This document shows, in pieces, positions 1 to 64,000 of a stretch of DNA of 64,000 bases. Both the position numbers and the translations under genes were made by a program. The notes below the pieces were generated by a model that ran no database searches, was not told the origin of the DNA, and worked only from the letters and a program-made list of their open reading frames with translations. The stretch's first letter is position 1. Every line of letters begins with the position of its first letter. This DNA comes from Bifidobacteriaceae bacterium (lineage in GTDB: Bacteria; Actinomycetota; Actinomycetes; Actinomycetales; Bifidobacteriaceae), in contig JALCQD010000002.1 in NCBI GenBank assembly GCA_022651005.1, positions 62,001 to 126,000 on the forward strand, written 5' to 3'.

Positions 1-599
1 TCGATTGGTCTGACGCCGTGTCCCGTGTGCGCCGCATCGGTGAGCGACTGGGAATAGATCTCAGCTTCGCTGCGCCGAAGAATTATGGGGAGCTGCCGGA
101 AACATTCGAATCTGCAACATGGCATCCTGGACGCACTGCTCTGGTGAGTCTTCCTGACGGCACGTGGATTGGTGTGGCAGGGGAGCTGCATCCTCAGGTG
201 TCTGAGAATCTGGGCATTCCGGCGCATTCAGCAGCCTTTGAACTGAACCTGACAGCTCTGTTCAATGGGCTGAGCGATCAGCCGCTGCAGGCCAAGCCGA
301 TTTCCACCTTCCCGCCCGTTAAGCAGGATCTGGCGTTCAGCGTGGACGAGTCCGTCACCTCTGCTCAGCTTGAGGCAACCATTGCCGAGGCCGCGGGGGA
401 TGTACTGGAATCTATCCAGCTCTTCGACGTGTTCCACGGATCGGCAGACAACGACGCCCTGGGTGCAGGCAAGAAGTCTCTTGCGTACGCGGTGGTGTTC
501 CGCTCTCCGTCCAAGACGCTGACAGCGGAAGACTCCGAGGCCATTCGCGCTAGCATTGTTGACAAAGCGCAGGTTCTGGGAGCGCAGCTGCGCTCGTAG
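1..599 (+). CDS. pheT: Phenylalanine--tRNA ligase beta subunit, 3' part (5' end outside window)
   Basis: This is the C-terminal part of the PheRS beta chain, which charges tRNA-Phe as an alpha2beta2 enzyme in the cytoplasm. The frame is open from the window edge. The last ~95 residues have the ferredoxin-fold anticodon-binding domain typical of PheT: a segment around STFPPVKQDLAF, then VESIQLFDVF-like and KSLAYAVVFRSPSKTLT strands, ending shortly after a helix. pheS and the catalytic-like core of pheT would lie upstream. Position just before the argCJBDFRGH cluster is the arrangement I recall for bifidobacteria. Partial only because of the window boundary. Confidence 0.95.
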   Translation, partial: DWSDAVSRVRRIGERLGIDLSFAAPKNYGELPETFESATWHPGRTALVSLPDGTWIGVAGELHPQVSENLGIPAHSAAFELNLTALFNGLSDQPLQAKPISTFPPVKQDLAFSVDESVTSAQLEATIAEAAGDVLESIQLFDVFHGSADNDALGAGKKSLAYAVVFRSPSKTLTAEDSEAIRASIVDKAQVLGAQLRS

Positions 600-681
600 A
601 ACTGCAGCGATGGGTGCGGCGTGATCCTCGTGATTGTGCCGCACCAACAGTGATAGCGTCCTCACGCAGGAGATGATTTAT

Positions 682-1275
682 TTGAGCGATTCGGGTAACG
701 AGAATCCGCGGAACGATACGCCAGAATACGGCCAGTATCAGGAACCAGAGTACGGTCAACGCGCCTCTCAGTACCCCGGATGGGATCCGTACGTCTACGG
801 CAAGCCAGAACCGGTAAAGCCAAAGGACGATGACACCAAGAATCAGAGCGCGCAGAACGCTCAGGCTGCCACGAATACCAACCAGAACGCCCCACGCAAC
901 GCTCAGCAGTATCCGGGTAACAACGGGCAGAATGGCCCGCACATTGAGTTCCGTCAGATCGATCCCAACGATCCTCGTCAGAATCCTTATTATGGGCACT
1001 GGGACTCGTTGGCGATCATCTCTTTCGTTGTGTCATTTTTCGTTCCCATCCTTTCCATTCCGCTGGCGTGGGTGGCGATGCGGCGCACGAAGCTGCTTCA
1101 CACAAAGGGCCACGGCCTCGCGGTGGCGGCGATGGTGATATCCCTTATCGACATCGCGCTGAACATCATCCTGATGATGAGTGGCGTCAATCTGCTGGAC
1201 GTGATGATGCAGTATTCGGGGATGGGTTCCTATACGGGTGGTGGTTCCTCCGTGTCCACGTCGTACGTGGCGTAG
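682..1275 (+). CDS. DUF4190-like membrane protein with Asn/Gln/Pro-rich N-terminus
   Basis: The protein (about 197 aa) has a long hydrophilic N-terminal half rich in Asn, Gln, Pro and Tyr, probably disordered. A C-terminal module with two membrane segments follows, starting near YYGHWDSLAIISF and continuing through a basic loop (AMRRTKLLHTKGHG) into a second hydrophobic helix. That two-helix pattern resembles DUF4190 proteins. I chose the TTG at 682 because an AGGAG lies 9 nt upstream; the ATG at 673 directly abuts that site and is less likely. A strong terminator follows, so the gene ends its transcript. Function unknown; a membrane-anchored sensor or scaffold is only a guess. Confidence 0.75.
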   Translation: MSDSGNENPRNDTPEYGQYQEPEYGQRASQYPGWDPYVYGKPEPVKPKDDDTKNQSAQNAQAATNTNQNAPRNAQQYPGNNGQNGPHIEFRQIDPNDPRQNPYYGHWDSLAIISFVVSFFVPILSIPLAWVAMRRTKLLHTKGHGLAVAAMVISLIDIALNIILMMSGVNLLDVMMQYSGMGSYTGGGSSVSTSYVA

Positions 1276-1319
1276 GCTTCTCGCCACAGCACAAGCGGCA
1301 AGCGCAAATTTCGAAAATA

Positions 1320-1360
1320 AAAGTTCCCCCATGATTCTTCCGGATCGTGGGGGGACTTTT
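1320..1360 (+). terminator. Rho-independent terminator after the DUF4190-like gene
   Basis: An 18-bp stem (three G-U pairs) is formed by 1320-1337 and 1342-1359 around a TTCC loop. The left arm starts with AAA and the right arm ends in a T run. It separates the upstream gene from the arginine cluster. Confidence 0.9.
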
Positions 1361-1396
1361 GTATGTTGTGTATCAAAAAGGCGCGAAACGCCGATA

Positions 1397-1410
1397 TGCA
1401 TAATTATGCA
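1397..1410. promoter_or_regulatory. Candidate ArgR operator (ARG box 1)
   Basis: Perfect palindrome TGCATAATTATGCA, 120 bp upstream of argC. It matches the TNTGAATWWWWATTCANW-type ARG box in its AT-rich core and flanking dyad. The cluster encodes its own ArgR (argR at 7112), so autogenous control of the cluster is likely. Confidence 0.7.
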
Positions 1411-1417
1411 AAGTACT

Positions 1418-1432
1418 GCATATGTTGTATGC
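1418..1432. promoter_or_regulatory. Candidate ArgR operator (ARG box 2)
   Basis: Imperfect dyad GCATA-N5-TATGC whose centre lies about 21 bp from that of box 1. Two boxes about two helical turns apart is the known layout for hexameric ArgR. Confidence 0.6.
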
Positions 1433-1444
1433 TTGCGTCATCGA

Positions 1445-1492
1445 CAACGAGGCCGGCGGTGGAATGACGCGTTCCATGTGCCGACCTCGTTG
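1445..1492 (+). promoter_or_regulatory. Long hairpin in the argC leader
   Basis: CAACGAGG (1445-1452) pairs with CCTCGTTG (1485-1492). Inside it CGGC pairs with GCCG, and TGGAA with TTCCA. It lies between the ARG boxes and the argC start and is followed by a short AT-rich run (AATATTTT). It could be an attenuator or an RNA-stability element; the poor U tract makes a simple terminator less certain. Confidence 0.55.
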
Positions 1493-1529
1493 AATATTTT
1501 CGGCAAATATACGGAAAGCGGCGAACCTC

Positions 1530-2621
1530 ATGACGTACACGGTAGCTGTGGCAGGAGCGAGCGGATACGCGGGCGGAGAGGCACTGCGCCTTCTTGCGGA
1601 CAATCCAAATTTCGACGTGACGACCGTCACCGCACACTCGAAGGTGGGCGAGACGCTCGGGCAGAATATGCCGCATATTCCCACTCTTGCGAATCTGGTG
1701 TTGAAAGATACCACAGCAGAGAATCTCAATGGGCACGACGTCGTGTTCCTGGCCCTGCCTCACGGGGCGTCAGGGGAGCTGGCTTCGCACCTAGATCCCA
1801 AAACCGTTGTGGTGGATCTTGGTGCCGACCATCGCCTCGAGGAGAAATCCGCATGGGATGCGTTCTACGGTGGCCATTTCTACGACCATTGGACGTATGG
1901 CATGCCTGAGTTGATTCTGGGGCACGCCGCTGATGGCACTTACGCCAAGCAGCGCGAAAATCTTTCGGGCATCACACGCATTGCTGGCCCCGGTTGCAAC
2001 GTCACCGCCACCACTCTGGCTCTCCAACCCGGAATCGCCGAAGGAATCGTGGACACGAAGGACATCGTTGCCACTCTCGTGGTTGGCTATTCGGGCGCCG
2101 GCAAGAGTCTCAAGAGGCCGAATCTGCTCGCCTCCGAGGCCATGGGGTCTGCTCAGGCGTACGGAGTGGGCGGCACGCATCGCCACATCCCCGAGATTTT
2201 GCAGAACCTTGCGCATTCGGCGGGCAAGGATGCCTCCGCAGCGTCGGACTTCACCATGAGTTTCACGCCGGTTCTGGCCCCCATGCCGCGCGGAATCTTT
2301 GCCACCGTTACGGCGAAGTTGAGTGCAAAGGGTGCCGCGATGAGCGATGCCGATATTCGCGCCGTGTGGGAGAAGGCATACGCGGACGAATACTTCATGC
2401 ATCTGCTGCCAGAGGGCATCATCCCTGCCACAGGAAACGTCATCGGGTCGAATGCGGCGCATCTGCAGGTGGTTGTGGATCGAGCGACCGGACGCCTTGT
2501 GGCCATGAGCGCCATTGACAACCTCAACCGAGGCACGGCGGGTCAGGCCATGCAGGCGTTGAACATCGCTTTGGGAATTAAGGAAAGTCAAGGACTAACA
2601 ACAATAGGAGTTGCACCGTGA
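1530..2621 (+). CDS. argC: N-acetyl-gamma-glutamyl-phosphate reductase
   Basis: ArgC reduces N-acetylglutamyl 5-phosphate to the semialdehyde with NADPH, the third step of arginine synthesis. The 363-aa product has the usual family length. GASGYAGGE at residues 9-17 is the nucleotide-binding loop, and the catalytic cysteine sits in AGPGCNVTA (Cys156). The ATG follows a GGAAAG-type ribosome site. It is the first gene of the arg cluster, downstream of two ARG-box-like dyads and a leader hairpin, and its stop overlaps the GTG start of argJ by 4 nt. Confidence 0.97.
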
Positions 2622-3787
2622 GCGTCACATATGCACAAGGATTTTCCGCAACGGGCCTGGCGGCAGGCATCTCTTCCACTCCAGGGAAGCTGGACCTGGC
2701 GCTCGTCGTCAACAACGGTCCGCTGGATGTAGCGGCCGGGGTGTTCACCTCTAATCGTTTCTGCGCTGCACCCGTGCAGTGGTCACGTGAGGTCGTCAAG
2801 GGCGGCCATGCTGCGGCAATCGTCGTCAATTCCGGATGTGCCAACGCGTGCACCGGAGAGGAAGGCCTCGCTCAGTCCCGCGAAACCGCCGAAGCGTTCG
2901 GTAAGCTGCTTGGCGTCTCCTCCGGCCACGTCCTCGTGGGATCCACGGGACTCATTGGCGAGCTCCTACCGCTCAATCACGTGATTTCGGGAGTCAAGAA
3001 GGGCTTTCCCCAGGTGGAAGCAACCGCAGAAGCGGGCGTTCTTGCCTCTCAAGCCATCATGACCACCGATACTCAACCCAAGCGGGTTCAGATCGATGGC
3101 GATGGTTACAAACTCGGTGGCATGGTCAAGGGATCGGGCATGATTGCCCCACAGCTGGCCACTATGATCTGCGTGCTCACCACCGATGCTGTCGTCACGC
3201 CAGAACGGGCTCAGCAGGCCATCAAGGACGCCACGTCCACGAGCTTCGACCGCATTGATGTGGACGGATGTATGTCTACCAACGATACGGTGGTGCTGCT
3301 TGCCTCCGGCGCTTCCGGCACTACTCCCGACATGGGTGAGTTCACAGAGAACGTGCGTTCCGCCTGTGCCCAGCTGGCCAGGAAAATCGTGGGGGACGGC
3401 GAAGGCTCAAGCCACGACATTCGTGTCACTGTGACTGCCGCCAGTAGCGAGGAGGCGGCGCTTGCCTGCGCCCGCTCCGTCGCCGCATCAAATCTGTTCA
3501 AGTGCGCAGTGGCTGGCAACGATCCCAACTGGGGACGCATCGTGTCCTCCATTGGCACGGTTCCGCCGTCCGTGGCGCCATATGACTCCAATAAGGTCAC
3601 AGTCGACGTCAACGGAATTCGCGTCTGCGACGGTGGTATGCCAGGTCAGTCACGCGAACTGGTGGACATGAGCCCACGCGAGGTGCACGTTGACATCGCG
3701 CTCAACGCGGGAACCGCCGAAGGCACCATCTGGACGGACGATCTCACTCACGAATACGTTCATATCAATTCCGATTACGAATCCTGA
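2618..3787 (+). CDS. argJ: Bifunctional glutamate N-acetyltransferase / amino-acid acetyltransferase
   Basis: ArgJ transfers the acetyl group from N-acetylornithine to glutamate, recycling acetyl groups; some members also use acetyl-CoA. The 389-aa product shows the self-cleavage site in [13 protein letters not shown], with Thr182 as the new N-terminal nucleophile after Ala181. The GTG start overlaps the argC stop (GTGA), which implies translational coupling. No argA-type synthase is seen in the window. Whether this ArgJ is mono- or bifunctional cannot be judged from sequence reading alone. Confidence 0.96.
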
Positions 3788-3802
3788 AAAGAGCAGCACA
3801 TC

Positions 3803-4795
3803 ATGGCATTGCATGGCCCCGGATACCACGTGGACGCGAGCGTTCTGAACGATCTCAACGTCCATTCCGATCTGAGCGCGTCACAGAAGGCCGAGGTTCT
3901 CATCGATGCCCTTCCGTGGCTTGAGGAATTCTCGGGCGAGCGCGTGGTCATCAAATTCGGCGGCAACGCCATGGTGAATGACCATCTCAAGCAGGCCTTC
4001 GCCGAGGATATGATGTTTCTCCACCTCGTTGGTTTGCACCCGATCGTGGTGCACGGTGGTGGCCCGCAGATCTCGGAGATGCTGAAGGCATTGGGCATCA
4101 AGTCCGAGTTCCGGGGCGGCCTGCGCGTCACCACTCCAGAGGCCATGGACGTGGTGCGCATGGTGCTTACCGGCAAGGTATCGCGTGAGCTCATCGGGCT
4201 TATCAACGCTCACGGAAACCTCGCGATGGGAATGAGCGGCGAGGACGGTGGCCTCTTCTCCGCCATCAAGCGTCGTCCCACCATCAACGGAGTGCCCACG
4301 GATATCGGTCTCGTCGGAGACGTGGTGAGTGTCAACGCGTCGGCAGTGGAAGATCTTGTCAACGTGGGGCGCATTCCCGTGGTGTCGTCCGTGGCGCCGG
4401 ACGAGGACGATCCCATGCAGGTTCTCAACGTCAATGCCGACACGGCGGCGGCGTCTCTGGCGGCGGCCGTGGGCGCGCGCAAGCTCATCGTGTTGACCGA
4501 CGTCGAGGGCATGTACGCCAACTGGCCAGACAAGAATTCTCTCGTCAGTCGCATCGGCCTCGAAAAGCTGCGTTCGCTGCTGCCGGATCTGGAATCTGGC
4601 ATGCGCCCGAAGATGGAGGCGTGCGTGCGGGCTCTCGATGGTGGAGTTCCAGAGGCGCATATTATTGACGGCCGCCAGCCGCATTCAATTCTTAACGAGG
4701 TGTTCACCACGGACGGCATTGGCACGATGGTGGTTCCCGTGGGTGGCATCGAATTGCGCAATCAGGCACAGCAGAAGGAAGCGAAGGAACAGTAG
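3803..4795 (+). CDS. argB: Acetylglutamate kinase
   Basis: ArgB phosphorylates N-acetylglutamate and is usually the arginine feedback target in ArgJ-type pathways. The 330-aa protein contains the amino-acid-kinase N-terminal motif VIKFGGNAM (Lys51 region) and the HGGGPQIS loop for the substrate. About 25 extra N-terminal residues precede [17 protein letters not shown] short N-terminal helix of that kind is found in arginine-sensitive, hexameric kinases, so feedback inhibition is plausible (inference). It lies 15 nt after argJ and 1 nt before argD. Confidence 0.96.
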
Positions 4796-4796
4796 C

Positions 4797-6086
4797 ATGA
4801 GCAACAATCTTCAGGAAGCGGACGTTCAGGCCGCCGACATCGACGAGTATTCTCAGGTTCACCTCAATGTCTTTGGGACTCCACTGCGCGTTCTGGATCA
4901 CGGCGCGGGCTGCCACGTATGGGACGTGGACGGGAAAGAGTACCTTGACTTTCTTGCCGGCATCGCCGTGAATTCCATTGGATATGCCCATCCCGCGTGG
5001 GTCAAGGCCGTGACCGAGCAGGCGGGAAAGATTGCCCACACCAGCAATTACTTCGCCACAGAGCCCCAGATTCACCTCGCGGAAAAGCTCATTACGCATG
5101 CCGGAGCTCCTCAAGGTTCCAAGGTGTACTTCTGCAACTCCGGCGCGGAAGCCAATGAGGCAGCGATCAAGCTCGCCAAGCTGCACGGACGCACTTTGCG
5201 AGGCGCGCTGCCGAGCATCGGCGGCAAGCCCGCCAGGATCCTCGCGCTCACCAACGGTTTCCATGGACGTACCCTGGGCGCGTTGAGTGCCACGTGGAAG
5301 CCCGCGATCCGCAAGCCCTTCGAGCCACTTGTTCCCGAGATCGAATTCGTGGAGGCCGGCAGCGTCGACGCCATGCGCGCTGCCTTTGCTCAGACGGGCC
5401 AGGGGCCTTACGGCAAGGGGCCGGTCGCCGCTGTCATCATGGAGCTCATTCAGGGCGAGGCCGGCGTGCTGCCGCTCGACGCCGATTACGTGGCCGCAGT
5501 TCGCGCACTGTGCACGGCTCATGATGCTTTCATGATCATCGACGAGGTGCAGACCGGCATTGGTCGCACGGGCTCGTGGTTCGCCTTCCAGCGTGAGGAC
5601 CTCACCCATGGAATCGTCCCCGACGCCGTGAGCTTTGCCAAGGGTGTGGCGGGAGGTTTTCCCATGGGTGGTCTCATCGTGTTCGGTGAGAAGAACGCCT
5701 CGCTGTTTACTCCGGGCTCGCATGGTTCCACTTTTGCGGGTAATCCGCTCGGGGCCAGCGCCGGGTTGGCAACGCTGGGAGTCATCGAGAATGAGGATTT
5801 GATCGCGAATGCCGAGGAACGCGGCATCCAGTTGCGTACGGCGCTAGAGAACTGCGGAAACGAGCTATTTGATACAGTGCGTGGCCGCGGTTTGCTCAAC
5901 GCGGTGACCTTGAAGCGCGCGTGTGCTCACGCCATCGTCGACTGGGCGCTGGCACAAGGGTTGATTATCAACGCCGTTCGGCCTGACGCCATTCGTCTGG
6001 CGCCACCGCTCATCGTGTCGGCCGCCGATATTGATGCGGCCGTCGCAATTTTGGCAAAGGTTCCAACGGACTTGCCGTTGGACTGA
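4797..6086 (+). CDS. argD: Acetylornithine aminotransferase
   Basis: ArgD converts N-acetylglutamate semialdehyde to N-acetylornithine with PLP and glutamate. The 429-aa class III aminotransferase shows the cofactor aspartate in IIDEVQTGIGRTG (Asp249) and the PLP lysine in SFAKGVAGGFPMGG (Lys282). I chose the ATG at 4797, one nucleotide after the argB stop. The open frame reaches further upstream inside argB, but that extension has no homology-like features. The 48-nt gap to argF is AT-rich and could hold a weak internal promoter or processing site. Confidence 0.96.
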   Translation: MSNNLQEADVQAADIDEYSQVHLNVFGTPLRVLDHGAGCHVWDVDGKEYLDFLAGIAVNSIGYAHPAWVKAVTEQAGKIAHTSNYFATEPQIHLAEKLITHAGAPQGSKVYFCNSGAEANEAAIKLAKLHGRTLRGALPSIGGKPARILALTNGFHGRTLGALSATWKPAIRKPFEPLVPEIEFVEAGSVDAMRAAFAQTGQGPYGKGPVAAVIMELIQGEAGVLPLDADYVAAVRALCTAHDAFMIIDEVQTGIGRTGSWFAFQREDLTHGIVPDAVSFAKGVAGGFPMGGLIVFGEKNASLFTPGSHGSTFAGNPLGASAGLATLGVIENEDLIANAEERGIQLRTALENCGNELFDTVRGRGLLNAVTLKRACAHAIVDWALAQGLIINAVRPDAIRLAPPLIVSAADIDAAVAILAKVPTDLPLD

Positions 6087-6134
6087 CGCACCACTTAACT
6101 TAAGACTTATTGAAAGTATTGGAAGGTAACTCAT

Positions 6135-7115
6135 ATGGCACATGAACTGCGACACATGCTCCGAGATGACGACGTCAACCATGAGGAACAGAAGCAGATT
6201 CTCGAACTCGGCATGAAATTCTGGAAGGATCGGTTCTACGCGCGTCCCTTTGAGGGGCCGCAGGCGGTGGCGGTGCTCTTCGACAAGCCGAGCACCCGCA
6301 CCCGTTCCAGCTTCTCCATTGGTGTGGCGGAGTTGGGTGGATACCCTCTCGTCATCGACAAGTCCGGTTCGCAGCTGGGCAGGGGAGAGCCGGTCGCTGA
6401 CACCTCCCGCGTTCTCACCCGCATGGCATCGGCCATTGTGTGGCGCACTTTCGGCCAGAACCTGGTCGAGGAGATGGCGCAGTATGCAACGGTTCCCGTG
6501 GTCAACGCCCTCACCGATGAGTTCCATCCCTGCCAGGTCCTCGCTGATTTCCTCACCATGGCGCAGCACCGCGGTGGAGTGGACGCTCTCAAGGGCCAGA
6601 CAATCGCCTACTTGGGTGACGGAGCCAACAACATGGCGAATTCCTACCTGCTTGCGGGGGCAACCGCCGGCATGAACGTGCGCATCGGGGCTCCGAACGG
6701 CTTCCTTCCTGCCGCGGAAATCGTAGAGAAGGCCAAGGAGATCGCCGCAGAAAACGGCGGCGAGATCCTTGTCACCACGGATGCGCGCGAAGCCGCGGCC
6801 GACGCCGACTGCCTCTTCACGGACACGTGGGTGTCGATGGGTGAGGAATCCGAGTATGCCATTCGCTCCAAGCCCTTCTGGGACTACCAAGTGAACGACG
6901 AACTTATGGCGCTCGCCAAGCCGGATGCCCTCTTCCAGCACTGCCTCCCCGCCTATCGTGGCAAAGAGGTCACCTCCTCGGTGATTGACGGCCCACAATC
7001 GGTGGTGTGGGACGAGGCGGAGAATCGCCTGCACGCGCAGAAGGCGCTGCTGACGTGGCTCATTGCGTGGCAACGCGACGATGCGTCCCTCCTCGGAGAT
7101 GTGGCAGCACTGTGA
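6135..7115 (+). CDS. argF: Ornithine carbamoyltransferase
   Basis: The enzyme makes citrulline from ornithine and carbamoyl phosphate. The 326-aa product carries all hallmark motifs: STRTR (53-57) for carbamoyl phosphate, HPCQ (131-134), and HCLPAYRG (269-276) with the catalytic cysteine. The ATG has a GGAAGG site 7-8 nt upstream. Its position inside a biosynthetic cluster, with argR next to it, supports an anabolic role rather than an arginine-deiminase one. The stop overlaps the argR GTG. Confidence 0.97.
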   Translation: MAHELRHMLRDDDVNHEEQKQILELGMKFWKDRFYARPFEGPQAVAVLFDKPSTRTRSSFSIGVAELGGYPLVIDKSGSQLGRGEPVADTSRVLTRMASAIVWRTFGQNLVEEMAQYATVPVVNALTDEFHPCQVLADFLTMAQHRGGVDALKGQTIAYLGDGANNMANSYLLAGATAGMNVRIGAPNGFLPAAEIVEKAKEIAAENGGEILVTTDAREAAADADCLFTDTWVSMGEESEYAIRSKPFWDYQVNDELMALAKPDALFQHCLPAYRGKEVTSSVIDGPQSVVWDEAENRLHAQKALLTWLIAWQRDDASLLGDVAAL

Positions 7116-7630
7116 GCGTTCCGAAAAGCCCTCATCTGCAGCATCCCCAGACGCGTGCGGGGCGTTTGGCCGCCATCCGCGCTGCCATCGATTCCACGGC
7201 CATTACCTCGCAGCAACAGCTGTCGCGGCTGCTGGCCGAGCAAGGTTTCGAGGTGACGCAGGCGACGCTGTCGCGCGATCTCGACGAGCTGGAGGCGTTC
7301 AAGGCGCGCAACGCGCAGGGAATCATGAGCTATCTGCTGCCAGACTCCTTCGACGCACCCGCCTCGATGTCGCTCTCTGCGCCCGCGGCCGCCCAGATGT
7401 CCAAAGTTCTTTCCGGCCTGGTTGCCTCCGTTGCCACGGCGCTGAATCAGGTGGTCATTCACACCCCAAGTGGCGCCGCGCAATACGTGGCGAGCGTCAT
7501 CGATGCGGAACCTCCCGAAAGCGTGCTTGGGACCATCGCGGGAGACGACACGGTGCTCATCATCCTGTCGTCCGAATCCACGGCCCAGAGCTATGCGGCC
7601 CAGCTGCTGGAAATCGCGGCGGGGAAGTGA
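7112..7630 (+). CDS. argR: Arginine repressor
   Basis: ArgR is a hexameric DNA-binding repressor that uses arginine as corepressor. The 172-aa product has an N-terminal winged helix (SQQQLSRLLAEQGFEVTQAT, then LSRDLDEL) and a C-terminal oligomerisation/arginine-binding domain with GTIAGDDTVLII. I chose the GTG at 7112, which overlaps the argF stop as GTGA; the longer open frame lies within argF. Its targets probably include the two dyads upstream of argC, giving autoregulation. Confidence 0.95.
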   Translation: MSVPKSPHLQHPQTRAGRLAAIRAAIDSTAITSQQQLSRLLAEQGFEVTQATLSRDLDELEAFKARNAQGIMSYLLPDSFDAPASMSLSAPAAAQMSKVLSGLVASVATALNQVVIHTPSGAAQYVASVIDAEPPESVLGTIAGDDTVLIILSSESTAQSYAAQLLEIAAGK

Positions 7631-7648
7631 ACAGAACTGACGAACAGA

Positions 7649-7673
7649 AATAACGTGGATACCTCGCGTTATT
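7649..7673. repeat. Inverted repeat between argR and argG
   Basis: AATAACG (7649-7655) and CGTTATT (7667-7673) are separated by 11 nt in the 100-nt gap before argG. It does not look like an ARG box. It may be an operator for a separate argG promoter or a weak hairpin; I see no convincing -35/-10 pair. Confidence 0.35.
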
Positions 7674-7730
7674 GAAAAATCAAGTATCTTTAAAATCAAC
7701 TTCATGACGAAACTGAAGAAAGGCACAACA

Positions 7731-8966
7731 ATGGCAGATGAGAAGCGGCTTGTTCTGGCGTATTCGGGAGGTCTCGACACCTCCGTGGCAATTCCCTACC
7801 TGAAGGAGCGTACGGGCAAGGACATCGTGGCCGTGTCCCTCGACGTTGGCCAGGGTGGAGAGTCCCTCGACACCGTGCACGATCGTGCGCTGGCGTGTGG
7901 CGCTGTGGAATCCTACATTGTGGACGCCCGCGACGAATTCGCCACCGAGTACTGCATGCCGGCACTGGCTGCCAACGCCATGTATGAGGGCGTGTATCCG
8001 TTGGTCTCCGCCATCTCCCGTCCCCTGATCACCAAGCACCTCGTGCGCGCCGCCCACCAGTTTGGCGCGGACACCATCGCACACGGATGCACGGGCAAGG
8101 GCAACGACCAGGTGCGTTTCGAGGTGTCCATCATGTCGGTGGATCCAGAGCTCAAGGCCATCAGTCCCATCCGTGATCTTTCACTCACGCGTGATGTCGA
8201 GATTGCGTACGCGCAGGATCACAAGCTCCCCATCGAGCAGACCGAGAAGAGCCCCTACTCCATCGATCAGAACGTGTGGGGCCGTGCCATCGAAACCGGT
8301 TACCTCGAGGATCCGTGGAACGCGCCCACCAAGGACGTGTACTCCTATACGGACGATCCCGCGTTCCCGCCTGTCGAGGACGAGGTCACCATCGAGTTCA
8401 AGCAGGGTGTGCCCGTGAAGATCGACGGCCGCGACGTCACCCCGTTGCAGGCCATCGAAGAGATGAATCGCCGTGCTGGCGCACAGGGAATCGGCCGCAT
8501 CGACATCATCGAAGACCGTCTCGTGGGCATCAAGTCTCGTGAGCTCTATGAAGCACCGGGTGCCGTGGCCCTCATCGCCGCTCACGACGAGCTGGAGAAC
8601 ATGACGCTGGAGCGCGAGCAGCACCGCATCAAGCGCGACCTGGACAAGCGCTGGGCCGAGTTGGTCTACGACGCACAGTGGTATTCTCCCGCCAAGCGCT
8701 CCATCGATGCCTTCATCAAGGAGACGCAGCGCTACGTGTCCGGCGAAATTCGCATGACGCTGCACGGCGGCCGCGCTGTGGTGACGGGACGTCGCTCCGA
8801 CTCCTCGCTCTACGACTTCAACCTCGCCACCTATGACTCCGGTGACTCCTTCGATCAGCACGCGTCCAACGGCTTCATCGAGATTTACGGTCTGCCGAGC
8901 AAGGTTGCCGCCGCTCGCGACGTCAAGTTCGGTAACGGCATTGAGGTTGCCGCCGATAAGCTGTGA
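7731..8966 (+). CDS. argG: Argininosuccinate synthase
   Basis: ArgG condenses citrulline and aspartate with ATP. The 411-aa product begins close to the PP-loop [12 protein letters not shown] and includes the [14 protein letters not shown] motif for citrulline/ATP. I chose the ATG at 7731, which has GAAAGG about 8 nt upstream. An in-frame ATG at 7704 would add nine residues but has no ribosome site. The 100-nt gap after argR and an inverted repeat there suggest that argGH can also be transcribed on its own. Confidence 0.96.
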
Positions 8967-8995
8967 CCTGCCGTGAGGTAGCGTAACGCACGATT

Positions 8996-9063
8996 TTCGC
9001 TGTGCTTTGCGTCGAGGTAGGAAGCCGAAATTCGGTCCTTTCCGCGACGCAAAGCACAGCGAA
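8996..9063 (+). repeat. 19-bp perfect inverted repeat between argG and argH
   Basis: Arms TTCGCTGTGCTTTGCGTCG (8996-9014) and its exact complement (9045-9063) enclose 30 nt that contain a smaller dyad, CCGAA/TTCGG. There is no U tract after it, so it is unlikely to be a classical terminator. It sits 28 nt before the argH start. Confidence 0.85.
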
Positions 9064-9091
9064 CTATTAATTTTCACGAAGGAGTAGTCCC

Positions 9092-10597
9092 ATGAGCGAG
9101 CAGAGGGAATCCCGTAAGGAATCCACCGCAAATGGTGAGGGCATTGCACTGTGGGGAGGGCGCTTCACCTCGGGGCCGTCTGCGGCACTTGCGGCGCTGA
9201 GCAAGTCCACTCAGTTTGACTGGCGCTTGGCCGACGACGACATTGCCGGCTCGCGTGCGCACGCTCGCGCCCTGGGCCGCGCGGGGTTGCTGACGCCTGA
9301 TGAGCTCGCGGACATGGAGGCGGCGCTCGACAAGCTGCAAAGTGCCGTCGATTCTGGAGAGTTTGCTCCCATCGAGGCAGATGAGGACGAGGCGACAGCC
9401 CTCGAACGCGGATTGCTTGATATTGCGGGTGATGAGTTGGGCGGCAAGCTGCGCGCCGGCCGTTCTCGCAACGACCAGATTGCGGCGTTGATTCGTATGT
9501 GGACTCGCCGTCAGGCAAGAGTCGTTGCCGGCCTCGTGCTGGAAACTGTCAATGCTCTCATCGGGCAGGCGGAGGCCGCAGGTCACACGGTGATGCCGGG
9601 GCGCACGCACATGCAGCACGCGCAGCCGGTGTTGTTGGCGCACCAGCTCATGGCGCACGCCTGGCCGTTGCTGCGCGATGTGGCTCGTTTCGTCGATTGG
9701 GACAAGCGCGCCGACGCGAGTCCCTACGGTTCCGGTGCCCTGGCAGGCAATACTTTGGGCTTGGACCCGCTGGCGGTTGCCAAGGAGCTTGGCTTCTCTC
9801 GAACCACCGAGAATTCGATCGATGGCACGGCATCCAGAGACGTGGTGGCCGAGTTCAGCTTCATTTGCGCTATGCTCGGCGTCGACATCTCGCGGCTTTC
9901 CGAAGAGATCATCATTTGGAACACTCAGGAGTTCGCCTTTGTGCGCCTCGACGACGCGTATTCCACCGGCTCGTCCATCATGCCGCAGAAGAAGAATCCT
10001 GACATTGCGGAACTCGCCCGCGGCAAATCGGGTCGCTTGGTGGGAGACCTCACTGGGTTGATGACCACGCTCAAGGGGCTGCCCACTGCGTATGCGCGGG
10101 ATTTGCAGGAAGACAAAGAGGCGGTGTTCGATCAGGTAGACACGTTGACCGTTCTACTGCCGGCGTTCACTGGGATGATTGCCACGATGAAGTTTGACAA
10201 GGATCGGCTTGAGCAGGAGGCGCCCACAGGTTTCGCGCTCGCCACTGACATCGCAGAGTGGCTGGTGAAGAATGGCGTTCCCTTCCGCCACGCACATGAG
10301 CTGTCGGGGGAGTGCGTCCGCATCGCCGAGTCACGGGGCGTGGAGCTGTGGGATTTGACCGATGACGATTTCATCGCAGCCTTCGCGGATTTCCTTCCCT
10401 CGGTTCTCGCTCCAAAGGTGCGAGAGGTGCTCTCTGCACAGGGTTCTGTGGACTCGCGCAACGGCGTGGGCGGCACGGCGTTCGCACGCGTGTCCGAGCA
10501 GATCAAGCAGGCTAAAGACCGTAGCTCGCAGCTGGTGCAGTTCGCAACGTCGACGTCAGACGGTAGCGCCTACAGGCCGGCGGGTTCGCTGAGCTGA
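9092..10597 (+). CDS. argH: Argininosuccinate lyase
   Basis: ArgH splits argininosuccinate into arginine and fumarate, the last step of the pathway. The 501-aa protein belongs to the fumarase/aspartase superfamily and shows the signature [11 protein letters not shown] with its catalytic serine, plus the GRSRND and [14 protein letters not shown] motifs. The start is fixed by AAGGAG 8 nt before the ATG. It is the last gene of the cluster and ends 24 nt before the convergent Rrf2-type gene. Confidence 0.97.
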
Positions 10598-10621
10598 CTA
10601 GTGCACTTCCAGTCGCTGTAG

Positions 10622-11062
10622 TTATGAGACTTCCCCTTCCATCCGATGTGCCACCTCGATGCGGTCAATGACGTCTCTGAGAGTTGTGCGTCTCAGCTGA
10701 CCGAACGCCGCGGCTTCGGCCTCTGCATAGACAGTGTCGAGAACGTCGGGGATGTGCGCTCCCACGGGGCACCGAGGATTGGTGTCGTGGTCGACGTTGA
10801 AAAGACGGCGCTTGTGCTCGATCGCTGTGTAGACGTCGAACAGAGTGACATCTTTCGAACTCTCTGCGAGACGGGGCGAGCAGCCTCCTTCGTAGGGACC
10901 GATGATTTTTGCCGTTCGTAGTTCGGCGATGAGACGGCGGACCACCACGGGAGATGTATTTATGCTGGCGGCGATCGTTTCACTCGTGATTTTTTGCGAT
11001 TTAAAAACTTCAATAAACGACAACAAGTGAAGAGCGTCGCTAAATTTCGTAGATATTCTCAT
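10622..11062 (-). CDS. Rrf2-family transcriptional regulator lacking the Fe-S cysteine triad
   Basis: The 146-aa protein starts MRISTKFSDALHLLSF and continues with the winged-helix region (ITSETIAASINTSPVVVRRL) and wing typical of Rrf2 proteins. The cluster-binding C-X5-C-X7-C triad of IscR/NsrR is absent. Only a Cys in the wing region (GGCS) and one in an NPRCPVG motif are seen, which resembles the YwnA/cluster-less subgroup. GGAG precedes the ATG. The gene is divergent from the osmoprotectant transporter, and a 17-bp palindrome lies just upstream of its ribosome site, so it probably regulates itself and perhaps the transporter. Confidence 0.85.
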   Translation of the reverse strand: MRISTKFSDALHLLSFIEVFKSQKITSETIAASINTSPVVVRRLIAELRTAKIIGPYEGGCSPRLAESSKDVTLFDVYTAIEHKRRLFNVDHDTNPRCPVGAHIPDVLDTVYAEAEAAAFGQLRRTTLRDVIDRIEVAHRMEGEVS

Positions 11063-11070
11063 ATTTCTCC

Positions 11071-11087
11071 GTAACTGACTCAGTTAC
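11071..11087. promoter_or_regulatory. Perfect 17-bp palindrome, candidate Rrf2 operator
   Basis: GTAACTGACTCAGTTAC is perfectly symmetric around a central C. It starts 9 bp upstream of the regulator start codon. A second GTAAC half-site lies at 11136-11140, next to the transporter promoter candidate. Long dyads of this kind are typical for homodimeric winged-helix repressors. Confidence 0.65.
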
Positions 11088-11105
11088 ACACAATAAAGAT
11101 TGCGC

Positions 11106-11133
11106 TTGGAAATGTCAATCTTTGGTCTAATAT
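11106..11133 (+). promoter_or_regulatory. Candidate promoter of the osmoprotectant transporter
   Basis: TTGGAA (11106-11111), a 16-nt spacer, then TAATAT (11128-11133). Both boxes match the sigma-70-type consensus at four of six positions. The GTAAC half-site follows immediately. Confidence 0.4.
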
Positions 11134-11223
11134 CTGTAACAGCAAAAGTTCGAGAAGATTCCGGAAGCGTTCCGGTGAGACAAACGCGGTGAATTGATCC
11201 CGCGTGGTAGGGAGTTGTGCCTC

Positions 11224-12198
11224 ATGATCCAATTCGATCACGTAACACAGCAATACGATGACACGGTGGCGCTGAAGAATCTGAACCTCACCATCGAATC
11301 TCATGAGCTCTTCGTTCTCGTTGGCCCCTCCGGATCGGGCAAGACGACACTGCTGAAGATGGTTAACCGCCTCAACGAGCCCACGAGCGGGCGAGTGCTC
11401 ATCGACGGTGAGAACGTGGCAGATCATGATCTCAATGACTTGCGTCAGCACATTGGATACGTGCTCCAAACTGGGGCGCTTTTTCCCAACATGACGGTTG
11501 AACAGAATGCCGGCATCGAGCTCGATGTTCTGGGATGGAAACCGGAGAGAAAACGCAAGCGGGTGCGTGACCTTCTGAATCGCGTGGGATTGAATCCCGA
11601 CAAGTTCTGCGACCGCATGCCGTCCGAGCTCTCGGGGGGAGAGGCGCAGCGCGTCGGCATCGTGCGTGCGCTCGCCGCTGAACCGCTCATGATTCTCATG
11701 GACGAGCCTTTCAGTGCACTCGATCCCGTGTCGCGCAAGCAGTTGCAGGATCTGGTGTTGCAGCTCCATGAGGAGTTGGGTATCACCGTCATTTTCGTGA
11801 CCCACGACATGAGCGAGGCCATGCTCATGGCCGATCGCCTGGCCATCATGCGCAAGGGTGAGCTGCAACAGTGCGGAACACCCGCCGAAGTCATGGCGAA
11901 ACCCGCCAATGAGTTCGTGCGCAGCTTCTTCCTCGACCGCGCCGCAGATTCCCGCTACCTCAGCAACATTGTGGACGCTGGTTTTGGCGTGGATCTCAGA
12001 AACAACCCGGCTTCTTCCGATGTCTCGTGGAGCAGGGAACTCAGCGCCTCGGATACGGTTGTCGATCTGGCCGCCGCGTTCCACGCCGCTCCACGATCGG
12101 GAGTCAAGATGGGGAACCATCTGTTGCGGCAAAGTGATCTCATCGCCTATCTCGCTTCTATTTCTGCCGAGCGTAAGGGAGAGGAGGCAGCCAAATGA
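11224..12198 (+). CDS. Osmoprotectant (glycine betaine/choline-type) ABC transporter ATPase
   Basis: This is the ATP-binding subunit of an OpuC/ProV-type importer for compatible solutes. The 324-aa protein has Walker A GPSGSGKTT (34-42), signature LSGGEAQR, Walker B MILMDEPFSALD and the H-loop VTHD. The C-terminal ~90 residues after the ATPase fold are a regulatory extension without an obvious complete CBS pair. The ATG at 11224 lies 9 nt after AGGGAG, while an upstream in-frame TTG at 11194 has no such site. It overlaps the next gene by 4 nt. The exact substrate is not readable from sequence. Confidence 0.9.
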   Translation: MIQFDHVTQQYDDTVALKNLNLTIESHELFVLVGPSGSGKTTLLKMVNRLNEPTSGRVLIDGENVADHDLNDLRQHIGYVLQTGALFPNMTVEQNAGIELDVLGWKPERKRKRVRDLLNRVGLNPDKFCDRMPSELSGGEAQRVGIVRALAAEPLMILMDEPFSALDPVSRKQLQDLVLQLHEELGITVIFVTHDMSEAMLMADRLAIMRKGELQQCGTPAEVMAKPANEFVRSFFLDRAADSRYLSNIVDAGFGVDLRNNPASSDVSWSRELSASDTVVDLAAAFHAAPRSGVKMGNHLLRQSDLIAYLASISAERKGEEAAK

Positions 12199-13748
12199 TG
12201 CAGCAACTTGGAACTTATATCGCGGAGAATTGGTCGGATATCCTTCTCGCGTTGTGGGATCATCTCAAGATTTCCGTCATCGCCACCGTCATCACCCTTG
12301 TCATCGCGTTGCCGCTGGCCGTGGTGCTCATGAATCGACGCCGTGCCGGTGAAATCGTGCTCCAAATCGCCAGCGCCATCCAGACCATCCCCAGCCTCGC
12401 CATCCTCGGTATTCTCATACCGTTCGTGGGCATCGGGACGGTGCCGGCCGTCATTGCGCTGGTGCTCTATGCCATCATGCCGGTATTCCAGAATGCCTAC
12501 ACGGGCCTGACCACCATCGATCCCGAGCTCACCGAGGCGGCCGAGGCGCTGGGACTGCCACGGCGCATGAAGCTTTTCCGCGTCCAGATCCCGCTCGCTA
12601 TGCCCATGATCATGTCGGGCATTCGCATCGCCGTCGTCATGATCATCGGTACGGCGACGCTCGCAGCACTCATCGGCGGTGGCGGTTTGGGTACATACAT
12701 CTTGCTCGGTATCCAGACCAATAACGACGCGGCGCTCATCGTGGGCGCTGTGCTCTCGGCTGCCTTAGCGCTATTGGCAAGTGGGCTCATCAAGGTGCTG
12801 TCTCGTGTATCGCTCAAGAGCCTTGGCATCGGCGTCCTCGTGATGGCGGTAATTTTCGGAGGGCTTGGCATCGGCACCTCGGTGGCATCGCGTGTGGCGC
12901 AGGGGGAGAAGACCACCGTCGTCATCGCGGGCAAGATGGGGGGAGAGCCGGAGCTCCTGATAAACATGTACAAGGACCTCATCGAGGCGTCCGATCCCAA
13001 TGTTGCCGTAGAACTCAAGCCCAACTTCGGCGGAACGAGCTTCCTCTTCAAGGCGCTCAAATCCGAGAAAATCGACATCTATCCCGAGTTCACGGGCACC
13101 GTGCTGCAATCATTGGTAACGGACGGTACTTCGGCGGGAGGTAAGGCTCATGTGAGCCATAACCCGGCTACCGCATACAAGGACGCAGCTGCAGCGCTCA
13201 CAGCGCAGTTTGACATGACGTACCTGAAGCCCATGAAGTACGAGAACACCTATGCCGTAGCGGTGCGCACTGCGGATGCAAAGAAATATGACCTGAAGAC
13301 GGTGGGCGATCTGGCGCAGATTTCGCAAAACTTCAGTTCCGCCTTCGACCCAGATTTCTATCAACAGTCCGATGGGTACCCGGGGTTGCAGAAGACGTAC
13401 GGGCTGAAGTTTAGTTCCGCCAAGACGATGGAGCCGTCGTTGCGTTACGAGGCGCTCGCGGATGGGAAGATCGACGCGACGGATGCCTATACCACTGATC
13501 CTCAGGTGAAGCAGTACAACCTCACGCTGCTGAAGGACACGAAGTCGTTCTTCCCGCCGTATCAGGGTGCGCCTCTCATGAACGCGTCGTTTGCTTCGGC
13601 GCACCCGAAAGTAGTGGCTGCGCTCAACAAACTTGCAGGCAAGATAAGCGACGAAGACATGCGCGAGATGAATTATCGCGTGACCGTGAACCACGAGAAG
13701 GCCGCTACTGTCGCGAGTGACTACCTCAGCAAGAACGGATTGGTGTAG
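12195..13748 (+). CDS. Osmoprotectant ABC transporter permease fused to substrate-binding domain
   Basis: The 517-aa protein combines two importer parts. Residues 1-~225 are a permease with five or six membrane helices and the EAA loop (TEAAEALGLPRRMKLFRVQI). After a further hydrophobic segment near residue 220-240, residues ~245-517 form an OpuAC-type binding domain (VVIAGKMGGEPELLINMYKD onward, FTGTVLQ, ATDAYTTDPQ). The last membrane helix would tether the binding domain outside. Such fusions are known in Gram-positive OpuA/OpuC systems. It is coupled to the ATPase gene by ATGA and followed by a terminator. Confidence 0.92.
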   Translation: MMQQLGTYIAENWSDILLALWDHLKISVIATVITLVIALPLAVVLMNRRRAGEIVLQIASAIQTIPSLAILGILIPFVGIGTVPAVIALVLYAIMPVFQNAYTGLTTIDPELTEAAEALGLPRRMKLFRVQIPLAMPMIMSGIRIAVVMIIGTATLAALIGGGGLGTYILLGIQTNNDAALIVGAVLSAALALLASGLIKVLSRVSLKSLGIGVLVMAVIFGGLGIGTSVASRVAQGEKTTVVIAGKMGGEPELLINMYKDLIEASDPNVAVELKPNFGGTSFLFKALKSEKIDIYPEFTGTVLQSLVTDGTSAGGKAHVSHNPATAYKDAAAALTAQFDMTYLKPMKYENTYAVAVRTADAKKYDLKTVGDLAQISQNFSSAFDPDFYQQSDGYPGLQKTYGLKFSSAKTMEPSLRYEALADGKIDATDAYTTDPQVKQYNLTLLKDTKSFFPPYQGAPLMNASFASAHPKVVAALNKLAGKISDEDMREMNYRVTVNHEKAATVASDYLSKNGLV

Positions 13749-13761
13749 CGGGATATACCAA

Positions 13762-13798
13762 ATGGGAACGCACCCATAAGGCGCGTTCCTCTGTTTTC
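13762..13798 (+). terminator. Terminator after the osmoprotectant operon
   Basis: GGAACGC (13765-13771) pairs with GCGTTCC (13783-13789), followed by TCTGTTTT. Confidence 0.75.
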
Positions 13799-13814
13799 TG
13801 TGGTTCCATGGTTT

Positions 13815-13844
13815 GTGAGAGTGAGAGTGAGAGTGAGAGTGAGA
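13815..13844. repeat. Hexanucleotide tandem repeat (GTGAGA)x5
   Basis: Five perfect copies of GTGAGA in the intergenic region between two convergent genes. It is not inside a credible coding frame on either strand, so slippage would not directly switch a protein. Confidence 0.9.
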
Positions 13845-13887
13845 TTGCAGACTGTCTCATAATGCGCTGGTGCAAACCACCGGATGT

Positions 13888-13937
13888 CTCCGTATGTTTC
13901 TGGGTTCCACGCCACAGAAAAACGTCCGAAAACATAG
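13888..13937 (-). repeat. Imperfect ~50-nt palindrome, copy 1
   Basis: The sequence pairs with itself around a GGTTCCACGCCA loop, with TTTCTG opposite CAGAAA. It lies 12 nt after the stop of the minus-strand membrane protein gene. It is clearly related in sequence to the palindrome at 16781-16837 (shared CCGTA-GTTTC, GGT-CCA, GAAAAA-CGT blocks), in the same orientation. A minus-strand terminator role is plausible. Confidence 0.6.
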
Positions 13938-13949
13938 GGTGAGTGCTAT

Positions 13950-14531
13950 TTACATCCAGATTTCAGGAGTGTAATACGGCATTTCAATCTCGTCTTCGTC
14001 ATCATCGTTCTTGTCGTCAACGGTGCCAGACTCATCGTCCAAGGTGTCACTGTCACCGCTGTCACTGTCACCGCTGCCTTCGGTATGATTTTTCTTCTTC
14101 CAAAATTTTCGGCGATCGACAAGGCAACCAATGCCGATTACCACGGTCGAAAAAATGATTCCCAACGGAATGAGCCAGTAGCGGTCTCTCGGCACAGTGG
14201 CTACAGTCATTAACGTAGTGATTAAGCCCCAATCGATAACTTCTCCGAGTACCGTCGAATCCTTATAAAAGGGCGGCCTAGCACCATTCTTCCGGTATGT
14301 CGTCAAATGTTCATCGAAAAATGTCCCAACATAAACGTGAATAATCAAGATTATGGGAACACCGATCACAAAATAAAAAAACCCCGAGAAATCCTGCGAC
14401 ATTATGCAGAGAATCGCTCCAATGCCTGCGCCTAATACGCTACCGATGACCAAAAGACCAAGGATCTCCAAAATCGTAGTGCCAATCTTGCCGCTCCAGA
14501 ACTTTGCGCTTTTATCTTTTTTCTGGGCCAT
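13950..14531 (-). CDS. Hypothetical membrane protein with acidic C-terminal tail
   Basis: I do not recognise this protein. From the ATG at 14531 it has 193 aa and starts MAQKKDKSAKFWSGKIG. About four hydrophobic segments follow (around ILEILGLLVIGSVLGAGIGA, FFYFVIGVPIILIIHVYV, WGLITTLMTVATV and WLIPLGIIFSTVVIGIG). It ends in a ~45-residue tail rich in Asp, Ser and Glu. An in-frame ATG at 14606 would add 25 residues; the shorter form has GAAGG close to the start. Base composition is visibly AT-richer than the neighbours, and the gene lies next to a two-component pair on the same strand, so transfer as a unit is possible. Confidence 0.7.
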   Translation of the reverse strand: MAQKKDKSAKFWSGKIGTTILEILGLLVIGSVLGAGIGAILCIMSQDFSGFFYFVIGVPIILIIHVYVGTFFDEHLTTYRKNGARPPFYKDSTVLGEVIDWGLITTLMTVATVPRDRYWLIPLGIIFSTVVIGIGCLVDRRKFWKKKNHTEGSGDSDSGDSDTLDDESGTVDDKNDDDEDEIEMPYYTPEIWM

Positions 14532-14887
14532 AATGCCTTCAATCCGGACCACACTGATCTCGTTCGAATATTGTACGGTTTTGTACCTCAATGGAATGAT
14601 ATCCATCTATGACCTGAGAGATATTTGGGTTGTCAACGAACGTCTACACGGCCAAGAAAATGAAAGTTATATTTTTACCATTCAAGTAACACATCAAATT
14701 AATCGGATCATATAAGAACATATGAAAAGCATTGTTGCAGTTTGCCTGAGTCCGTCATTATCGTTTTATCTGGAACAATTATTACCACGCAAGATACTTT
14801 TTCAATGAGCACTGCCATCTTAGAAACGAGTATGACTATACGTACCAGCTGTTCTACTCTTTTAAGTTGTCTGTGCGGTGAAAGATC
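14532..14887. other. AT-rich intergenic region without a recognisable gene
   Basis: About 356 bp between the kinase stop and the start of the small membrane protein. It is markedly AT-rich. I see no tRNA, terminator or coding frame of note. It must hold the minus-strand promoter of the membrane protein; a TTGACA on the minus strand near 14625-14630 has no good -10 partner. Confidence 0.6.
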
Positions 14888-16036
14888 TTAGTTTTCGATG
14901 GGTAATACTGCCAACACGAACCATGACCCGTCACTAGTCCCGTATGACAAGGATCCATTCAGAGATTGCGCACGTAGTTTGTATAGCTTGAGCCCTTTTC
15001 CAGCGCAGAATCTTTGGGAATCATTTCTCGCCTGGTTCTTAACAGGCACAGGATTTGTTGCCCGAATGCATATCGCCTTTTCCTCTATATGGACAGATAT
15101 GGCATACTCGCCGAGTGACGGCGACGCGTGGTATTCGACATTCTTTACAAGCTCACTCAGAAGATCATTCACGAATGAAACGACCTCCGGATTAAGTTTG
15201 TTTTCACGGACATCTACATTGATTGAGCCATCAAACCCCTGAGAGTGCAGAAAGTTATTAAGCGTCGTTGCCATATGGCTTATTGACTCTTGTTGCCGAT
15301 TAACTATTGTGTCAGATTCTGGTTGCGCCAGTACGTCCAAAATTTCATGAACCTCGTTCAGCAACACAAGTGAGTTTGAGTGAATCTCCTCAAAGTCCTT
15401 GTCATCATCTTTTCGCATGTCGCTTTTCAAAGCTATTGAACTCAGACCTCCTGCAAGCGAATCATGTAGCTCAATTGCTAAGGCATTGTCGCGTTTTAAA
15501 CGTGAATTTTCCTGCTCAATCTGTCGAGTTCTGGCAATCTCGTTTTGAACTGTTTGTTTGATTTCACGCTGGCGGAATATGAGGCCAAGGAAATAGAAGC
15601 CAAAGAAAAATAGAGAGAGGCCAATCTCACCCTCGGAACTTAAACCATCCGAGGGATAGAGGAATAGACTGGCGGCCAACGTCATTGGCACGATAAGAAA
15701 AAGAATGAATGAGATGACGACCGGGAAGAAATAACCCACAATTACCAACGCTACCCACAAGCCGTATAGTCCGCTGATTACATACGCGTGAGGGCTAAAA
15801 CTGGTCAACACATACTGCACGATGATCCCAATGGCACCAGCTCTTGGGAAGAATGCAACAAGCACTATCAGTACACATTGGACCGCTGTGTCGACCATGT
15901 CCTGTGCTGTCCATGTGTCAGCTTCAACAATTTCGACAATAGTTAAAGCTAATGCAACTGTCGCTCCTGCAATAATTCCGCGATGACGTAGAAAGTTCCA
16001 ATTCGAAATTCCAATCGCACGAATCGCGTTCACCAT
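14888..16036 (-). CDS. NarL/DesK-type sensor histidine kinase
   Basis: The N-terminal ~155 residues hold about six membrane helices with almost no extracytoplasmic domain, suggesting an intramembrane or lipid-state sensor (inference). A short coiled coil leads to the HisKA_3 helix ELHDSLAGGLSSIAL with the phosphorylated His (about residue 191 from this start). The ATPase part is short but keeps an N-box (LLSELVKNVEYHAS) and a G-box (AGKGLKLYKLRAQSLNG). The ATG at 16036 overlaps the regulator stop by 7 nt; a GTG at 16033 and an ATG at 16057 are alternatives. AT-rich compared with its neighbours. It forms an operon with the response regulator upstream. Confidence 0.88.
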   Translation of the reverse strand: MVNAIRAIGISNWNFLRHRGIIAGATVALALTIVEIVEADTWTAQDMVDTAVQCVLIVLVAFFPRAGAIGIIVQYVLTSFSPHAYVISGLYGLWVALVIVGYFFPVVISFILFLIVPMTLAASLFLYPSDGLSSEGEIGLSLFFFGFYFLGLIFRQREIKQTVQNEIARTRQIEQENSRLKRDNALAIELHDSLAGGLSSIALKSDMRKDDDKDFEEIHSNSLVLLNEVHEILDVLAQPESDTIVNRQQESISHMATTLNNFLHSQGFDGSINVDVRENKLNPEVVSFVNDLLSELVKNVEYHASPSLGEYAISVHIEEKAICIRATNPVPVKNQARNDSQRFCAGKGLKLYKLRAQSLNGSLSYGTSDGSWFVLAVLPIEN

Positions 16037-16731
16037 CGCTCCTGCTTTCCCAACCACAGCACCACGGCCTGACTCAGACTTGTGGCACCCAGCTTTTGTC
16101 GAGCACGCCGAGCAAGCGTACGAGTGGTCGAAGGCGTGACATGAAACTTACGGGCAATCGCCGTTAGCGAGAGTCCCTGTGCGCATAGCTCCAACACGCG
16201 CGCCTCTTGCAGAGATAGCTCTGCCACTTGAACCTCTCTTGATTCAATGTCTTCTCGCTGTAAACGAGCGGAGGCAACAGCAGGACTTTCGAAATGTGGC
16301 GTAAGTACCTTTTGCTCGGAAACTTCTGGATTCCAGACTCCTGCATTGAGCAAAGCAATAAGAGCACTGCGCAATGTTGCCACGTCCGCCTTGCTCACGA
16401 TTCCTTGTGCACCCGCGTCGCAAGCAGCCTGAATATAGCGTTCAAGGGGGAAAGCGGTGATAAGCAAAATTGGAAGGACGTTATTAAATAAACGAACTTC
16501 GCGACACACGTCCATACCCGTCATCGTGTTAAGCGAGACGTCCGTGAGCAGAATATTTGGGACTTTGGCAGATTCACGACATTGTTGTACCGCAGTGGTG
16601 CCGCTGAAAGCTGACCAAATAACCGTACTGTGTTCAACGATCCTTGGCATAACTTCCGTCAACGTTCTTAACGTCATCGGGTCATTGTCAACTATGGCAA
16701 TCTTGGGGTGAGAGTCACCGTTGTCGCTCAT
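16030..16731 (-). CDS. LuxR/NarL-family response regulator
   Basis: The 233-aa protein has a receiver domain (IAIVDNDP acidic pocket, phosphoacceptor Asp64 in LLTDVSL, conserved Thr/Lys in ITAFP and VSKAD). A LuxR-type HTH follows at about residues 170-225 (SLQEARVLELCAQGLSLTAI then HVTPSTTRTLARRARQKLGA). The partner kinase gene overlaps its 3' end. The window gives no direct target; nearby candidates are the kinase operon itself and the acidic-tailed membrane protein gene. Confidence 0.92.
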   Translation of the reverse strand: MSDNGDSHPKIAIVDNDPMTLRTLTEVMPRIVEHSTVIWSAFSGTTAVQQCRESAKVPNILLTDVSLNTMTGMDVCREVRLFNNVLPILLITAFPLERYIQAACDAGAQGIVSKADVATLRSALIALLNAGVWNPEVSEQKVLTPHFESPAVASARLQREDIESREVQVAELSLQEARVLELCAQGLSLTAIARKFHVTPSTTRTLARRARQKLGATSLSQAVVLWLGKQERW

Positions 16732-16780
16732 ACTGACATTTTACGCACCGCAAATCTCATCTCTGACCCCTGTGTGGCAC

Positions 16781-16837
16781 TGTGTTTTTCCGTACGTTTC
16801 GGGTCCAAGACCACGAAAAAACGTGCGGAGAAACACA
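16781..16837 (-). repeat. Imperfect ~57-nt palindrome, copy 2
   Basis: TGTGTTT (16781-16787) pairs with AAACACA (16831-16837). Inner pairs TCCG/CGGA and ACGTTT/AAACGT lead to a GGTCCAAGACCA loop. It lies 42 nt downstream of the minus-strand aldo/keto reductase stop, so it probably terminates that transcript. It resembles the palindrome at 13888-13937 over nearly its whole length. Confidence 0.7.
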
Positions 16838-16879
16838 ATGACTCACACGAGTCAGGAATCACTCAAAGTGAAATTTCAT

Positions 16880-17899
16880 TCACCACAGTGGCTCAACGCT
16901 GGGTGCAATGAACTCGTCATACACCTCTTCCACGGCCTTCATTTGGTCGGCTGTCAGCGGCGGGAGTTCTGCGGCTTTGACATTTCTTGTAATTTGATCG
17001 TGGCGGCTCGCGCCAGGAATCACAACGCTCACGGCATCGTTCATGAGAATCCACCGCAGGGCGACCGGCGCGAGATTCTCGGTTCCGAAAATTTTCTTGA
17101 GTTCGTCCACCGCGCGCAAGCCAAGGTCGAAGTCAACGCCGGAGAAGGTCTCGCCCTTGTCAAACTCCTCGCCATTGCGGTTCGTGGTGCGGTGATCGGC
17201 CGCTCCGAACGTGGTGCTCTTCGTGTACTTTCCGCTCAGCAATCCAGATGCCAGAGGCACACGCACGATGATGCCCACGTTGTTCTTCTTGGCTACGGGG
17301 AAGAGTTCGCGCTCGGGTTTCAGACGGAACATGTTGTAGATAACCTCAATGGCAGAGACGTTGTAGTCCATTGCTGCGAGGCCCTCGCTCACCTTCTCCA
17401 CCGAGACGCCGTAGCTGGCGAGTTTGCCAGCCTTCACCTGCGAGTCAAGCCATGCGAAGATGTCGTCACGCTGGTACACGGCTGTTGGCGGGCAGTGCAG
17501 CAGAATCATATCCAGCCGGTCGAGCTGGAGGCGGCGCAGCGAATCGTCAAGATACCTCTGCAGGGCCTGTGGCTGATACATGTCCGCAGTGTGCGGGTTG
17601 AGCTGGCGGCCGCACTTTGATGTGATCCAGGGACGGTTGGTAGTCGCGACACCGTCGAACGGTGAAGTGGCGCCGTCGTAGCGGGCCTTCAAAAACTCGC
17701 CGATGGCGGTTTCCGACTGGGTGTCGTTATACACATCTGCTGTATCGATGAAGGTGATGCCATTATCGACGGCGGCATCGAGGGTTGCGCGCGCCTCTGC
17801 AGCATCGAACGGATCGCCCCACTTCGCGCCGAGCTGCCAGGTACCAATGCCAATTTCCGACACCTGTGCGCCGGTCTTTCCCAAAGTTCTTGTGTGCAT
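16880..17899 (-). CDS. Aldo/keto reductase
   Basis: The 339-aa TIM-barrel oxidoreductase has the AKR catalytic tetrad: Asp52 and Tyr57 in FIDTADVYND, Lys95 in WITSKCG, and His135 in MILLHCPP. A C-terminal NADP-binding stretch is visible in VSVVIPGASRHDQI. Length and motifs match the YghZ/Gfo-like large AKR groups that use NADPH. The start has a GAGGA about 9 nt upstream. It is divergent from tyrS. The physiological substrate cannot be deduced. Confidence 0.9.
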   Translation of the reverse strand: MHTRTLGKTGAQVSEIGIGTWQLGAKWGDPFDAAEARATLDAAVDNGITFIDTADVYNDTQSETAIGEFLKARYDGATSPFDGVATTNRPWITSKCGRQLNPHTADMYQPQALQRYLDDSLRRLQLDRLDMILLHCPPTAVYQRDDIFAWLDSQVKAGKLASYGVSVEKVSEGLAAMDYNVSAIEVIYNMFRLKPERELFPVAKKNNVGIIVRVPLASGLLSGKYTKSTTFGAADHRTTNRNGEEFDKGETFSGVDFDLGLRAVDELKKIFGTENLAPVALRWILMNDAVSVVIPGASRHDQITRNVKAAELPPLTADQMKAVEEVYDEFIAPSVEPLW

Positions 17900-18067
17900 G
17901 TTCCCAATCCTCTTTGATGTGTTATTCCGCCTCCAACTCTATCGAGATGCATGGCCGAACGTGCGTGGATATTGAGTCCGAAAGCGCGATCCGTTTGCCG
18001 TATCGCTGTCTGGCTTATCTGAGAGACTGTAATACGAGCAAAAACACAAGTAAACAGGGGAGTGACA

Positions 18068-19396
18068 GTGACTCAGGTGAAGGATTTCAAAGAGGCGGGT
18101 TTCGACTCCGTTCTCGATGAACTCGAATGGCGAGGTCTTATCGCGCAGTCGACCGATAGGGAACAGCTGCGTCAGGCGCTTGAGGGAGATCCCATCAGCT
18201 ATTATTGCGGATTCGATCCCACCGCTGCCTCCATTCATATCGGCAATCTCGTGCAAGTTCTGGTGCTGCGTCATCTCCAGGCCGCGGGCCACCATCCCAT
18301 CGTTCTCGTTGGCGGTGCTACAGGTCTCATCGGCGATCCCCGCCAGTCGGGTGAACGCGTTCTCAACCCCAAGGAAACTGTTGCCAGGTGGGCGGATCGT
18401 CTCAAGGGACAAATCGGGCGCTTCCTCGAAACAGAGGGCAGCAATCCCGTGCGCTTCGTGAGCAACTATGACTGGACCGCATCGATGTCCGTCATCGACT
18501 TCCTGCGCGATGTGGGCAAGAACTTCCGTCTGGGAACCATGCTTGCAAAGGACACCGTGGCCCGCCGTCTCAATTCGGACGAGGGCATCTCCTTCACCGA
18601 ATTCAGCTATCAGGTGCTGCAGGGCAATGATTTCCTCCACCTGTTTGATACTTACGGCGTTGTGCTTGAAACCGGCGGCAACGACCAGTGGGGCAATCTC
18701 ACCTCGGGCCTTGATCTCATCAAGAAGGTGCGTGGCGAGAACGTCAACGTGATGACGAGCCCCATCATCACCGACTCGCAAGGCAAGAAGTTCGGCAAGT
18801 CCGAGGGCGGTGCCATTTGGCTCGATCCCACCATGTACAGCCCCTATCGCTTCTATCAGTTCTGGTTCAACCAGCCGGATGATCAGGTGGTCAAGCTCCT
18901 CAAGTACTTCACCTTCCTTTCCCGTACGGAAATTGAGGAACTGGAACGTAAGCAGGCGGAGAATCCTGGCGCGCGTGAGGCGCAAAAGGCGCTCGCGTAC
19001 GAGGTCACAAGTTTCGTTCACGGGGCCAAGGCCACGGAGCAGGCCATTGCGGCCGCGGCGGCTTTGTTCGGCAGGGGCGAACTCTCCGGCATTGAAGCGG
19101 ATACACTTGAGGCTGCACTTGAAGGTCTCAAAACCGTCGTGAACGATGATGGCAGCAAGGAATTTGCGAAGGCTCAGGCCGGTCAGCGCGTCGTGGAGGC
19201 AGCTGTTGCAGCAGGATTATTTACCTCGATTTCGCAGGCACGTAAGGCAATCGCACAGGGTGGCGTTTATATCAATAACAATCGCGTCGAGGATGCAGAG
19301 GCAGAACTCACCGACGCAGACTTCCTTCAGAATCGTTTCGTGCTGATTCGCCGAGGAAAGAAATCACTAGGAGCTTTGGAGGCTACACAGGCATGA
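18068..19396 (+). CDS. tyrS: Tyrosine--tRNA ligase
   Basis: TyrRS charges tRNA-Tyr. The 442-aa class I enzyme shows the HIGH-type motif HIGN (57-60), the KMSKS-type KFGKS (241-245) and a C-terminal S4 RNA-binding domain ([20 protein letters not shown]). I chose the GTG at 18068, six nucleotides after AGGGGA. Another GTG at 18062 directly touches that site. I see no T-box leader upstream. The stop overlaps the next gene as ATGA, starting a long operon that runs to 27.3 kb. Confidence 0.96.
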
Positions 19397-21633
19397 GCGA
19401 AGATTCGCATTCCAACAATTCACACGACGGTTTCTCGCGCGGAGGGTCGCGCGGGGGATCTCGTGGCAACGGCGGTTACCGCGGAGGTAATCGTGGCGGT
19501 TCAGGTCGTTCGTACGGCCACGGTGACGACCGACGCAGTGATGATCGTCGTGGCGGAGGCCGCAACTTCCATCGCAATAATTTCCATCGTGATGGGGACG
19601 GGGAGCACCGTTCCTTCCGCCGCGATGGCGATGGCGAGCATCGCGGGTATCAGCGTCGTGATGGCGAGCGCAACGATCGTTTCAATCGCAACGACCACCG
19701 CGACTTCCATCGTGATGATCGCAGGAACGATGGGGATCGTCCATATCGCAAGAACTTCCATCACGATGACCGTCACAGCGATGATCGTCGTGGCGGTGGT
19801 CGTGATTTCCATCGTGATGATCGTGGTGGGGATCGCCGTGATTTCAAGCGCAACGATCACCGTGATTTCCATCGTGATGATCGCAGGAGCGATGGGGATC
19901 GTCCGTATCGCAAGAACTTCCATCACGACAATGATGGAGAGCGTCGTGAGGGCGGCTACCGCGGTAATCGTGACTTCCATCGTGATGATCGTGGTGGGGA
20001 TCGCAGAGACTTCCGTAGGGACGGGGATCATCGCGACTTTAAGCGCGATGATCGTAACGACCGCAATGATCGCGGTGGCTTCCGCAAGGGCTATGGCCAC
20101 AGTGATGACCGTCGCAGCGATGATCGTCGTGGCGGTGGCCGTGACTTCCACCGTGACAACTTCCGTCGTGATGATCGCAGAGACGATCGTAGAGACGGCG
20201 GGGATCGCAGGGACTTCCACCGTAACGACCGCTATGATCGCAATGATCGCCGCCGTGACGATCGTGGTGAGCGCCGTGATTTCCACCGTGACAACTTCCA
20301 TCGTGATGATCGTAGAAACGATGGTGAGCGTCGTGATTTCCATCGCAATGATCGCTACGATCGCAACGATGATCGTCGCAGCAATGACCGCGGTGGCTTC
20401 CACAAGAGCTATGGGCATGGCGATGACCGGCGCGGCGACAACCGCCATGGTGATGATCGTCGTGGTGGTGGCTACCGCGGCTATCGCGATAACTACAGCA
20501 ATGACAACCGCCGCAATGATCGCGACGACCGCCGCGGCAACTCGGGATTCCACGATGGACCACGCAGGAACTCTGACGGAACGCTCAGCTTCCCCTCGCA
20601 GAATCCCTACACGGATCGTCGTCCTGGCGAGCCCAAGATGCCTGCTGGCATGGAATGGGCGATGCTGTCCAAGGACGAGAAGCTTCGTCTGAGGAGCCTC
20701 AGCAAAGAGCACGCCGAGAACATCGGTTTGCACATGCTCGCCGCTTATTCACTGGAAGAGGAGAATCCGGAGCAGGCGCTCGAGCACGCACAGTGGATCG
20801 CCAAGCAGGCTTCCCGCGTTGACATTGCGCGCGAGACTTTGGCATTCATCTCCTACCGCGCCGGCGACTACAAGACGGCGCTCAAGGAGTTCCGCACGGC
20901 ACGTCGCATGAATGGTGAGATCGATTATCTGCCCTTCATCGCGGACTCCGAGCGTGGCGTGGGTCATCCCGAGAAGGCCATCGAAATTGCGCTTTCCGAC
21001 GATGCAAAGGACCTCGAAGGAGATTCCAAGGCCGAAATGCTGCTCGTCTTTGCGGGTGCTTACGCGGACCTCGGCAAGGTTGAGCAGGCCATCAAGATTG
21101 TGGATACGCTCGGCAAGTCCAAGGGCGTGAGCGGCGGCTACCGCATGCGTGCCATCCAGGCCGAACAGAACTTCCTCGATCAGGCGGGTCGCCACGATGA
21201 GTCGATGGCTCTGGAGTCTGAGGCTGAACGTCTTGAGGAGGCCTTTGCCGATCTCGACGAGAGCGAGATGGAGGAAGAAGTCGTTGACAACGACCTCGAG
21301 GAGGTGCCGGATTCGGTTCTCGAAGGTCTCGGCATTGATCTTTCCGACTTCCGCTCGTATGACACCGATGATGATGAGGACGGCGAATCGGACGAGACGC
21401 CGTCGCCGAACTTCGGCGACCCGGCCAACGCATCTGGCGCAGCTGTGACGGCGTCGTGGTCTCCCGTCACAGTGGGTGCGGAGAACGGCACGGAAGATTC
21501 CGAGGTTGAGGCTGAAAATGAGGGCGATGACCCTCACTTTGCAGATCCCGCCAATGCGGTGGGCTCGGCTGTTACCTCTTCGTGGTCTCCTAGCGCTGTA
21601 GAAAACACGTCTGTGGAAAGCACTGAAGAATGA
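19393..21633 (+). CDS. Arg/Asp/Gly/His-rich repeat protein with TPR core and acidic tail
   Basis: This 746-aa protein has three parts. Residues 1-~395 are low-complexity, built almost only from R, D, G, H, N, F, S and Y in degenerate units such as [14 protein letters not shown] and [10 protein letters not shown]. It opens with RGG-type repeats. Residues ~405-590 are helical and TPR-like ([51 protein letters not shown]). The last ~150 are very acidic, with two copies of a [20 protein letters not shown]-like repeat. Mycobacteria have a TPR protein (Rv1691) at this place between tyrS and the HAD gene, without such an N-terminus. RNA binding or condensate formation is inference only. Confidence 0.9.
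19505..20545 (+). repeat. Degenerate DNA repeats coding the RD/RGG-rich domain
   Basis: The stretch is built of recurring blocks like GATTTCCATCGTGATGATCG and CGTCGTGGCGGTGG. They keep reading frame and give long spurious open frames in the other frames and on the complement. The repetition makes expansion or contraction by recombination likely. Confidence 0.8.
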
Positions 21634-22784
21634 GCGATACCGCCCAGAATTTTACGCATCCCGGTTTGAAGTCGAGTGGGGTGAGCCTCGCCGAAAGGTA
21701 TGGGCTTGGCCTGCTCGATCTCGACGGTGTGGTCTATCGGGGCAAGAACCCGGTGGAGCACGCGGCGGAGGGCATCATGGCCGCCGAAAAGGCCGGAATG
21801 TTCGTCAGCTATACCACGAACAATGCCGCCCGCTACCAAAAGACAGTGGCGGAGCAGATTGAAAGCTTCGGAATTACCGTTGCTCCGGGCCAAATCATCA
21901 CTTCTGCCATCGTCGCCTCACGCATGCTTGCCAAGCATCTTCCACAGGGAGCCACCGTGCTCGTTGTGGGCGCCGATCATCTGCGTGAGGAAGTCAAGAA
22001 AACAGGATTACGCGTCGTGGAATCAGCGGCGGACAACCCGGATGCCGTCATCCAAGGGTGGCATGCCAAGATCTCGTGGGAGGAGCTCGCTCAGGCCGCT
22101 TATGCGGTAGAGCGGGGGGCGCAATTCTACGTCACCAATCGCGATCTCACCATTCCGCGTGAACTGGGCATAGCTCCCGGCAACGGTGCAATGGTTGGCG
22201 CAGTCGTGGCAACTACCGGTGTTACGCCGATTGCCTCCGCTGGCAAGCCTGAGTCTGCCATGTACGACGAGGCGCGAGCCATGAACGCCGACGAGGGCTA
22301 CGATCTCGTGCCTACCGATCGTTCGCTCCCGGTCGGCGACCGCCTTGATACAGACATCGAGGCCGCTAATCGCGGTGGATACGACTCACTCGTGGTGCTT
22401 ACGGGCGTGGCAGATCCACAGCAGCTTTTGGTGGCTGAGCCCATTCAGCGACCCACGTACATTTCGCGTGATCTCCGGGGTCTCACAGAGATCCATAACG
22501 CGCCACAGCGCGTGGGGGAGAACAGGTATCGTCTTGGAAACATGACCGCCCAATACAGCAATCATGTGCTCGCCGTCGCATCAGTGGATTCGGAAGAATG
22601 GCACGATGAGCGCAATGGCGTCTCCGTGTCTACTACCGCCACAAACGCAGCGCTGCACTCACTCGACGCAGTGCGCGCCGCCTGCGCGCTGGCATGGAAT
22701 CTGGCGGACCGCGGTGTCGATATGAGCGCAGCGTCGCTGCCGCAGTTTGATCTCTCTGCCGCATCACACAGCGATGGCGAATAA
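21630..22784 (+). CDS. HAD-superfamily phosphatase (NagD/glycerol-3-phosphate phosphatase-like)
   Basis: A 384-aa subclass IIA HAD enzyme. Motif I is LLDLDGVVYRG (nucleophile Asp30, acid Asp32), motif II SYTTNN, motif III lysine in SAGKPES, and motif IV PVGDRLDTDIEAANRGG. The ortholog at the same locus in M. tuberculosis (Rv1692) is described as a D-glycerol-3-phosphate phosphatase, so a glycerolipid recycling role is a reasonable hypothesis. An extra C-terminal ~80 residues follow the HAD fold. ATGA overlap with the upstream gene; TAATG junction with the next. Confidence 0.9.
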   Translation: MSDTAQNFTHPGLKSSGVSLAERYGLGLLDLDGVVYRGKNPVEHAAEGIMAAEKAGMFVSYTTNNAARYQKTVAEQIESFGITVAPGQIITSAIVASRMLAKHLPQGATVLVVGADHLREEVKKTGLRVVESAADNPDAVIQGWHAKISWEELAQAAYAVERGAQFYVTNRDLTIPRELGIAPGNGAMVGAVVATTGVTPIASAGKPESAMYDEARAMNADEGYDLVPTDRSLPVGDRLDTDIEAANRGGYDSLVVLTGVADPQQLLVAEPIQRPTYISRDLRGLTEIHNAPQRVGENRYRLGNMTAQYSNHVLAVASVDSEEWHDERNGVSVSTTATNAALHSLDAVRAACALAWNLADRGVDMSAASLPQFDLSAASHSDGE

Positions 22785-22981
22785 TGACCATGCCGACAGA
22801 GATGAGCGCGAGTATAAGTGACAAGGGTGGCGCAGAAGAAGTGGCAGTTTCTCCCGAGCTCGCCACGGAGTTCCCTGAGCTCGCTCATTTCAACGATCTC
22901 GACGACGATCAGCGTGCCGATGCCTTCACGACGGTGTTGAGCCGCTTGCATCGCACGCTTGACGACGTGACGGAGCGCTGA
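22784..22981 (+). CDS. Conserved small protein between HAD phosphatase and tlyA
   Basis: A 65-aa acidic protein with no cysteine and no membrane segment. The C-terminal half (FPELAHFNDLDDDQRADAFT followed by VLSRLHRTLDD) should be a helical hairpin. The ATG shares one base with the upstream TAA stop, and tlyA begins 1 nt after its own stop, so translation is coupled. A small protein occupies the same place in mycobacteria (Rv1693), which supports a real gene. No function known to me. Confidence 0.82.
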   Translation: MTMPTEMSASISDKGGAEEVAVSPELATEFPELAHFNDLDDDQRADAFTTVLSRLHRTLDDVTER

Positions 22982-22982
22982 C

Positions 22983-23870
22983 GTGCGTCTTGTCTCTCGT
23001 GCCCGGGCGCATATGCCACACGGAAAGCCGCCTGTTCACCTCGATCGGCCGTGGCTGGAAGACTCCGAAGACGGAAGGTTGGAAGCCGGCGCGGCTCTCG
23101 CTCGAGAATCCGCGCGCTCTCAGCGTCTCGACATGGAACTAGTTCGTCGTGGCCTGGCGGGCACACGAACCAAGGCACAGCGACTCATCGAATCTGGTGC
23201 CGTGAGCGTTGATGGGCACAGCGAAACTAAGCATTCGCGCAAGGTAAACGCCTCTGCAGTCATTGAAGTGATGCCTCAAGGCCATCAATACGTGTCCCGT
23301 GGAGCGTACAAACTCCTTGGCGCCCTCGAGACTTTCGCTCCGCTGGGGTTAGCGAGTCCCAAGGGGCGTATGGCGCTCGATATTGGCGCCTCCACCGGCG
23401 GCTTCACGCAGGTGCTGCTGGAGCATGGTGCTGCTCATGTCATCGCACTCGACGTGGGTCATGGCCAGTTGGCAGAGCCGGTGGCGGGCAATAGTGCAGT
23501 CACAGACATGAACGGCACGAACATTCGTGATGTTGTGGCACAGGACCTGGAATATCGGCCAACGTACATCGTGTCCGATGTGTCCTTCATTTCTCTGACA
23601 TATGTGATCCCCGTCATTTCCCAGATCGCGGCACCGCAGGCCGAGATTGTGCTGCTGGTGAAGCCGCAGTTCGAAGTAGGAAAAGGAAATCTGGGCAGGG
23701 ATGGCATCGTCACGGATGAGACCTTGCGCGTAAAGGCACTTGATACGGTGATGCAATGTGCCCGCGACAATGGTTTGAGCGTCATGGCACATGCTGTGTC
23801 ACCTCTTGAAGGAACGCACGGCAACGTGGAGTATCTTCTGTGGTTGCGCGCGCAGGGAACAGGAGAATAG
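22983..23870 (+). CDS. tlyA: TlyA-family rRNA (cytidine-2'-O)-methyltransferase
   Basis: TlyA methylates ribose 2'-OH in 16S and/or 23S rRNA; loss gives capreomycin resistance in mycobacteria. The 295-aa protein has an S4 domain (RLDMELVRRGLAGTRTKAQ), then a Rossmann methyltransferase with catalytic Lys110 in SRGAYKL, SAM loop ALDIGASTGGFT and VKPQFE. The GTG start has GGAG about 7 nt upstream and gives a ~47-residue N-terminal extension before the S4 domain that family members usually lack. Internal starts are possible. Confidence 0.93.
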   Translation: MRLVSRARAHMPHGKPPVHLDRPWLEDSEDGRLEAGAALARESARSQRLDMELVRRGLAGTRTKAQRLIESGAVSVDGHSETKHSRKVNASAVIEVMPQGHQYVSRGAYKLLGALETFAPLGLASPKGRMALDIGASTGGFTQVLLEHGAAHVIALDVGHGQLAEPVAGNSAVTDMNGTNIRDVVAQDLEYRPTYIVSDVSFISLTYVIPVISQIAAPQAEIVLLVKPQFEVGKGNLGRDGIVTDETLRVKALDTVMQCARDNGLSVMAHAVSPLEGTHGNVEYLLWLRAQGTGE

Positions 23871-23938
23871 TAGGCTAAACACAGAAGACTGTGTCTGTTG
23901 CACACGCAATAGCGCACACGACGAAGGGAGCAGTGGCT

Positions 23939-24913
23939 ATGGCTGGGAAGCGCACCGCAATCGTTGTCACGCATCGAAAGCTGACGGCGCATGGCTCCAC
24001 TGTGGCCGAAGTGGTTCACCAACTGCAGAGCGTTGGCTTCGTCGTGAGCCTCAACGAGAATCTCACGCCTGAGCCATTGGGAGCAGGCGTCCCCACCACC
24101 ATCGATCCGGATACTGAAATCGTGGTTGTGCTGGGCGGAGACGGCACCATTCTGCGTGCCGCCGAGCTCGTGAAGGGCACCACCATTCCGATTCTCGGCA
24201 TCAACATGGGGCACGTTGGCTTCCTGGCCGAATTCGAGAGTTTCCAAATTTCCGAGGCCATTCACAAGATTGCGGATCACGATTACCAGATTGACGAACG
24301 TACTCTCGCACACGTACAGGTGAGCCTGCCCGATGGCTCAACACCGCTCATTGATTGGGCGCTCAACGATGTCACTATCGAAAAGGCCGATCGCGGCATG
24401 ATGGTGGAGCTGGGCATCAAGGTGGACGGCGTCGAGATGAGTTCCTTCGGCGCAGATGGTGTTATTGTGTCCACCCCAACGGGTTCCACGGCCTACGCCT
24501 TTTCTGCAGGCGGACCAATTATCTGGCCCACTGTGGAATCCCTTCAACTGGTGCCCCTCGCGGCGCATGCGCTCTTCGCCCGACCGCTCGTCATCGGCTC
24601 GGAGTCGAGCTTCTGCATCGATATTCTTCCTGATTCGGACGCGGAGGGCTGGATTTCCTGTGATGGTCGTCGCACCTTGCAACTCCCGCGTGGGTCGTCT
24701 GTGAAAGTGTCTCAGTCCAAGGACCGCCTCCGTTTGGCCCGCCTTTCGGGCGTCCCCTTCACCCAGCGCCTGGTGACGAAATTCGACTTGCCCGTTGTGG
24801 GCTGGCGCGAACAGCGAAGAATCTCCCGGGATTCGTACGTGCGCGATCAGGAGGAGCATATGCATAGGAAGCCTTCGGAGAAGCCAGGAGGCGGCGATGC
24901 TCAACGAGCTTGA
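23939..24913 (+). CDS. nadK: NAD kinase
   Basis: NadK makes NADP from NAD with ATP or polyphosphate. The 324-aa protein has the diagnostic GGDGT motif (66-70) and the downstream DGVIVSTPTGSTAYAFSAGG block that binds NAD. I chose the ATG at 23939, which has GAAGGGAG about 8 nt upstream; the frame is open from 23891. The last ~30 residues are hydrophilic and read into the recN start, overlapping it by 17 nt. It follows tlyA, as in mycobacteria. Confidence 0.95.
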   Translation: MAGKRTAIVVTHRKLTAHGSTVAEVVHQLQSVGFVVSLNENLTPEPLGAGVPTTIDPDTEIVVVLGGDGTILRAAELVKGTTIPILGINMGHVGFLAEFESFQISEAIHKIADHDYQIDERTLAHVQVSLPDGSTPLIDWALNDVTIEKADRGMMVELGIKVDGVEMSSFGADGVIVSTPTGSTAYAFSAGGPIIWPTVESLQLVPLAAHALFARPLVIGSESSFCIDILPDSDAEGWISCDGRRTLQLPRGSSVKVSQSKDRLRLARLSGVPFTQRLVTKFDLPVVGWREQRRISRDSYVRDQEEHMHRKPSEKPGGGDAQRA

Positions 24914-26639
24914 TATTTCCAACCTCGGTCCCATTCGTACGGCCGAGGTTGTCTTTTCTCCAGGAATGACGGCGATCACTGGAGAAACAGGGGCCGGTAA
25001 GTCCATGTTACTCAATGCCCTGAGCCTCGTACGTGGCGGTCAGGCTGATACTGCGAGAGTCAGTGAGGGAGAAAAGGGCACCTGGGCGCAGGCGGTATTC
25101 GACGTGTCGACTGCTCCTGCAGCGCAGCGCATGGCGGAGGCTGCTGGTGTCGATGTGAGCGACGACGAACTTTTCCTGACACGCCAGGTTCCTCTTTCGG
25201 GACGGTCCAAGGCCGTCTTGTGCGGCCACACCGTTCCCAGAAGCCTTCTACGGGAAATTTCGGAGCAGCTCATTACGGTGCACGGCCAGTCCGATCAGCT
25301 GCGGCTGGTGGCTGCCTCGCGTCAGAGAGATTTTCTTGATTCTTTTGCCGGAGACACTGTGGTGCAAGGGCAATTTACTGAAGCGTGGCGGAAGTTTCGT
25401 GCGTTTGATGATCGTGTGCAGCAGCTCTCGAGTCAGGCGGCTCAGGCGCGCCAGCGTGCGGACTATCTGCGCGATTCCATCGGTTACATTGAGCGCGTGG
25501 ATCCACAGCCACATGAAGATGACGAGCTGAAATTACAGCGCGATCGCATCGAAAATGCCGCTGCCATCATGGATGCCGTGGGAGGAGCTCTTGGGGCGCT
25601 CGACTCGTCGCAGGTGAGCGAAGCGGACGATGCTCCCTCCGTAGTGACCTTGTTATCTTCTGCGGTGTCAGCACTGCGATCGGTACGCAACTTGCCGGAT
25701 CTCGCCGCACTGGCGGACGACCTTGACGAGGTCAATACCAAGGTGTCGGACGTGGTGTTCTCATTGTCGCAACAGATGGAAACTGTGGACGGTGACGACG
25801 CGGACCTCGACCGCATCAATGAGCGCATCCACGATCTCAACGAGCTGACGCGTCGATGGGGGCCGAACATCGAAGACGTGCGAGCGTGGCATGAAAAGGC
25901 CAGCTATGAGTTGGAAGATATTGACGCGTCGCCAGAGAAGGTAGACGAGCTCAGGAAGCAGTGTGCTGCCGCACGAGAAGAGGCACTCGCTGTGGCGCGT
26001 GAGCTTCACACAGCACGCAGGGATGCGGCCTTGGTACTTTCGGAACGTGTGACGGCCGAGCTGGGTTCGCTGGCGATGGCAGGGGCGAAACTCACGGTGA
26101 CGGTGACTGCCCGCAGTGGTGACGATGCGTTGACATCTAGCGGCATTGACGATGTTGAGTTTCTCTTTACGCCGTTCCCGGGGGCGGGGGAGCGTCCGCT
26201 TGGCAAGTCCGCATCGGGTGGTGAGCTGAGCCGCCTCATGCTGGCGATGGAGTTGTCGTTGGCGGATGAGGTGTCGTCTACAGAAACGGCGTCATCCGTT
26301 CATGTTCCCGCCATGACCTTCGTCTTCGATGAGGTCGACGCGGGAGTGGGCGGTGAGGCCGCGGTGGAGCTGGGCAAGCGCTTGGCGCGATTGTCCCGCA
26401 GTTCGCAGGTCATCGTGGTGACGCATCTGGCACAAGTGGCGTCGTGGGCTGACGCTCAGTTCGTAGTAGAGAAGGCGGAGCGGGCGGAGGGCCCAGCAGC
26501 CGAAGCGCGCGTGGAAACACAGGTGAGCCGCGTGGAGGGGACCGCACGCGAAACCGAAATCGCCCGCATGTTGTCGGGTTCCGACTCCGAAACATCGCTC
26601 AAGCACGCCCGCGAGCTTCTGAAAGAAAGCACTCTATGA
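24897..26639 (+). CDS. recN: DNA repair protein RecN
   Basis: RecN is an SMC-like ATPase recruited to double-strand breaks. The 580-aa product has Walker A GETGAGKS (29-36), a long central coiled-coil region, the ABC signature KSASGGELSRLMLAME and Walker B MTFVFDEVDAGVGG. The ATG at 24897 follows AGGAGGCGGCG. The coding frame starts inside nadK and ends with ATGA into the next gene. I see no LexA-type box in front of it, which fits its place inside the operon. Confidence 0.95.
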   Translation: MLNELDISNLGPIRTAEVVFSPGMTAITGETGAGKSMLLNALSLVRGGQADTARVSEGEKGTWAQAVFDVSTAPAAQRMAEAAGVDVSDDELFLTRQVPLSGRSKAVLCGHTVPRSLLREISEQLITVHGQSDQLRLVAASRQRDFLDSFAGDTVVQGQFTEAWRKFRAFDDRVQQLSSQAAQARQRADYLRDSIGYIERVDPQPHEDDELKLQRDRIENAAAIMDAVGGALGALDSSQVSEADDAPSVVTLLSSAVSALRSVRNLPDLAALADDLDEVNTKVSDVVFSLSQQMETVDGDDADLDRINERIHDLNELTRRWGPNIEDVRAWHEKASYELEDIDASPEKVDELRKQCAAAREEALAVARELHTARRDAALVLSERVTAELGSLAMAGAKLTVTVTARSGDDALTSSGIDDVEFLFTPFPGAGERPLGKSASGGELSRLMLAMELSLADEVSSTETASSVHVPAMTFVFDEVDAGVGGEAAVELGKRLARLSRSSQVIVVTHLAQVASWADAQFVVEKAERAEGPAAEARVETQVSRVEGTARETEIARMLSGSDSETSLKHARELLKESTL

Positions 26640-27331
26640 CCGCTGCTGTGGCCGACGGTTCCGCCACCGTTCGAGCCGCTGCGGTTCCGGGTGCGGTTTT
26701 CGACATGGACGGAACCTTGCTTGATTCCATGGGCGTATGGACTCAAGTGGATATTGATTTCTTTGCACGGCGTAGCATTCCCATGCCTGCCGACTACAGT
26801 TCGACCGTCATTGCCATGCCCTTTGAGCAAATTGCGCGGTACACCATTGACCGGTTTCATCTGCCGGACACTCCCGCCGCTCTCATGAACGAGTGGAACG
26901 AGATGGTGTATTACTCCTATACGCATACCGTGCAGGCCAAGCCTCATGCGGTGGAATACCTGAATGCGCTACATGAGCATGGTGTGCCGCTCGCCGTTGC
27001 GACGAGTCTCCCACCACAGTTGCGTGACGCTGCGCTCAGCCACGTGGGGATCCACGGAGTCTTTGACGCGCTGTGCTCCACCGACGACGTGGAACGAGGC
27101 AAGGACCACGCCGACATCTACCTGTTCGCGGCTGGGCGTCTCAACGTTGCACCACGTGACTGCTATGTCTTCGAAGACATTCTCACGGGCATCCGATCGT
27201 CGTCTGACGCAGGAATGCACGCGTGGGGAGTTCTCGACGAATCGTCAGAGCAGGATTGGCAGGACATCGCTCGCGTGGCGGAAGGTGCTATCACCGATTT
27301 CTCGCAGGCGCCCGAGCTCTGGAAACAATAA
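26636..27331 (+). CDS. HAD-superfamily hydrolase (beta-phosphoglucomutase-like)
   Basis: A 231-aa subclass I HAD enzyme. Motif [12 protein letters not shown] has Asp23 and Asp25, motif II is VATSLPP, a Lys lies in [10 protein letters not shown], and motif IV is [14 protein letters not shown] helical cap lies between motifs I and II. Substrates of this group are sugar phosphates or pyrimidine nucleotides; I cannot say which. Start overlaps the recN stop, and it is the last gene of the tyrS-recN operon. Confidence 0.88.
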
Positions 27332-27370
27332 AAGTCCGCCCATCCTCTACAATTTCAATCAATCTGGTTC

Positions 27371-27389
27371 GGTCGCCATGGCGGCGACC
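27371..27389 (+). promoter_or_regulatory. Small hairpin in the glyA leader
   Basis: GGTCGCC pairs with GGCGACC around a 5-nt loop, 43 nt before the glyA start. A TACAAT at 27348-27353 could be the -10 box of a glyA promoter; no good -35 is seen. It does not resemble a known riboswitch. Confidence 0.35.
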
Positions 27390-27431
27390 TCATTCAATGG
27401 AGAATCGGATTCGCCCTGGAGAAAGGACACC

Positions 27432-28739
27432 ATGACAACACCATCTGCAGCACAACGCCCGAACGACACCTTTAATTCTCCGATCTCGCAGGCGGATCCG
27501 GAAATCGCAGAAATCTTGGATGCGGAGCTTGAGCGCCAGCAATCAGGTCTCGAGATGATCGCTTCCGAAAACTTCGTTCCTCGCGCGGTGCTCCAAGCGC
27601 AGGGCTCCGTACTTACCAATAAGTATGCGGAAGGCTATCCGGGACGTCGTTACTACGGCGGGTGCGAGCAGGTCGACAAGATTGAATCCATCGCCATCGC
27701 CCGTGCCAAGGAGCTCTTCGGCGCCGAATACGCCAACGTGCAGCCTCACTCCGGAGCACAGGCGAACGCAGCTGTCTACGGTGCGCTCGTCAAGCCGGGA
27801 GACACGATTCTGGGCCTTGCGCTAGACCACGGTGGTCACCTCACGCACGGTATGAAAATCAATTTCTCGGGACGCTTCTATCACGCTGAGTCTTATGGCG
27901 TGGATCCGCAGACCTTCCGCATTGAGCCGGAAATCATCCGTCAGCGTGCGCTCGAAACCCACCCCGCATTGATCATCGGCGGATGGAGCGCTTACCCGCG
28001 CATCGAGGACTTCAAGGCCATGAAGGAGATCGCCGATGAGGTCGGTGCCAAGTTCTGGGTGGACATGGCTCACTTCGCGGGTCTGGTGGCCGCAGGATTG
28101 CATCCCTCACCCGTGCCGTATGCCGACGTCGTATCTTCCACGGCTCATAAGACGCTGGGCGGGCCGCGTTCTGGCTTTATTCTCGCAAAGGACGAGTATC
28201 GCAAGAAGCTCAATTCCTCGGTGTTCCCTGGTCAGCAGGGTGGTCCGCTCATGCACGTGATTGCTGGCAAAGCGGTGTCCTTCAAGGTTGCCGGAACCCA
28301 GGAGTTCAAGGAGCGCATGGAGCGCACTCTGGAGGGCGCTCGCCTCCTCGCGGAGCGTCTCAGCGCCAAGGATGTTGCGGACAACGGCATCAGCATTCTC
28401 ACGGGAGGCACCGATGTGCACCTTGTGATGGTGGATTTGCGCAATTCCGAGCTCGACGGCCAGCAAGGGGAGGATTTGCTCGCCCAGGTTGGCATCACCA
28501 TCAATCGCAACACAGTGCCTTTCGACCCGCGTCCGGCGTCCGTGGCATCAGGGTTGCGCATCGGAACATCCGCGCTTGCCACGCGCGGCTTCGGCTCAAA
28601 GGAGTACGAAGAGGTGGCCGACATCATCGGCACGGCTCTTGCGGCGGGGCAGTCGGCGGACGTTGAGGCGTTGAAGGCGCGCGTCGATAAGCTGGCAGCT
28701 GACTTCCCGCTGTACCCGGGTCTCAATCAGGTGAAGTAA
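27432..28739 (+). CDS. glyA: Serine hydroxymethyltransferase
   Basis: GlyA interconverts serine and glycine with tetrahydrofolate and is the main one-carbon source. The 435-aa PLP enzyme shows the cofactor lysine in [14 protein letters not shown] (Lys240), the [11 protein letters not shown]-terminal motif and the [13 protein letters not shown] block. GAAAGGA lies 4-5 nt before the ATG at 27432. The frame is open further upstream, but that part overlaps the HAD gene and has no meaning. Its own promoter is likely because a 100-nt gap precedes it. Confidence 0.96.
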
Positions 28740-28753
28740 GGCGTGCGGGAGTC

Positions 28754-28792
28754 GAAGGGGTGATCGGGTCATTCGATTCGTTCCACCCCTTC
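28754..28792 (+). terminator. Hairpin after glyA, candidate terminator
   Basis: GAAGGGGTG (28754-28762) pairs with CACCCCTTC (28784-28792); only a short TTC tail follows. Confidence 0.5.
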
Positions 28793-28904
28793 TTCGCCAA
28801 TGAAAGCGGAAGGCCGAGTGGGTGAGGGGAGTTGTATTGTGGTGGGCAATGAGTCTCACGGCGCCTGAGGGCGTGATCGGCGATCGATGCGATTGGAGAA
28901 AGCC

Positions 28905-30206
28905 ATGGCAGATGCGGATATAAGCTTGGATGCTGCGTTGGAACACGTGGCGGGCATGGCGCGCACGGCGAAGCGCTACCAGAGTGATCTGGCGAGGGCT
29001 ACGTCCAGTGAAAAGGACGAGCTTCTGCGCGATATTGCCACTGCGCTCGTCGATCACGCTGACACCATTGCGGCAGAGAACAAGAAGGATATGGCATCCG
29101 CGGCCGCCGAAGGCATGGACGAGGGGCTTTTGGACCGCCTGAGCTTCACACCGGATCGCATCGCCTCCACGGCCAAAGGAGTTCTCACTGTGGCGGAACT
29201 TCCAGACCCTGTAGGGGAGGTCGTGCGCGGGCGCAATATGCCTAATGGCATGCGGTTGACGCAGGCCCGAGTTCCTATGGGAATCGTGGGGATGATTTAC
29301 GAGGCGCGTCCCAACGTTACCGTCGATGTGGCGGCTCTCACCCTCAAGTCCGGCAACGCCGTCATTTTGCGCGGCGGTCATGCGGCTGACCGCACAAACG
29401 CCGCGACCATTTCAGTCATTGGCGAGGTGTTGTCGGCGCATGGCTTCGACCCCAGCCTGGTGCAAACCGTTGATCCTTTGGGCCGCATCGGCGCCACGGC
29501 CATGATGCAGGCGCGGGGTTCCATCGATGTACTTGTGCCGCGCGGGGGTGCCGGCCTTATCAAATCGGTGGTTGAGAATTCCAAGGTTCCCGTCATTGAA
29601 ACCGGATCTGGCAACGTGCACATTTACGTGGATGCCTCTGCGGATCTTGACAAGGCCATTCCGATTATTCTCAACTCAAAGACGCAACGTGTCGGCGTGT
29701 GCAACGCGGCCGAGAAACTGTTGGTGCATCGTTCGGTGGCTGCGCAATTCCTGCCGCGTGTGCTTGATGCGTTGGAAAAGAAGGGTGTCGTCATCAAGGC
29801 GGATCAGCCGACGCTTGACGTAGCCGGTGGCGTCTCGATTCCCGGATTGAAGATTTCGTTGGCGGATGACTCCGATTGGGGCACAGAATATCTGGCACTC
29901 AAGATGGGCATCAAGATTGTGGATTCGCTCGATGAGGCCATCAACCACATCAACAAATTCAGCACAGGGCATACGGAGGCAATTCTTTCGCAGGATTACG
30001 CGGCGATCGAAGAATTCACCTCGCGCATCGACTCGGCAGTTGTCATGGTAAACGCGTCGACCCGCTTTACGGACGGTGGTATGTTCGGTCTCGGTGCGGA
30101 ACTTGGCATCTCCACTCAGAAACTGCACGCCCGCGGGCCCATGGGCCTTGAAGAATTGACGACCACCAAGTGGGTCGCCTATGGAAACGGACAGGTGCGT
30201 CCGTGA
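28905..30206 (+). CDS. proA: Glutamate-5-semialdehyde dehydrogenase (gamma-glutamyl phosphate reductase)
   Basis: ProA reduces glutamyl 5-phosphate in proline synthesis. The 433-aa member of the aldehyde dehydrogenase superfamily has the active-site cysteine in [13 protein letters not shown] (Cys266). It also has the typical [20 protein letters not shown] segment and the [20 protein letters not shown]-terminus. GGAGAAAG precedes the ATG at 28905; an in-frame ATG at 28887 lacks a site. proB is not in the window. The stop overlaps the next gene's GTG. Confidence 0.96.
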
Positions 30207-30850
30207 GCGAGAATACAACCATGGCAGAAGAGAATTCCTCGTCGTCCGAGACTTCGGTCGATACCACAGACCTCTACCGAGGTGCTGCGCCGAAGTCGCG
30301 CCCGGACATCTCCGACACCTGTCAGTGGCTCAAAGTGGCCTCGGAGCGTTTGAGCCAAGTGCGCTACGTGTTCCTCATTCAGATTGAGGATGGTATTCCC
30401 AGCGCCTCCCAGCGCGCGGCCTTGGAATATTCGGATGCGGTGCTCATGGGGTGGCCCGACGGCGATGATCCGCATTTGCAAAAACTTACCGAGGCCCAGA
30501 TCGCTGACGTCATGGAGCATTCCGGGTGCGTGGAAAAGTACCTGCGCAAGTTCCGGAAGGCCGAGCGTGACGACGATTCGGAGGCCATGGCAGAGTCCCT
30601 CATTCGCGTAACTGAGAATGTGGCACAGATTCGCAAGAACTTCCAGCCAGACTTCCTGCTGCCCACCTTTGCGGAGATTCGCCGCGTGGTGGAGGAAGAG
30701 TGGAACGAGGACATGGCCAAGATTGCCGCTCCTGATCTCAAGGGCGCGCGGCTGCGGTCAGGCTTCCAGGTCGAGGGAGTGGCGGATAGGCCGCACTCCG
30801 CCGGAGCCGGATCTGGCAGCGCTGATGCGCATGCCGGCGCTGCTGACTGA
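30203..30850 (+). CDS. Conserved hypothetical protein between proA and nadD
   Basis: I do not recognise this 215-aa protein. It is soluble and acidic, with a Ser-rich N-terminus, then a helical region ([40 protein letters not shown]) and a low-complexity Ala/Gly/His-rich end. Trp is frequent in the middle part. The GTG at 30203 overlaps the proA stop; an ATG at 30221 is the alternative. Codon use matches its neighbours, so it looks native. Placement before nadD hints at nothing specific. Confidence 0.75.
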
Positions 30851-30890
30851 GATTGCGGCCTGAGCATTGTCTGAAAGTGAGAATCCCAAC

Positions 30891-31640
30891 ATGACCGAGG
30901 ACATCCAAGAGGTCTTTCTCGACGCCACTTCGACTGACACCGATGCGGTGCGCAAAGTGGCCGCGCTTTCTGTTCAGCAGCCGCATGAGTTGATACAGCC
31001 TCACGCATTGGTGCGTAAGAAGTCGGCAAGGGGAAATGCGCATCAAAGGTTGCGCATTGGCATCATGGGTGGCACTTTCGACCCGATTCACAATGGACAC
31101 TTGGTAGCTGCCTCCGAAGTTGCATGGGTGTACGACCTCGACGAGGTAATTTTTGTTCCCACGGGCCGGCCGATCTTCAAAATCGACAAGAACGTCACCA
31201 ACGCCGAAGACAGGTATCTGATGACGGTGATCGCCACGTCGTCGAATCCTCAGTTCACTGTTTCCCGTGTGGATATTGACCGCCCTGGCGCCACATACAC
31301 GATTGATACGTTGCGCGACTTGCGTGAGGAATATGGCCCACAGGCCGAGCTGTTTTTCATTACGGGAGCCGACGCAGTGGCCGAGATCCTCAAGTGGAAG
31401 GATGCGGCCAAGATGTTCGACCTTGCGCACTTTGTGGCAGTGACGCGTCCCGGGTATTCCGTGGATGTCAGCTTCCTTCCACGCGACAAGGTGGACGTTT
31501 TGGAAATACCCGCCTTGGCAATTTCTTCCACAGACGTACGGCGGCGCGCGGCGATGGGAGAGCCGGTGTGGTATCTGGTTCCTGATGGGGTGGTGCAGTA
31601 CATCGGCAAGCACGGACTGTATTCGGAGGATCAGGAGTAG
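30891..31640 (+). CDS. nadD: Nicotinate-nucleotide adenylyltransferase
   Basis: NadD adenylates nicotinate mononucleotide in NAD synthesis. The core begins at [18 protein letters not shown] with the (H/T)xGH nucleotidyltransferase motif, and ends with the ISSTDVRRR motif. From the ATG at 30891 (249 aa) there is an N-terminal extension of ~53 residues before the Rossmann core, longer than in typical NadD. A TTG at 30867 would extend it by eight. With nadK at 24 kb, two NAD/NADP steps lie in this window. Confidence 0.93.
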
Positions 31641-31745
31641 CCCTTCGTACGCGTGTCGGAATCCGGGGCAGGTGTCGGGTTTCGCAGCTAGGATATTGGT
31701 GTTCGGTCCGAGACTTCATGGCTACATACGTTGGGAGAACCTAGG

Positions 31746-32759
31746 GTGAGCGTAATCCTCGAAGGCACACCAGATAAAAATCTCATACTCGTGACGGGCA
31801 GGGCGCATCCAAAACTCGCTCAGCACGTTGCAGACCAGCTTGGTATTGATGTTCTGGAGACCACGGCATACGACTTCGCGAACGGTGAGATCTACGTTCG
31901 CTTCACAGAGTCCGTACGAGGTGCCGATGTCTTCGTGCTTCAATCGCATACGCAACCAATCAACAAGTGGATCATGGAGCAGCTCATCATGATTGATGCG
32001 CTCAAGCGCGCATCTGCCCGCTCCATCACCGCTGTGGTACCGTTCCTGGGGTATTCCCGTCAGGACAAGAAGCATCGCGGCCGTGAACCTATCTCTTGCC
32101 GCTTGATGTTTGACCTTTTCGAGGCTGCTGGCGCCGACCGCATCATGTCGGTTGATCTGCATGCCGCTCAGTCCCAGGGCTTCTTTGATGGCCCCGTGGA
32201 CCACCTGCAGGCCATGCCTGTGCTGGTTGACTACGTCCGTGACCGCATGGGCACCGAAAATATCGCTGTGGTGTCTCCCGATGCCGGCCGCATTCGCGTG
32301 GCCGAGCAGTGGGCTGCTCGCCTGGGCGGTGGCCCTCTGGCCTTCGTGCACAAGACGCGCGATATCACGCGTCCGAACCATGCAGTGGCAAACCGCGTCG
32401 TGGGCGATGTGAACGGCAAGGATTGCGTACTGGTCGATGACCTCATCGATACGGGCGGCACCATCGCCGAGGCATGCAAGGTGTTGCAGGCTGCTGGCGC
32501 AAAGTCCGTCACCGTGGTGGCCACGCACGGCGTGCTCTCAGGACCCGCTGTTGAGCGTTTGCAGAATTGCGGCGCGCGTGAGGTCGTCCTCACCGACACC
32601 GTTCCGATTCCGCCGGAAAAGCGCTGGGACGGCCTGACCGTTCTTTCGATCGCTCCGCTGCTGGCGTCTGCGATGAAGGCCGTTTTCACCGATGGTTCCG
32701 TGGCCGATATCTTCGACCACTATCCGAGCCACCATGGCGAGAACTTCCTCTTCGCCTGA
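31746..32759 (+). CDS. prs: Ribose-phosphate pyrophosphokinase
   Basis: Prs makes PRPP from ribose 5-phosphate and ATP for nucleotide, His, Trp and NAD synthesis. The 337-aa protein includes the PRPP-binding loop VLVDDLIDTGGTI, the flexible-loop motif SRQDKKHRGREPI, and the DLHAAQSQGFF metal-binding stretch. The GTG at 31746 is 8 nt after GGGAG; the open frame starts from a TTG at 31731 that would overlap that site. It is followed by a clear tRNA promoter rather than a terminator. Confidence 0.95.
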   Translation: MSVILEGTPDKNLILVTGRAHPKLAQHVADQLGIDVLETTAYDFANGEIYVRFTESVRGADVFVLQSHTQPINKWIMEQLIMIDALKRASARSITAVVPFLGYSRQDKKHRGREPISCRLMFDLFEAAGADRIMSVDLHAAQSQGFFDGPVDHLQAMPVLVDYVRDRMGTENIAVVSPDAGRIRVAEQWAARLGGGPLAFVHKTRDITRPNHAVANRVVGDVNGKDCVLVDDLIDTGGTIAEACKVLQAAGAKSVTVVATHGVLSGPAVERLQNCGAREVVLTDTVPIPPEKRWDGLTVLSIAPLLASAMKAVFTDGSVADIFDHYPSHHGENFLFA

Positions 32760-32788
32760 GACACGGTTGTGGTTGTACAAAATTGAAC

Positions 32789-32818
32789 TTGACCGAATGA
32801 GCCAGCTGCTGGCATAAT
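32789..32818 (+). promoter_or_regulatory. Promoter of tRNA-Gln
   Basis: TTGACC (32789-32794), an 18-nt spacer and CATAAT (32813-32818), each five of six to consensus, ending 22 nt before the tRNA. Confidence 0.7.
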
Positions 32819-32840
32819 CAAGCAGTTGACTCCGGTCAAT

Positions 32841-32911
32841 TCCCCCATGGTGTAATGGCAGCACACGGGTCTTTGGAACCCTTAGTCTTGGTTCGAATCC
32901 AGGTGGGGGAA
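32841..32911 (+). tRNA. tRNA-Gln (anticodon TTG)
   Basis: The acceptor arms TCCCCCA and TGGGGGA pair perfectly over 7 bp. The anticodon loop CTTTGGA gives UUG. The T arm has GGTTCGAATCC. The discriminator is A, and CCA is not encoded. A terminator follows at 32930. Confidence 0.95.
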
Positions 32912-32929
32912 CTGCTGCAGTAAGTCGGG

Positions 32930-32964
32930 AAGGGTCGCACATCTTACGTGCGGCCCTTCTTTTA
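32930..32964 (+). terminator. Terminator after tRNA-Gln
   Basis: AAGGGTCGCAC pairs with GTGCGGCCCTT (one T-G pair), followed by CTTTTAT. Confidence 0.9.
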
Positions 32965-33128
32965 TCTTTACGAGCCGTGTGTGTGAGAGAGACCGCATGG
33001 AGAGCCTGCGCCCATTGTCATTCTTTTATGGTGATAGCCGATTTCGCGGTTCTTCATCGACCCACTGTGTGAGAATGAAAGCCGGACGCAGTGATGACGG
33101 ATTTGCGATAACAAGGAGCAAGAAGCGT

Positions 33129-33926
33129 ATGGCAACGAAAGAAATCGAAACGTGGCTCACAGACATGGACGGCGTCCTCGTCCATGAAAATACCGCTTTG
33201 CCGGGGGCTGCGGAGTTTATTGAGGAGCTGAAGCGCAACAATCGTCGCTTCCTCGTTCTCACGAACAACCCGATTTTCACTCCCCGCGATCTTTCCGCAC
33301 GTTTGAAGCGCTCTGGCATCGACGTCCCCGAGGAGTTCATTTGGACGTCTGCTCTGGCCACCGCTGAGTTTGTGTCACACCAGATTCCCAACGGATCCGC
33401 GTACGTCATCGGTGAGGCCGGCCTCACCACCGCTTTGCACGAGGCGGGGTACATCCTTTCGGACAACAATCCGGACTACGTCATTCTCGGCGAAACGCGC
33501 ACATACTCCTTCGAATCGCTCACCACTGCCATCAGACTCATCCTCGCCGGCTCGCGCTTCATTTGCACGAACCCGGATCCCACGGGCCCCAGCGAAAGGG
33601 GAATTCTTCCGGCCGCTGGCTCCGTGGCGGCGCTCATCACTAAGGCGACGGGCAAGGAACCCTATTTCGTGGGTAAGCCCAACCCCGTGATGTTCCGTAC
33701 GGCGCTGAACCGCGTGGGCGGGCATTCGGAAACAACCGCCATGATTGGCGATCGTATGGATACCGACGTCATCGCCGGTGTCGAAGCAGGTCTTAACACC
33801 TTCCTCGTGCTCAGCGGCATTACCAAGCGTGACGAGGTGGAGGACTTCCCCTTCCGCCCCAACAAGGTGGTCGACGGCATCAAGGATCTTGTGGAAGTCG
33901 CAAAAACAGGCCAAATCGAAATCTAG
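33129..33926 (+). CDS. NagD-like HAD-IIA hydrolase
   Basis: A 265-aa HAD enzyme with motif I WLTDMDGVLVHE (Asp12, Asp14), motif II LTNNP, motif III VGKPNP and motif IV MIGDRMDTDVIAGVEAG. The order and cap type match NagD, whose members hydrolyse nucleotide monophosphates or sugar phosphates. The ATG at 33129 is 10 nt after AAGGAG; the longer open frame upstream has no site. It is shorter than the HAD protein at 21630 and forms a separate paralog. It precedes glmU by 30 nt. Confidence 0.9.
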   Translation: MATKEIETWLTDMDGVLVHENTALPGAAEFIEELKRNNRRFLVLTNNPIFTPRDLSARLKRSGIDVPEEFIWTSALATAEFVSHQIPNGSAYVIGEAGLTTALHEAGYILSDNNPDYVILGETRTYSFESLTTAIRLILAGSRFICTNPDPTGPSERGILPAAGSVAALITKATGKEPYFVGKPNPVMFRTALNRVGGHSETTAMIGDRMDTDVIAGVEAGLNTFLVLSGITKRDEVEDFPFRPNKVVDGIKDLVEVAKTGQIEI

Positions 33927-33956
33927 CAGCATCCGCAGAATCGCAGGAACATAGTC

Positions 33957-35360
33957 GTGAATACTCCGCACCTCACCGCAGCAATCATTCTCGCAGCTGG
34001 GGAATCAACCCGCATGAAATCGCGTACTCCCAAGGTGCTGCATACCCTGGGTGGCAAGACCTTGCTGCAGCGTGTCATGTCATCGGTCGGTGGCCTCAAT
34101 CCTGCCACCACCGCAGTAGTCGTTCGCTTTGAGCACGAGCGCGTGGCCGCCGCCGCAAGTGAATACAACCCGCAGGCCACCATTGTGGAACAGGACGAGA
34201 TTCCTGGAACGGGTCGTGCGGTGCAGTGCGCTCTCGCTGACATCAAGGACGAGCTTGACCCCACGCAGGGGCCGGTTCTCGTGATTGCTTCTGATATGCC
34301 GCTGCTCGATACTGCGACGCTGGAAAGTCTCACGCAGGCGCACAAGGAGCAGGGCAACGCGGCGACAGTCCTCACAACAACGCTCGACGACCCCTTCGGA
34401 TACGGGCGCATCATTCGTGACGAGGGTGGTCACGTGCAGCGCATCGTGGAGCAGAAGGACGCCAACACCGCCGAACGCAGTGTCAAAGAAGTAAATACGT
34501 CCGTGTATGTGTTCGAGCCCAGCGTGCTGCTCAAGGCCACTGAGAATCTCGATGCCGACAACGCGCAGAAGGAGTTCTACCTCACGGACGCGCTCGAGAC
34601 GGCCCGTCAGTTCGGAGCCGTGGGCGCTTACGTGGCACCAGATGCAGAGCTCGCCGAAGGCATCAACGATCGTGTTCAGCTTGCGCGTCTCGCCTCCATC
34701 CACAACCGCCGCATCTGCGAAGCGTGGATGCGCGAAGGCGTCACAATCCTCGACCCCGCCACAACGTGGATCGACGATGACGTCACTCTCGCTCGCGACG
34801 TCGAGGTGCTCCCGGGATCCTTCCTGCAAGGTGCGACGGTGGTGGAGGAAGGCGCCGTTGTGGGGCCTTACACCACGCTCATCGACGCGCATATCGACGC
34901 CGACGCTCACGTGGAGCGCTCCCGCGTTCAGGAGACTCATATCGGTGCTCGCGCAACCATCGGACCGTGGACGTATCTGCGTCCTGGCAACGATCTTGCG
35001 GAGGATACCAAGGCGGGCGCCTATGTCGAGATGAAGAAGGCGCACATCGATCAGGGCAGCAAGGTTCCGCACCTGAGCTACGTAGGGGATGCGCACATTG
35101 GCGAGCATACGAACGTGGGTGGCGGCACCATCACCGCGAATTACGACGGCAAGTACAAGCATCACACCGAGATTGGCAGCGATGTGCACGTGGGCGCTGG
35201 AAATCTGTTCGTGGCACCCGTCACAGTGGGCTCCGGCGTCACGACGGGAGCGGGATCCGTTGTGCGTCACGACGTTGAGGATAATGCCATGGTCTATTCT
35301 GAGAACACCCAGCATGCGGTGCAGAATTGGGAAGTGCATCAGGTCCCGGACGCCGAATAG
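33957..35360 (+). CDS. glmU: Bifunctional UDP-GlcNAc pyrophosphorylase / glucosamine-1-phosphate N-acetyltransferase
   Basis: GlmU makes UDP-N-acetylglucosamine for peptidoglycan. The 467-aa protein has the N-terminal uridylyltransferase motif LAAGESTRMKSRTPKVLH. Left-handed beta-helix hexapeptide repeats follow from about residue 255 (VEEGAVVGPYTTL, IGARATIGPWTYLRPG, VGGGTITANYDGKYKH), with the catalytic region for acetyl transfer. The GTG at 33957 has AGGAA upstream. The length and both domains are normal. Confidence 0.96.
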   Translation: MNTPHLTAAIILAAGESTRMKSRTPKVLHTLGGKTLLQRVMSSVGGLNPATTAVVVRFEHERVAAAASEYNPQATIVEQDEIPGTGRAVQCALADIKDELDPTQGPVLVIASDMPLLDTATLESLTQAHKEQGNAATVLTTTLDDPFGYGRIIRDEGGHVQRIVEQKDANTAERSVKEVNTSVYVFEPSVLLKATENLDADNAQKEFYLTDALETARQFGAVGAYVAPDAELAEGINDRVQLARLASIHNRRICEAWMREGVTILDPATTWIDDDVTLARDVEVLPGSFLQGATVVEEGAVVGPYTTLIDAHIDADAHVERSRVQETHIGARATIGPWTYLRPGNDLAEDTKAGAYVEMKKAHIDQGSKVPHLSYVGDAHIGEHTNVGGGTITANYDGKYKHHTEIGSDVHVGAGNLFVAPVTVGSGVTTGAGSVVRHDVEDNAMVYSENTQHAVQNWEVHQVPDAE

Positions 35361-35436
35361 CCGTACATAGCCGCACATAGTAAAGCACCGACAGTGCAGA
35401 ATTATCAGTTGAAGTACAAGAAGAAAGTAGGCTCAC

Positions 35437-35814
35437 TTGAGCGCAGCACCAGAATCAATTCGCGACATTAAGATCGCGGCCGCGGCAGCAAATGAGGCGA
35501 AGGCCACCGATATCGTGGCGTTTGACGTCTCCGAACCACTTGCCATCACAGACGCCTTCCTGGTGGCGTCTGGTGACAACCCGCGTCAGGTCATCGCCAT
35601 TGCGGAAGAGATTGAGAAGCAGTTGTACCTGCAGTCGCACGTCAAGCCGCGCGCTCGTGAGGGACTCGAAGAGGCTCAGTGGGTTCTCCTTGATTTCGGC
35701 GACTATGTGATTCACGTCATGGATCAAAAGGCGCGTGATTTCTATGCGCTCGAAAAGCTGTGGGCGGATTGCCCGCGTATCGAGCTCACTTTGGACCACG
35801 TGGAACAGGAGTAG
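35437..35814 (+). CDS. rsfS: Ribosome silencing factor
   Basis: RsfS binds L14 on the large subunit and blocks subunit joining during starvation. The 125-aa protein has the family pattern: an N-terminal helix, a strand around DIVAFDVSEPLAITDAFLVA, and the hallmark WVLLDFGDYVIHVMD followed by RDFYALEKLWAD. The start is a TTG at 35437 with AGG about 7 nt upstream. The neighbours (a histidine phosphatase after it, and nadD a few genes before) resemble the nadD-rsfS-phosphatase order of other actinobacteria, here interrupted by prs, tRNA-Gln, a HAD gene and glmU. Confidence 0.94.
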   Translation: MSAAPESIRDIKIAAAAANEAKATDIVAFDVSEPLAITDAFLVASGDNPRQVIAIAEEIEKQLYLQSHVKPRAREGLEEAQWVLLDFGDYVIHVMDQKARDFYALEKLWADCPRIELTLDHVEQE

Positions 35815-35816
35815 GC

Positions 35817-36560
35817 ATGTCTTCCACTTTGGCCGCGCCGCATTTCACTCCAGCCGATCCTGAGCACATTGCCCACTCGGTGATTTTGGTGCGTCACGGT
35901 CGCACGAGCTATAACGCTGCCGGAAGAATTCAGGGTCATGTGAACATCCCGCTCGATGAGCAGGGACGGTGGCAGGTGGAGCAATCCGGCAAAGAACTGC
36001 GCTCGTTGTATGTGGGAGAAGGACGCGGTAAGCGGTCCAAGCAGCTCGTGGTCGCTTCCGATTTGGATCGCGCCGCCGCCACGGCTCACGCCTTTGCCGA
36101 CGATTTGAAATTGCAGATCAACTTCGACGAGCGTTTCCGCGAACGCAGCTTTGGCGAGTGGGAGGGCTGCGCCGTCAGTGATTTGCGGCGCGATTGGCCC
36201 GAAGATGCCGCCTCGTGGCTCGCTGGTTTTGGGGGAGAGCTCAAGCATGGCGCTGAAACGAAGCATCATGTGGGGCAGCGTGGGCATGAGGCGCTCGATG
36301 AGTGGGCGCAGAAGGCCACGCCGGATACGGATCTGTTTGTCTTCTCGCACGGAGCATGGATTTCTCAGACCCTGCAAGAAGTTTTGGGAATCAGCGGGCA
36401 CGACGAGGACTTCATGAGCATGGTGTCGCCACGCAACGCGTTTTGGTCACGACTGGTGCCGTTGGTGCGTGAGGATGGCTCGATTCGGTGGCGGCTTTTG
36501 GAATTCAACCATGGGCCGGTGATAGCGCAGGAATTGGATTGGGATAGCGAGCGGCGATGA
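35817..36560 (+). CDS. Histidine phosphatase family protein
   Basis: A 247-aa phosphoglycerate-mutase-fold enzyme. The catalytic RHG is in ILVRHGRTSYN, the acid in ERSFGEWEG, and the second His in FSHGAWI. Actinobacterial proteins encoded next to rsfS include glucosyl-3-phosphoglycerate phosphatase (GpgP, Rv2419c); this one may be its ortholog, but I see no way to confirm it here. CAGGAG precedes the ATG at 35817. The stop overlaps the next gene (ATGA). Confidence 0.88.
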   Translation: MSSTLAAPHFTPADPEHIAHSVILVRHGRTSYNAAGRIQGHVNIPLDEQGRWQVEQSGKELRSLYVGEGRGKRSKQLVVASDLDRAAATAHAFADDLKLQINFDERFRERSFGEWEGCAVSDLRRDWPEDAASWLAGFGGELKHGAETKHHVGQRGHEALDEWAQKATPDTDLFVFSHGAWISQTLQEVLGISGHDEDFMSMVSPRNAFWSRLVPLVREDGSIRWRLLEFNHGPVIAQELDWDSERR

Positions 36561-37867
36561 AGAAATTTTTCCGCAATATTTCGTGGGTGCAGATTCTGGC
36601 GGGCGCCTTGGCTGCCGTCACTGTGTTCTTTTTCTCTGCAAAGATCGGCCTGGCCGGTTCCATCATCGGTGTTGCGGTGGCGTCGATTATTTCGACGCTG
36701 TCATCCCAGATTTATCAAAACATTCTGAAGGTGTCACAGAAGCAGATTAAAAAAATTGGCACGTCCGACGATGCCTCGGAGGGCAATGGGCCGTCAGGAG
36801 AAGGAACGGGTCCGCGTACGGCATCGAGCGACGGCACGACGCAGCGCATAGAACCCACGAAGCTTCCAGCCTCGTTCGATCCGACTGCCACGACGGTGAG
36901 CGGTGCGTACGGAGTGAGCGCCGCAGCTGCAGGATCTGCTGTGACGTCAGCTGCTGTGTCATCGGTCGACGCGCCTCCGCTTCCAGGAATGGCCGTTCCC
37001 TTGCCGAGCTCCGTTGCCGACACCACCGTGGGGGCAGTGCCAGTCGGTGCGGTGCGGTCCAGTACTCCGCAGGCAAATAACGGTCCTCAAAGCGACCAAG
37101 CGGCACAGACTCGGATGGCATCGAGCTTTGCTGTGCCTGCAGATCCCACCTCCATGAGCTCCTCTGAAATGCCAGCGACCATTCCTCCGGCCTCTCGTGA
37201 TGACTCCAAGAAATCTCGCACAAAAAAAAGTAAAAAAACGCGGGGAACTGCCACTTCCTCGGGTGGCACTGGTAACAGACGCAAGGTGATTCTCGTATCC
37301 GTCATCTCAGGACTTGTGGCGGTTGGCATCAGCGTGGGCGTCATTCTGTGGCTCACAAACGGGCAGGGAACCGACACCATCGTGCGTGACGCCGTGACGA
37401 ATTCGCAGACGCCGTCGGACAACAGCGACTCGACGACCACGAATCAGCCACCTGCCAAGCCGAAGACGGATGACTCTGGTTCCTCGAATGATACGAGTAA
37501 CGGCTCGTCGGATTCGAGTGGTTCGACGGGATCCTCAGACTCTTCTGGTTCTTCTGATTCTGGTTCCACGAGTGGCGACTCTTCGTCGGATTCGAGTGGT
37601 TCGACGGGGTCCTCGGACTCTGGCACGTCCTCCGGTTCCACGGATTCGGGATCCTCGTCCGACTCCGGTTCAACGTCAAAGGATTCCGGTTCTTCGGACT
37701 CCGGCTCCTCGAGTTCTAATGCTGGCAGTTCTTCGTCGGATTCCACGGGAACGGGCACTGGCTCGGGCTCGGATTCGAGTTCTGGCTCCAGCGATTCGAA
37801 GACCGGTTCTTCATCGTCGTCAACGAAGAAGAGCACCACGTCCGGTTCAACGTCCACCACAAAGTGA
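36557..37867 (+). CDS. Membrane protein with long Ser/Asp/Gly-rich extracytoplasmic tail
   Basis: An unrecognised 436-aa protein. Residues ~10-55 have two hydrophobic helices (WVQILAGALAAVTVFFF and GLAGSIIGVAVASII), then a Pro/Thr/Ala-rich cytoplasmic linker and a Lys-rich patch (KKSRTKKSKKTRG). A further membrane helix is at about 242-265 (VILVSVISGLVAVGISVG). The last ~150 residues are almost only Ser, Asp, Gly and Thr, like serine-aspartate stalk regions of surface proteins, but no LPXTG sorting signal is present. A 39-bp near-perfect direct repeat (37505-37543 and 37583-37621) codes part of it. It is coupled by ATGA to the phosphatase. Confidence 0.85.
   Translation: MKKFFRNISWVQILAGALAAVTVFFFSAKIGLAGSIIGVAVASIISTLSSQIYQNILKVSQKQIKKIGTSDDASEGNGPSGEGTGPRTASSDGTTQRIEPTKLPASFDPTATTVSGAYGVSAAAAGSAVTSAAVSSVDAPPLPGMAVPLPSSVADTTVGAVPVGAVRSSTPQANNGPQSDQAAQTRMASSFAVPADPTSMSSSEMPATIPPASRDDSKKSRTKKSKKTRGTATSSGGTGNRRKVILVSVISGLVAVGISVGVILWLTNGQGTDTIVRDAVTNSQTPSDNSDSTTTNQPPAKPKTDDSGSSNDTSNGSSDSSGSTGSSDSSGSSDSGSTSGDSSSDSSGSTGSSDSGTSSGSTDSGSSSDSGSTSKDSGSSDSGSSSSNAGSSSSDSTGTGTGSGSDSSSGSSDSKTGSSSSSTKKSTTSGSTSTTK
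37505..37621 (+). repeat. 39-bp direct repeat in the Ser/Asp-rich coding region
   Basis: Copies at 37505-37543 and 37583-37621 differ at two positions, 78 bp apart (26 codons, in frame). Length variation by recombination is likely. Confidence 0.8.
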
Positions 37868-37993
37868 CACGACACGGAATAGGGTTTGGGAACGGCGGCT
37901 CATCCCGTGGCGTGTTGCCGGCTTGCATTCATTAGCGAGGGTGGTGTAACCTGTCAAAGGTTTCACGAGGGTTCGCCGTCGGAGACCGAATAA

Positions 37994-38017
37994 ATAATTT
38001 AATCTCGGGGCTATGGC
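37994..38017 (+). repeat. Partial copy of tRNA-Ala promoter and 5' end
   Basis: This 24-nt block is identical to 38109-38132, which includes the -10 side and first 11 nt of tRNA-Ala. Identity breaks right after GGCTATGGC. It cannot make a tRNA. Confidence 0.85.
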
Positions 38018-38028
38018 ACCGCAGCGTG

Positions 38029-38053
38029 ATTAAAAGCACAGTGTGCTTTTAAT
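38029..38053. repeat. Perfect 25-bp palindrome upstream of tRNA-Ala
   Basis: ATTAAAAGCACA, a central G, and TGTGCTTTTAAT. It lies between the partial and full copy of the tRNA start. Confidence 0.9.
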
Positions 38054-38088
38054 AGCGAGGCGAGGAGCAGCGCAAAAGCTGCGACCGA

Positions 38089-38099
38089 CTGCGCCATAG
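38089..38099 (-). repeat. Inverted copy of the tRNA-Ala head
   Basis: CTGCGCCATAG is the exact complement of tRNA positions 38126-38136, and the similarity continues more weakly outward. Confidence 0.65.
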
Positions 38100-38107
38100 G
38101 CTGCAGA

Positions 38108-38113
38108 TATAAT
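38108..38113 (+). promoter_or_regulatory. -10 box of tRNA-Ala
   Basis: Consensus TATAAT, 8 nt before the tRNA. No good -35 is seen 17 nt upstream, so strength is uncertain. Confidence 0.55.
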
Positions 38114-38121
38114 TTAATCTC

Positions 38122-38194
38122 GGGGCTATGGCGCAGCTGGTAGCGCATCTCCATGGCATGGAGGGGGTCGGGGGTTCGAATCCCCCTAGCTCCA
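38122..38194 (+). tRNA. tRNA-Ala (anticodon GGC)
   Basis: Acceptor GGGGCTA pairs with TAGCTCC (one G-U pair). The anticodon loop ATGGCAT gives GGC. The T arm has GGTTCGAATCC-like GGGGGTTCGAATCCCCC. The discriminator is A, and CCA is not encoded. A terminator follows. Confidence 0.95.
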
Positions 38195-38200
38195 CGAGCA

Positions 38201-38231
38201 GGGCTTTGGAAGAAATTCCAAAGCCCTTTTT
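38201..38231 (+). terminator. Terminator after tRNA-Ala
   Basis: GGGCTTTGGAA, a GAAA tetraloop, TTCCAAAGCCC, then TTTTT: an 11-bp perfect stem. Confidence 0.95.
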
Positions 38232-38292
38232 AATGTGCGCAACGGTTGTGTACAGTCGCGTACAGAATGCGAATCCCAAGCGAAGGCGGGTG

Positions 38293-39243
38293 ATGACAAT
38301 GATGAAGACCTTCAACACTGTAGATGGCCAGATCGAAGAAATTGCAACGGCTGTACCAGGATCGTGGATATCGTTGACAGACCCGAGTGACGCTGAGTTG
38401 GCCACCGTTTCCGCCCACTATGACGTTGAACTCGCCGACTTGCGCGCCTCCTTGGATGACGAGGAACGCTCCCGCGTCGACGTCGAGGACGATTACACCA
38501 TGATTGTCGTTGACATCCCAACGGTGGAAAATCGCGGCGGTCGCGACTGGTACGAAACCATTCCTTTGTCAATCATCGTCACCGGCGACATCATCGTTAC
38601 TGTGTGCTCGGTCGATACCCCGGTTTTGCACCCCTTCATGGAAGGGAAAATCCGCAACTTCAATACGTTCATGAAGTCACGTTTCATTCTCCAAATTCTT
38701 TATCGCAACGCGCAAATGTACCTGCGATATCTGCGTACTGTCGATCGCGAATCCGACAAACTGGAACTGCGTCTCTATCACGCCATGCAGAACCGCGAGA
38801 TCATCATGCTCATGGAGCTGAGCAAGACCTTGGTCTATTTCGCCACGTCGCTGAAATCGAACGAAATCGTGTTGGAGAAGCTTACCAATCTGGAACGCAT
38901 CAAGCAGTATCCGGACGATGAGGATTTGCTGGGCGATGTCATCGTGGAGAACAAGCAGGCAATCGAGATGGCGAGCATCTACTCCGGCGTCCTTCAGGGA
39001 ATGATGGATGCGTTTGGTTCCATCGTTTCCAATAACGTGAACAATGTGATGCGCATTTTCACCATCATTTCCATCGTGATCTCCATCCCGACGTTGATTT
39101 TCTCCGCCTACGGAATGAATCTTTCCGGGGGAAGTCTTTTCTTCCAGGGGAATGTGTGGGGCTTCCTTGTCATCATCGCCATTTCGCTTGCTGCGGCCGG
39201 GGTTGCCGCGTGGGTCTTGACAAAGTCGAGGATTTTCCGATAG
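38293..39243 (+). CDS. corA: CorA-like magnesium transporter
   Basis: CorA pentamers carry Mg2+ (or Co2+/Ni2+) through the membrane. The 316-aa protein has a large cytoplasmic alpha/beta and helical N-terminal region. Two C-terminal membrane helices flank the selectivity motif YGMN (in FSAYGMNLSGG). The acidic loop has SGGSLFFQG instead of the classical MPE motif, as in many Gram-positive homologs. The ATG at 38293 follows AAGG; the open frame extends upstream over tRNA-Ala, but that part is not coding. Confidence 0.92.
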   Translation: MTMMKTFNTVDGQIEEIATAVPGSWISLTDPSDAELATVSAHYDVELADLRASLDDEERSRVDVEDDYTMIVVDIPTVENRGGRDWYETIPLSIIVTGDIIVTVCSVDTPVLHPFMEGKIRNFNTFMKSRFILQILYRNAQMYLRYLRTVDRESDKLELRLYHAMQNREIIMLMELSKTLVYFATSLKSNEIVLEKLTNLERIKQYPDDEDLLGDVIVENKQAIEMASIYSGVLQGMMDAFGSIVSNNVNNVMRIFTIISIVISIPTLIFSAYGMNLSGGSLFFQGNVWGFLVIIAISLAAAGVAAWVLTKSRIFR

Positions 39244-39340
39244 AAGTAGAGAGACGTTAAAATCTCGCGTGAGCTCCATGGCGAGCCGAATTCGGGATGA
39301 TTCAGCGACTTTACGTAATTAATGACAGTGGTATCGATTC

Positions 39341-39369
39341 GTAACATGCGGCGTTTACTCTGATGTAAC
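39341..39369. promoter_or_regulatory. GTAAC-type repeat upstream of the amino-acid ABC operon
   Basis: GTAAC at 39341, GTTTAC at 39353 and GTAAC at 39365, in the 183-bp gap before the ATPase gene. Spaced GTnAC elements recall actinobacterial nitrogen-control boxes, but spacing does not fit the GlnR consensus exactly. Confidence 0.25.
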
Positions 39370-39426
39370 TATCGCGCAGGGAGCCAGAGTGCTCCGGGGA
39401 ATCGAAAAGTGTGAAAGGTGGTTCTC

Positions 39427-40212
39427 ATGACCTCAGTGTCCAAAAAGGCAGTTGCCGAGGACAATTCATCTGATTCAAAGCCGCTCGTCGAGCTGGATCA
39501 CGTCGATAAGTATTACGGTGAGCTTCACGTTCTCAAGGACATTAATCTCGAGGTCAAGAAGGGTGAGGTCCTCGTCATCATTGGACCTTCCGGTTCTGGC
39601 AAATCAACCTTGTGCCGCACCATCAACCGCCTCGAGCTCATCAACTCCGGCGAAATTCGCATCGATGGCAAGCCCCTGCCTCAGGAAGGCAAGGAGCTCA
39701 CCAAGCTGCGTGCCGAAGTCGGCATGGTGTTCCAGAGCTTCAACCTCTTCGCGCATAAGTCCATTCTCGACAATGTGACGCTTGCCCCGCGCAAGGTACT
39801 CGGATTGAGCAAAGAGCAGGCCGAGAAAGAAGCCATGGAGCTTCTTGCAAGCGTCGGCGTTGACACTCAGGCCAGCAAGCTTCCGGCACAGCTGTCGGGT
39901 GGTCAGCAGCAGCGCGTGGCCATCGCACGTTCCCTGGCGATGCACCCCAAGGTGATGCTTTTCGACGAGCCGACGTCTGCACTCGATCCTGAGATGATCA
40001 ACGAAGTGCTCGATGTAATGGTGGATCTTGCCAAAAACGGCATGACGATGGTCGTGGTGACCCATGAGATGGGCTTCGCCCGCCAGGCGGCAGATCGCGT
40101 TGTGTTCATGGCGGACGGCCAGATTCTCGAGCAGGGAAGCCCCGCAGAGTTCTTCGATCACACGAAGACGGAACGTGCCAAGGACTTCCTCAGCAAGATC
40201 CTGACACACTAA
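39427..40212 (+). CDS. Glutamate/glutamine-type ABC transporter ATPase
   Basis: This is the ATPase subunit of a polar-amino-acid importer. The 261-aa protein has Walker [10 protein letters not shown] (53-61), signature LSGGQQQR, Walker [15 protein letters not shown] and H-loop [10 protein letters not shown], matching GlnQ/GluA. About 20 hydrophilic residues precede the usual start. The ATG at 39427 follows GAAAGGTGG; a GTG at 39418 is in frame. With the next three genes it forms a complete GluABCD-like set. Confidence 0.93.
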
Positions 40213-40236
40213 TTCTTCTCTAGTTGGTGGAACGAA

Positions 40237-40287
40237 TCCGCGGTGGGCTCACTGAGGATTCACTCCACTTCAGTGAGTATCCGCGGA
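40237..40287 (+). promoter_or_regulatory. Two-part hairpin between ATPase and binding-protein genes
   Basis: TCCGCGG/CCGCGGA (7 bp) and CTCACTGA/TCAGTGAG (8 bp) pair around a 14-nt loop, with small internal loops between. No U run follows. Such stems between an ABC ATPase and a binding-protein gene often shape unequal mRNA levels; that is inference here. Confidence 0.65.
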
Positions 40288-40397
40288 CGGCCATCGTTGG
40301 CGGAGGGATACGTGACCGGTTGACGAGCTTCCGGTGATGAGACGTGCGGACCGTGGTTCGGGTGCCTGGAAGGCGCAGATTCGGTGAGGAGCAGTAG

Positions 40398-41252
40398 ATG
40401 AATCGACTGACGAAAAAGATTTTCGCGGCAGTGCTCGCTGTCGTGTCGCTGGGGGCCTTGGCGGGATGTGGCAGTTCCACAGTGGAAACGAGCGGCCCCA
40501 AGATCACCATCGGCATTAAGTTTGATCAGCCTGGCGTGGGATACAAGGAAGGCGACTCGTACTCGGGCTTCGACGTGGATGTGGCACGGTACGTGGCCAA
40601 GCAGCTGGGCTATTCGGAGAAGCAAATCGTATGGAAGGAAGCTCCTTCTGCACAGCGTGAGGCGTTGCTGCAGAATGGCGACGTCGATTTCATCATCGCC
40701 AGCTATTCCATCACAGCTGATCGTAAGAAGGTCGTTGATTTCGCTGGGCCGTATTTCGTAGCGGGACAGGATCTTCTTGTTCGCTCCGACGACAAGTCCA
40801 TCACAAGTGCCAAGGATCTGAACGGCAAGAATCTTTGCACGGTCAGTGGTTCCACCTCGGCACAGGTAATTAAGGATAACTTCGCAAAGAGCGTCCAGAT
40901 CATGGAGCTCTCGGGCTATGCGGAGTGCGTGACTGCTCTGATCTCGGGAACTGTCGACGCTGTGACCACCGATGACATCATTCTCGCGGGCTTGGCCCAC
41001 GCGAAGGGCAACGGCCTCCTCAAGGTGCTTGGTAAGCCCTTCACCAAGGAGACGTACGGCATTGGCGTGAAGAAGGGCGATTCGCAGCTCGTCACCACCA
41101 TCAATGCTGCGCTCAAGAAGATGGTGAGCGACGGTACATGGCAGAAGGATCTCACAAAGGAAACCGGCGGCACGGGATACACCCCGAACAAGGAATGGAA
41201 TCCGCCGACGAAGTTTAATGCTGAGAACTCTGACGAGACGGTTCGCCAGTAG
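40398..41252 (+). CDS. Glutamate/glutamine-type ABC transporter substrate-binding lipoprotein
   Basis: A 284-aa lipoprotein with a type II signal peptide (MNRLTKKIFAAVLAVVSLGALAGC begins the chain; lipobox LAGC, Cys24). The mature protein has the type II periplasmic-binding fold pattern: GIKFDQPGVGYKEG, YSGFDVDVARYVAKQLGY, and the FIIASYSITADRKKVVDFAGPY block typical of GluB/GlnH proteins. It captures the amino acid outside the cell and delivers it to the two permeases encoded next. Substrate (Glu, Gln or Asp) is not resolved. Confidence 0.93.
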   Translation: MNRLTKKIFAAVLAVVSLGALAGCGSSTVETSGPKITIGIKFDQPGVGYKEGDSYSGFDVDVARYVAKQLGYSEKQIVWKEAPSAQREALLQNGDVDFIIASYSITADRKKVVDFAGPYFVAGQDLLVRSDDKSITSAKDLNGKNLCTVSGSTSAQVIKDNFAKSVQIMELSGYAECVTALISGTVDAVTTDDIILAGLAHAKGNGLLKVLGKPFTKETYGIGVKKGDSQLVTTINAALKKMVSDGTWQKDLTKETGGTGYTPNKEWNPPTKFNAENSDETVRQ

Positions 41253-41312
41253 GCATCGGCATGAGGCACAGTGAGACATTGAGACAAGTAGGACGAGGAA
41301 AGCGAGGTCAAG

Positions 41313-41990
41313 ATGAATGAGATGATGACTCTGCTCAGCAATTACAACGTTCCTGCGGCATTTTGGGTCAACATTCAGCTGACGTTGTGGAGTGCATTAT
41401 TCTCCCTGATACTGGGAGTCATCTTGGTGATGATGCGCATTTCACCGGTGGGTTCTCTTCGAGGATTCGCCACTGCGTTCGTCGAATTCTTCAAGAATAT
41501 GCCGTTGACCATCATCATGGTGTTCATGCTGTTGGGTGCCTTCGTGCAGCTGCGTTTCCAGTTCAGCTCCTCCTTCTCCACGAACTTCTATTGGTTGGCC
41601 ATCACGGGCCTGTCTTTGTACACTTCGGCCTTCGTGTGCGAGTCACTGCGCTCCGGCATCAACACTGTTCCGTTGGGGCAGGCCGAGGCGGCGCGCAGCC
41701 TTGGATTGAGCTTCTTCCAGTCGGCGGGTCTCATCATTCTTCCTCAGGCCTTCCGTGGATCTGTGGCGCCTCTGGGCAACACGCTCATCGCATTGCTGAA
41801 GAATTCCACGGTTGCGGCGGCCGCGTCGGTGGCGACAGAGACTTCCTCTCTGATGAAGACCATGATCGAATACAACGCCTCCATGATTGTGGCAGTGTTC
41901 CTCATCTTCGCAATCGGCTATGTGATTCTCATCATTCCTATTGGCCTGCTCACAACATGGCTGTCCAACACGCTCGCGGTGAGGAGGTAG
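41313..41990 (+). CDS. Amino-acid ABC transporter permease (GluC-like)
   Basis: A 225-aa HisM/GluC-type permease with about five membrane helices and the EAA loop GQAEAARSLGLSFFQS (then ILPQAFR). It pairs with the larger permease encoded 2 nt downstream. The ATG at 41313 follows GAGGTCAAG. The length is normal for the family. Confidence 0.93.
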   Translation: MNEMMTLLSNYNVPAAFWVNIQLTLWSALFSLILGVILVMMRISPVGSLRGFATAFVEFFKNMPLTIIMVFMLLGAFVQLRFQFSSSFSTNFYWLAITGLSLYTSAFVCESLRSGINTVPLGQAEAARSLGLSFFQSAGLIILPQAFRGSVAPLGNTLIALLKNSTVAAAASVATETSSLMKTMIEYNASMIVAVFLIFAIGYVILIIPIGLLTTWLSNTLAVRR

Positions 41991-41992
41991 TC

Positions 41993-43210
41993 ATGACAAG
42001 TGCACAAGCAGAAACTATGGATTCCGCAGCTGTATCTCCGCGTAGGGGTCTTTTCCGCCGCCATGCTAAGTCGGTGGAACAAAATGTTCTTTTCGATGAG
42101 CCTGGGCCTCGCGCACGCCGGCGTACTGCTGTATTCAATGCAGTCGGTGCTGTCGTCATCATCGCTTTTGTGGTGTGGATTCTCTACCGCTTCGCCAATC
42201 CTCCACAGGGTGAAAACCAGCTGAGCTGGGAGCTGTGGAAACCGGCGCTCAGTGCCGATGCATGGGTGTATTTCTACCTTCCCGGATTGCTCTCCACCCT
42301 GGAGGCGTCAGTTCTGGCAATCATTGGCTCCCTGGTCTTCGGCGTCATCTTCGGTATCGGGCGTCTGTTGCCAGTACGAGCGATCCGATGGATCTCATCG
42401 GCCATCGTCGAATTTTGCCGTGCGGTCCCGGTGCTTCTCTTCATGATCTTCTTCTGGCGGCTTTTCGCGGGAATGGGACTCAATGACAGCGCCGCCTTCT
42501 GGGCCGTCGTACTGTCGCTTGTTCTCTACAACGGCTCCGTTGTGGCAGAACTTGTGCGTTCCGGTGTCGGCAATCTTCCGCGAGGTCAGCGCGAGGCTGC
42601 CACGGCACTGGGTATGAGCCCGCTGCAATCTTTGGTGTCCATCGAAGTGCCGCAGGCTCTTATCGCCATGCTGCCGGCCATGATTACCCAGCTGGTGGTG
42701 GTGCTCAAGGACACGGCTCTGGGATCCATCATCACGTACACGGATCTGCTGCAGGAGTCGCGCCGCCTCGGTTCCGCGCACTTCAACACGCTGCAGACGC
42801 TCTGCGTGACGGCTGTTATCTACTTCATCATCTGCTACATTCTTTCCGTTGTTGCAGAGAGGCTTCCCGGCCACCTGCAGCACCACACCATTGGTGTTGT
42901 GCGTGAACCGGTGCAGGCGCCCATCGCAATTCTGGATCCGTCCAACGTCCTCGCCCAGGAGCGTGCAAGCGAGCGTGAGCTGCCGCAGGGTGGTGCAGAA
43001 CCGTTGTTCCCGGATCACTATCATGGCTCGAACGCCGTGGTGACGGACGCATGGCGTTACGCCCACATGGAGCATGGCCACGATCCACAGCATCCCGATG
43101 AGCATCTCAAGACCAATTTCCCCGAAAGCGTGTATCGCAAGAGGGCAACGGGTTACCGCGAGTCTGGTGAAGACGACGGTGAACAGAAACCGCCATCGGG
43201 CAGCAAGTAA
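41993..43210 (+). CDS. Amino-acid ABC transporter permease (GluD-like) with long C-terminal tail
   Basis: The 405-aa second permease has an N-terminal hydrophilic stretch of ~45 residues, a first helix (VFNAVGAVVIIAFVVWILY), then the ABC permease domain with the EAA loop GQREAATALGMSPLQS. After the last helix, about 100 hydrophilic residues rich in His, Glu and Pro follow (VREPVQAPIAILDP onward, HYHGSNAVVTDAWRYAHMEH). GluD proteins usually end soon after the membrane part, so this tail is unusual. GGAGG lies just before the ATG at 41993. Confidence 0.92.
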   Translation: MTSAQAETMDSAAVSPRRGLFRRHAKSVEQNVLFDEPGPRARRRTAVFNAVGAVVIIAFVVWILYRFANPPQGENQLSWELWKPALSADAWVYFYLPGLLSTLEASVLAIIGSLVFGVIFGIGRLLPVRAIRWISSAIVEFCRAVPVLLFMIFFWRLFAGMGLNDSAAFWAVVLSLVLYNGSVVAELVRSGVGNLPRGQREAATALGMSPLQSLVSIEVPQALIAMLPAMITQLVVVLKDTALGSIITYTDLLQESRRLGSAHFNTLQTLCVTAVIYFIICYILSVVAERLPGHLQHHTIGVVREPVQAPIAILDPSNVLAQERASERELPQGGAEPLFPDHYHGSNAVVTDAWRYAHMEHGHDPQHPDEHLKTNFPESVYRKRATGYRESGEDDGEQKPPSGSK

Positions 43211-43308
43211 ATTACGGCAGGTAACTGCGGCAGCGAGCGCTTCTCGACTACTGAACAAGAGTGGCGAGTGTCCGCGGCCGTAGCGATAATGAAACGCAGT
43301 GTTCAAGA

Positions 43309-43341
43309 GAACGCCTTGGTAGGAATCTACCGGGCGTTCTT
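43309..43341 (+). terminator. Hairpin between the glutamate operon and leuS
   Basis: GAACGCC/GGCGTTC and inner GGTAG/CTACC around a GAAT loop, followed by TTCC. It is a plausible terminator of the upstream operon or a leuS leader element. It is not a T-box. Confidence 0.6.
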
Positions 43342-43397
43342 CCGTGTTATTGCCTGATTTCTCATGATGAGCGGGTTGGGCGAGGGTAAGGAGTGCC

Positions 43398-46373
43398 ATG
43401 TCGAGCGAAGTCGGCGCAACAGGAGAATCGAACGATCAGCCTTCCTTCAGGTACAACGCTTTGGCGGCGCAGGATATTGAGCTGAAGTGGCAGAAGCGGT
43501 GGGATAAGGAAGGTACTTTCTGGGCGGCGAACGTCTCGGGCGACTTGGTGGACGGCAAAGGCAAGCACGCCGGCAAGCAGAGCCCCTATTTCGTCATCGA
43601 TATGTTCCCGTATCCCTCTGGCAAGGGCCTGCACGTGGGTCATCCACTCGGCTACATCGCAACGGATGTGGTGAGCAGGTACCATCGCATGAAGGGCGAG
43701 AACGTCATGCACGCTCTCGGCTTCGACGCCTTTGGCCTTCCTGCGGAGCAGTTCGCCGTTCAGACTGGTCAGCATCCACGCGTCACGACCGAGGCCAACA
43801 TCAAGAACATGCGCCGCCAGCTGCACCGCATGGGTCTGAGCTTCGACGATCGCCGTAGTTTCGCTACCATCGATCCCGATTACATGCGGTGGACGCAGTG
43901 GATTTTCTCCAAGATTTATGACGCGTGGTACGACCCCGATTTCAAGCGCAAGGATGGGGGAGTGGGCTCTGCCCGCCCGATCCAGGAGCTCATTGACTGC
44001 TTCAAGTCCGGGAAGCGTTCGATTCCGGGTCATCACAAGGGAACGTGGGATTCCATGAGCGCCGAGGAGCAGGCGGACGTGCTCAACGAGTTCCGCTTGG
44101 CCTACATCTCCAAGTCGCCAGTCAACTGGGCTCCCGGCCTGGGAACTGTGCTCGCAAACGAAGAGGTCACCGCCGAGGGACGCTCCGAGCGCGGCAATTT
44201 CCCCGTGTTCCAGAAGGAGCTCAAGCAGTGGTCCATGCGCATCACTGCCTACGGTCATCGCCTCATCGAAGATCTTGACACCATCGACTGGCCCGACAAG
44301 GTCAAGATGATGCAGAAGAACTGGATCGGTGAGTCTCACGGTGCCTCCGTTCACTTCGCCGTTTCCACCACAGACGGAGCGAAAGATATGGAGGTGTACA
44401 CCACACGTCCCGACACGCTCTTCGGCGCCACCTTCACAGTGGTTTCTCCTGAGCATGATCTCCTAGAGTTCGTGCCCTCCGATTGGCCCGAGGGAACAAA
44501 GGACTCGTGGAAGGGCGGCTTTGATACGCCGACCGAGGCCGTGAAGGAATACCGCCATGTGGCGGAATCCAAGACTGCCAAGGACCGCGTGGACGATCAA
44601 GGCGAGAAAACCGGTGTGTTCACTGGTCTCTACGCCACCAACCCGATTACTGGTGCAAAGCTGCCGATCTTCACTGCAGACTACGTCCTCATGGACTACG
44701 GAACGGGTGCCATCATGGCAGTTCCCGGTGGTGATCAGCGTGATTACGACTTCGCCACCAAGTACGGTCTGCCGGTTATTTACACCGTGGCTCCGCTGCC
44801 CGAGTCGAAGGATGATCTCAGCAACTATGAGGGAACCGCACCCTTCGTGTCACATGACGGAGTGGTTATCAACTCATCCGTCGAGCACACCCACATTGGT
44901 GGTGCGCCGCTCGACATCAACGGCCTGCGCGTGGACGACGCCGTGCAGAAGGTCATCGCCTGGCTTGAGGACGAGGGCATTGGCGCAGGAACGGTGTCGT
45001 ACCGCCTGCGTGACTGGCTCTTCTCCCGTCAGCGTTACTGGGGCGAGCCATTCCCCATCGTCTATGACGATGATGAGGTGCCGTATCTGTTGCCCGATTC
45101 CATGCTGCCGGTCAACCTTCCCGAGGTGCCGGACTACAGTCCGAAGACCTTCGATCCCGAAGATGCAGATTCCAGCCCCGAGGCACCACTGAGTCGCAAC
45201 GACGATTGGGTGTACGTCACGCTCGATCTGGGCGACGGCCCCAAGCGCTACCATCGCGACACCAACACCATGCCCAACTGGGCGGGCTCCTGCTGGTACT
45301 ACATGCGCTACGCGGATCCGAAGAACGCCGAGCATCTCGTGGCTCCGGAAGAGTACGATTACTGGCTCGGTCCCGAGCACAACGCCACCGCAGGAAAGTC
45401 CGGAGGCGTGGATCTCTACGTGGGCGGCGTCGAACATGCCGTGCTGCACCTGCTCTATGCGCGCTTCTGGCACAAGGTGCTCTACGACCTTGGCTACGTG
45501 AGCTCCTCTGAGCCCTTCCACAAGCTGTTCAACCAGGGCTATATTCAGGCCTATGCCTACACCGACGAGCGCGGCCAGTATGTTCCCGCCGCAGAGGTGG
45601 AAGAGGTGCCTGGTTCAGGTGAAAACGGTGCCGAGCCCAAGTTCACGTGGAATGGCGAACCGGCCTTCCGTGAATTCGGCAAGATGGGCAAGAGCCTCAA
45701 GAACATCGTCACTCCGGACGACATGTACGAGGACTACGGTGCCGATACCTTCCGTCTCTACGAGATGAGTATGGGTCCGCTCTCCGAGTCGCGTCCGTGG
45801 AACATTCGCAACGTGGTGGGCTCCATGCGCTTCCTTCAGCGCCTGTGGAGGAATGTGGTGAACGAGGATACTGGTGAACTGGCGGTCACTGAGAATTCGG
45901 CGGATACCAAGACGCTCAAGGTACTCAACCGCACCATCGCGGATGTTACCGTTGAGATGGAGAACATGCGCCCGAACACGGCCATCTCTAAGCTCATCGT
46001 TCTCAACAACCATCTGACCACGCTTGAGTCTGTGCCGCGCGCCGCTGTAGAGCCGTTGGTGCTCATGCTCTCTCCGATTGCTCCTCACATCGCGGAGGAG
46101 CTGTGGAGCCGGCTCGGCCACGCTGAGTCCCTGGCGCACGCGGACTGGCCGAGGGCCGACGAGAACTACCTGGGTGTGGAGACCGTCACCGCCGTGGTGC
46201 AGGTCAAGGGCAAGGTGCGCGGCAAGCTCGAAGTCGCTCCGGACATTGACCCTGCCGAGCTCGAGAAACTCGCGCTTGCGCTGCCAGGCGTCGTTGAGCG
46301 CCTGGGCGGCAAGCCCCCGCGCAAGGTGATCGTCAAAGCACCGAAGATTGTGTCGGTGGTGCCCGCGAATTAA
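43398..46373 (+). CDS. leuS: Leucine--tRNA ligase
   Basis: A 991-aa class I synthetase. HVGH at 79-82 ([16 protein letters not shown]) and KMGKS at 762-766 are the two ATP-binding motifs. The CP1 editing domain lies at about residues 300-500 and includes the conserved threonine-rich [12 protein letters not shown]. It is longer than E. coli LeuS (860 aa) because of insertions near the zinc/leucine-specific regions, as seen in actinobacteria. The ATG at 43398 has GTAAGGAG about 7 nt before. A strong terminator follows at 46446. Confidence 0.97.
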
Positions 46374-46445
46374 GCGGATGGATGGGGTGCACGAGTACTC
46401 ATTCGTTCGTGACGTTAACGCGCATTTGACACGCTGAATTCGTTG

Positions 46446-46477
46446 AAAAAGCCGGTCCTTCGGGATCGGCTTTTTGC
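46446..46477 (+). terminator. Terminator after leuS
   Basis: AAAAAGCCGGTCC, a TTCG tetraloop, GGATCGGCTTTTT: a strong stem with a T run. Confidence 0.95.
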
Positions 46478-46479
46478 GT

Positions 46480-46730
46480 TCTTAGTTTATGAACAGATTG
46501 TTGATAAGGATGCGGAAGGGCAAAACTCCCATGCACACATGCAAGCGTCAGCGTGAGGGAGGTTATCCGAGGTTATTAATTTTATAGACACCCTGTTCAG
46601 TGATATTATGCTGAGTATTCGCTTAAAGAAGTGGAGGCGTTACTGATAAATATTTAATGAGGATTTATATCTCTTTAAGACAAAGACGTCTATGGATAGT
46701 AATTTTCTTTTATAAGTCACAGGTGAGCAT
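46480..46730. other. AT-rich intergenic region before the small anchored protein
   Basis: About 250 bp after the leuS terminator. AT-rich, with no RNA gene or frame that I trust on either strand. It should contain the promoter of the 156-aa protein; several AT-rich -10-like words make a choice arbitrary. Confidence 0.6.
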
Positions 46731-47201
46731 ATGGTACTATCGCGGGATCTGAATGGTCGGAAAAAAGTTTCTCCTGCAGCCATTGGAATAACATCCCTTA
46801 TTGTAATTTGTGTGCTTGGTGTTACGCTTTTCTTCTGGATTTCAGGAGCGTCGAAGGACACAGCTTCTGAGTTCAGGGGAGCTGCGACTCCTACTGCAGC
46901 GATATCAGGAATGCTAACAGCTGCGGATAAAAACGACCTCGAAAGTTTCAAGCAGCTCTCTTTCGGAGACCTTGCGCAGACTCCTCCCAAGGAAGGGATG
47001 CAGCAAATGCGGCAGTTTATTGCCACTGCCGGTGGAATAAAAAATATCTCAGTGCCGAATGAGAGTGACAGCTCTAAGAGCTCTGGTCAGAGTGAGACAT
47101 TTTACGTTACGGTGAAAGGGCGTTCCGTACGCTATAGATTCATTACGGAGCCCAGCGGCGAAACGAGATACGGGGTAAGTTCGTACAACCTCAATCCATG
47201 A
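46731..47201 (+). CDS. Hypothetical membrane-anchored protein
   Basis: An unrecognised 156-aa protein with one N-terminal membrane helix (IGITSLIVICVLGVTLFFWI) after a short basic segment. An extracytoplasmic domain of ~115 residues starts at ASKDTASEFRGAATPTAAIS and ends in strands TFYVTVKGRSVRYRFITEP. The layout resembles DUF4878/NTF2-like secreted domains, but I cannot assign it. AGGTGAG lies before the ATG. AT-richer than its surroundings, hinting at recent acquisition or weak codon selection. Confidence 0.7.
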   Translation: MVLSRDLNGRKKVSPAAIGITSLIVICVLGVTLFFWISGASKDTASEFRGAATPTAAISGMLTAADKNDLESFKQLSFGDLAQTPPKEGMQQMRQFIATAGGIKNISVPNESDSSKSSGQSETFYVTVKGRSVRYRFITEPSGETRYGVSSYNLNP

Positions 47202-47371
47202 GAACCTCTCGCATGAAATTCTGTCATCTTGAGACCTCCGCACGATTGCATAAGCCTAGTAGGCAGCCTCTCTCGCTGAATTGACTCGTGACTACGATAC
47301 GGTGAAGTTTCTGGAATATGAGAGCTTTGACAAGGTGAGCAGCAATATCGCGGAAGATACAAGGAGTTTCT

Positions 47372-48445
47372 ATGGCATCGATCGTACTGGCGCGTGGGAT
47401 ATCGGCGGTTCTCTTCCCTTCTGTGGGCTTCCTTCCCACGGCGGTAACGAGGAACGAGGTCTCGGACACAGAAGTGTCGGCCGAGAATTTCGCCGGATTG
47501 GTATTCATCGATCCTGAGACGGAGTCTTGGGACGTCTCGGTTTTCGACCGTGCAGTTCTGAGAGGCGACGGATTCTTCGAGGCCATCAGTGTGATCGATG
47601 GGAAGATTCCGGTGTCGCTCGATCTGCATTTGGAACGCTTGGCGACATCCGCCGCAGCGCTGGATATGCCGCGCCCCGACGTGGAAGCCTTCAAGACGGC
47701 GTGCATGGAGATGATTGCGCGGTACAACGGAGAACATGATGAGTCGGTGTACGGCCACCCGGCGCACGGCACTGCCTATGGTCACGATGATCTGGTGCAC
47801 ACGGACTCCATGCTGCGGATCGTCGTCTCGCGCGGCCTTGACTTTGGTACGGGAATGGGCAAGAAGCTTGGCGCGGGCATCCCCTCGGTATGGATGTACC
47901 TCGATGGCGAGGGCGATACGCACTCCACGGATCCTGTGACGATGGTGAGCCTGACCGCAGGTTACGATTCCACATCCTCCGCGCTGGCGCCGTGGCTGCT
48001 GCGCGGCGCGAAAACGCTGAGCTATGCCGTCAACATGGCGGCCGAGCGTGAGGCGCGGCGCAGGGGAATGACAGATGCCCTGTTCATCACGACAGACAAG
48101 TGTGTGTTGGAGTCTCCGTACGCGTCTGTGGTGGCGCGGTTTGGGAATACTCTGGTGACGCCCGATCCCGCCATCGGTGTGCTGCATGGCACGACGCAGC
48201 AGGAGTTGTTTGCATATGGGCGGCGGGTTGGTCTCAGCACACAGTACCGCGACGTGAGCGTGGCCGAACTCAAGCAGGCGGATGCGGCGTACCAGACGCG
48301 CGGGGGATGGGTGATTCCGGTGTCGAAGCTCGATACCGTGGATTTTGCGGTTGACACGGAATTCGTCGCGGCCGCCAATCATGCGCTCCATTATGAGCGA
48401 GAGGCGCAGGAGGAAGAACTGCTGAACGACGATTACGGGATTTAA
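47372..48445 (+). CDS. Class IV aminotransferase (aminodeoxychorismate lyase-like)
   Basis: A 357-aa fold-type IV PLP protein. The N-terminal part has VSVFDRAVLRGDGFFEAISV, typical for PabC/D-amino-acid aminotransferases. Lys214 in GAKTLSYAVNMAAEREARRRG is the predicted Schiff-base lysine, followed by DALFITTDKCVLESPYASV. It is ~60 residues longer than standard PabC, mainly before the lysine. A folate role (4-amino-4-deoxychorismate to p-aminobenzoate) or a branched-chain/D-amino-acid role are both possible. AAGGAG precedes the ATG. Confidence 0.85.
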   Translation: MASIVLARGISAVLFPSVGFLPTAVTRNEVSDTEVSAENFAGLVFIDPETESWDVSVFDRAVLRGDGFFEAISVIDGKIPVSLDLHLERLATSAAALDMPRPDVEAFKTACMEMIARYNGEHDESVYGHPAHGTAYGHDDLVHTDSMLRIVVSRGLDFGTGMGKKLGAGIPSVWMYLDGEGDTHSTDPVTMVSLTAGYDSTSSALAPWLLRGAKTLSYAVNMAAEREARRRGMTDALFITTDKCVLESPYASVVARFGNTLVTPDPAIGVLHGTTQQELFAYGRRVGLSTQYRDVSVAELKQADAAYQTRGGWVIPVSKLDTVDFAVDTEFVAAANHALHYEREAQEEELLNDDYGI

Positions 48446-48538
48446 AGCCTTCATGACCACGTGAAGTCGTGAATTCACATTCGACCACAGGGGCCCTAAT
48501 TTTCTGACCGCGTGAGCTTTTCCCGTCACACTAGAACC

Positions 48539-49303
48539 ATGACGATCGACGGCTTTGCGGCTCCTCCTTTGCCTCCCTGTGGAACAAGCGAGAGGCGTGC
48601 GTTGCGCGGCGTAGGCGGGCTGGGTGCGCCTGACGACGGGGACTCCTCTGTGATGCCCTTGAGAGAATTGGCCTCTGTTCGCGCGTCGGATTCCTCTGTA
48701 GGTATCAGAGGTGCTCTCAGTGGAGAGAAGAACGAGGGGCGCTCGCTCACCGGCCGGGCGTCTCGTGGTGCTCCGAGGCTGGCATTTTCTTCGTCCGCAG
48801 TTCTCGCCGCGTTGTTCGTGTTGGTGATTGCGGTGGCGGCTAGTGTGACTCTCTTGGTGATTCAGTCGCGTAATTTCAGTGTGATAGAAGCCGCGGGTAC
48901 TCGAATCGAAGGTATAACGTCGAGTGCGAGCAGTGGTGAAAAGGATTCTTCACGCAGCAGTGATGCTTCAGAAACTTCCAGTGCTCAAGAGAAGCAAAAA
49001 AGCGATATACAGCAAAAAGATGAAGCTGGTGGAGCTGCGAGCGAGAAGACGGCAGAGAAATCTCCCTCTGCAGAGAACAAGCCCACGGCGCAGACTTCTC
49101 CGCAGGATGTGCGCATCGACATCAACTCTGCAGATGCCACGCTGCTTGATACGGTGAAGGGGATCGGGCCTGCGACGGCTCAGAAAATCATCGATTACAG
49201 AACCCAGAATGGCAGGTTCGCTAGCGTTGATGCGTTAGTGGCAGTTCCGGGCATCGGTGCAAAAACGTTGGAATCGATGCGCTCTCAGCTGGTGGCACGA
49301 TGA
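48539..49303 (+). CDS. comEA: ComEA-family helix-hairpin-helix DNA-binding protein
   Basis: The protein (~254 aa) has a ~85-residue hydrophilic N-terminus, one membrane helix (SAVLAALFVLVIAVAASVTL) and a Ser/Lys/Glu-rich linker. It ends with a C-terminal HhH pair (INSADATLLDTVKGIGPATA, VDALVAVPGIGAKTLESM). ComEA binds incoming DNA at the membrane in competent bacteria. The SLBB domain found in many ComEA proteins is absent. No clear ribosome site; a GTG at 48512 is an alternative start. It overlaps comEC by ATGA. Confidence 0.85.
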   Translation: MTIDGFAAPPLPPCGTSERRALRGVGGLGAPDDGDSSVMPLRELASVRASDSSVGIRGALSGEKNEGRSLTGRASRGAPRLAFSSSAVLAALFVLVIAVAASVTLLVIQSRNFSVIEAAGTRIEGITSSASSGEKDSSRSSDASETSSAQEKQKSDIQQKDEAGGAASEKTAEKSPSAENKPTAQTSPQDVRIDINSADATLLDTVKGIGPATAQKIIDYRTQNGRFASVDALVAVPGIGAKTLESMRSQLVAR

Positions 49304-51081
49304 CGAGAGCGGAGATGGGCGAGTCAGGGCGAAGAGATTACAGGATGCTTCCTGCGGCGCTGTGTGTATGGGGAGTCTGTCTTCTTCCGCCGGTGCAAGA
49401 GTGGGGAAGTGCGTTATCGGGGAAAGCGATCATAGAGATTGCCGCTTTGGCGGGCGTCGTTGTTGCGGGAGCGGTAGGGGCCGTGTATTTCGCAGTGCAC
49501 CGCTTCCGGAGTGGCCTGCGATGGTGGACGCTGCATCTTCGGAGCTATGCGGGCCATGTCATCGTGATTTGTATGGCATGCTCCTGCGCTCACCTCAGCC
49601 TTGGACTTGCGCATGCAGCACTTTCCGCAGATGCCGCAAACGTTGACACGGCAATTCCCGCAACGCTTCTCTTTACCGTACAAACGCCCTCTGTTGCTGC
49701 CACCCTTCAGCGAGGCAGTGACTGCCAGTATCAGATTCGTATTGACAGCATCTGGCGAGGCAATCTTCAGGAACCATCTCGTGCACGGGCTTTTGTGTTC
49801 GCAACGTCGAAGCAGCCCGCGCGAAAGAGCGCTGTAAAAGTGCGAAATCCGTGCTCTCCTGTCGAATCTGGCCAGTACGCGGCGCGAGGAACCCTCGAGC
49901 CGGCAGAATTCGGCAGCGTACCCCTGTGGTTTACGTTGGACGAGGATACGGCGGGATCTCTCACGCAAGTAGCCCCGCCTTCTGCTGTGCGTTCTGCGGT
50001 GGCGCACATGCGTGTGGCCTTTCTGAACATGTGCCAGCGCAGTCTCAGTGAGCAAGGGAGAATCCTTGTTCCCGGCGTTACTATGGGTGTTCTCGGCCAG
50101 GAGACGATGATGATGAACGCGGGAGATGACGGGGCTGCAGGGAAACGCATCAAGGAGAATTTCAAGAAATCTGGAATTGTGCATTTACTGGCAGTGTCAG
50201 GTGGCCACTTCGTGTTGTTGGGAGAACTGGTGCGTCGGCTCATGGGAAGATGTCATATGCCGCGCGTGCCGACGGCGGTGGGTATTGGAGTCGCCTACGT
50301 CACGCTCTCCATGCTGATGTATCCCTCTGACTCGGTCTCTCGTGCTCTCGTCATGGGACTCATGATGTCGAGCGCAATGGTCATCGGGCGTCCCGCTCAG
50401 GCCATGAGCGCCTTGTGCTGGACGGTTTTGGGATGTCTGATTTTAGATCCTGGAATGGCAAGAAGCTTCGGCTTTGCGCTCTCGTGTGCTGCCGTAGCGG
50501 GTATTGTGCTTTTCAATGGAGTCATTCAGCGTGCGCTTATCTCCGGTCTCGGAATGGGTGCCGCTCATGTGAGGAGCTTCGTGAGAACCGCCGCACCTGG
50601 TCTCATTACTCTGGAACAGAGCGTTCCCAAATCCTTGCACGAGCGAGCTTCGCGTTGTGTTCCGTGGATTGCCGAGGCGGTTGCCGTGACCCTGAGCGCG
50701 CAGGTGTTCACCCTGCCCATTCAATTGCTCATGAGCACCACCATCCCGATGTGGAGCGTGTTCGCGAACATCTGCGTGGCTCCATTCGTCACGTTCTCCA
50801 CCTTCGCGGGTCTCGCAGCCCTCGCTACCGCCTGGGTGATTCCGCCGCTTGGCCTCGTGCTCGTGCATATGGCAAGTTGTGGCACCGCTGTCATGAGTGG
50901 TTTTGCAGAGTTTTTCGGAACCCTGTGTGGAGGAGCATGGGAGTCAAGTGTGAGCGGTGTCATCAGCTCATGCATCGTGGGCGTGGCGGAGGCTGTGGTG
51001 GCCGTTGCAGTGGCTGTGATCTCTCGCGGTGTCATCAAGAAGATTGGCCACAGAATCGCTCATGAGTGGGAGGCAATATGA
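49300..51081 (+). CDS. comEC: ComEC-like DNA-uptake channel protein (competence domain only)
   Basis: The 593-aa polytopic protein has N-terminal hydrophobic helices, a soluble OB-like segment with two or three cysteines (RGSDCQYQIRIDSIW), then the competence domain. The latter has the conserved GIVHLLAVSGGHF motif and a string of ~7 helices. The C-terminal metallo-beta-lactamase nuclease domain is missing, as in other actinobacterial members. Reading frame is intact. With ComEA upstream it forms a minimal uptake pair; no type IV pilus genes are in the window. Confidence 0.87.
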   Translation: MTRAEMGESGRRDYRMLPAALCVWGVCLLPPVQEWGSALSGKAIIEIAALAGVVVAGAVGAVYFAVHRFRSGLRWWTLHLRSYAGHVIVICMACSCAHLSLGLAHAALSADAANVDTAIPATLLFTVQTPSVAATLQRGSDCQYQIRIDSIWRGNLQEPSRARAFVFATSKQPARKSAVKVRNPCSPVESGQYAARGTLEPAEFGSVPLWFTLDEDTAGSLTQVAPPSAVRSAVAHMRVAFLNMCQRSLSEQGRILVPGVTMGVLGQETMMMNAGDDGAAGKRIKENFKKSGIVHLLAVSGGHFVLLGELVRRLMGRCHMPRVPTAVGIGVAYVTLSMLMYPSDSVSRALVMGLMMSSAMVIGRPAQAMSALCWTVLGCLILDPGMARSFGFALSCAAVAGIVLFNGVIQRALISGLGMGAAHVRSFVRTAAPGLITLEQSVPKSLHERASRCVPWIAEAVAVTLSAQVFTLPIQLLMSTTIPMWSVFANICVAPFVTFSTFAGLAALATAWVIPPLGLVLVHMASCGTAVMSGFAEFFGTLCGGAWESSVSGVISSCIVGVAEAVVAVAVAVISRGVIKKIGHRIAHEWEAI

Positions 51082-52127
51082 GAAATTTTGTCCACCGATT
51101 CGAGCACATTGAAGGCATGGCAACACCACGAGCAGCTACGAATCCTGCCACCGTCACGGTGGTGTTCGGCGGTGACGTCTATCTCAATCATCGCACGATG
51201 AAAACTCTGAAGAAGGCTGCCAGTGCAGCGCTTCCTGACGCCGAGATCATCGAGATGGACGGGTCAACTGCCGATTCGTATGCCTTTGACGAAGCGGTGA
51301 GCCCCTCCTTGCTCTCAAGCGCGTCAATCGTCATGATTCCAGATCTTCAAGACGTTGCCGACGATGTGATCGACGCCATGCAGCGCTATCTCAAGGAAAC
51401 GAACAAGGCTGCAAAAGCAGGTGCAGCCGAAGAGCCGACGAGCATTGTCATTGCATCCCACGACGGTTCCGTGAAGGGGAAGAAGCATGTCGACGCACTC
51501 AAAAAGGCCGGTGCGCACATCGAGACTCCAGACAAGCTTGCCAATGATCGCGCAAAACTGAATTTTGTGCGCGGGGAATTCCGCTCGTATGGTCGCACGG
51601 TACAGGAACCGGCAGCTCAACAATTGGTGGCGGTTCTTGGCGGACGCACAGCGGAGCTCGCCGCCATGTGCCAACAGCTCTGCTTTGACTTTGACGAGAA
51701 CCCAATGTCTCTTGCGACGGCGATGAATTACCTTGACGACGCCCCAGAGGTCACCGGCTTCGCGGTGGCAGATGCAGCGTTGCGGGGCAATCCTGCTCAG
51801 GCGGTCCTCAAATTGCGCCAGGCCATCAAGCGCGGAATGGAGCCCTTGGCGCTCGTGGGCGCAATAGCATCCACGCTCAGATCGATGGGTAAGGCGGCGG
51901 CGATTGCGGCCGGTAAGGCGAACGCGGCCGAGCTGCGCATGAATGGCTGGATTCTCACACGTGCCACGCAGCAGGTGCGAGGTTGGTCGTCGGAGGGCCT
52001 GGGTGCGTGCATCGAAGCGCTGGCACATGCCGATCAAGAGGCGAAATCCACTTCAGGTGACCCGGTTTTCGCGCTCGAGCAGGCGGTTGAGCTCATAGCG
52101 CGCCGGGGACGGCCTCTCGTGGCATAA
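51078..52127 (+). CDS. holA: DNA polymerase III subunit delta
   Basis: HolA opens the sliding clamp within the clamp loader. The 349-aa protein has the weakly conserved AAA+-like pattern: VTVVFGGDVYLNHRTMKTL at the N-terminus, SIVMIPDLQDV, and the C-terminal collar helices (VLKLRQAIKRGMEPLALVGA). The gene commonly follows comEC. GGGAGG precedes the ATG at 51078, which overlaps the comEC stop. A TTG or GTG further upstream is unlikely. Confidence 0.92.
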   Translation: MRNFVHRFEHIEGMATPRAATNPATVTVVFGGDVYLNHRTMKTLKKAASAALPDAEIIEMDGSTADSYAFDEAVSPSLLSSASIVMIPDLQDVADDVIDAMQRYLKETNKAAKAGAAEEPTSIVIASHDGSVKGKKHVDALKKAGAHIETPDKLANDRAKLNFVRGEFRSYGRTVQEPAAQQLVAVLGGRTAELAAMCQQLCFDFDENPMSLATAMNYLDDAPEVTGFAVADAALRGNPAQAVLKLRQAIKRGMEPLALVGAIASTLRSMGKAAAIAAGKANAAELRMNGWILTRATQQVRGWSSEGLGACIEALAHADQEAKSTSGDPVFALEQAVELIARRGRPLVA

Positions 52128-52231
52128 TCGCAGCGGAACAGATTTCAGCAGGAGACTCGGCACAGTGGGGAATAGGCGCGAGTGGGCGGCTCAGAATTGT
52201 CGAGATGGCGAGAAAGTGCGGATAAAGATAG

Positions 52232-52837
52232 ATGAGTGATGGCAATCAGGCAATAGTTGTGGAGGTGCCCACTTCGGATGCCATGCATCGTCTGGGTGCC
52301 GGACTCGCGCACGTTTTCGCTTCCGGTGACGTGGTGCTGTTGTCAGGGCCATTGGGTGCCGGTAAGACGACGCTCGCACAGGGCATTGGCAAGGGGCTGC
52401 AGATCAAGGAGCCCGTTGTGTCTCCCACTTTCACGATTGCTCGCGAACTCAATGGGCGCTTCTATGATGGCTCGCCGGCGCGCTTGGTGCACGTGGATGC
52501 CTATCGCATCGGTGGCGTGGAGCATGCGCCCGGTTCCGATGTTGCCACGGCTCTGCTCGATGAATTGGAATCGCTGGGATTGGACGAAGAGCTGGAGAAT
52601 CCCTCCGAGGGCACCGTGGTGCTCATGGAGTGGGGCGAACACATGGCCGGAATTTTGGCTGATGAGCGCTTGGAGATCAGCATCGATCGCTCGGTTGCGT
52701 TGTCGAAGGATCCAGGCACTGAACTCACTTCAGACGGCATGCGTCGGGTGAGATTCACGTTCGTTGGCCCCAGCTGGCTGGCGCGCAGAACACAGATTGA
52801 GACACAGTTAGAAGACGCGGTAAGGAGTTCACAATGA
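52232..52837 (+). CDS. tsaE: tRNA threonylcarbamoyladenosine biosynthesis ATPase TsaE
   Basis: TsaE is the ATPase that supports TsaB-TsaD in making t6A at position 37 of ANN-decoding tRNAs. The 201-aa protein has the P-loop GPLGAGKTT (39-47), the VVSPTFTIAREL switch and the VLMEWGE motif. An acidic loop near residue 105-125 (DELESLGLDEELENPSEG) enlarges it over the usual ~155 residues. It opens the tsaE-tsaB-rimI-tsaD operon, after a 104-bp gap without a visible terminator. Confidence 0.94.
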   Translation: MSDGNQAIVVEVPTSDAMHRLGAGLAHVFASGDVVLLSGPLGAGKTTLAQGIGKGLQIKEPVVSPTFTIARELNGRFYDGSPARLVHVDAYRIGGVEHAPGSDVATALLDELESLGLDEELENPSEGTVVLMEWGEHMAGILADERLEISIDRSVALSKDPGTELTSDGMRRVRFTFVGPSWLARRTQIETQLEDAVRSSQ

Positions 52838-53634
52838 GCAGTGGCGAGAGCACAGTTGGCGCGGCGGCACGGCACAATGGTCCGATTCTCGTCGTGGACA
52901 CCTCATTTGGCTTGACGATTGGAATCGTGGGCCACGAGCCGCTGCACGAGGCGGATTCGCGTCAGCACGTCGAGAAGATCGAGCCATATATTGCGCGCGC
53001 CATTGACGAGGCGGGGCTGAGGCCGTCGGATATTGCGACAGTGGTGGTAGGAACTGGCCCCGCTCCCTTCACGGGATTGCGCGCCGGAATTGTCTCTGCC
53101 AAGGCCTTTGCTTTCGCCACGGGTGCCGAGTTGCTCGGCCAGGACGTTTTAGAGCCTCAGGCGTGGTGGGATTGGGAACGGCGGGGTTCTCAATCCGTTT
53201 CGGTTCCGCGCCTTGTACTCACACTCAACGATGCGCGCCGCAAACAGCTGTATTTTCAAGTCTTCGAGGTTGTCAACGACACTGTGACGCCATTGAGTGA
53301 CATGGACATTCAGTATCCGCAGACAATCGTGGACAGGGTCACAGAAATTGCCGTGGCTCATCCGGGCGTTCTGCTCGACATTCTGGGTCATGGCGCAGAA
53401 AAATATGCGGATATGTGGGAGAGCTTGCGCCAGTCGGGAATTGGTGTGAATGCGGTGGACGACGGCTCGGTCATCCATGCTGATGGATCTCGCGGCCTGG
53501 AAATCTTTGCTCTCACCGCTCTGCGGAAGCGGGAAAAAGGCCTGCCGACTCCCACTGATCCCTTGTACCTGCGCCGCCCAGACGTGAGCCTTCCGCCGCC
53601 TTTGAAGCCGGTGCTTAAAACGGAGCAGAAGTGA
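52834..53634 (+). CDS. tsaB: tRNA threonylcarbamoyladenosine biosynthesis protein TsaB
   Basis: TsaB is the catalytically inactive ASKHA partner of TsaD. The 266-aa protein has ILVVDTSFGLTIGIV at the N-terminus, then VVVGTGPAPFTGLRAGIVSAKAFAF, which is the family signature. It lacks the metal-binding His pair of TsaD, as expected. ATGA overlap with tsaE and a GTGA overlap with rimI indicate coupled translation. Confidence 0.94.
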   Translation: MSSGESTVGAAARHNGPILVVDTSFGLTIGIVGHEPLHEADSRQHVEKIEPYIARAIDEAGLRPSDIATVVVGTGPAPFTGLRAGIVSAKAFAFATGAELLGQDVLEPQAWWDWERRGSQSVSVPRLVLTLNDARRKQLYFQVFEVVNDTVTPLSDMDIQYPQTIVDRVTEIAVAHPGVLLDILGHGAEKYADMWESLRQSGIGVNAVDDGSVIHADGSRGLEIFALTALRKREKGLPTPTDPLYLRRPDVSLPPPLKPVLKTEQK

Positions 53635-54140
53635 TTCGGCTCATGCAGGCGCGCGATCTTGACACGGTGGCACGCCTCGAAGGCGAACTTTTCACCTCCG
53701 CGTCATGGAGTCGTGCGGCGCTGGAACAGGAACTCACAGGCCCTGGCCGAACCTACCTCGTATGGACGGGAGGTTTGCCAAACGCACCCCAGAATGAGGC
53801 CAATGCGACTCCGTGCGACGCGGTTCTTGGGTATGCAGGATTGTGGTGTGCTGAACCGGGTGCTGACGCGGAAATCATGACGATCGGCGTCGATAAGCGC
53901 GCCCAGCGCTCAGGTATTGGCCGCGCACTGTTGCAAGCGCTTGTGGGAGCGGCGCACCAGCAAAGGGCGCGTCGGCTCCTGCTTGAAGTGCGCGTCGACA
54001 ATGAGCCCGCCAAAAACATGTACCGCAAGTTTGGCTTCCAGCCGATGGGATTGAGAAAACACTACTATCAGCCAGAGGACGTTGACGCAGTGACGATGAG
54101 TTTGAATCTTGAGGAATCCATGGAGGCAAATCATGAGTGA
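53631..54140 (+). CDS. rimI: Ribosomal-protein-alanine N-acetyltransferase RimI-like
   Basis: A 169-aa GNAT protein. RimI acetylates the N-terminal Ala of ribosomal protein S18; close relatives also act on other N-termini. The acetyl-CoA site is visible in AEIMTIGVDKRAQRSGIGRALLQAL, and the C-terminal VRVDNEPAKNMYRKFGFQPMGLRKHYY is typical. The GTG start overlaps the tsaB stop, and a GGAGC lies upstream. Its place between tsaB and tsaD is common in actinobacteria. Confidence 0.92.
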   Translation: MIRLMQARDLDTVARLEGELFTSASWSRAALEQELTGPGRTYLVWTGGLPNAPQNEANATPCDAVLGYAGLWCAEPGADAEIMTIGVDKRAQRSGIGRALLQALVGAAHQQRARRLLLEVRVDNEPAKNMYRKFGFQPMGLRKHYYQPEDVDAVTMSLNLEESMEANHE

Positions 54141-55179
54141 GCCGGTAGTGCTCGGAATCGAATCCACCTGTGATGAGACGGCGGCGGCGATTGTTCGCGG
54201 CCGTGAGCTTGTGTCCAATGTGGTGGCGTCCTCCATGGACGAGCATGCGCGCTACGGCGGTGTCATTCCGGAGATTGCCTCGCGCGCCCATGCCGAGGCG
54301 TTCGTTCCGGTGGTATCGCAGGCGCTCGCCGACGCACACATGGAGTTGTCTGACGTCGATGCCATTGCAGTCTCCGCAGGTCCGGGACTTGCGGGTTGCT
54401 TGGCTGTGGGTGTGTCTGGAGCGAAAGCGCTTGCGTACGCGGCCGGTAAGCCGTTGTATGGCATCAACCACGTGATTGGCCACATTGCCGTCACGCAGCT
54501 CCAGTTCGGCGCTTTTCCCACGGATACGTTGGCGCTGATCGTCTCCGGTGGGCATACCTCGCTGCTGCACGTCACTGACGTGGCGCGGCACGTGGACGTT
54601 GTGGGCACCACGCTCGACGACGCGGCGGGGGAATGTTTTGACAAAATCGCACGGCTCTTGGGCTTTCCTTACCCCGGGGGACCTCACATCGATCGGCATG
54701 CGCGGTTGGGCAATCCGAAGGCACTGCGCGTTCCTCAGGGCCTTACGCAGGGGCGCTCAGGCCATGCGCATCCGTACGATTTCAGCTTTTCCGGTGTCAA
54801 AACAGCTGTGGCGCGCTGGATTGAGGCGCAGCAGGCAGAGGGCAACGAGATTCCGGTGGACGACGTCTGCGCGTCCCTCGCAAATTCCGTTGCGGATGTT
54901 TTGAGCGAAAAAGCCGGGCGCGCCTGTGAGAAGTTTGGTTCCGATACGTTGATTGTGGGCGGTGGGTTCTCCGCCAACTCGCAGCTGCGTGACATGCTTG
55001 TGCTTAAAGGCAAACGGCACGGCATCGAGATGCGTATTCCTCAGTTGAAGCTGTGCACGGACAATGGCGCGATGGTGGCCATGTTGGGCGTCAATCTCGT
55101 GGAGGCAGGAGTGAAGCCAAGTTCTCCTGACTTCTCCATTGATTCCGCCATGCCGATGGACCAGATTGTGATGGAATAG
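54133..55179 (+). CDS. tsaD: tRNA N6-adenosine threonylcarbamoyltransferase
   Basis: TsaD transfers the threonylcarbamoyl group to A37 of tRNA. The 348-aa ASKHA enzyme has LGIESTCDETAAAIV, the metal ligands His113 and His117 in GINHVIGHIAV, and DDAAGECFDKIARLLG. The ATG at 54133 follows GGAGG and overlaps rimI by 8 nt. The stop is directly followed by an inverted copy of the tRNA-Arg 3' half (55180-55222), so the transcript of this tRNA-modifying gene ends in antisense-oriented tRNA sequence. Confidence 0.96.
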   Translation: MSEPVVLGIESTCDETAAAIVRGRELVSNVVASSMDEHARYGGVIPEIASRAHAEAFVPVVSQALADAHMELSDVDAIAVSAGPGLAGCLAVGVSGAKALAYAAGKPLYGINHVIGHIAVTQLQFGAFPTDTLALIVSGGHTSLLHVTDVARHVDVVGTTLDDAAGECFDKIARLLGFPYPGGPHIDRHARLGNPKALRVPQGLTQGRSGHAHPYDFSFSGVKTAVARWIEAQQAEGNEIPVDDVCASLANSVADVLSEKAGRACEKFGSDTLIVGGGFSANSQLRDMLVLKGKRHGIEMRIPQLKLCTDNGAMVAMLGVNLVEAGVKPSSPDFSIDSAMPMDQIVME

Positions 55180-55222
55180 GCGCCAGACAGGATTCGAACC
55201 TGCAACCTGCTGATCCGTAGTC
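55180..55222 (-). pseudogene. Inverted 3' half of tRNA-Arg (tRNA fragment)
   Basis: These 43 nt are the exact reverse complement of tRNA-Arg positions 55346-55388, from the anticodon stem to the last acceptor base. The D arm, 5' acceptor strand, discriminator and CCA are missing, so it cannot be a tRNA. Identity stops sharply at both ends. Confidence 0.92.
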
Positions 55223-55315
55223 GGTCGGTTGCGACACCCCGATTTGCGCAATACGACGTGCTGAGTTAAGGTATTCAAGTTGCTTGGAGAGGTAAGAAGC
55301 CCCATCAGGCAATAT

Positions 55316-55392
55316 GCGCCAGTAGCCCAACGGATTAGAGCAGCTGACTACGGATCAGCAGGTTGCAGGTTCGAATCCTGTCTGGCGCACCA
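55316..55392 (+). tRNA. tRNA-Arg (anticodon ACG), CCA encoded
   Basis: Acceptor GCGCCAG pairs with CTGGCGC. The anticodon stem GCTGA/TCAGC encloses CTACGGA, giving ACG (wobble A to be deaminated by TadA). The T arm is AGGTTCGAATCCT. The discriminator A is followed by a genomic CCA (55390-55392). A terminator follows. Confidence 0.96.
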
Positions 55393-55398
55393 GAGTAG

Positions 55399-55433
55399 AA
55401 GCCCTTGAGCCGCAACGGTTCAGGGGCTTTTTC
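55399..55433 (+). terminator. Terminator after tRNA-Arg
   Basis: AAGCCCTTGAGCCG pairs with CGGTTCAGGGGCTT around CAA, with a short T run after. Confidence 0.9.
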
Positions 55434-55592
55434 GTATCTTGATGGATACGGTGACACCAGCATCCTTCCTCCCCGAAAACCCTGAAAACTGAGATATTCT
55501 GGCACAACGACCGCGTTGAAAACTGTAGGGAAAGCGCGGATGGAGAGAATTCAGAGAGACGAGAATTCGGGAGTCGGGAGAGAACGAACACG

Positions 55593-56108
55593 ATGTCCAG
55601 ATCCAAAACCCTGATCGTGATGGGCAATGCTTTTGCTGCATTGGAGACGCTTGTCGCCGGTTTCATTATCTTCGGTCTTCAGGTGCCGGGAATCTATGCC
55701 ACTGCATACAGCGAAGGCAATCTCACCGATGCGTACTCCGCCATTCTCATTACTGGCATTCCCTTCGTGCTCTGCCTTGTCGGTCAGATCGTCAATTGGG
55801 TTGGTCTCACCAAAATCGACGGCATCAATCGTCAACGCTGGACAATGTGGTTTCTTGTCATCGGAATCTTGACGCTCGCCGTCAATCCCATCTCTGGCAT
55901 TTTGTACATCGTAGCTTTCACCTATGCAAACCGCGAACAAAGATCCCCAAGTCCCGCTGGAGTAAACGGCAGTCTTGGCAACGCCACACTCGCAAAAATG
56001 CCGCGTATCAACGACTGGACGCTTCAATCAAATCTGGAGGATTTACGCGACTGGCGCGTTCTTTCGGATACCGAGGCGATGAGTGTACGGAACGAGTTGC
56101 AGATATGA
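55593..56108 (+). CDS. Hypothetical membrane protein upstream of the XpaC/TelA genes
   Basis: A 171-aa protein with three or four membrane helices (IVMGNAFAALETLVAGFIIF, ILITGIPFVLCLVGQIVNWV, WFLVIGILTLAVNPISGILY) and a ~55-residue cytoplasmic tail with a Trp-containing motif (INDWTLQSNLEDLRDWRVL). I do not recognise it. The stop overlaps the next gene by ATGA, so it is probably part of the same functional unit as the XpaC-like and TelA proteins. Confidence 0.8.
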   Translation: MSRSKTLIVMGNAFAALETLVAGFIIFGLQVPGIYATAYSEGNLTDAYSAILITGIPFVLCLVGQIVNWVGLTKIDGINRQRWTMWFLVIGILTLAVNPISGILYIVAFTYANREQRSPSPAGVNGSLGNATLAKMPRINDWTLQSNLEDLRDWRVLSDTEAMSVRNELQI

Positions 56109-57871
56109 GGGGATCTAGCGGAAAGGGCACCCCTCGATATCGCGCGCCAAAGCTTCCCACGGCCAAGAAAAACGCACGCAATAAGCTGCTCATCTCTCTT
56201 CTCATTGTGGCGGGCGTGGTTGTGCTCGGCTCTCTGCGGCTGTTCGCAGGGCTGGACACTGCCGGCCAGATTTACGCAACCATCTTCATTCTCCTCTGTG
56301 CCGTTGCCTACCAAGTGGTATCGCGGAGCGTGCGCGACGCAAATACCACGCGAAAATACGATCCCGATGCGCTGTATGAATCGGAAGTGACTGCTCTTCG
56401 TCAGGAGGGCAAGGAGTATTCGCAGGAGCAGGTGGCGCGCTTCGTGAAGGCGCAGTTCACCCAAAGTGACGTGGAGACGTTCCAGAAGAATCTCACCGAG
56501 GCAAGCGAAACTGTGCTCACTTGGGAGTTCGCAGTGCGCCAGTCAGGGTATCTCACGCTCATAGAGGCGGCGACGCACGGTCTCGATTCCGCTAAGAAAA
56601 TTATTGACGACATCCGGCAGCATCCGCGGAAGATGCTGAAATACGGCGACTTCTTATACACAGCGCTTCCAAACGTGTCCACAGTGAGTGTTGAGTTCTT
56701 AGATCTGACTCAGAACCAGAGGGAGGCACAGCAGGCTACTCTGACTCTCATCAAGAAGCAGTCTGAGGAAATTGCGCAGATGTATGAGTCCGTGCAGCTG
56801 GCGGACGTTCAGGAGGCGGTGAGGGAGTCAGGCGCGTCTTTTGTCGGGAGCAGCATGGCGGAATCCTTGGCGCACATGAAGTCGCAGACCGAGGCCGAAG
56901 AGACGCCCGTGGATGCCGAGTTTACCAAGGTGCAGCAGACGCTTGCCGATGCGAACGCTGACGGCACTCCCTTCGGCGCGCTGAAGTCAGGGCCGTCTCA
57001 GTCGCGAGATGAGCTTCATCAGCAAGAGCGGACGGTCGATACCCTCGCCGTGGCTCTCGTGCTCGGGGGTCTGGGAGCCGTATGGACTCCCTCGTTCTTT
57101 GCGATTTTTTGTGGTGTTGCTGCGATCGCGGCAATGCTTTTTGCTGTGTTTTCCAGCTTCCGTGTTCTGCGCGTCTTCACGTGGTTGATGGTTGCGAGCG
57201 TCGTGGTGCTTTCCGCTGTGACCTTTGTGGGATATGCCCAGCAGGTTCAACGTAATGCCGTTGCTCACAGTCTGGGGAAGGGCGATGAGACTCGTCTGAC
57301 AGTTGAGGAACAGATGGCGGCAGTGAGCACAGACAAGGCCAAGGCGTGGACCATGGAAGATTTTATGGCCCTGGATATCAATGACACCAGCGGGTACGGA
57401 GGGACAGGCCTTCTGGACGTTCTCAGAGTCCACGGTGCTCCGATTGGTGGTGTGTGGGGAGAGATTGGCGGGACTCGGCAGATGGAGTATCCGCAGAATC
57501 CACGTACCTATAACTTCACGGAGGCGAACGTTGATTTCAGCGTGGTCGACGGCAATCTCATCGACAAGATGGAGGACGGTCTCGGCACTCAGCTTCCTTT
57601 TAATTGGACATCGGAGGAATGCGATTCCTATGCGACTCTGGGGACGGCAAAGAGCTGGAAAAACGCGGTATCTTTTGCCCAGATCACTGCGAAACATGGA
57701 GATCCCAGCCATGTGGAAGTCACGCGGCAACAGGACAACTCGGTGAGTTTTTACACGACGTATTACAGTGATATCGATTTTGATGACAGCACCAAAACCG
57801 TGAGTCTTGGGTATACCAAAACTGCCCCCGACGACTACCGCTTGACATCATGCAGCACGTCGAATTTCTAA
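56105..57871 (+). CDS. XpaC-like membrane protein with C-terminal extension
   Basis: The 588-aa protein starts with two membrane helices (~28-72), then a helical region (KYDPDALYESEVTALRQEG to about residue 260) that resembles the XpaC / 5-bromo-4-chloroindolyl phosphate hydrolysis family, usual partner of TelA. The second half is additional: three more helices (~312-378) and an extracytoplasmic domain with two similar segments (LLDVLRVHGAPIGGVWGE and AQITAKHGDPSHVEV), reminding me of SmpA/BLIP-type repeats. Such a fusion is not typical of XpaC. The start is the ATG at 56105 overlapping the upstream stop; the open frame reaches 55796. Confidence 0.78.
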   Translation: MRGSSGKGTPRYRAPKLPTAKKNARNKLLISLLIVAGVVVLGSLRLFAGLDTAGQIYATIFILLCAVAYQVVSRSVRDANTTRKYDPDALYESEVTALRQEGKEYSQEQVARFVKAQFTQSDVETFQKNLTEASETVLTWEFAVRQSGYLTLIEAATHGLDSAKKIIDDIRQHPRKMLKYGDFLYTALPNVSTVSVEFLDLTQNQREAQQATLTLIKKQSEEIAQMYESVQLADVQEAVRESGASFVGSSMAESLAHMKSQTEAEETPVDAEFTKVQQTLADANADGTPFGALKSGPSQSRDELHQQERTVDTLAVALVLGGLGAVWTPSFFAIFCGVAAIAAMLFAVFSSFRVLRVFTWLMVASVVVLSAVTFVGYAQQVQRNAVAHSLGKGDETRLTVEEQMAAVSTDKAKAWTMEDFMALDINDTSGYGGTGLLDVLRVHGAPIGGVWGEIGGTRQMEYPQNPRTYNFTEANVDFSVVDGNLIDKMEDGLGTQLPFNWTSEECDSYATLGTAKSWKNAVSFAQITAKHGDPSHVEVTRQQDNSVSFYTTYYSDIDFDDSTKTVSLGYTKTAPDDYRLTSCSTSNF

Positions 57872-57902
57872 AATAAACCTCAATAATTTTCAAGGAGAGA
57901 AG

Positions 57903-59063
57903 ATGGAGAACACGGAGCAGCAGAGTAGCGGTCGTAGTGGGGACGAGGCCATGGCCGAGGTTCCGCAGCAGGCCCCAACGAGTGCATTGTCGAGTCTAGA
58001 TGCGGCTGACGCAGCAAGAGCGCACGAGCTTGCGACAACGTTGAAGCAGGAGAAACAGGAGTCCATCTCTGCGTACGGCCACGACGCTCAGAAGGACATC
58101 ACTGAATTCTCGAGCCAGGTGCTCTCCAAAGTTGCGTCGAAGGATTTGGGCGAGGTGGGCACCACACTCACCGACCTCATGTATAACCTCAAGAGCTCCG
58201 ATCCTTCGGAGCTCATGGAGAAAGACAATCTCCTCGAGAAACTGTTCAAGCGCGCAAAGAAGTCGATTTTCGACATCACGGCGAAGTATCAGAAGATCGA
58301 TGCCAGCGTTGACAAGATTTCCGCTCGTCTCGATGGTCAGAGCCAGCAGCTGAGTGACGACAACACGATGCTCGACGAGCTTTACTCGCGGAACTTCGAA
58401 TTCTTCAAGCAGCTCAACGTGTATATAGCGGGAGCGGAAATCAAGTTGGCGGCGCTGGACGCAGTAGATATTCCTGCGGCTCGCGCAGCCGTTGCCGCCG
58501 GTTCGGATCTCATGGCGGCGCAGCAGCTCTCAGATCTCACTGCTTTCCAAAACCGTCTCGAGAAGCGCAAGTACGACCTCGAGCTCACACGGCAGATCAC
58601 GATTCATCAGGCTCCGCAGATTCGCTTGATTCAGAACACGAACCGTGAGCTCACCGACAAGATTTCCTCATCCATCAATACCGCCATTCCGTTGTGGAAG
58701 AATCAGCTGACTGTGGCGTTGACTCTGCTTAATCAGCGCGAGGCACTTGCCAGTCAGCGCATGGTTTCGGATACCACGAATGCGCTGCTGCAGAAGAATT
58801 CTGAGATGCTCAAGACCTCTGCCATCGCAGCTGCGAATGAGAATGAACGCGGCGTGGTCGATCTCGAGTCGCTGAAGAAGACGCAGGCTGACCTCATCGA
58901 CACCATCGAACAGACACTTCAGATTCAGGCGGCAGGCGCGGCCAAGCGCAAGCAGTCCGAAGCGGAACTGACACAGCTTGAGGCTGATTTGAAGGCCAAA
59001 CTTGTGGAGATCAGCGGGGGAGCGGAGTCCGGATCCGCAAGTGCGAGCGCAGCAACGGAGTAA
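57903..59063 (+). CDS. TelA/KlaA-family toxic anion resistance protein
   Basis: A 386-aa helical cytoplasmic protein of the TelA family (tellurite resistance, also cell-envelope stress). Recognisable parts are KLFKRAKKSIFDITAKYQKI, QLNVYIAGAEIKL, LEKRKYDLELTRQITIHQAP, QIRLIQNTNRELTDKI, and the IPLWKNQLTVALTL stretch. N- and C-terminal ends are Ala/Ser/Glu-rich. AAGGAGAG precedes the ATG. It follows the XpaC-like gene by 31 nt, and this pairing is the known genomic partner arrangement. Confidence 0.9.
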   Translation: MENTEQQSSGRSGDEAMAEVPQQAPTSALSSLDAADAARAHELATTLKQEKQESISAYGHDAQKDITEFSSQVLSKVASKDLGEVGTTLTDLMYNLKSSDPSELMEKDNLLEKLFKRAKKSIFDITAKYQKIDASVDKISARLDGQSQQLSDDNTMLDELYSRNFEFFKQLNVYIAGAEIKLAALDAVDIPAARAAVAAGSDLMAAQQLSDLTAFQNRLEKRKYDLELTRQITIHQAPQIRLIQNTNRELTDKISSSINTAIPLWKNQLTVALTLLNQREALASQRMVSDTTNALLQKNSEMLKTSAIAAANENERGVVDLESLKKTQADLIDTIEQTLQIQAAGAAKRKQSEAELTQLEADLKAKLVEISGGAESGSASASAATE

Positions 59064-59194
59064 CGCCCCGCGGAGCGAGTGGCAGCAGACCCTCTGACGT
59101 GCAATTTTCCGCGCAGAGCACGCGATTGTGCGCTGCGCGACTCCTCGGGTAAAATCATCTGCGGCAGTACGCACACCGAGGGGACTGATTCGCC

Positions 59195-60448
59195 ATGACA
59201 TCGCCGAAAACCGATGCCGAACCCACCGCACGCTCCCTTTCCCGTATTCTTCGTGGTATCGCCTATTCTGATCGCGCCTCGGGCTTGCTCATGATGGCGT
59301 GCGCCGCGCTCGGTCTGCTGCTCATGAACATACCGCTGACGGCCGCGCCGCTCCATCACTTCAGCGAAATCAGCGTCGGCATTCCGTGGACGAACATCGT
59401 TCTGCCCATCAGCGAGTGGGCGCAAGACGGTCTGCTGACTGTATTCTTCCTCGTCGTGGGGCTGGATCTCAAACAGGAACTGACAACCGGCTCGCTCGCC
59501 AATCCGCGCAAGGCCGCCGTGCCCATGCTGGCAGCCGTCGGTGGCATGATTGCACCGCCGCTCGTCTTCCTCGCCGTCACTGGAATCTTCCACGCCAATG
59601 GTGCTGTTCCCGATTTTTCGGTGATCGAACGCGGCTGGGCCGTTCCCACGGCCACTGATATCGCCTTCTCTCTTGCCGTGCTGGCGCTGTTTGCCCGGGG
59701 ACTTCCGGGTGCCATCCGTGCCTTCCTCATGACGCTGGCCACGGTGGACGATCTCCTGGGCATCCTGCTCATCGCCGTGCTCTTCAGCTCATTCGGTCAG
59801 TGGTACTGGTTCGTGGGGCTGGTGGCGTGTGCGGTGGCGTGGTATTTCCTGTGCAGACTACGTAAGGTGCCGTGGGTGCTCGTGGGAGCCTTGGGGCTTC
59901 TCACGTGGGTCATGATGTTCGAAGCGGGCATTCATCCCACGCTGTCGGGCGTGTTGGTGGGTCTGCTGACGCCTTCGCGTGAGATGCATGGCGAGGCCAC
60001 TCCGCGCGCCGAACGCTATCACGACCGACTTGTACCCGTTTCCGCTCTCATCGCGCTGCCGATCTTCGCATTCTTCGCAACGGGCATCAGCTTGCACGGC
60101 ATGAGTGTGGCCGTTCTGGCATCGCCGCTGGTGCTGGGGCTGGTGCTGGCGTTGGTAGTGGGCAAGCCGCTGGGCATCATGGCCGTGTCATGGGCGGCAG
60201 TGCACTTTGGAAGGCTCAAGCTCGCCGATGGCCTGCGCGTGCGTGATCTCATCGGGCTGGCGTGCGCCTGTGGCATCGGGTTCACCGTATCGTTCCTCAT
60301 CGCGTCGCTTGCGTTCAATGGGTCAATTTTCACTGGAGAGGCGCGGCTCGCGGTGTTGTTGGGATCGCTTATTTCAGCGGCGATTGCAGGCATCGTGTTC
60401 TCGTGGCAGTCGCGAGTTTTTGCGTCGCGCCGCAATCTGCAGCAATGA
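59195..60448 (+). CDS. nhaA: Na+/H+ antiporter NhaA
   Basis: NhaA exports Na+ (or Li+) in exchange for protons and controls cytoplasmic pH. The 417-aa protein has about 11-12 membrane helices. The transport aspartates are in the LATVDDLLGILLIAV segment (equivalent to Asp163/164 of E. coli), with the PTATDIAFSLAVLALF assembly motif before it. The ATG at 59195 has GAGGGGA about 11 nt upstream. No NhaR-type regulator is adjacent. Confidence 0.94.
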   Translation: MTSPKTDAEPTARSLSRILRGIAYSDRASGLLMMACAALGLLLMNIPLTAAPLHHFSEISVGIPWTNIVLPISEWAQDGLLTVFFLVVGLDLKQELTTGSLANPRKAAVPMLAAVGGMIAPPLVFLAVTGIFHANGAVPDFSVIERGWAVPTATDIAFSLAVLALFARGLPGAIRAFLMTLATVDDLLGILLIAVLFSSFGQWYWFVGLVACAVAWYFLCRLRKVPWVLVGALGLLTWVMMFEAGIHPTLSGVLVGLLTPSREMHGEATPRAERYHDRLVPVSALIALPIFAFFATGISLHGMSVAVLASPLVLGLVLALVVGKPLGIMAVSWAAVHFGRLKLADGLRVRDLIGLACACGIGFTVSFLIASLAFNGSIFTGEARLAVLLGSLISAAIAGIVFSWQSRVFASRRNLQQ

Positions 60449-60488
60449 TTCGCGCTTCACGGCAATAATCGTGGGCGATAATGGAACC

Positions 60489-61265
60489 ATGAGTCAAGAA
60501 GATACACAAGCAAAGAGTGCGCAGGGACTCGACCAGACGTATCACCGCGGTCCCGTGATCCTGCGCGGCAAGATGATTCCGGAGGACACCACTTCCGGGA
60601 ACCTTCTGAACGAGGAAGAAGATACCGACTGGCTCCACATGGATCCGTGGCGCGTGCTGCGCATCCAGGCGGAATTCGTGGATGGTTTCGGGGCGCTCGC
60701 GGAGCTGGGGCATGCGGTCACCATTTTCGGTTCTGCGCGGACTGCTGCCACTGATCAGTATTACAAGGCTGCCGAAAAAATGGGGCGCATGCTGGCGGAA
60801 CGCAATACCGCCGTAATTACGGGAGGTGGCCCCGGCATCATGGAGGCAGCCAACAAGGGTGCGGCGCTGGCCGGCGGCACGTCCGTTGGACTGGGAATAG
60901 AACTTCCCAATGAACAGGGTCTCAACGAATACGTGAATCTTGGTCTCATTCTGCGCTACTTCTTCGTGCGCAAGACCATGTTTGTGAAGTATTCTTCAGG
61001 AGCCATCGTGTGCCCGGGCGGCTTCGGGACCATGGACGAGCTCTTTGAAGTGCTCACCCTCGTGCAGACGCACAAAGTGAAGCACATGCCCATGGTGCTG
61101 TTCGGTTCTGAATACTGGCGCGGAATGTTTGACTGGATTCACGGCACGTTGGAGCCGCACCACATGATCTCGCCGCTGGATCCGAATCTGATGTTTGTCA
61201 CCGATGACCCGGATGAGGCTGTTGCCACGGTGCTCGGTGATATTGAGCCAGGGCGCATCGACTGA
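60489..61265 (+). CDS. LOG-family protein (TIGR00730, cytokinin riboside monophosphate phosphoribohydrolase-like)
   Basis: A 258-aa Rossmann-fold protein. The two defining motifs are GGGPGIMEAANKGA (112-125) and PGGFGTMDE (176-184), with the catalytic Arg/Glu. LOG proteins cleave ribose monophosphate from nucleotides; bacterial functions vary (nucleotide 5'-monophosphate nucleosidase). No good ribosome site lies before the ATG; the transcript may be leaderless or start at a GTG at 60471. It is convergent with the O-methyltransferase and separated by a bidirectional terminator. Confidence 0.9.
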   Translation: MSQEDTQAKSAQGLDQTYHRGPVILRGKMIPEDTTSGNLLNEEEDTDWLHMDPWRVLRIQAEFVDGFGALAELGHAVTIFGSARTAATDQYYKAAEKMGRMLAERNTAVITGGGPGIMEAANKGAALAGGTSVGLGIELPNEQGLNEYVNLGLILRYFFVRKTMFVKYSSGAIVCPGGFGTMDELFEVLTLVQTHKVKHMPMVLFGSEYWRGMFDWIHGTLEPHHMISPLDPNLMFVTDDPDEAVATVLGDIEPGRID

Positions 61266-61274
61266 AGAGCACGC

Positions 61275-61328
61275 AATAAAGCGCATTGGAGTGGATTGGG
61301 TATAACGGTCCACCCGAATGCGCTTTCA
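61275..61328. terminator. Bidirectional terminator between convergent genes
   Basis: AAAGCGCATT (61278-61287) pairs with AATGCGCTTT (61317-61326), with TGGA/TCCA further inside. AATAAA and CTTTC flank it. Confidence 0.85.
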
Positions 61329-61357
61329 CCTCGGATGTCGGATGAGAGTATGGGGCT

Positions 61358-62026
61358 TTACTTGCGCAGAGCGAGCGCGATGCCGGTTCCCACGGGAATC
61401 AGTGACGTGGTGAATTCCTCATCGTCCTTGAGCTCGTCGAGCACGCCGCGCAGCGCCACCGCCTTGTCGCTGCGGTCAGCGGGATTGGTGAGGCCGCCGT
61501 CGGGATTGTGATGCAGAGCCAGCGCGTCGGTGACGATGAGCGCGCCGCCCTTGCGCAGGAGTCTTGCCGCTGAGGCGTAAGCGGGCTGATAGTTGCTTGC
61601 CTCGCCTGTAATCACCATGACGTCGTAGTCGTCGGCGTTGAGCTTGCTGAGGTACTCATCCACGGACGCGTTGACAACGCGCAGCTTGGTCTTCATGTGA
61701 TCCTGAACCCTGCCGAATGTGGCACGGATGATGTCGGCTCCCTTTGCCGTTGAATCAACGACGGTGAGGATGCCCTCGCCGCTCAGCGCCTCGATGAGAC
61801 GCTCGGTTTCTACGAGTGAACCAGTGCCGAGCAGGATAACCGATTCTGCGTTCACGCTCTGTGCCATGACGCTCAGGAAGCGTGCCTGTGCGGCAGAGCC
61901 CTGGCGGAATCCAGCGTCGGCGCCGCGGCGACGGGTGTCCTTGAGGAGATCATTTTCGCCCGATAGCGATTCCTTCTCAATGAATTGCCAAGCCTTTGCG
62001 GTGTTCTCGAAGTCTGTGTTGTTCAT
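61358..62026 (-). CDS. O-methyltransferase family protein
   Basis: A 222-aa SAM-dependent enzyme of the catechol O-methyltransferase-like class 3. The SAM site is in SVILLGTGSLVETERLIEAL, with the acid in LTVVDSTAKGADIIRATF; the metal-binding part is VITGEASNYQPAY and ALIVTDALAL. The lysine/aspartate set for metal coordination seems incomplete, so activity is uncertain. The ATG at 62026 follows GTGAGGAT. Actinobacterial homologs (e.g. Rv1220c type) are of unknown substrate. It follows sdhB by 5 nt on the same strand. Confidence 0.85.
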   Translation of the reverse strand: MNNTDFENTAKAWQFIEKESLSGENDLLKDTRRRGADAGFRQGSAAQARFLSVMAQSVNAESVILLGTGSLVETERLIEALSGEGILTVVDSTAKGADIIRATFGRVQDHMKTKLRVVNASVDEYLSKLNADDYDVMVITGEASNYQPAYASAARLLRKGGALIVTDALALHHNPDGGLTNPADRSDKAVALRGVLDELKDDEEFTTSLIPVGTGIALALRK

Positions 62027-62031
62027 GATCC

Positions 62032-63000
62032 TCACTTTACAGCGCTGTGTGGCGCAACCCGGCCACGATTTTCCTTGATGGCCTGCATGATTTTCCATAT
62101 GGCGCCAGACACGTCGATGCCGCGTGGACAGCGTTGTGTGCAGAAGCGCAGGCCCTTGCATGGCCAGATGCCAGCGGGTGCGGCGCCGTTGGAGGAGCTG
62201 GCCGTGTCGATGGGGTCGTTCGCCGTGTGGTCGAGGGCAGCGAGGCGTTGCGCGCGAGACTGCGGGTCGTCACGTGAGTCGAAGATGAAGCGTCCCGCCG
62301 CCACGGCCGCAGCGGGGCCCACGAATGGCGTGCCGTCAACGTAGATGGGGCAGGCTCCTTCGCAGACGCCGCACGCGATGCAGTTGGTGAGTTGGTCGAA
62401 GGCCTCGAGCTCATCTGGGTGCTGGAGGTATTCGAACACATTGATGGCACCGCTTGGAGTGGTGCGCAGTGCGTCTGACGCGCGCAGGTAGGGTTCCAGC
62501 CGACGGATCTGGTCGAGCATGGGGTTAAGGTTCACGATGAGATCGCGTACCGGTGAGAAGGCGGGAAGCGGGGCGAGCGTAATAACGCTGATACCATTCG
62601 CCTGAGCTTCCGCGTCTTTTTGCACGTCACTGATTTTGGTGAGGCAGAGAAGACGAGGGATTCCGTCGATGGACACTGCGTCTGATCCGCACATGCCGTG
62701 GCCGCAGGAGTAACGGAAGGCGAGGCTGGGATCCTGGGTGCGCTTGATGAGCAGCAGACAGTCCAGCAAGCTCGTGTGCGCTGGGACGGTGATGCGATAG
62801 TCCTGCTGCCACGATGCGTGGCCATCGAAACGGTGAATTCTCACGATCACCGTGGTTTGACTGGTATCGGCTGGGGTGACGGTGCTCGCGCCAGTGACGG
62901 CATCGGGGGCAACGGCTGTGGCAGTGATATCCACTGAGGATTTGGCACTCATGGGCGCCGTATGCCTGAATTGAGCGCGATGAGGAGGTAACGCTGCCAT
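62032..63000 (-). CDS. sdhB: Succinate dehydrogenase / fumarate reductase iron-sulfur subunit
   Basis: The 322-aa iron-sulfur subunit transfers electrons between the flavoprotein and quinone or another carrier. The [2Fe-2S] motif is SCGHGMCGSD...C (an Asp at the third position, as in E. coli SdhB), [4Fe-4S] is CIACGVCEGACP, and a third Cys set is in PCKGLRFCTQRCPRG. Start and sdhA stop form TGATG, with AGGAGG 7 nt upstream, so translation is coupled. An N-terminal extension of ~45 residues precedes VIVRIHRFDG. Membrane anchor genes are not visible here. Confidence 0.93.
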   Translation of the reverse strand: MAALPPHRAQFRHTAPMSAKSSVDITATAVAPDAVTGASTVTPADTSQTTVIVRIHRFDGHASWQQDYRITVPAHTSLLDCLLLIKRTQDPSLAFRYSCGHGMCGSDAVSIDGIPRLLCLTKISDVQKDAEAQANGISVITLAPLPAFSPVRDLIVNLNPMLDQIRRLEPYLRASDALRTTPSGAINVFEYLQHPDELEAFDQLTNCIACGVCEGACPIYVDGTPFVGPAAAVAAGRFIFDSRDDPQSRAQRLAALDHTANDPIDTASSSNGAAPAGIWPCKGLRFCTQRCPRGIDVSGAIWKIMQAIKENRGRVAPHSAVK

Positions 63001-64000
63001 CAGTAGCTCCTCCTTTCGGGAGGATAGTCCTCGATAACCACAGGCCGATAAGAAATTTCGCCGTGTGCGTTCACGAATGAATGGGCCAAGAAATGGGCGT
63101 CGTCACGCTCGGGAAAGTCCGCCCGGTAAAGGCTGCCGCGTGATTCCTCCCGCGACGCGGTTGCAGTAGCGAGCGCGAGACTGACACGGACGAGGTTGCG
63201 TGCCTCCAAGATGGCGCACAGTTCCTGATTAAAAGCTGCTGTGGCATCGTGAGTGCGCAGTTTTTCTGCGCGAGGAAGGAAAACTTCCCGCAATTGATTG
63301 ATGGCCTCAGTGATGCTCTCGGCGGTGCACGTGACACCGAGATGAGCCTCCATCATGATGCCGACGTCGCGCATCAATTGGTAGGGATTGTCGGGCATTG
63401 GATCAGTTGATGCTGCACTGGGAAGAGCTGCCGGAGGGGTGGTCGGAAGGGCCTGGTGCAGAAGCTGAGTTACTGATTCCTGACGGGCGTTGTATGCCGT
63501 ACAAAGGGCGGCGCGGGAGGCCGCTGTGTCCGTCGCCATGTCCGTGCCCGTTGCTGCAGAATGTCCGAGAGTGCGAGCGATATCACTGCCGGAACGTGTT
63601 CCGAAGACTACGGCATCGAGCAAAGAGTTCGCGCCGAGCCTATTCGCGCCATGAACCGAGATGCAAGAGCATTCACCGGCAGCTTTCAACCCTGCAACAA
63701 CGGTTTTGGCTCCGGTCGTGAAATTCACCGTATAAACGGAGCCGGTGGTATCAACGGGGATGCCTCCCATGGTGTAATGCGCGGTCGGCTTGACGGGTAC
63801 CAGATCGGTTGCGGGATCAAGGCCTGCAAACTCGCGGATGGTGTCGCACACCTCGGGCAGCGCGGTGTCAAGGCGCTCGCGACCAATGGAACGTAAATCA
63901 AGCCACACGCAGTCGGCGGGAGAGTCAGGGGAGAGCGGATCGTTGACACCACGGCCTTCTGCCACCTCATGGTTGATGGCGCGCGCCACCACATCGCGAG
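63000..64000 (-). CDS. sdhA: Succinate dehydrogenase / fumarate reductase flavoprotein subunit, 3' part
   Basis: About 330 C-terminal residues of the FAD subunit; the N-terminus with the FAD-binding fold lies beyond the window. Recognisable are the substrate and catalytic block KPTAHYTMGGIPVDTTGSV, the FAD/capping segment GECSCISVHGANRLGANSLLDAVVFG, and the C-terminal domain ending PERRSY. The gene is translated before sdhB and joined by TGATG. In a fermentative actinobacterium it could work as a fumarate reductase. Partial because of the window edge. Confidence 0.94.
   Translation of the reverse strand, partial: RDVVARAINHEVAEGRGVNDPLSPDSPADCVWLDLRSIGRERLDTALPEVCDTIREFAGLDPATDLVPVKPTAHYTMGGIPVDTTGSVYTVNFTTGAKTVVAGLKAAGECSCISVHGANRLGANSLLDAVVFGTRSGSDIARTLGHSAATGTDMATDTAASRAALCTAYNARQESVTQLLHQALPTTPPAALPSAASTDPMPDNPYQLMRDVGIMMEAHLGVTCTAESITEAINQLREVFLPRAEKLRTHDATAAFNQELCAILEARNLVRVSLALATATASREESRGSLYRADFPERDDAHFLAHSFVNAHGEISYRPVVIEDYPPERRSY

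Follow-up and report, generated by a model that had tools for sequence, protein, structure and literature searches.

Short-range template switching during replication has been described as a maker of perfect hairpins, as the available part of PMC8794818 sets out, and the available part of PMC7954356 counts the switch-point order 1-4-3-2 among the two majority patterns, which produce single inverted repeats. The same portion of PMC7954356 records that local switches are observed in prokaryotes too, where they typically perfect an existing near-perfect repeat. Repeats at tRNA genes are also known from integrated elements; the accessible text of PMC3218068 reports that tRNA-Arg genes of Streptomyces and Frankia hold elements with direct repeats. 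The open-access literature, as far as its text was at hand, holds both template-switch and att work, and no inverted copy of a tRNA half of the kind described here was recognised in it. At the locus analysed here such a copy lies immediately behind tsaD, and it was probably made by a recent short-range template switch of the inverted-repeat-making type during replication, with little or no effect on fitness.

The inverted copy and its surroundings

The window (the whole 64-kb stretch of DNA analysed) carries two arms, 55180–55222 and 55346–55388, that are reverse complements of each other at every position (43/43, 100%) and are separated by a spacer of 123 nt. The right arm lies in the gene for tRNA-Arg(ACG), the sole gene with that anticodon among the genome's 50 identified tRNA genes, and the left arm is an inverted copy of bases 31–73 of its 77. 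The 43-bp inverted copy of the tRNA-Arg 3' half proposed by the first-pass annotation is thus real, and its first base, 55180, directly follows the tsaD stop codon. The further proposal that the copy runs exactly from the anticodon stem to the last acceptor base was right about one end: the copy ends at base 73, the last paired acceptor base, leaving out the discriminator A and CCA. At its other end, base 31, it starts inside the anticodon stem, which is no structural border.

The features of the locus are listed below. The comparison within the genus covered three genomes, that of the window (G000) and those of two congeners (G001 and G002); relatives closer than these two were sought and none was found. 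The nearest named relatives of its TsaD place the window's genome in the Bifidobacteriaceae.

54133–55179, plus strand: tsaD (t6A synthesis), an open reading frame with its stop TAG at 55177–55179; orthologous proteins 94% (G001) and 90% (G002) identical
55180–55222, minus strand: inverted copy of tRNA-Arg(ACG) bases 31–73 of 77, by sequence match; G001 and G002 without it
55231–55249, plus strand: conserved promoter-side block GCGACACCCCGATTTGCGC, identical in G001
55244–55249, plus strand: probable −35, TTGCGC, inside the block GCGACACCCCGATTTGCGC, from the three-genome comparison
55267–55272, plus strand: probable −10, TAAGGT, 17 nt past the −35, our own reading of the three-genome comparison
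55279–55315, plus strand: tRNA-Arg 5' leader with a hairpin separated from the tRNA by 2 nt, by folding; near-identical in G001 and G002
55316–55392, plus strand: tRNA-Arg(ACG), by tRNA prediction
55346–55388, plus strand: source arm within the tRNA, anticodon stem to last paired acceptor base, by sequence match
55398–55430, plus strand: hairpin and T run after the tRNA, a probable terminator, by RNA folding

When 55100–55450 was searched against its own genome (E 0.001), the 43-mer was found at these two places only, and one further match, partial and of 76% identity, was found on contig C1 at tRNA-Arg(TCT). A scan of the window for perfect arms of at least 16 nt with spacers of at most 400 nt gave two inverted repeats, of which the present one has the longer arms. 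The other, at 8996–9063, has 19-bp arms and a 30-bp spacer and lies between two plus-strand open reading frames. By our own estimate the likelihood of 43 exact bases arising by chance is negligible.

The tRNA-Arg gene probably has its own promoter between the arms. A consensus promoter scan found no promoter for this gene, and the elements listed above were read from the alignment of the three genomes, in which the counterpart of the −10 stands in the same place as TAATCT in G001 and TATTCT in G002. A pattern scan of 55000–55600 listed no terminator and so missed the probable one at 55398–55430. Pairing between leader and terminator (AAGCCCC with GGGGCTT) was considered and discarded; it is possible in the window, but by eye G001 and G002 do not preserve it.

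The region upstream of the tRNA showed regularities of its own. Leaders of tRNA-Arg(ACG) genes in the family, including the one in the window and those at loci L015 (G001) and L016 (G002), begin with GTTG and carry a hairpin that adjoins the tRNA. We read 68 leaders, dropped six without GTTG (five tandem second copies and one from Aeriscardovia) and kept 46 distinct sequences; exactly two unpaired nucleotides separate hairpin and tRNA in 32/46, and one to three do so in 44/46. The mean stem value was 5.35 with real partners and 4.84 with swapped ones (0 of 1000 shuffles as good), uncorrected for relatedness. Across 48 tRNA genes of the window's own genome (window, L132–L161 and L165–L184), the 30 nt before the tRNA hold a hairpin with z < −2 in 10 cases, compared with 4/48 for control stretches 300 nt further up, so that short hairpins are commoner directly before tRNAs (rank test p 0.004, with simple shuffles). 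The motif CGACAC, found in the window at 55232–55237, occurs in the 100 nt upstream of 11/48 tRNA genes of this genome and in 38/949 controls (binomial p 2e-6), in some cases with TTGC shortly after it. Blocks resembling GCGACAC..CCG..TTGC stand before tRNA-Arg in many of the relatives compared, as seen by eye and uncounted, and CGACAC is possibly a promoter element shared by tRNA genes of the family. These hairpin leaders and the CGACAC block may merit more attention than the inverted copy itself.

The locus in congeners and in the family

Both congeners have tsaD followed by a plus-strand tRNA-Arg gene, and neither has the inverted copy (0/2). The copy looks like a scar, as the earlier description had suggested. 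The gap from the tsaD stop to the GCGACACCCC block is of similar length, 44 nt in G001 and 51 nt here, and the sequence of the G001 gap does not resemble the copy (z 1.06, matched by 168 of 1000 shuffles). The corresponding interval of G002, between tsaD and tRNA-Arg, holds a GNAT gene. The neighbouring sequences are intact: tsaD is open and aligns to its end with the congeners, the flanks outside the proposed switch points given below are unchanged, and promoter and leader (55231–55315) match G001 at 78/85 positions, with 55272–55315 identical at 44/44 positions in G001 and at 41/44 in G002. Since the G001 gap is unrelated but the adjoining promoter and leader are so well kept, a dispensable gap looks to have been replaced. 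Gap length and lack of similarity suggest replacement of the gap, not insertion into it. In G001 an open reading frame of 122 aa (L015 4807–5175) directly follows tRNA-Arg; its product is presumably RhuM-like, and it is perhaps the remnant of an inserted element.

We extended the comparison to 140 distinct tRNA contexts (50 from the window's genome, 4 from G001 and G002 and 86 from other loci of the family), searching each stretch with exact 16-nt seeds and leaving out copies that overlap another predicted tRNA; 57 of the 205 loci had no predicted tRNA. An inverted partial tRNA copy (exact match of at least 16 nt) occurred in 1/140, the present locus, and because the 86 family contexts consist of 63 tRNA-Arg and 23 tRNA-Asn genes, this count does not measure the frequency for other tRNAs. 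The survey gave two other partial copies, both direct: the att repeat of G002 described below, and a 23-bp copy of the 3' end of tRNA-Ala(CGC) lying 87 bp upstream of that gene (L140 1392–1414, on G000:C3), which is possibly an old att site or a decayed tRNA. The identical arrangement in relatives that would have favoured a conserved function was accordingly seen in 0/2 congeners and in 0 of the other 139 contexts.

The tRNA gene behind tsaD varies within the family. In Bifidobacterium, tRNA-Asn lies downstream of tsaD at 21 of 24 loci, and two of the remaining three are cut off by a contig end shortly past tsaD. Two minus-strand tRNA-Arg(ACG) genes stand between tsaD and nhaA in Pseudoscardovia suis, UBA2724 and SUG1663, and a single one in Alloscardovia omnicolens; at the Aeriscardovia loci L070 and L099 the tRNA-Arg gene is on the plus strand. 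The tRNA is on the minus strand at L063, L065, L072 and L073 (tRNA-Arg) and at L055 (tRNA-Asn), and minus-strand genes in several relatives suggest that the tRNA behind tsaD has switched strand within the family. The locus is thus of some wider use, with a tRNA on either strand, doubled in some loci and bearing an element in G002. The first-pass annotation had thought it notable that the copy lies at a tRNA-modification gene. TsaD makes t6A on tRNAs that decode ANN codons, and tRNA-Arg(ACG) reads CGN, so the proximity is probably incidental.

Alternative origins and possible functions

The explanation given with the first description of the copy was that a tRNA-integrating element may have left it as an att core after integration, inversion and deletion. 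The gene does serve as an attachment site in the genus: in G002 (contig C1, L016 2641–10329) a 7.6-kb element, with genes for a tyrosine integrase (PF00589, Phage_integrase, E 5.7e-27), an HTH_17 protein and an AAA_25 protein, lies between tRNA-Arg and a direct repeat. Relatives had been named as the place to look for such an element or an intact locus, and an element is there, in the same tRNA, but its borders, orientation and side are unlike those of the copy. The G002 att repeat is direct and downstream, and its 48 bp (40 bp in the tRNA and 8 bp beyond) begin at tRNA base 37 and end 8 nt downstream of the gene, whereas the copy spans bases 31–73 and stops before the discriminator and CCA. 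A direct downstream repeat of the tRNA 3' end is what integration would lead one to expect; the copy is inverted and upstream, beside the promoter, and neither integration nor excision would produce it directly. The promoter block and leader beside it are orthologous to those of G001, and several independent rearrangements would be required. There is a precedent for an inversion after prophage integration, in which about 179 kb separate the full gene from a partial tRNA on the other strand (PMC9897764, in its available part). The window's genome has five integrase (PF00589) matches, all elsewhere than in the window, and four of them (L127–L130) resemble the G002 integrase at 25–42% identity over their best pieces, a likeness that makes a related enzyme possible. 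Element genes other than integrase near the copy were assessed from the list of open reading frames for 48000–64000 alone. Neither the junction nor the 40-bp core had an exact match in viral contigs (0 for each). All told, we regard an origin by integration as unlikely.

Twelve phage records match as a conceivable phage source, under tRNA-Arg or tRNA-Met features or in unannotated sequence and each over at most 24% of the query, and we set them aside. Integrase matches also occur within about 1 kb of the genes for tRNA-Leu(CAG) and tRNA-Ser(GGA) (G000:C3:159421–159956 and G000:C1:650131–651617; L173 and L177), so that elements may sit in further tRNA genes of this genome.

The strand changes in the family raise the question whether the copy is what survives of another tRNA-Arg gene, on the minus strand, that has lost its 5' half to decay. 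Minus-strand tRNA-Arg(ACG) genes between tsaD and nhaA in the four taxa named above speak for such a relic, as does a sub-threshold Rfam tRNA match at 55179–55249 on the minus strand (21.5 bits against a cutoff of 29; E 0.088 / 0.039), which has no equivalent in G001. But the putative 5' half in that match is the tRNA-Arg promoter block read backwards, and the same block is present in G001 without the copy, which disfavours a minus-strand pseudogene; we take the weak match, made of copy plus reversed promoter, to be a coincidence. ARAGORN calls no tRNA at the copy, neither congener has a trace of one, and an old relic would not stay identical at 43/43 positions and then stop sharply, all of which makes this origin very unlikely. 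That the copy is an artefact of assembly or amplification is, in our judgement, extremely unlikely. Amplified DNA is known to yield short inverted chimeras, and one could have been assembled here, but the contig is 658 kb long and the copy about 117 kb from its start, the flanking sequence gives a clean alignment with G001, and only a chimera that dominated the consensus could explain the copy.

The very long hairpin foreseen from the two arms is borne out by prediction, RNA from 55150–55435 folding as a full duplex at −158 kcal/mol (z −12.91, matched by none of 200 shuffles), and read-through from tsaD might in this way pair the copy with tRNA-Arg and mark the RNA for RNase III or dampen tRNA-Arg. 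The lack of a listed terminator between 55000 and 55600 would allow such read-through, weakly, as the same scan missed the probable terminator after the tRNA. Against this, the low fold energy is a trivial result of the repeat, the counts in congeners and tRNA contexts show no conservation, and the tRNA gene has a probable promoter of its own between the arms, so we hold a functional hairpin or antisense role to be highly improbable. Inversion across the arms would give a full-length minus-strand tRNA-Arg whose discriminator base is C, not A, and whose gene does not encode CCA. Promoter and tRNA could be flipped together by recombination, or by a G002-type integrase, in a reversible alternation between a good version of tRNA-Arg(ACG) and a poor one, and this could be a route by which the tRNA changes strand in the family. 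If true, the inverted arms would make a single-copy and presumably essential tRNA gene invertible, an idea to which we give almost no credence. No function of the copy is indicated.

A probable template switch and its known counterparts

A template switch of the kind preferred here would need one event. Synthesis would leave its template while the gap between tsaD and tRNA-Arg is being copied, perhaps stalled at a gap hairpin of the type in G001, which is predicted to be stable (z −2.72; 2 of 200 shuffles as good). The polymerase would then move about 124 bp, to the other strand or the nascent one, copy 43 bases of the 3' part of tRNA-Arg there and return, and the gap between the tsaD stop and the tRNA promoter would be replaced by the reverse complement of that part of the tRNA. 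The switch points would be 1 (55179), 4 (55223), 3 (55346) and 2 (55388), which is the order 1-4-3-2. Selection would set the outer limits of such an event, at the tsaD stop and just short of the promoter block, because damage to tsaD or to the sole tRNA-Arg(ACG) gene identified would not be tolerated; these borders call for no special mechanism. The first base past each junction mismatches the flank of the source (G versus T on the left, G versus A on the right), and these mismatches give no sign of priming by microhomology, which is not obligatory in the four-point model.

The age of the event can be gauged against tsaD, in which 63/189 fourfold sites agree between G000 and G001 and 79/180 between G000 and G002. 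At a Jukes-Cantor distance of 1.65, which is near saturation and rough, the probability that a 43-mer free of constraint remains perfect through one tenth of the branch is about 0.03. The 43-mer is still perfect though the fourfold sites have strongly diverged, which suggests that the copy is young and the event recent, unless selection or conversion keeps the arms identical.

Taken together, we judge the copy to be a real but ordinary mutational scar of an already known kind. The locus is a clear bacterial candidate for a single copying slip that builds, out of a tRNA gene, a perfect inverted repeat of 43 bp, and also for how a template-switch scar can pass for an att remnant. With the partial tRNAs of integrative elements, as described in the available part of PMC9897764, it has in common a partial 3' tRNA copy near an intact gene; those copies are typically direct and at the far end of the element, whereas this one is inverted, upstream, element-free and differently bordered. 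With the quasipalindrome mutations of E. coli, in the portion of PMC7202029 available, it would share a bacterial replication template switch between inverted sequences, but those occur at pre-existing imperfect repeats, and no older near-perfect repeat was seen at this locus in G001 or G002. The closest counterparts are the short-range template switches treated in the accessible parts of PMC7954356 and PMC8794818, in which a local reverse-complement copy takes the place of a neighbouring stretch and one step can yield a perfect inverted repeat; the event here would likewise replace its gap and follow the order 1-4-3-2. Theirs are from great ape genomes and RNA genes, mainly rRNA, whereas the source here is a bacterial tRNA and no microhomology was seen at the junctions.
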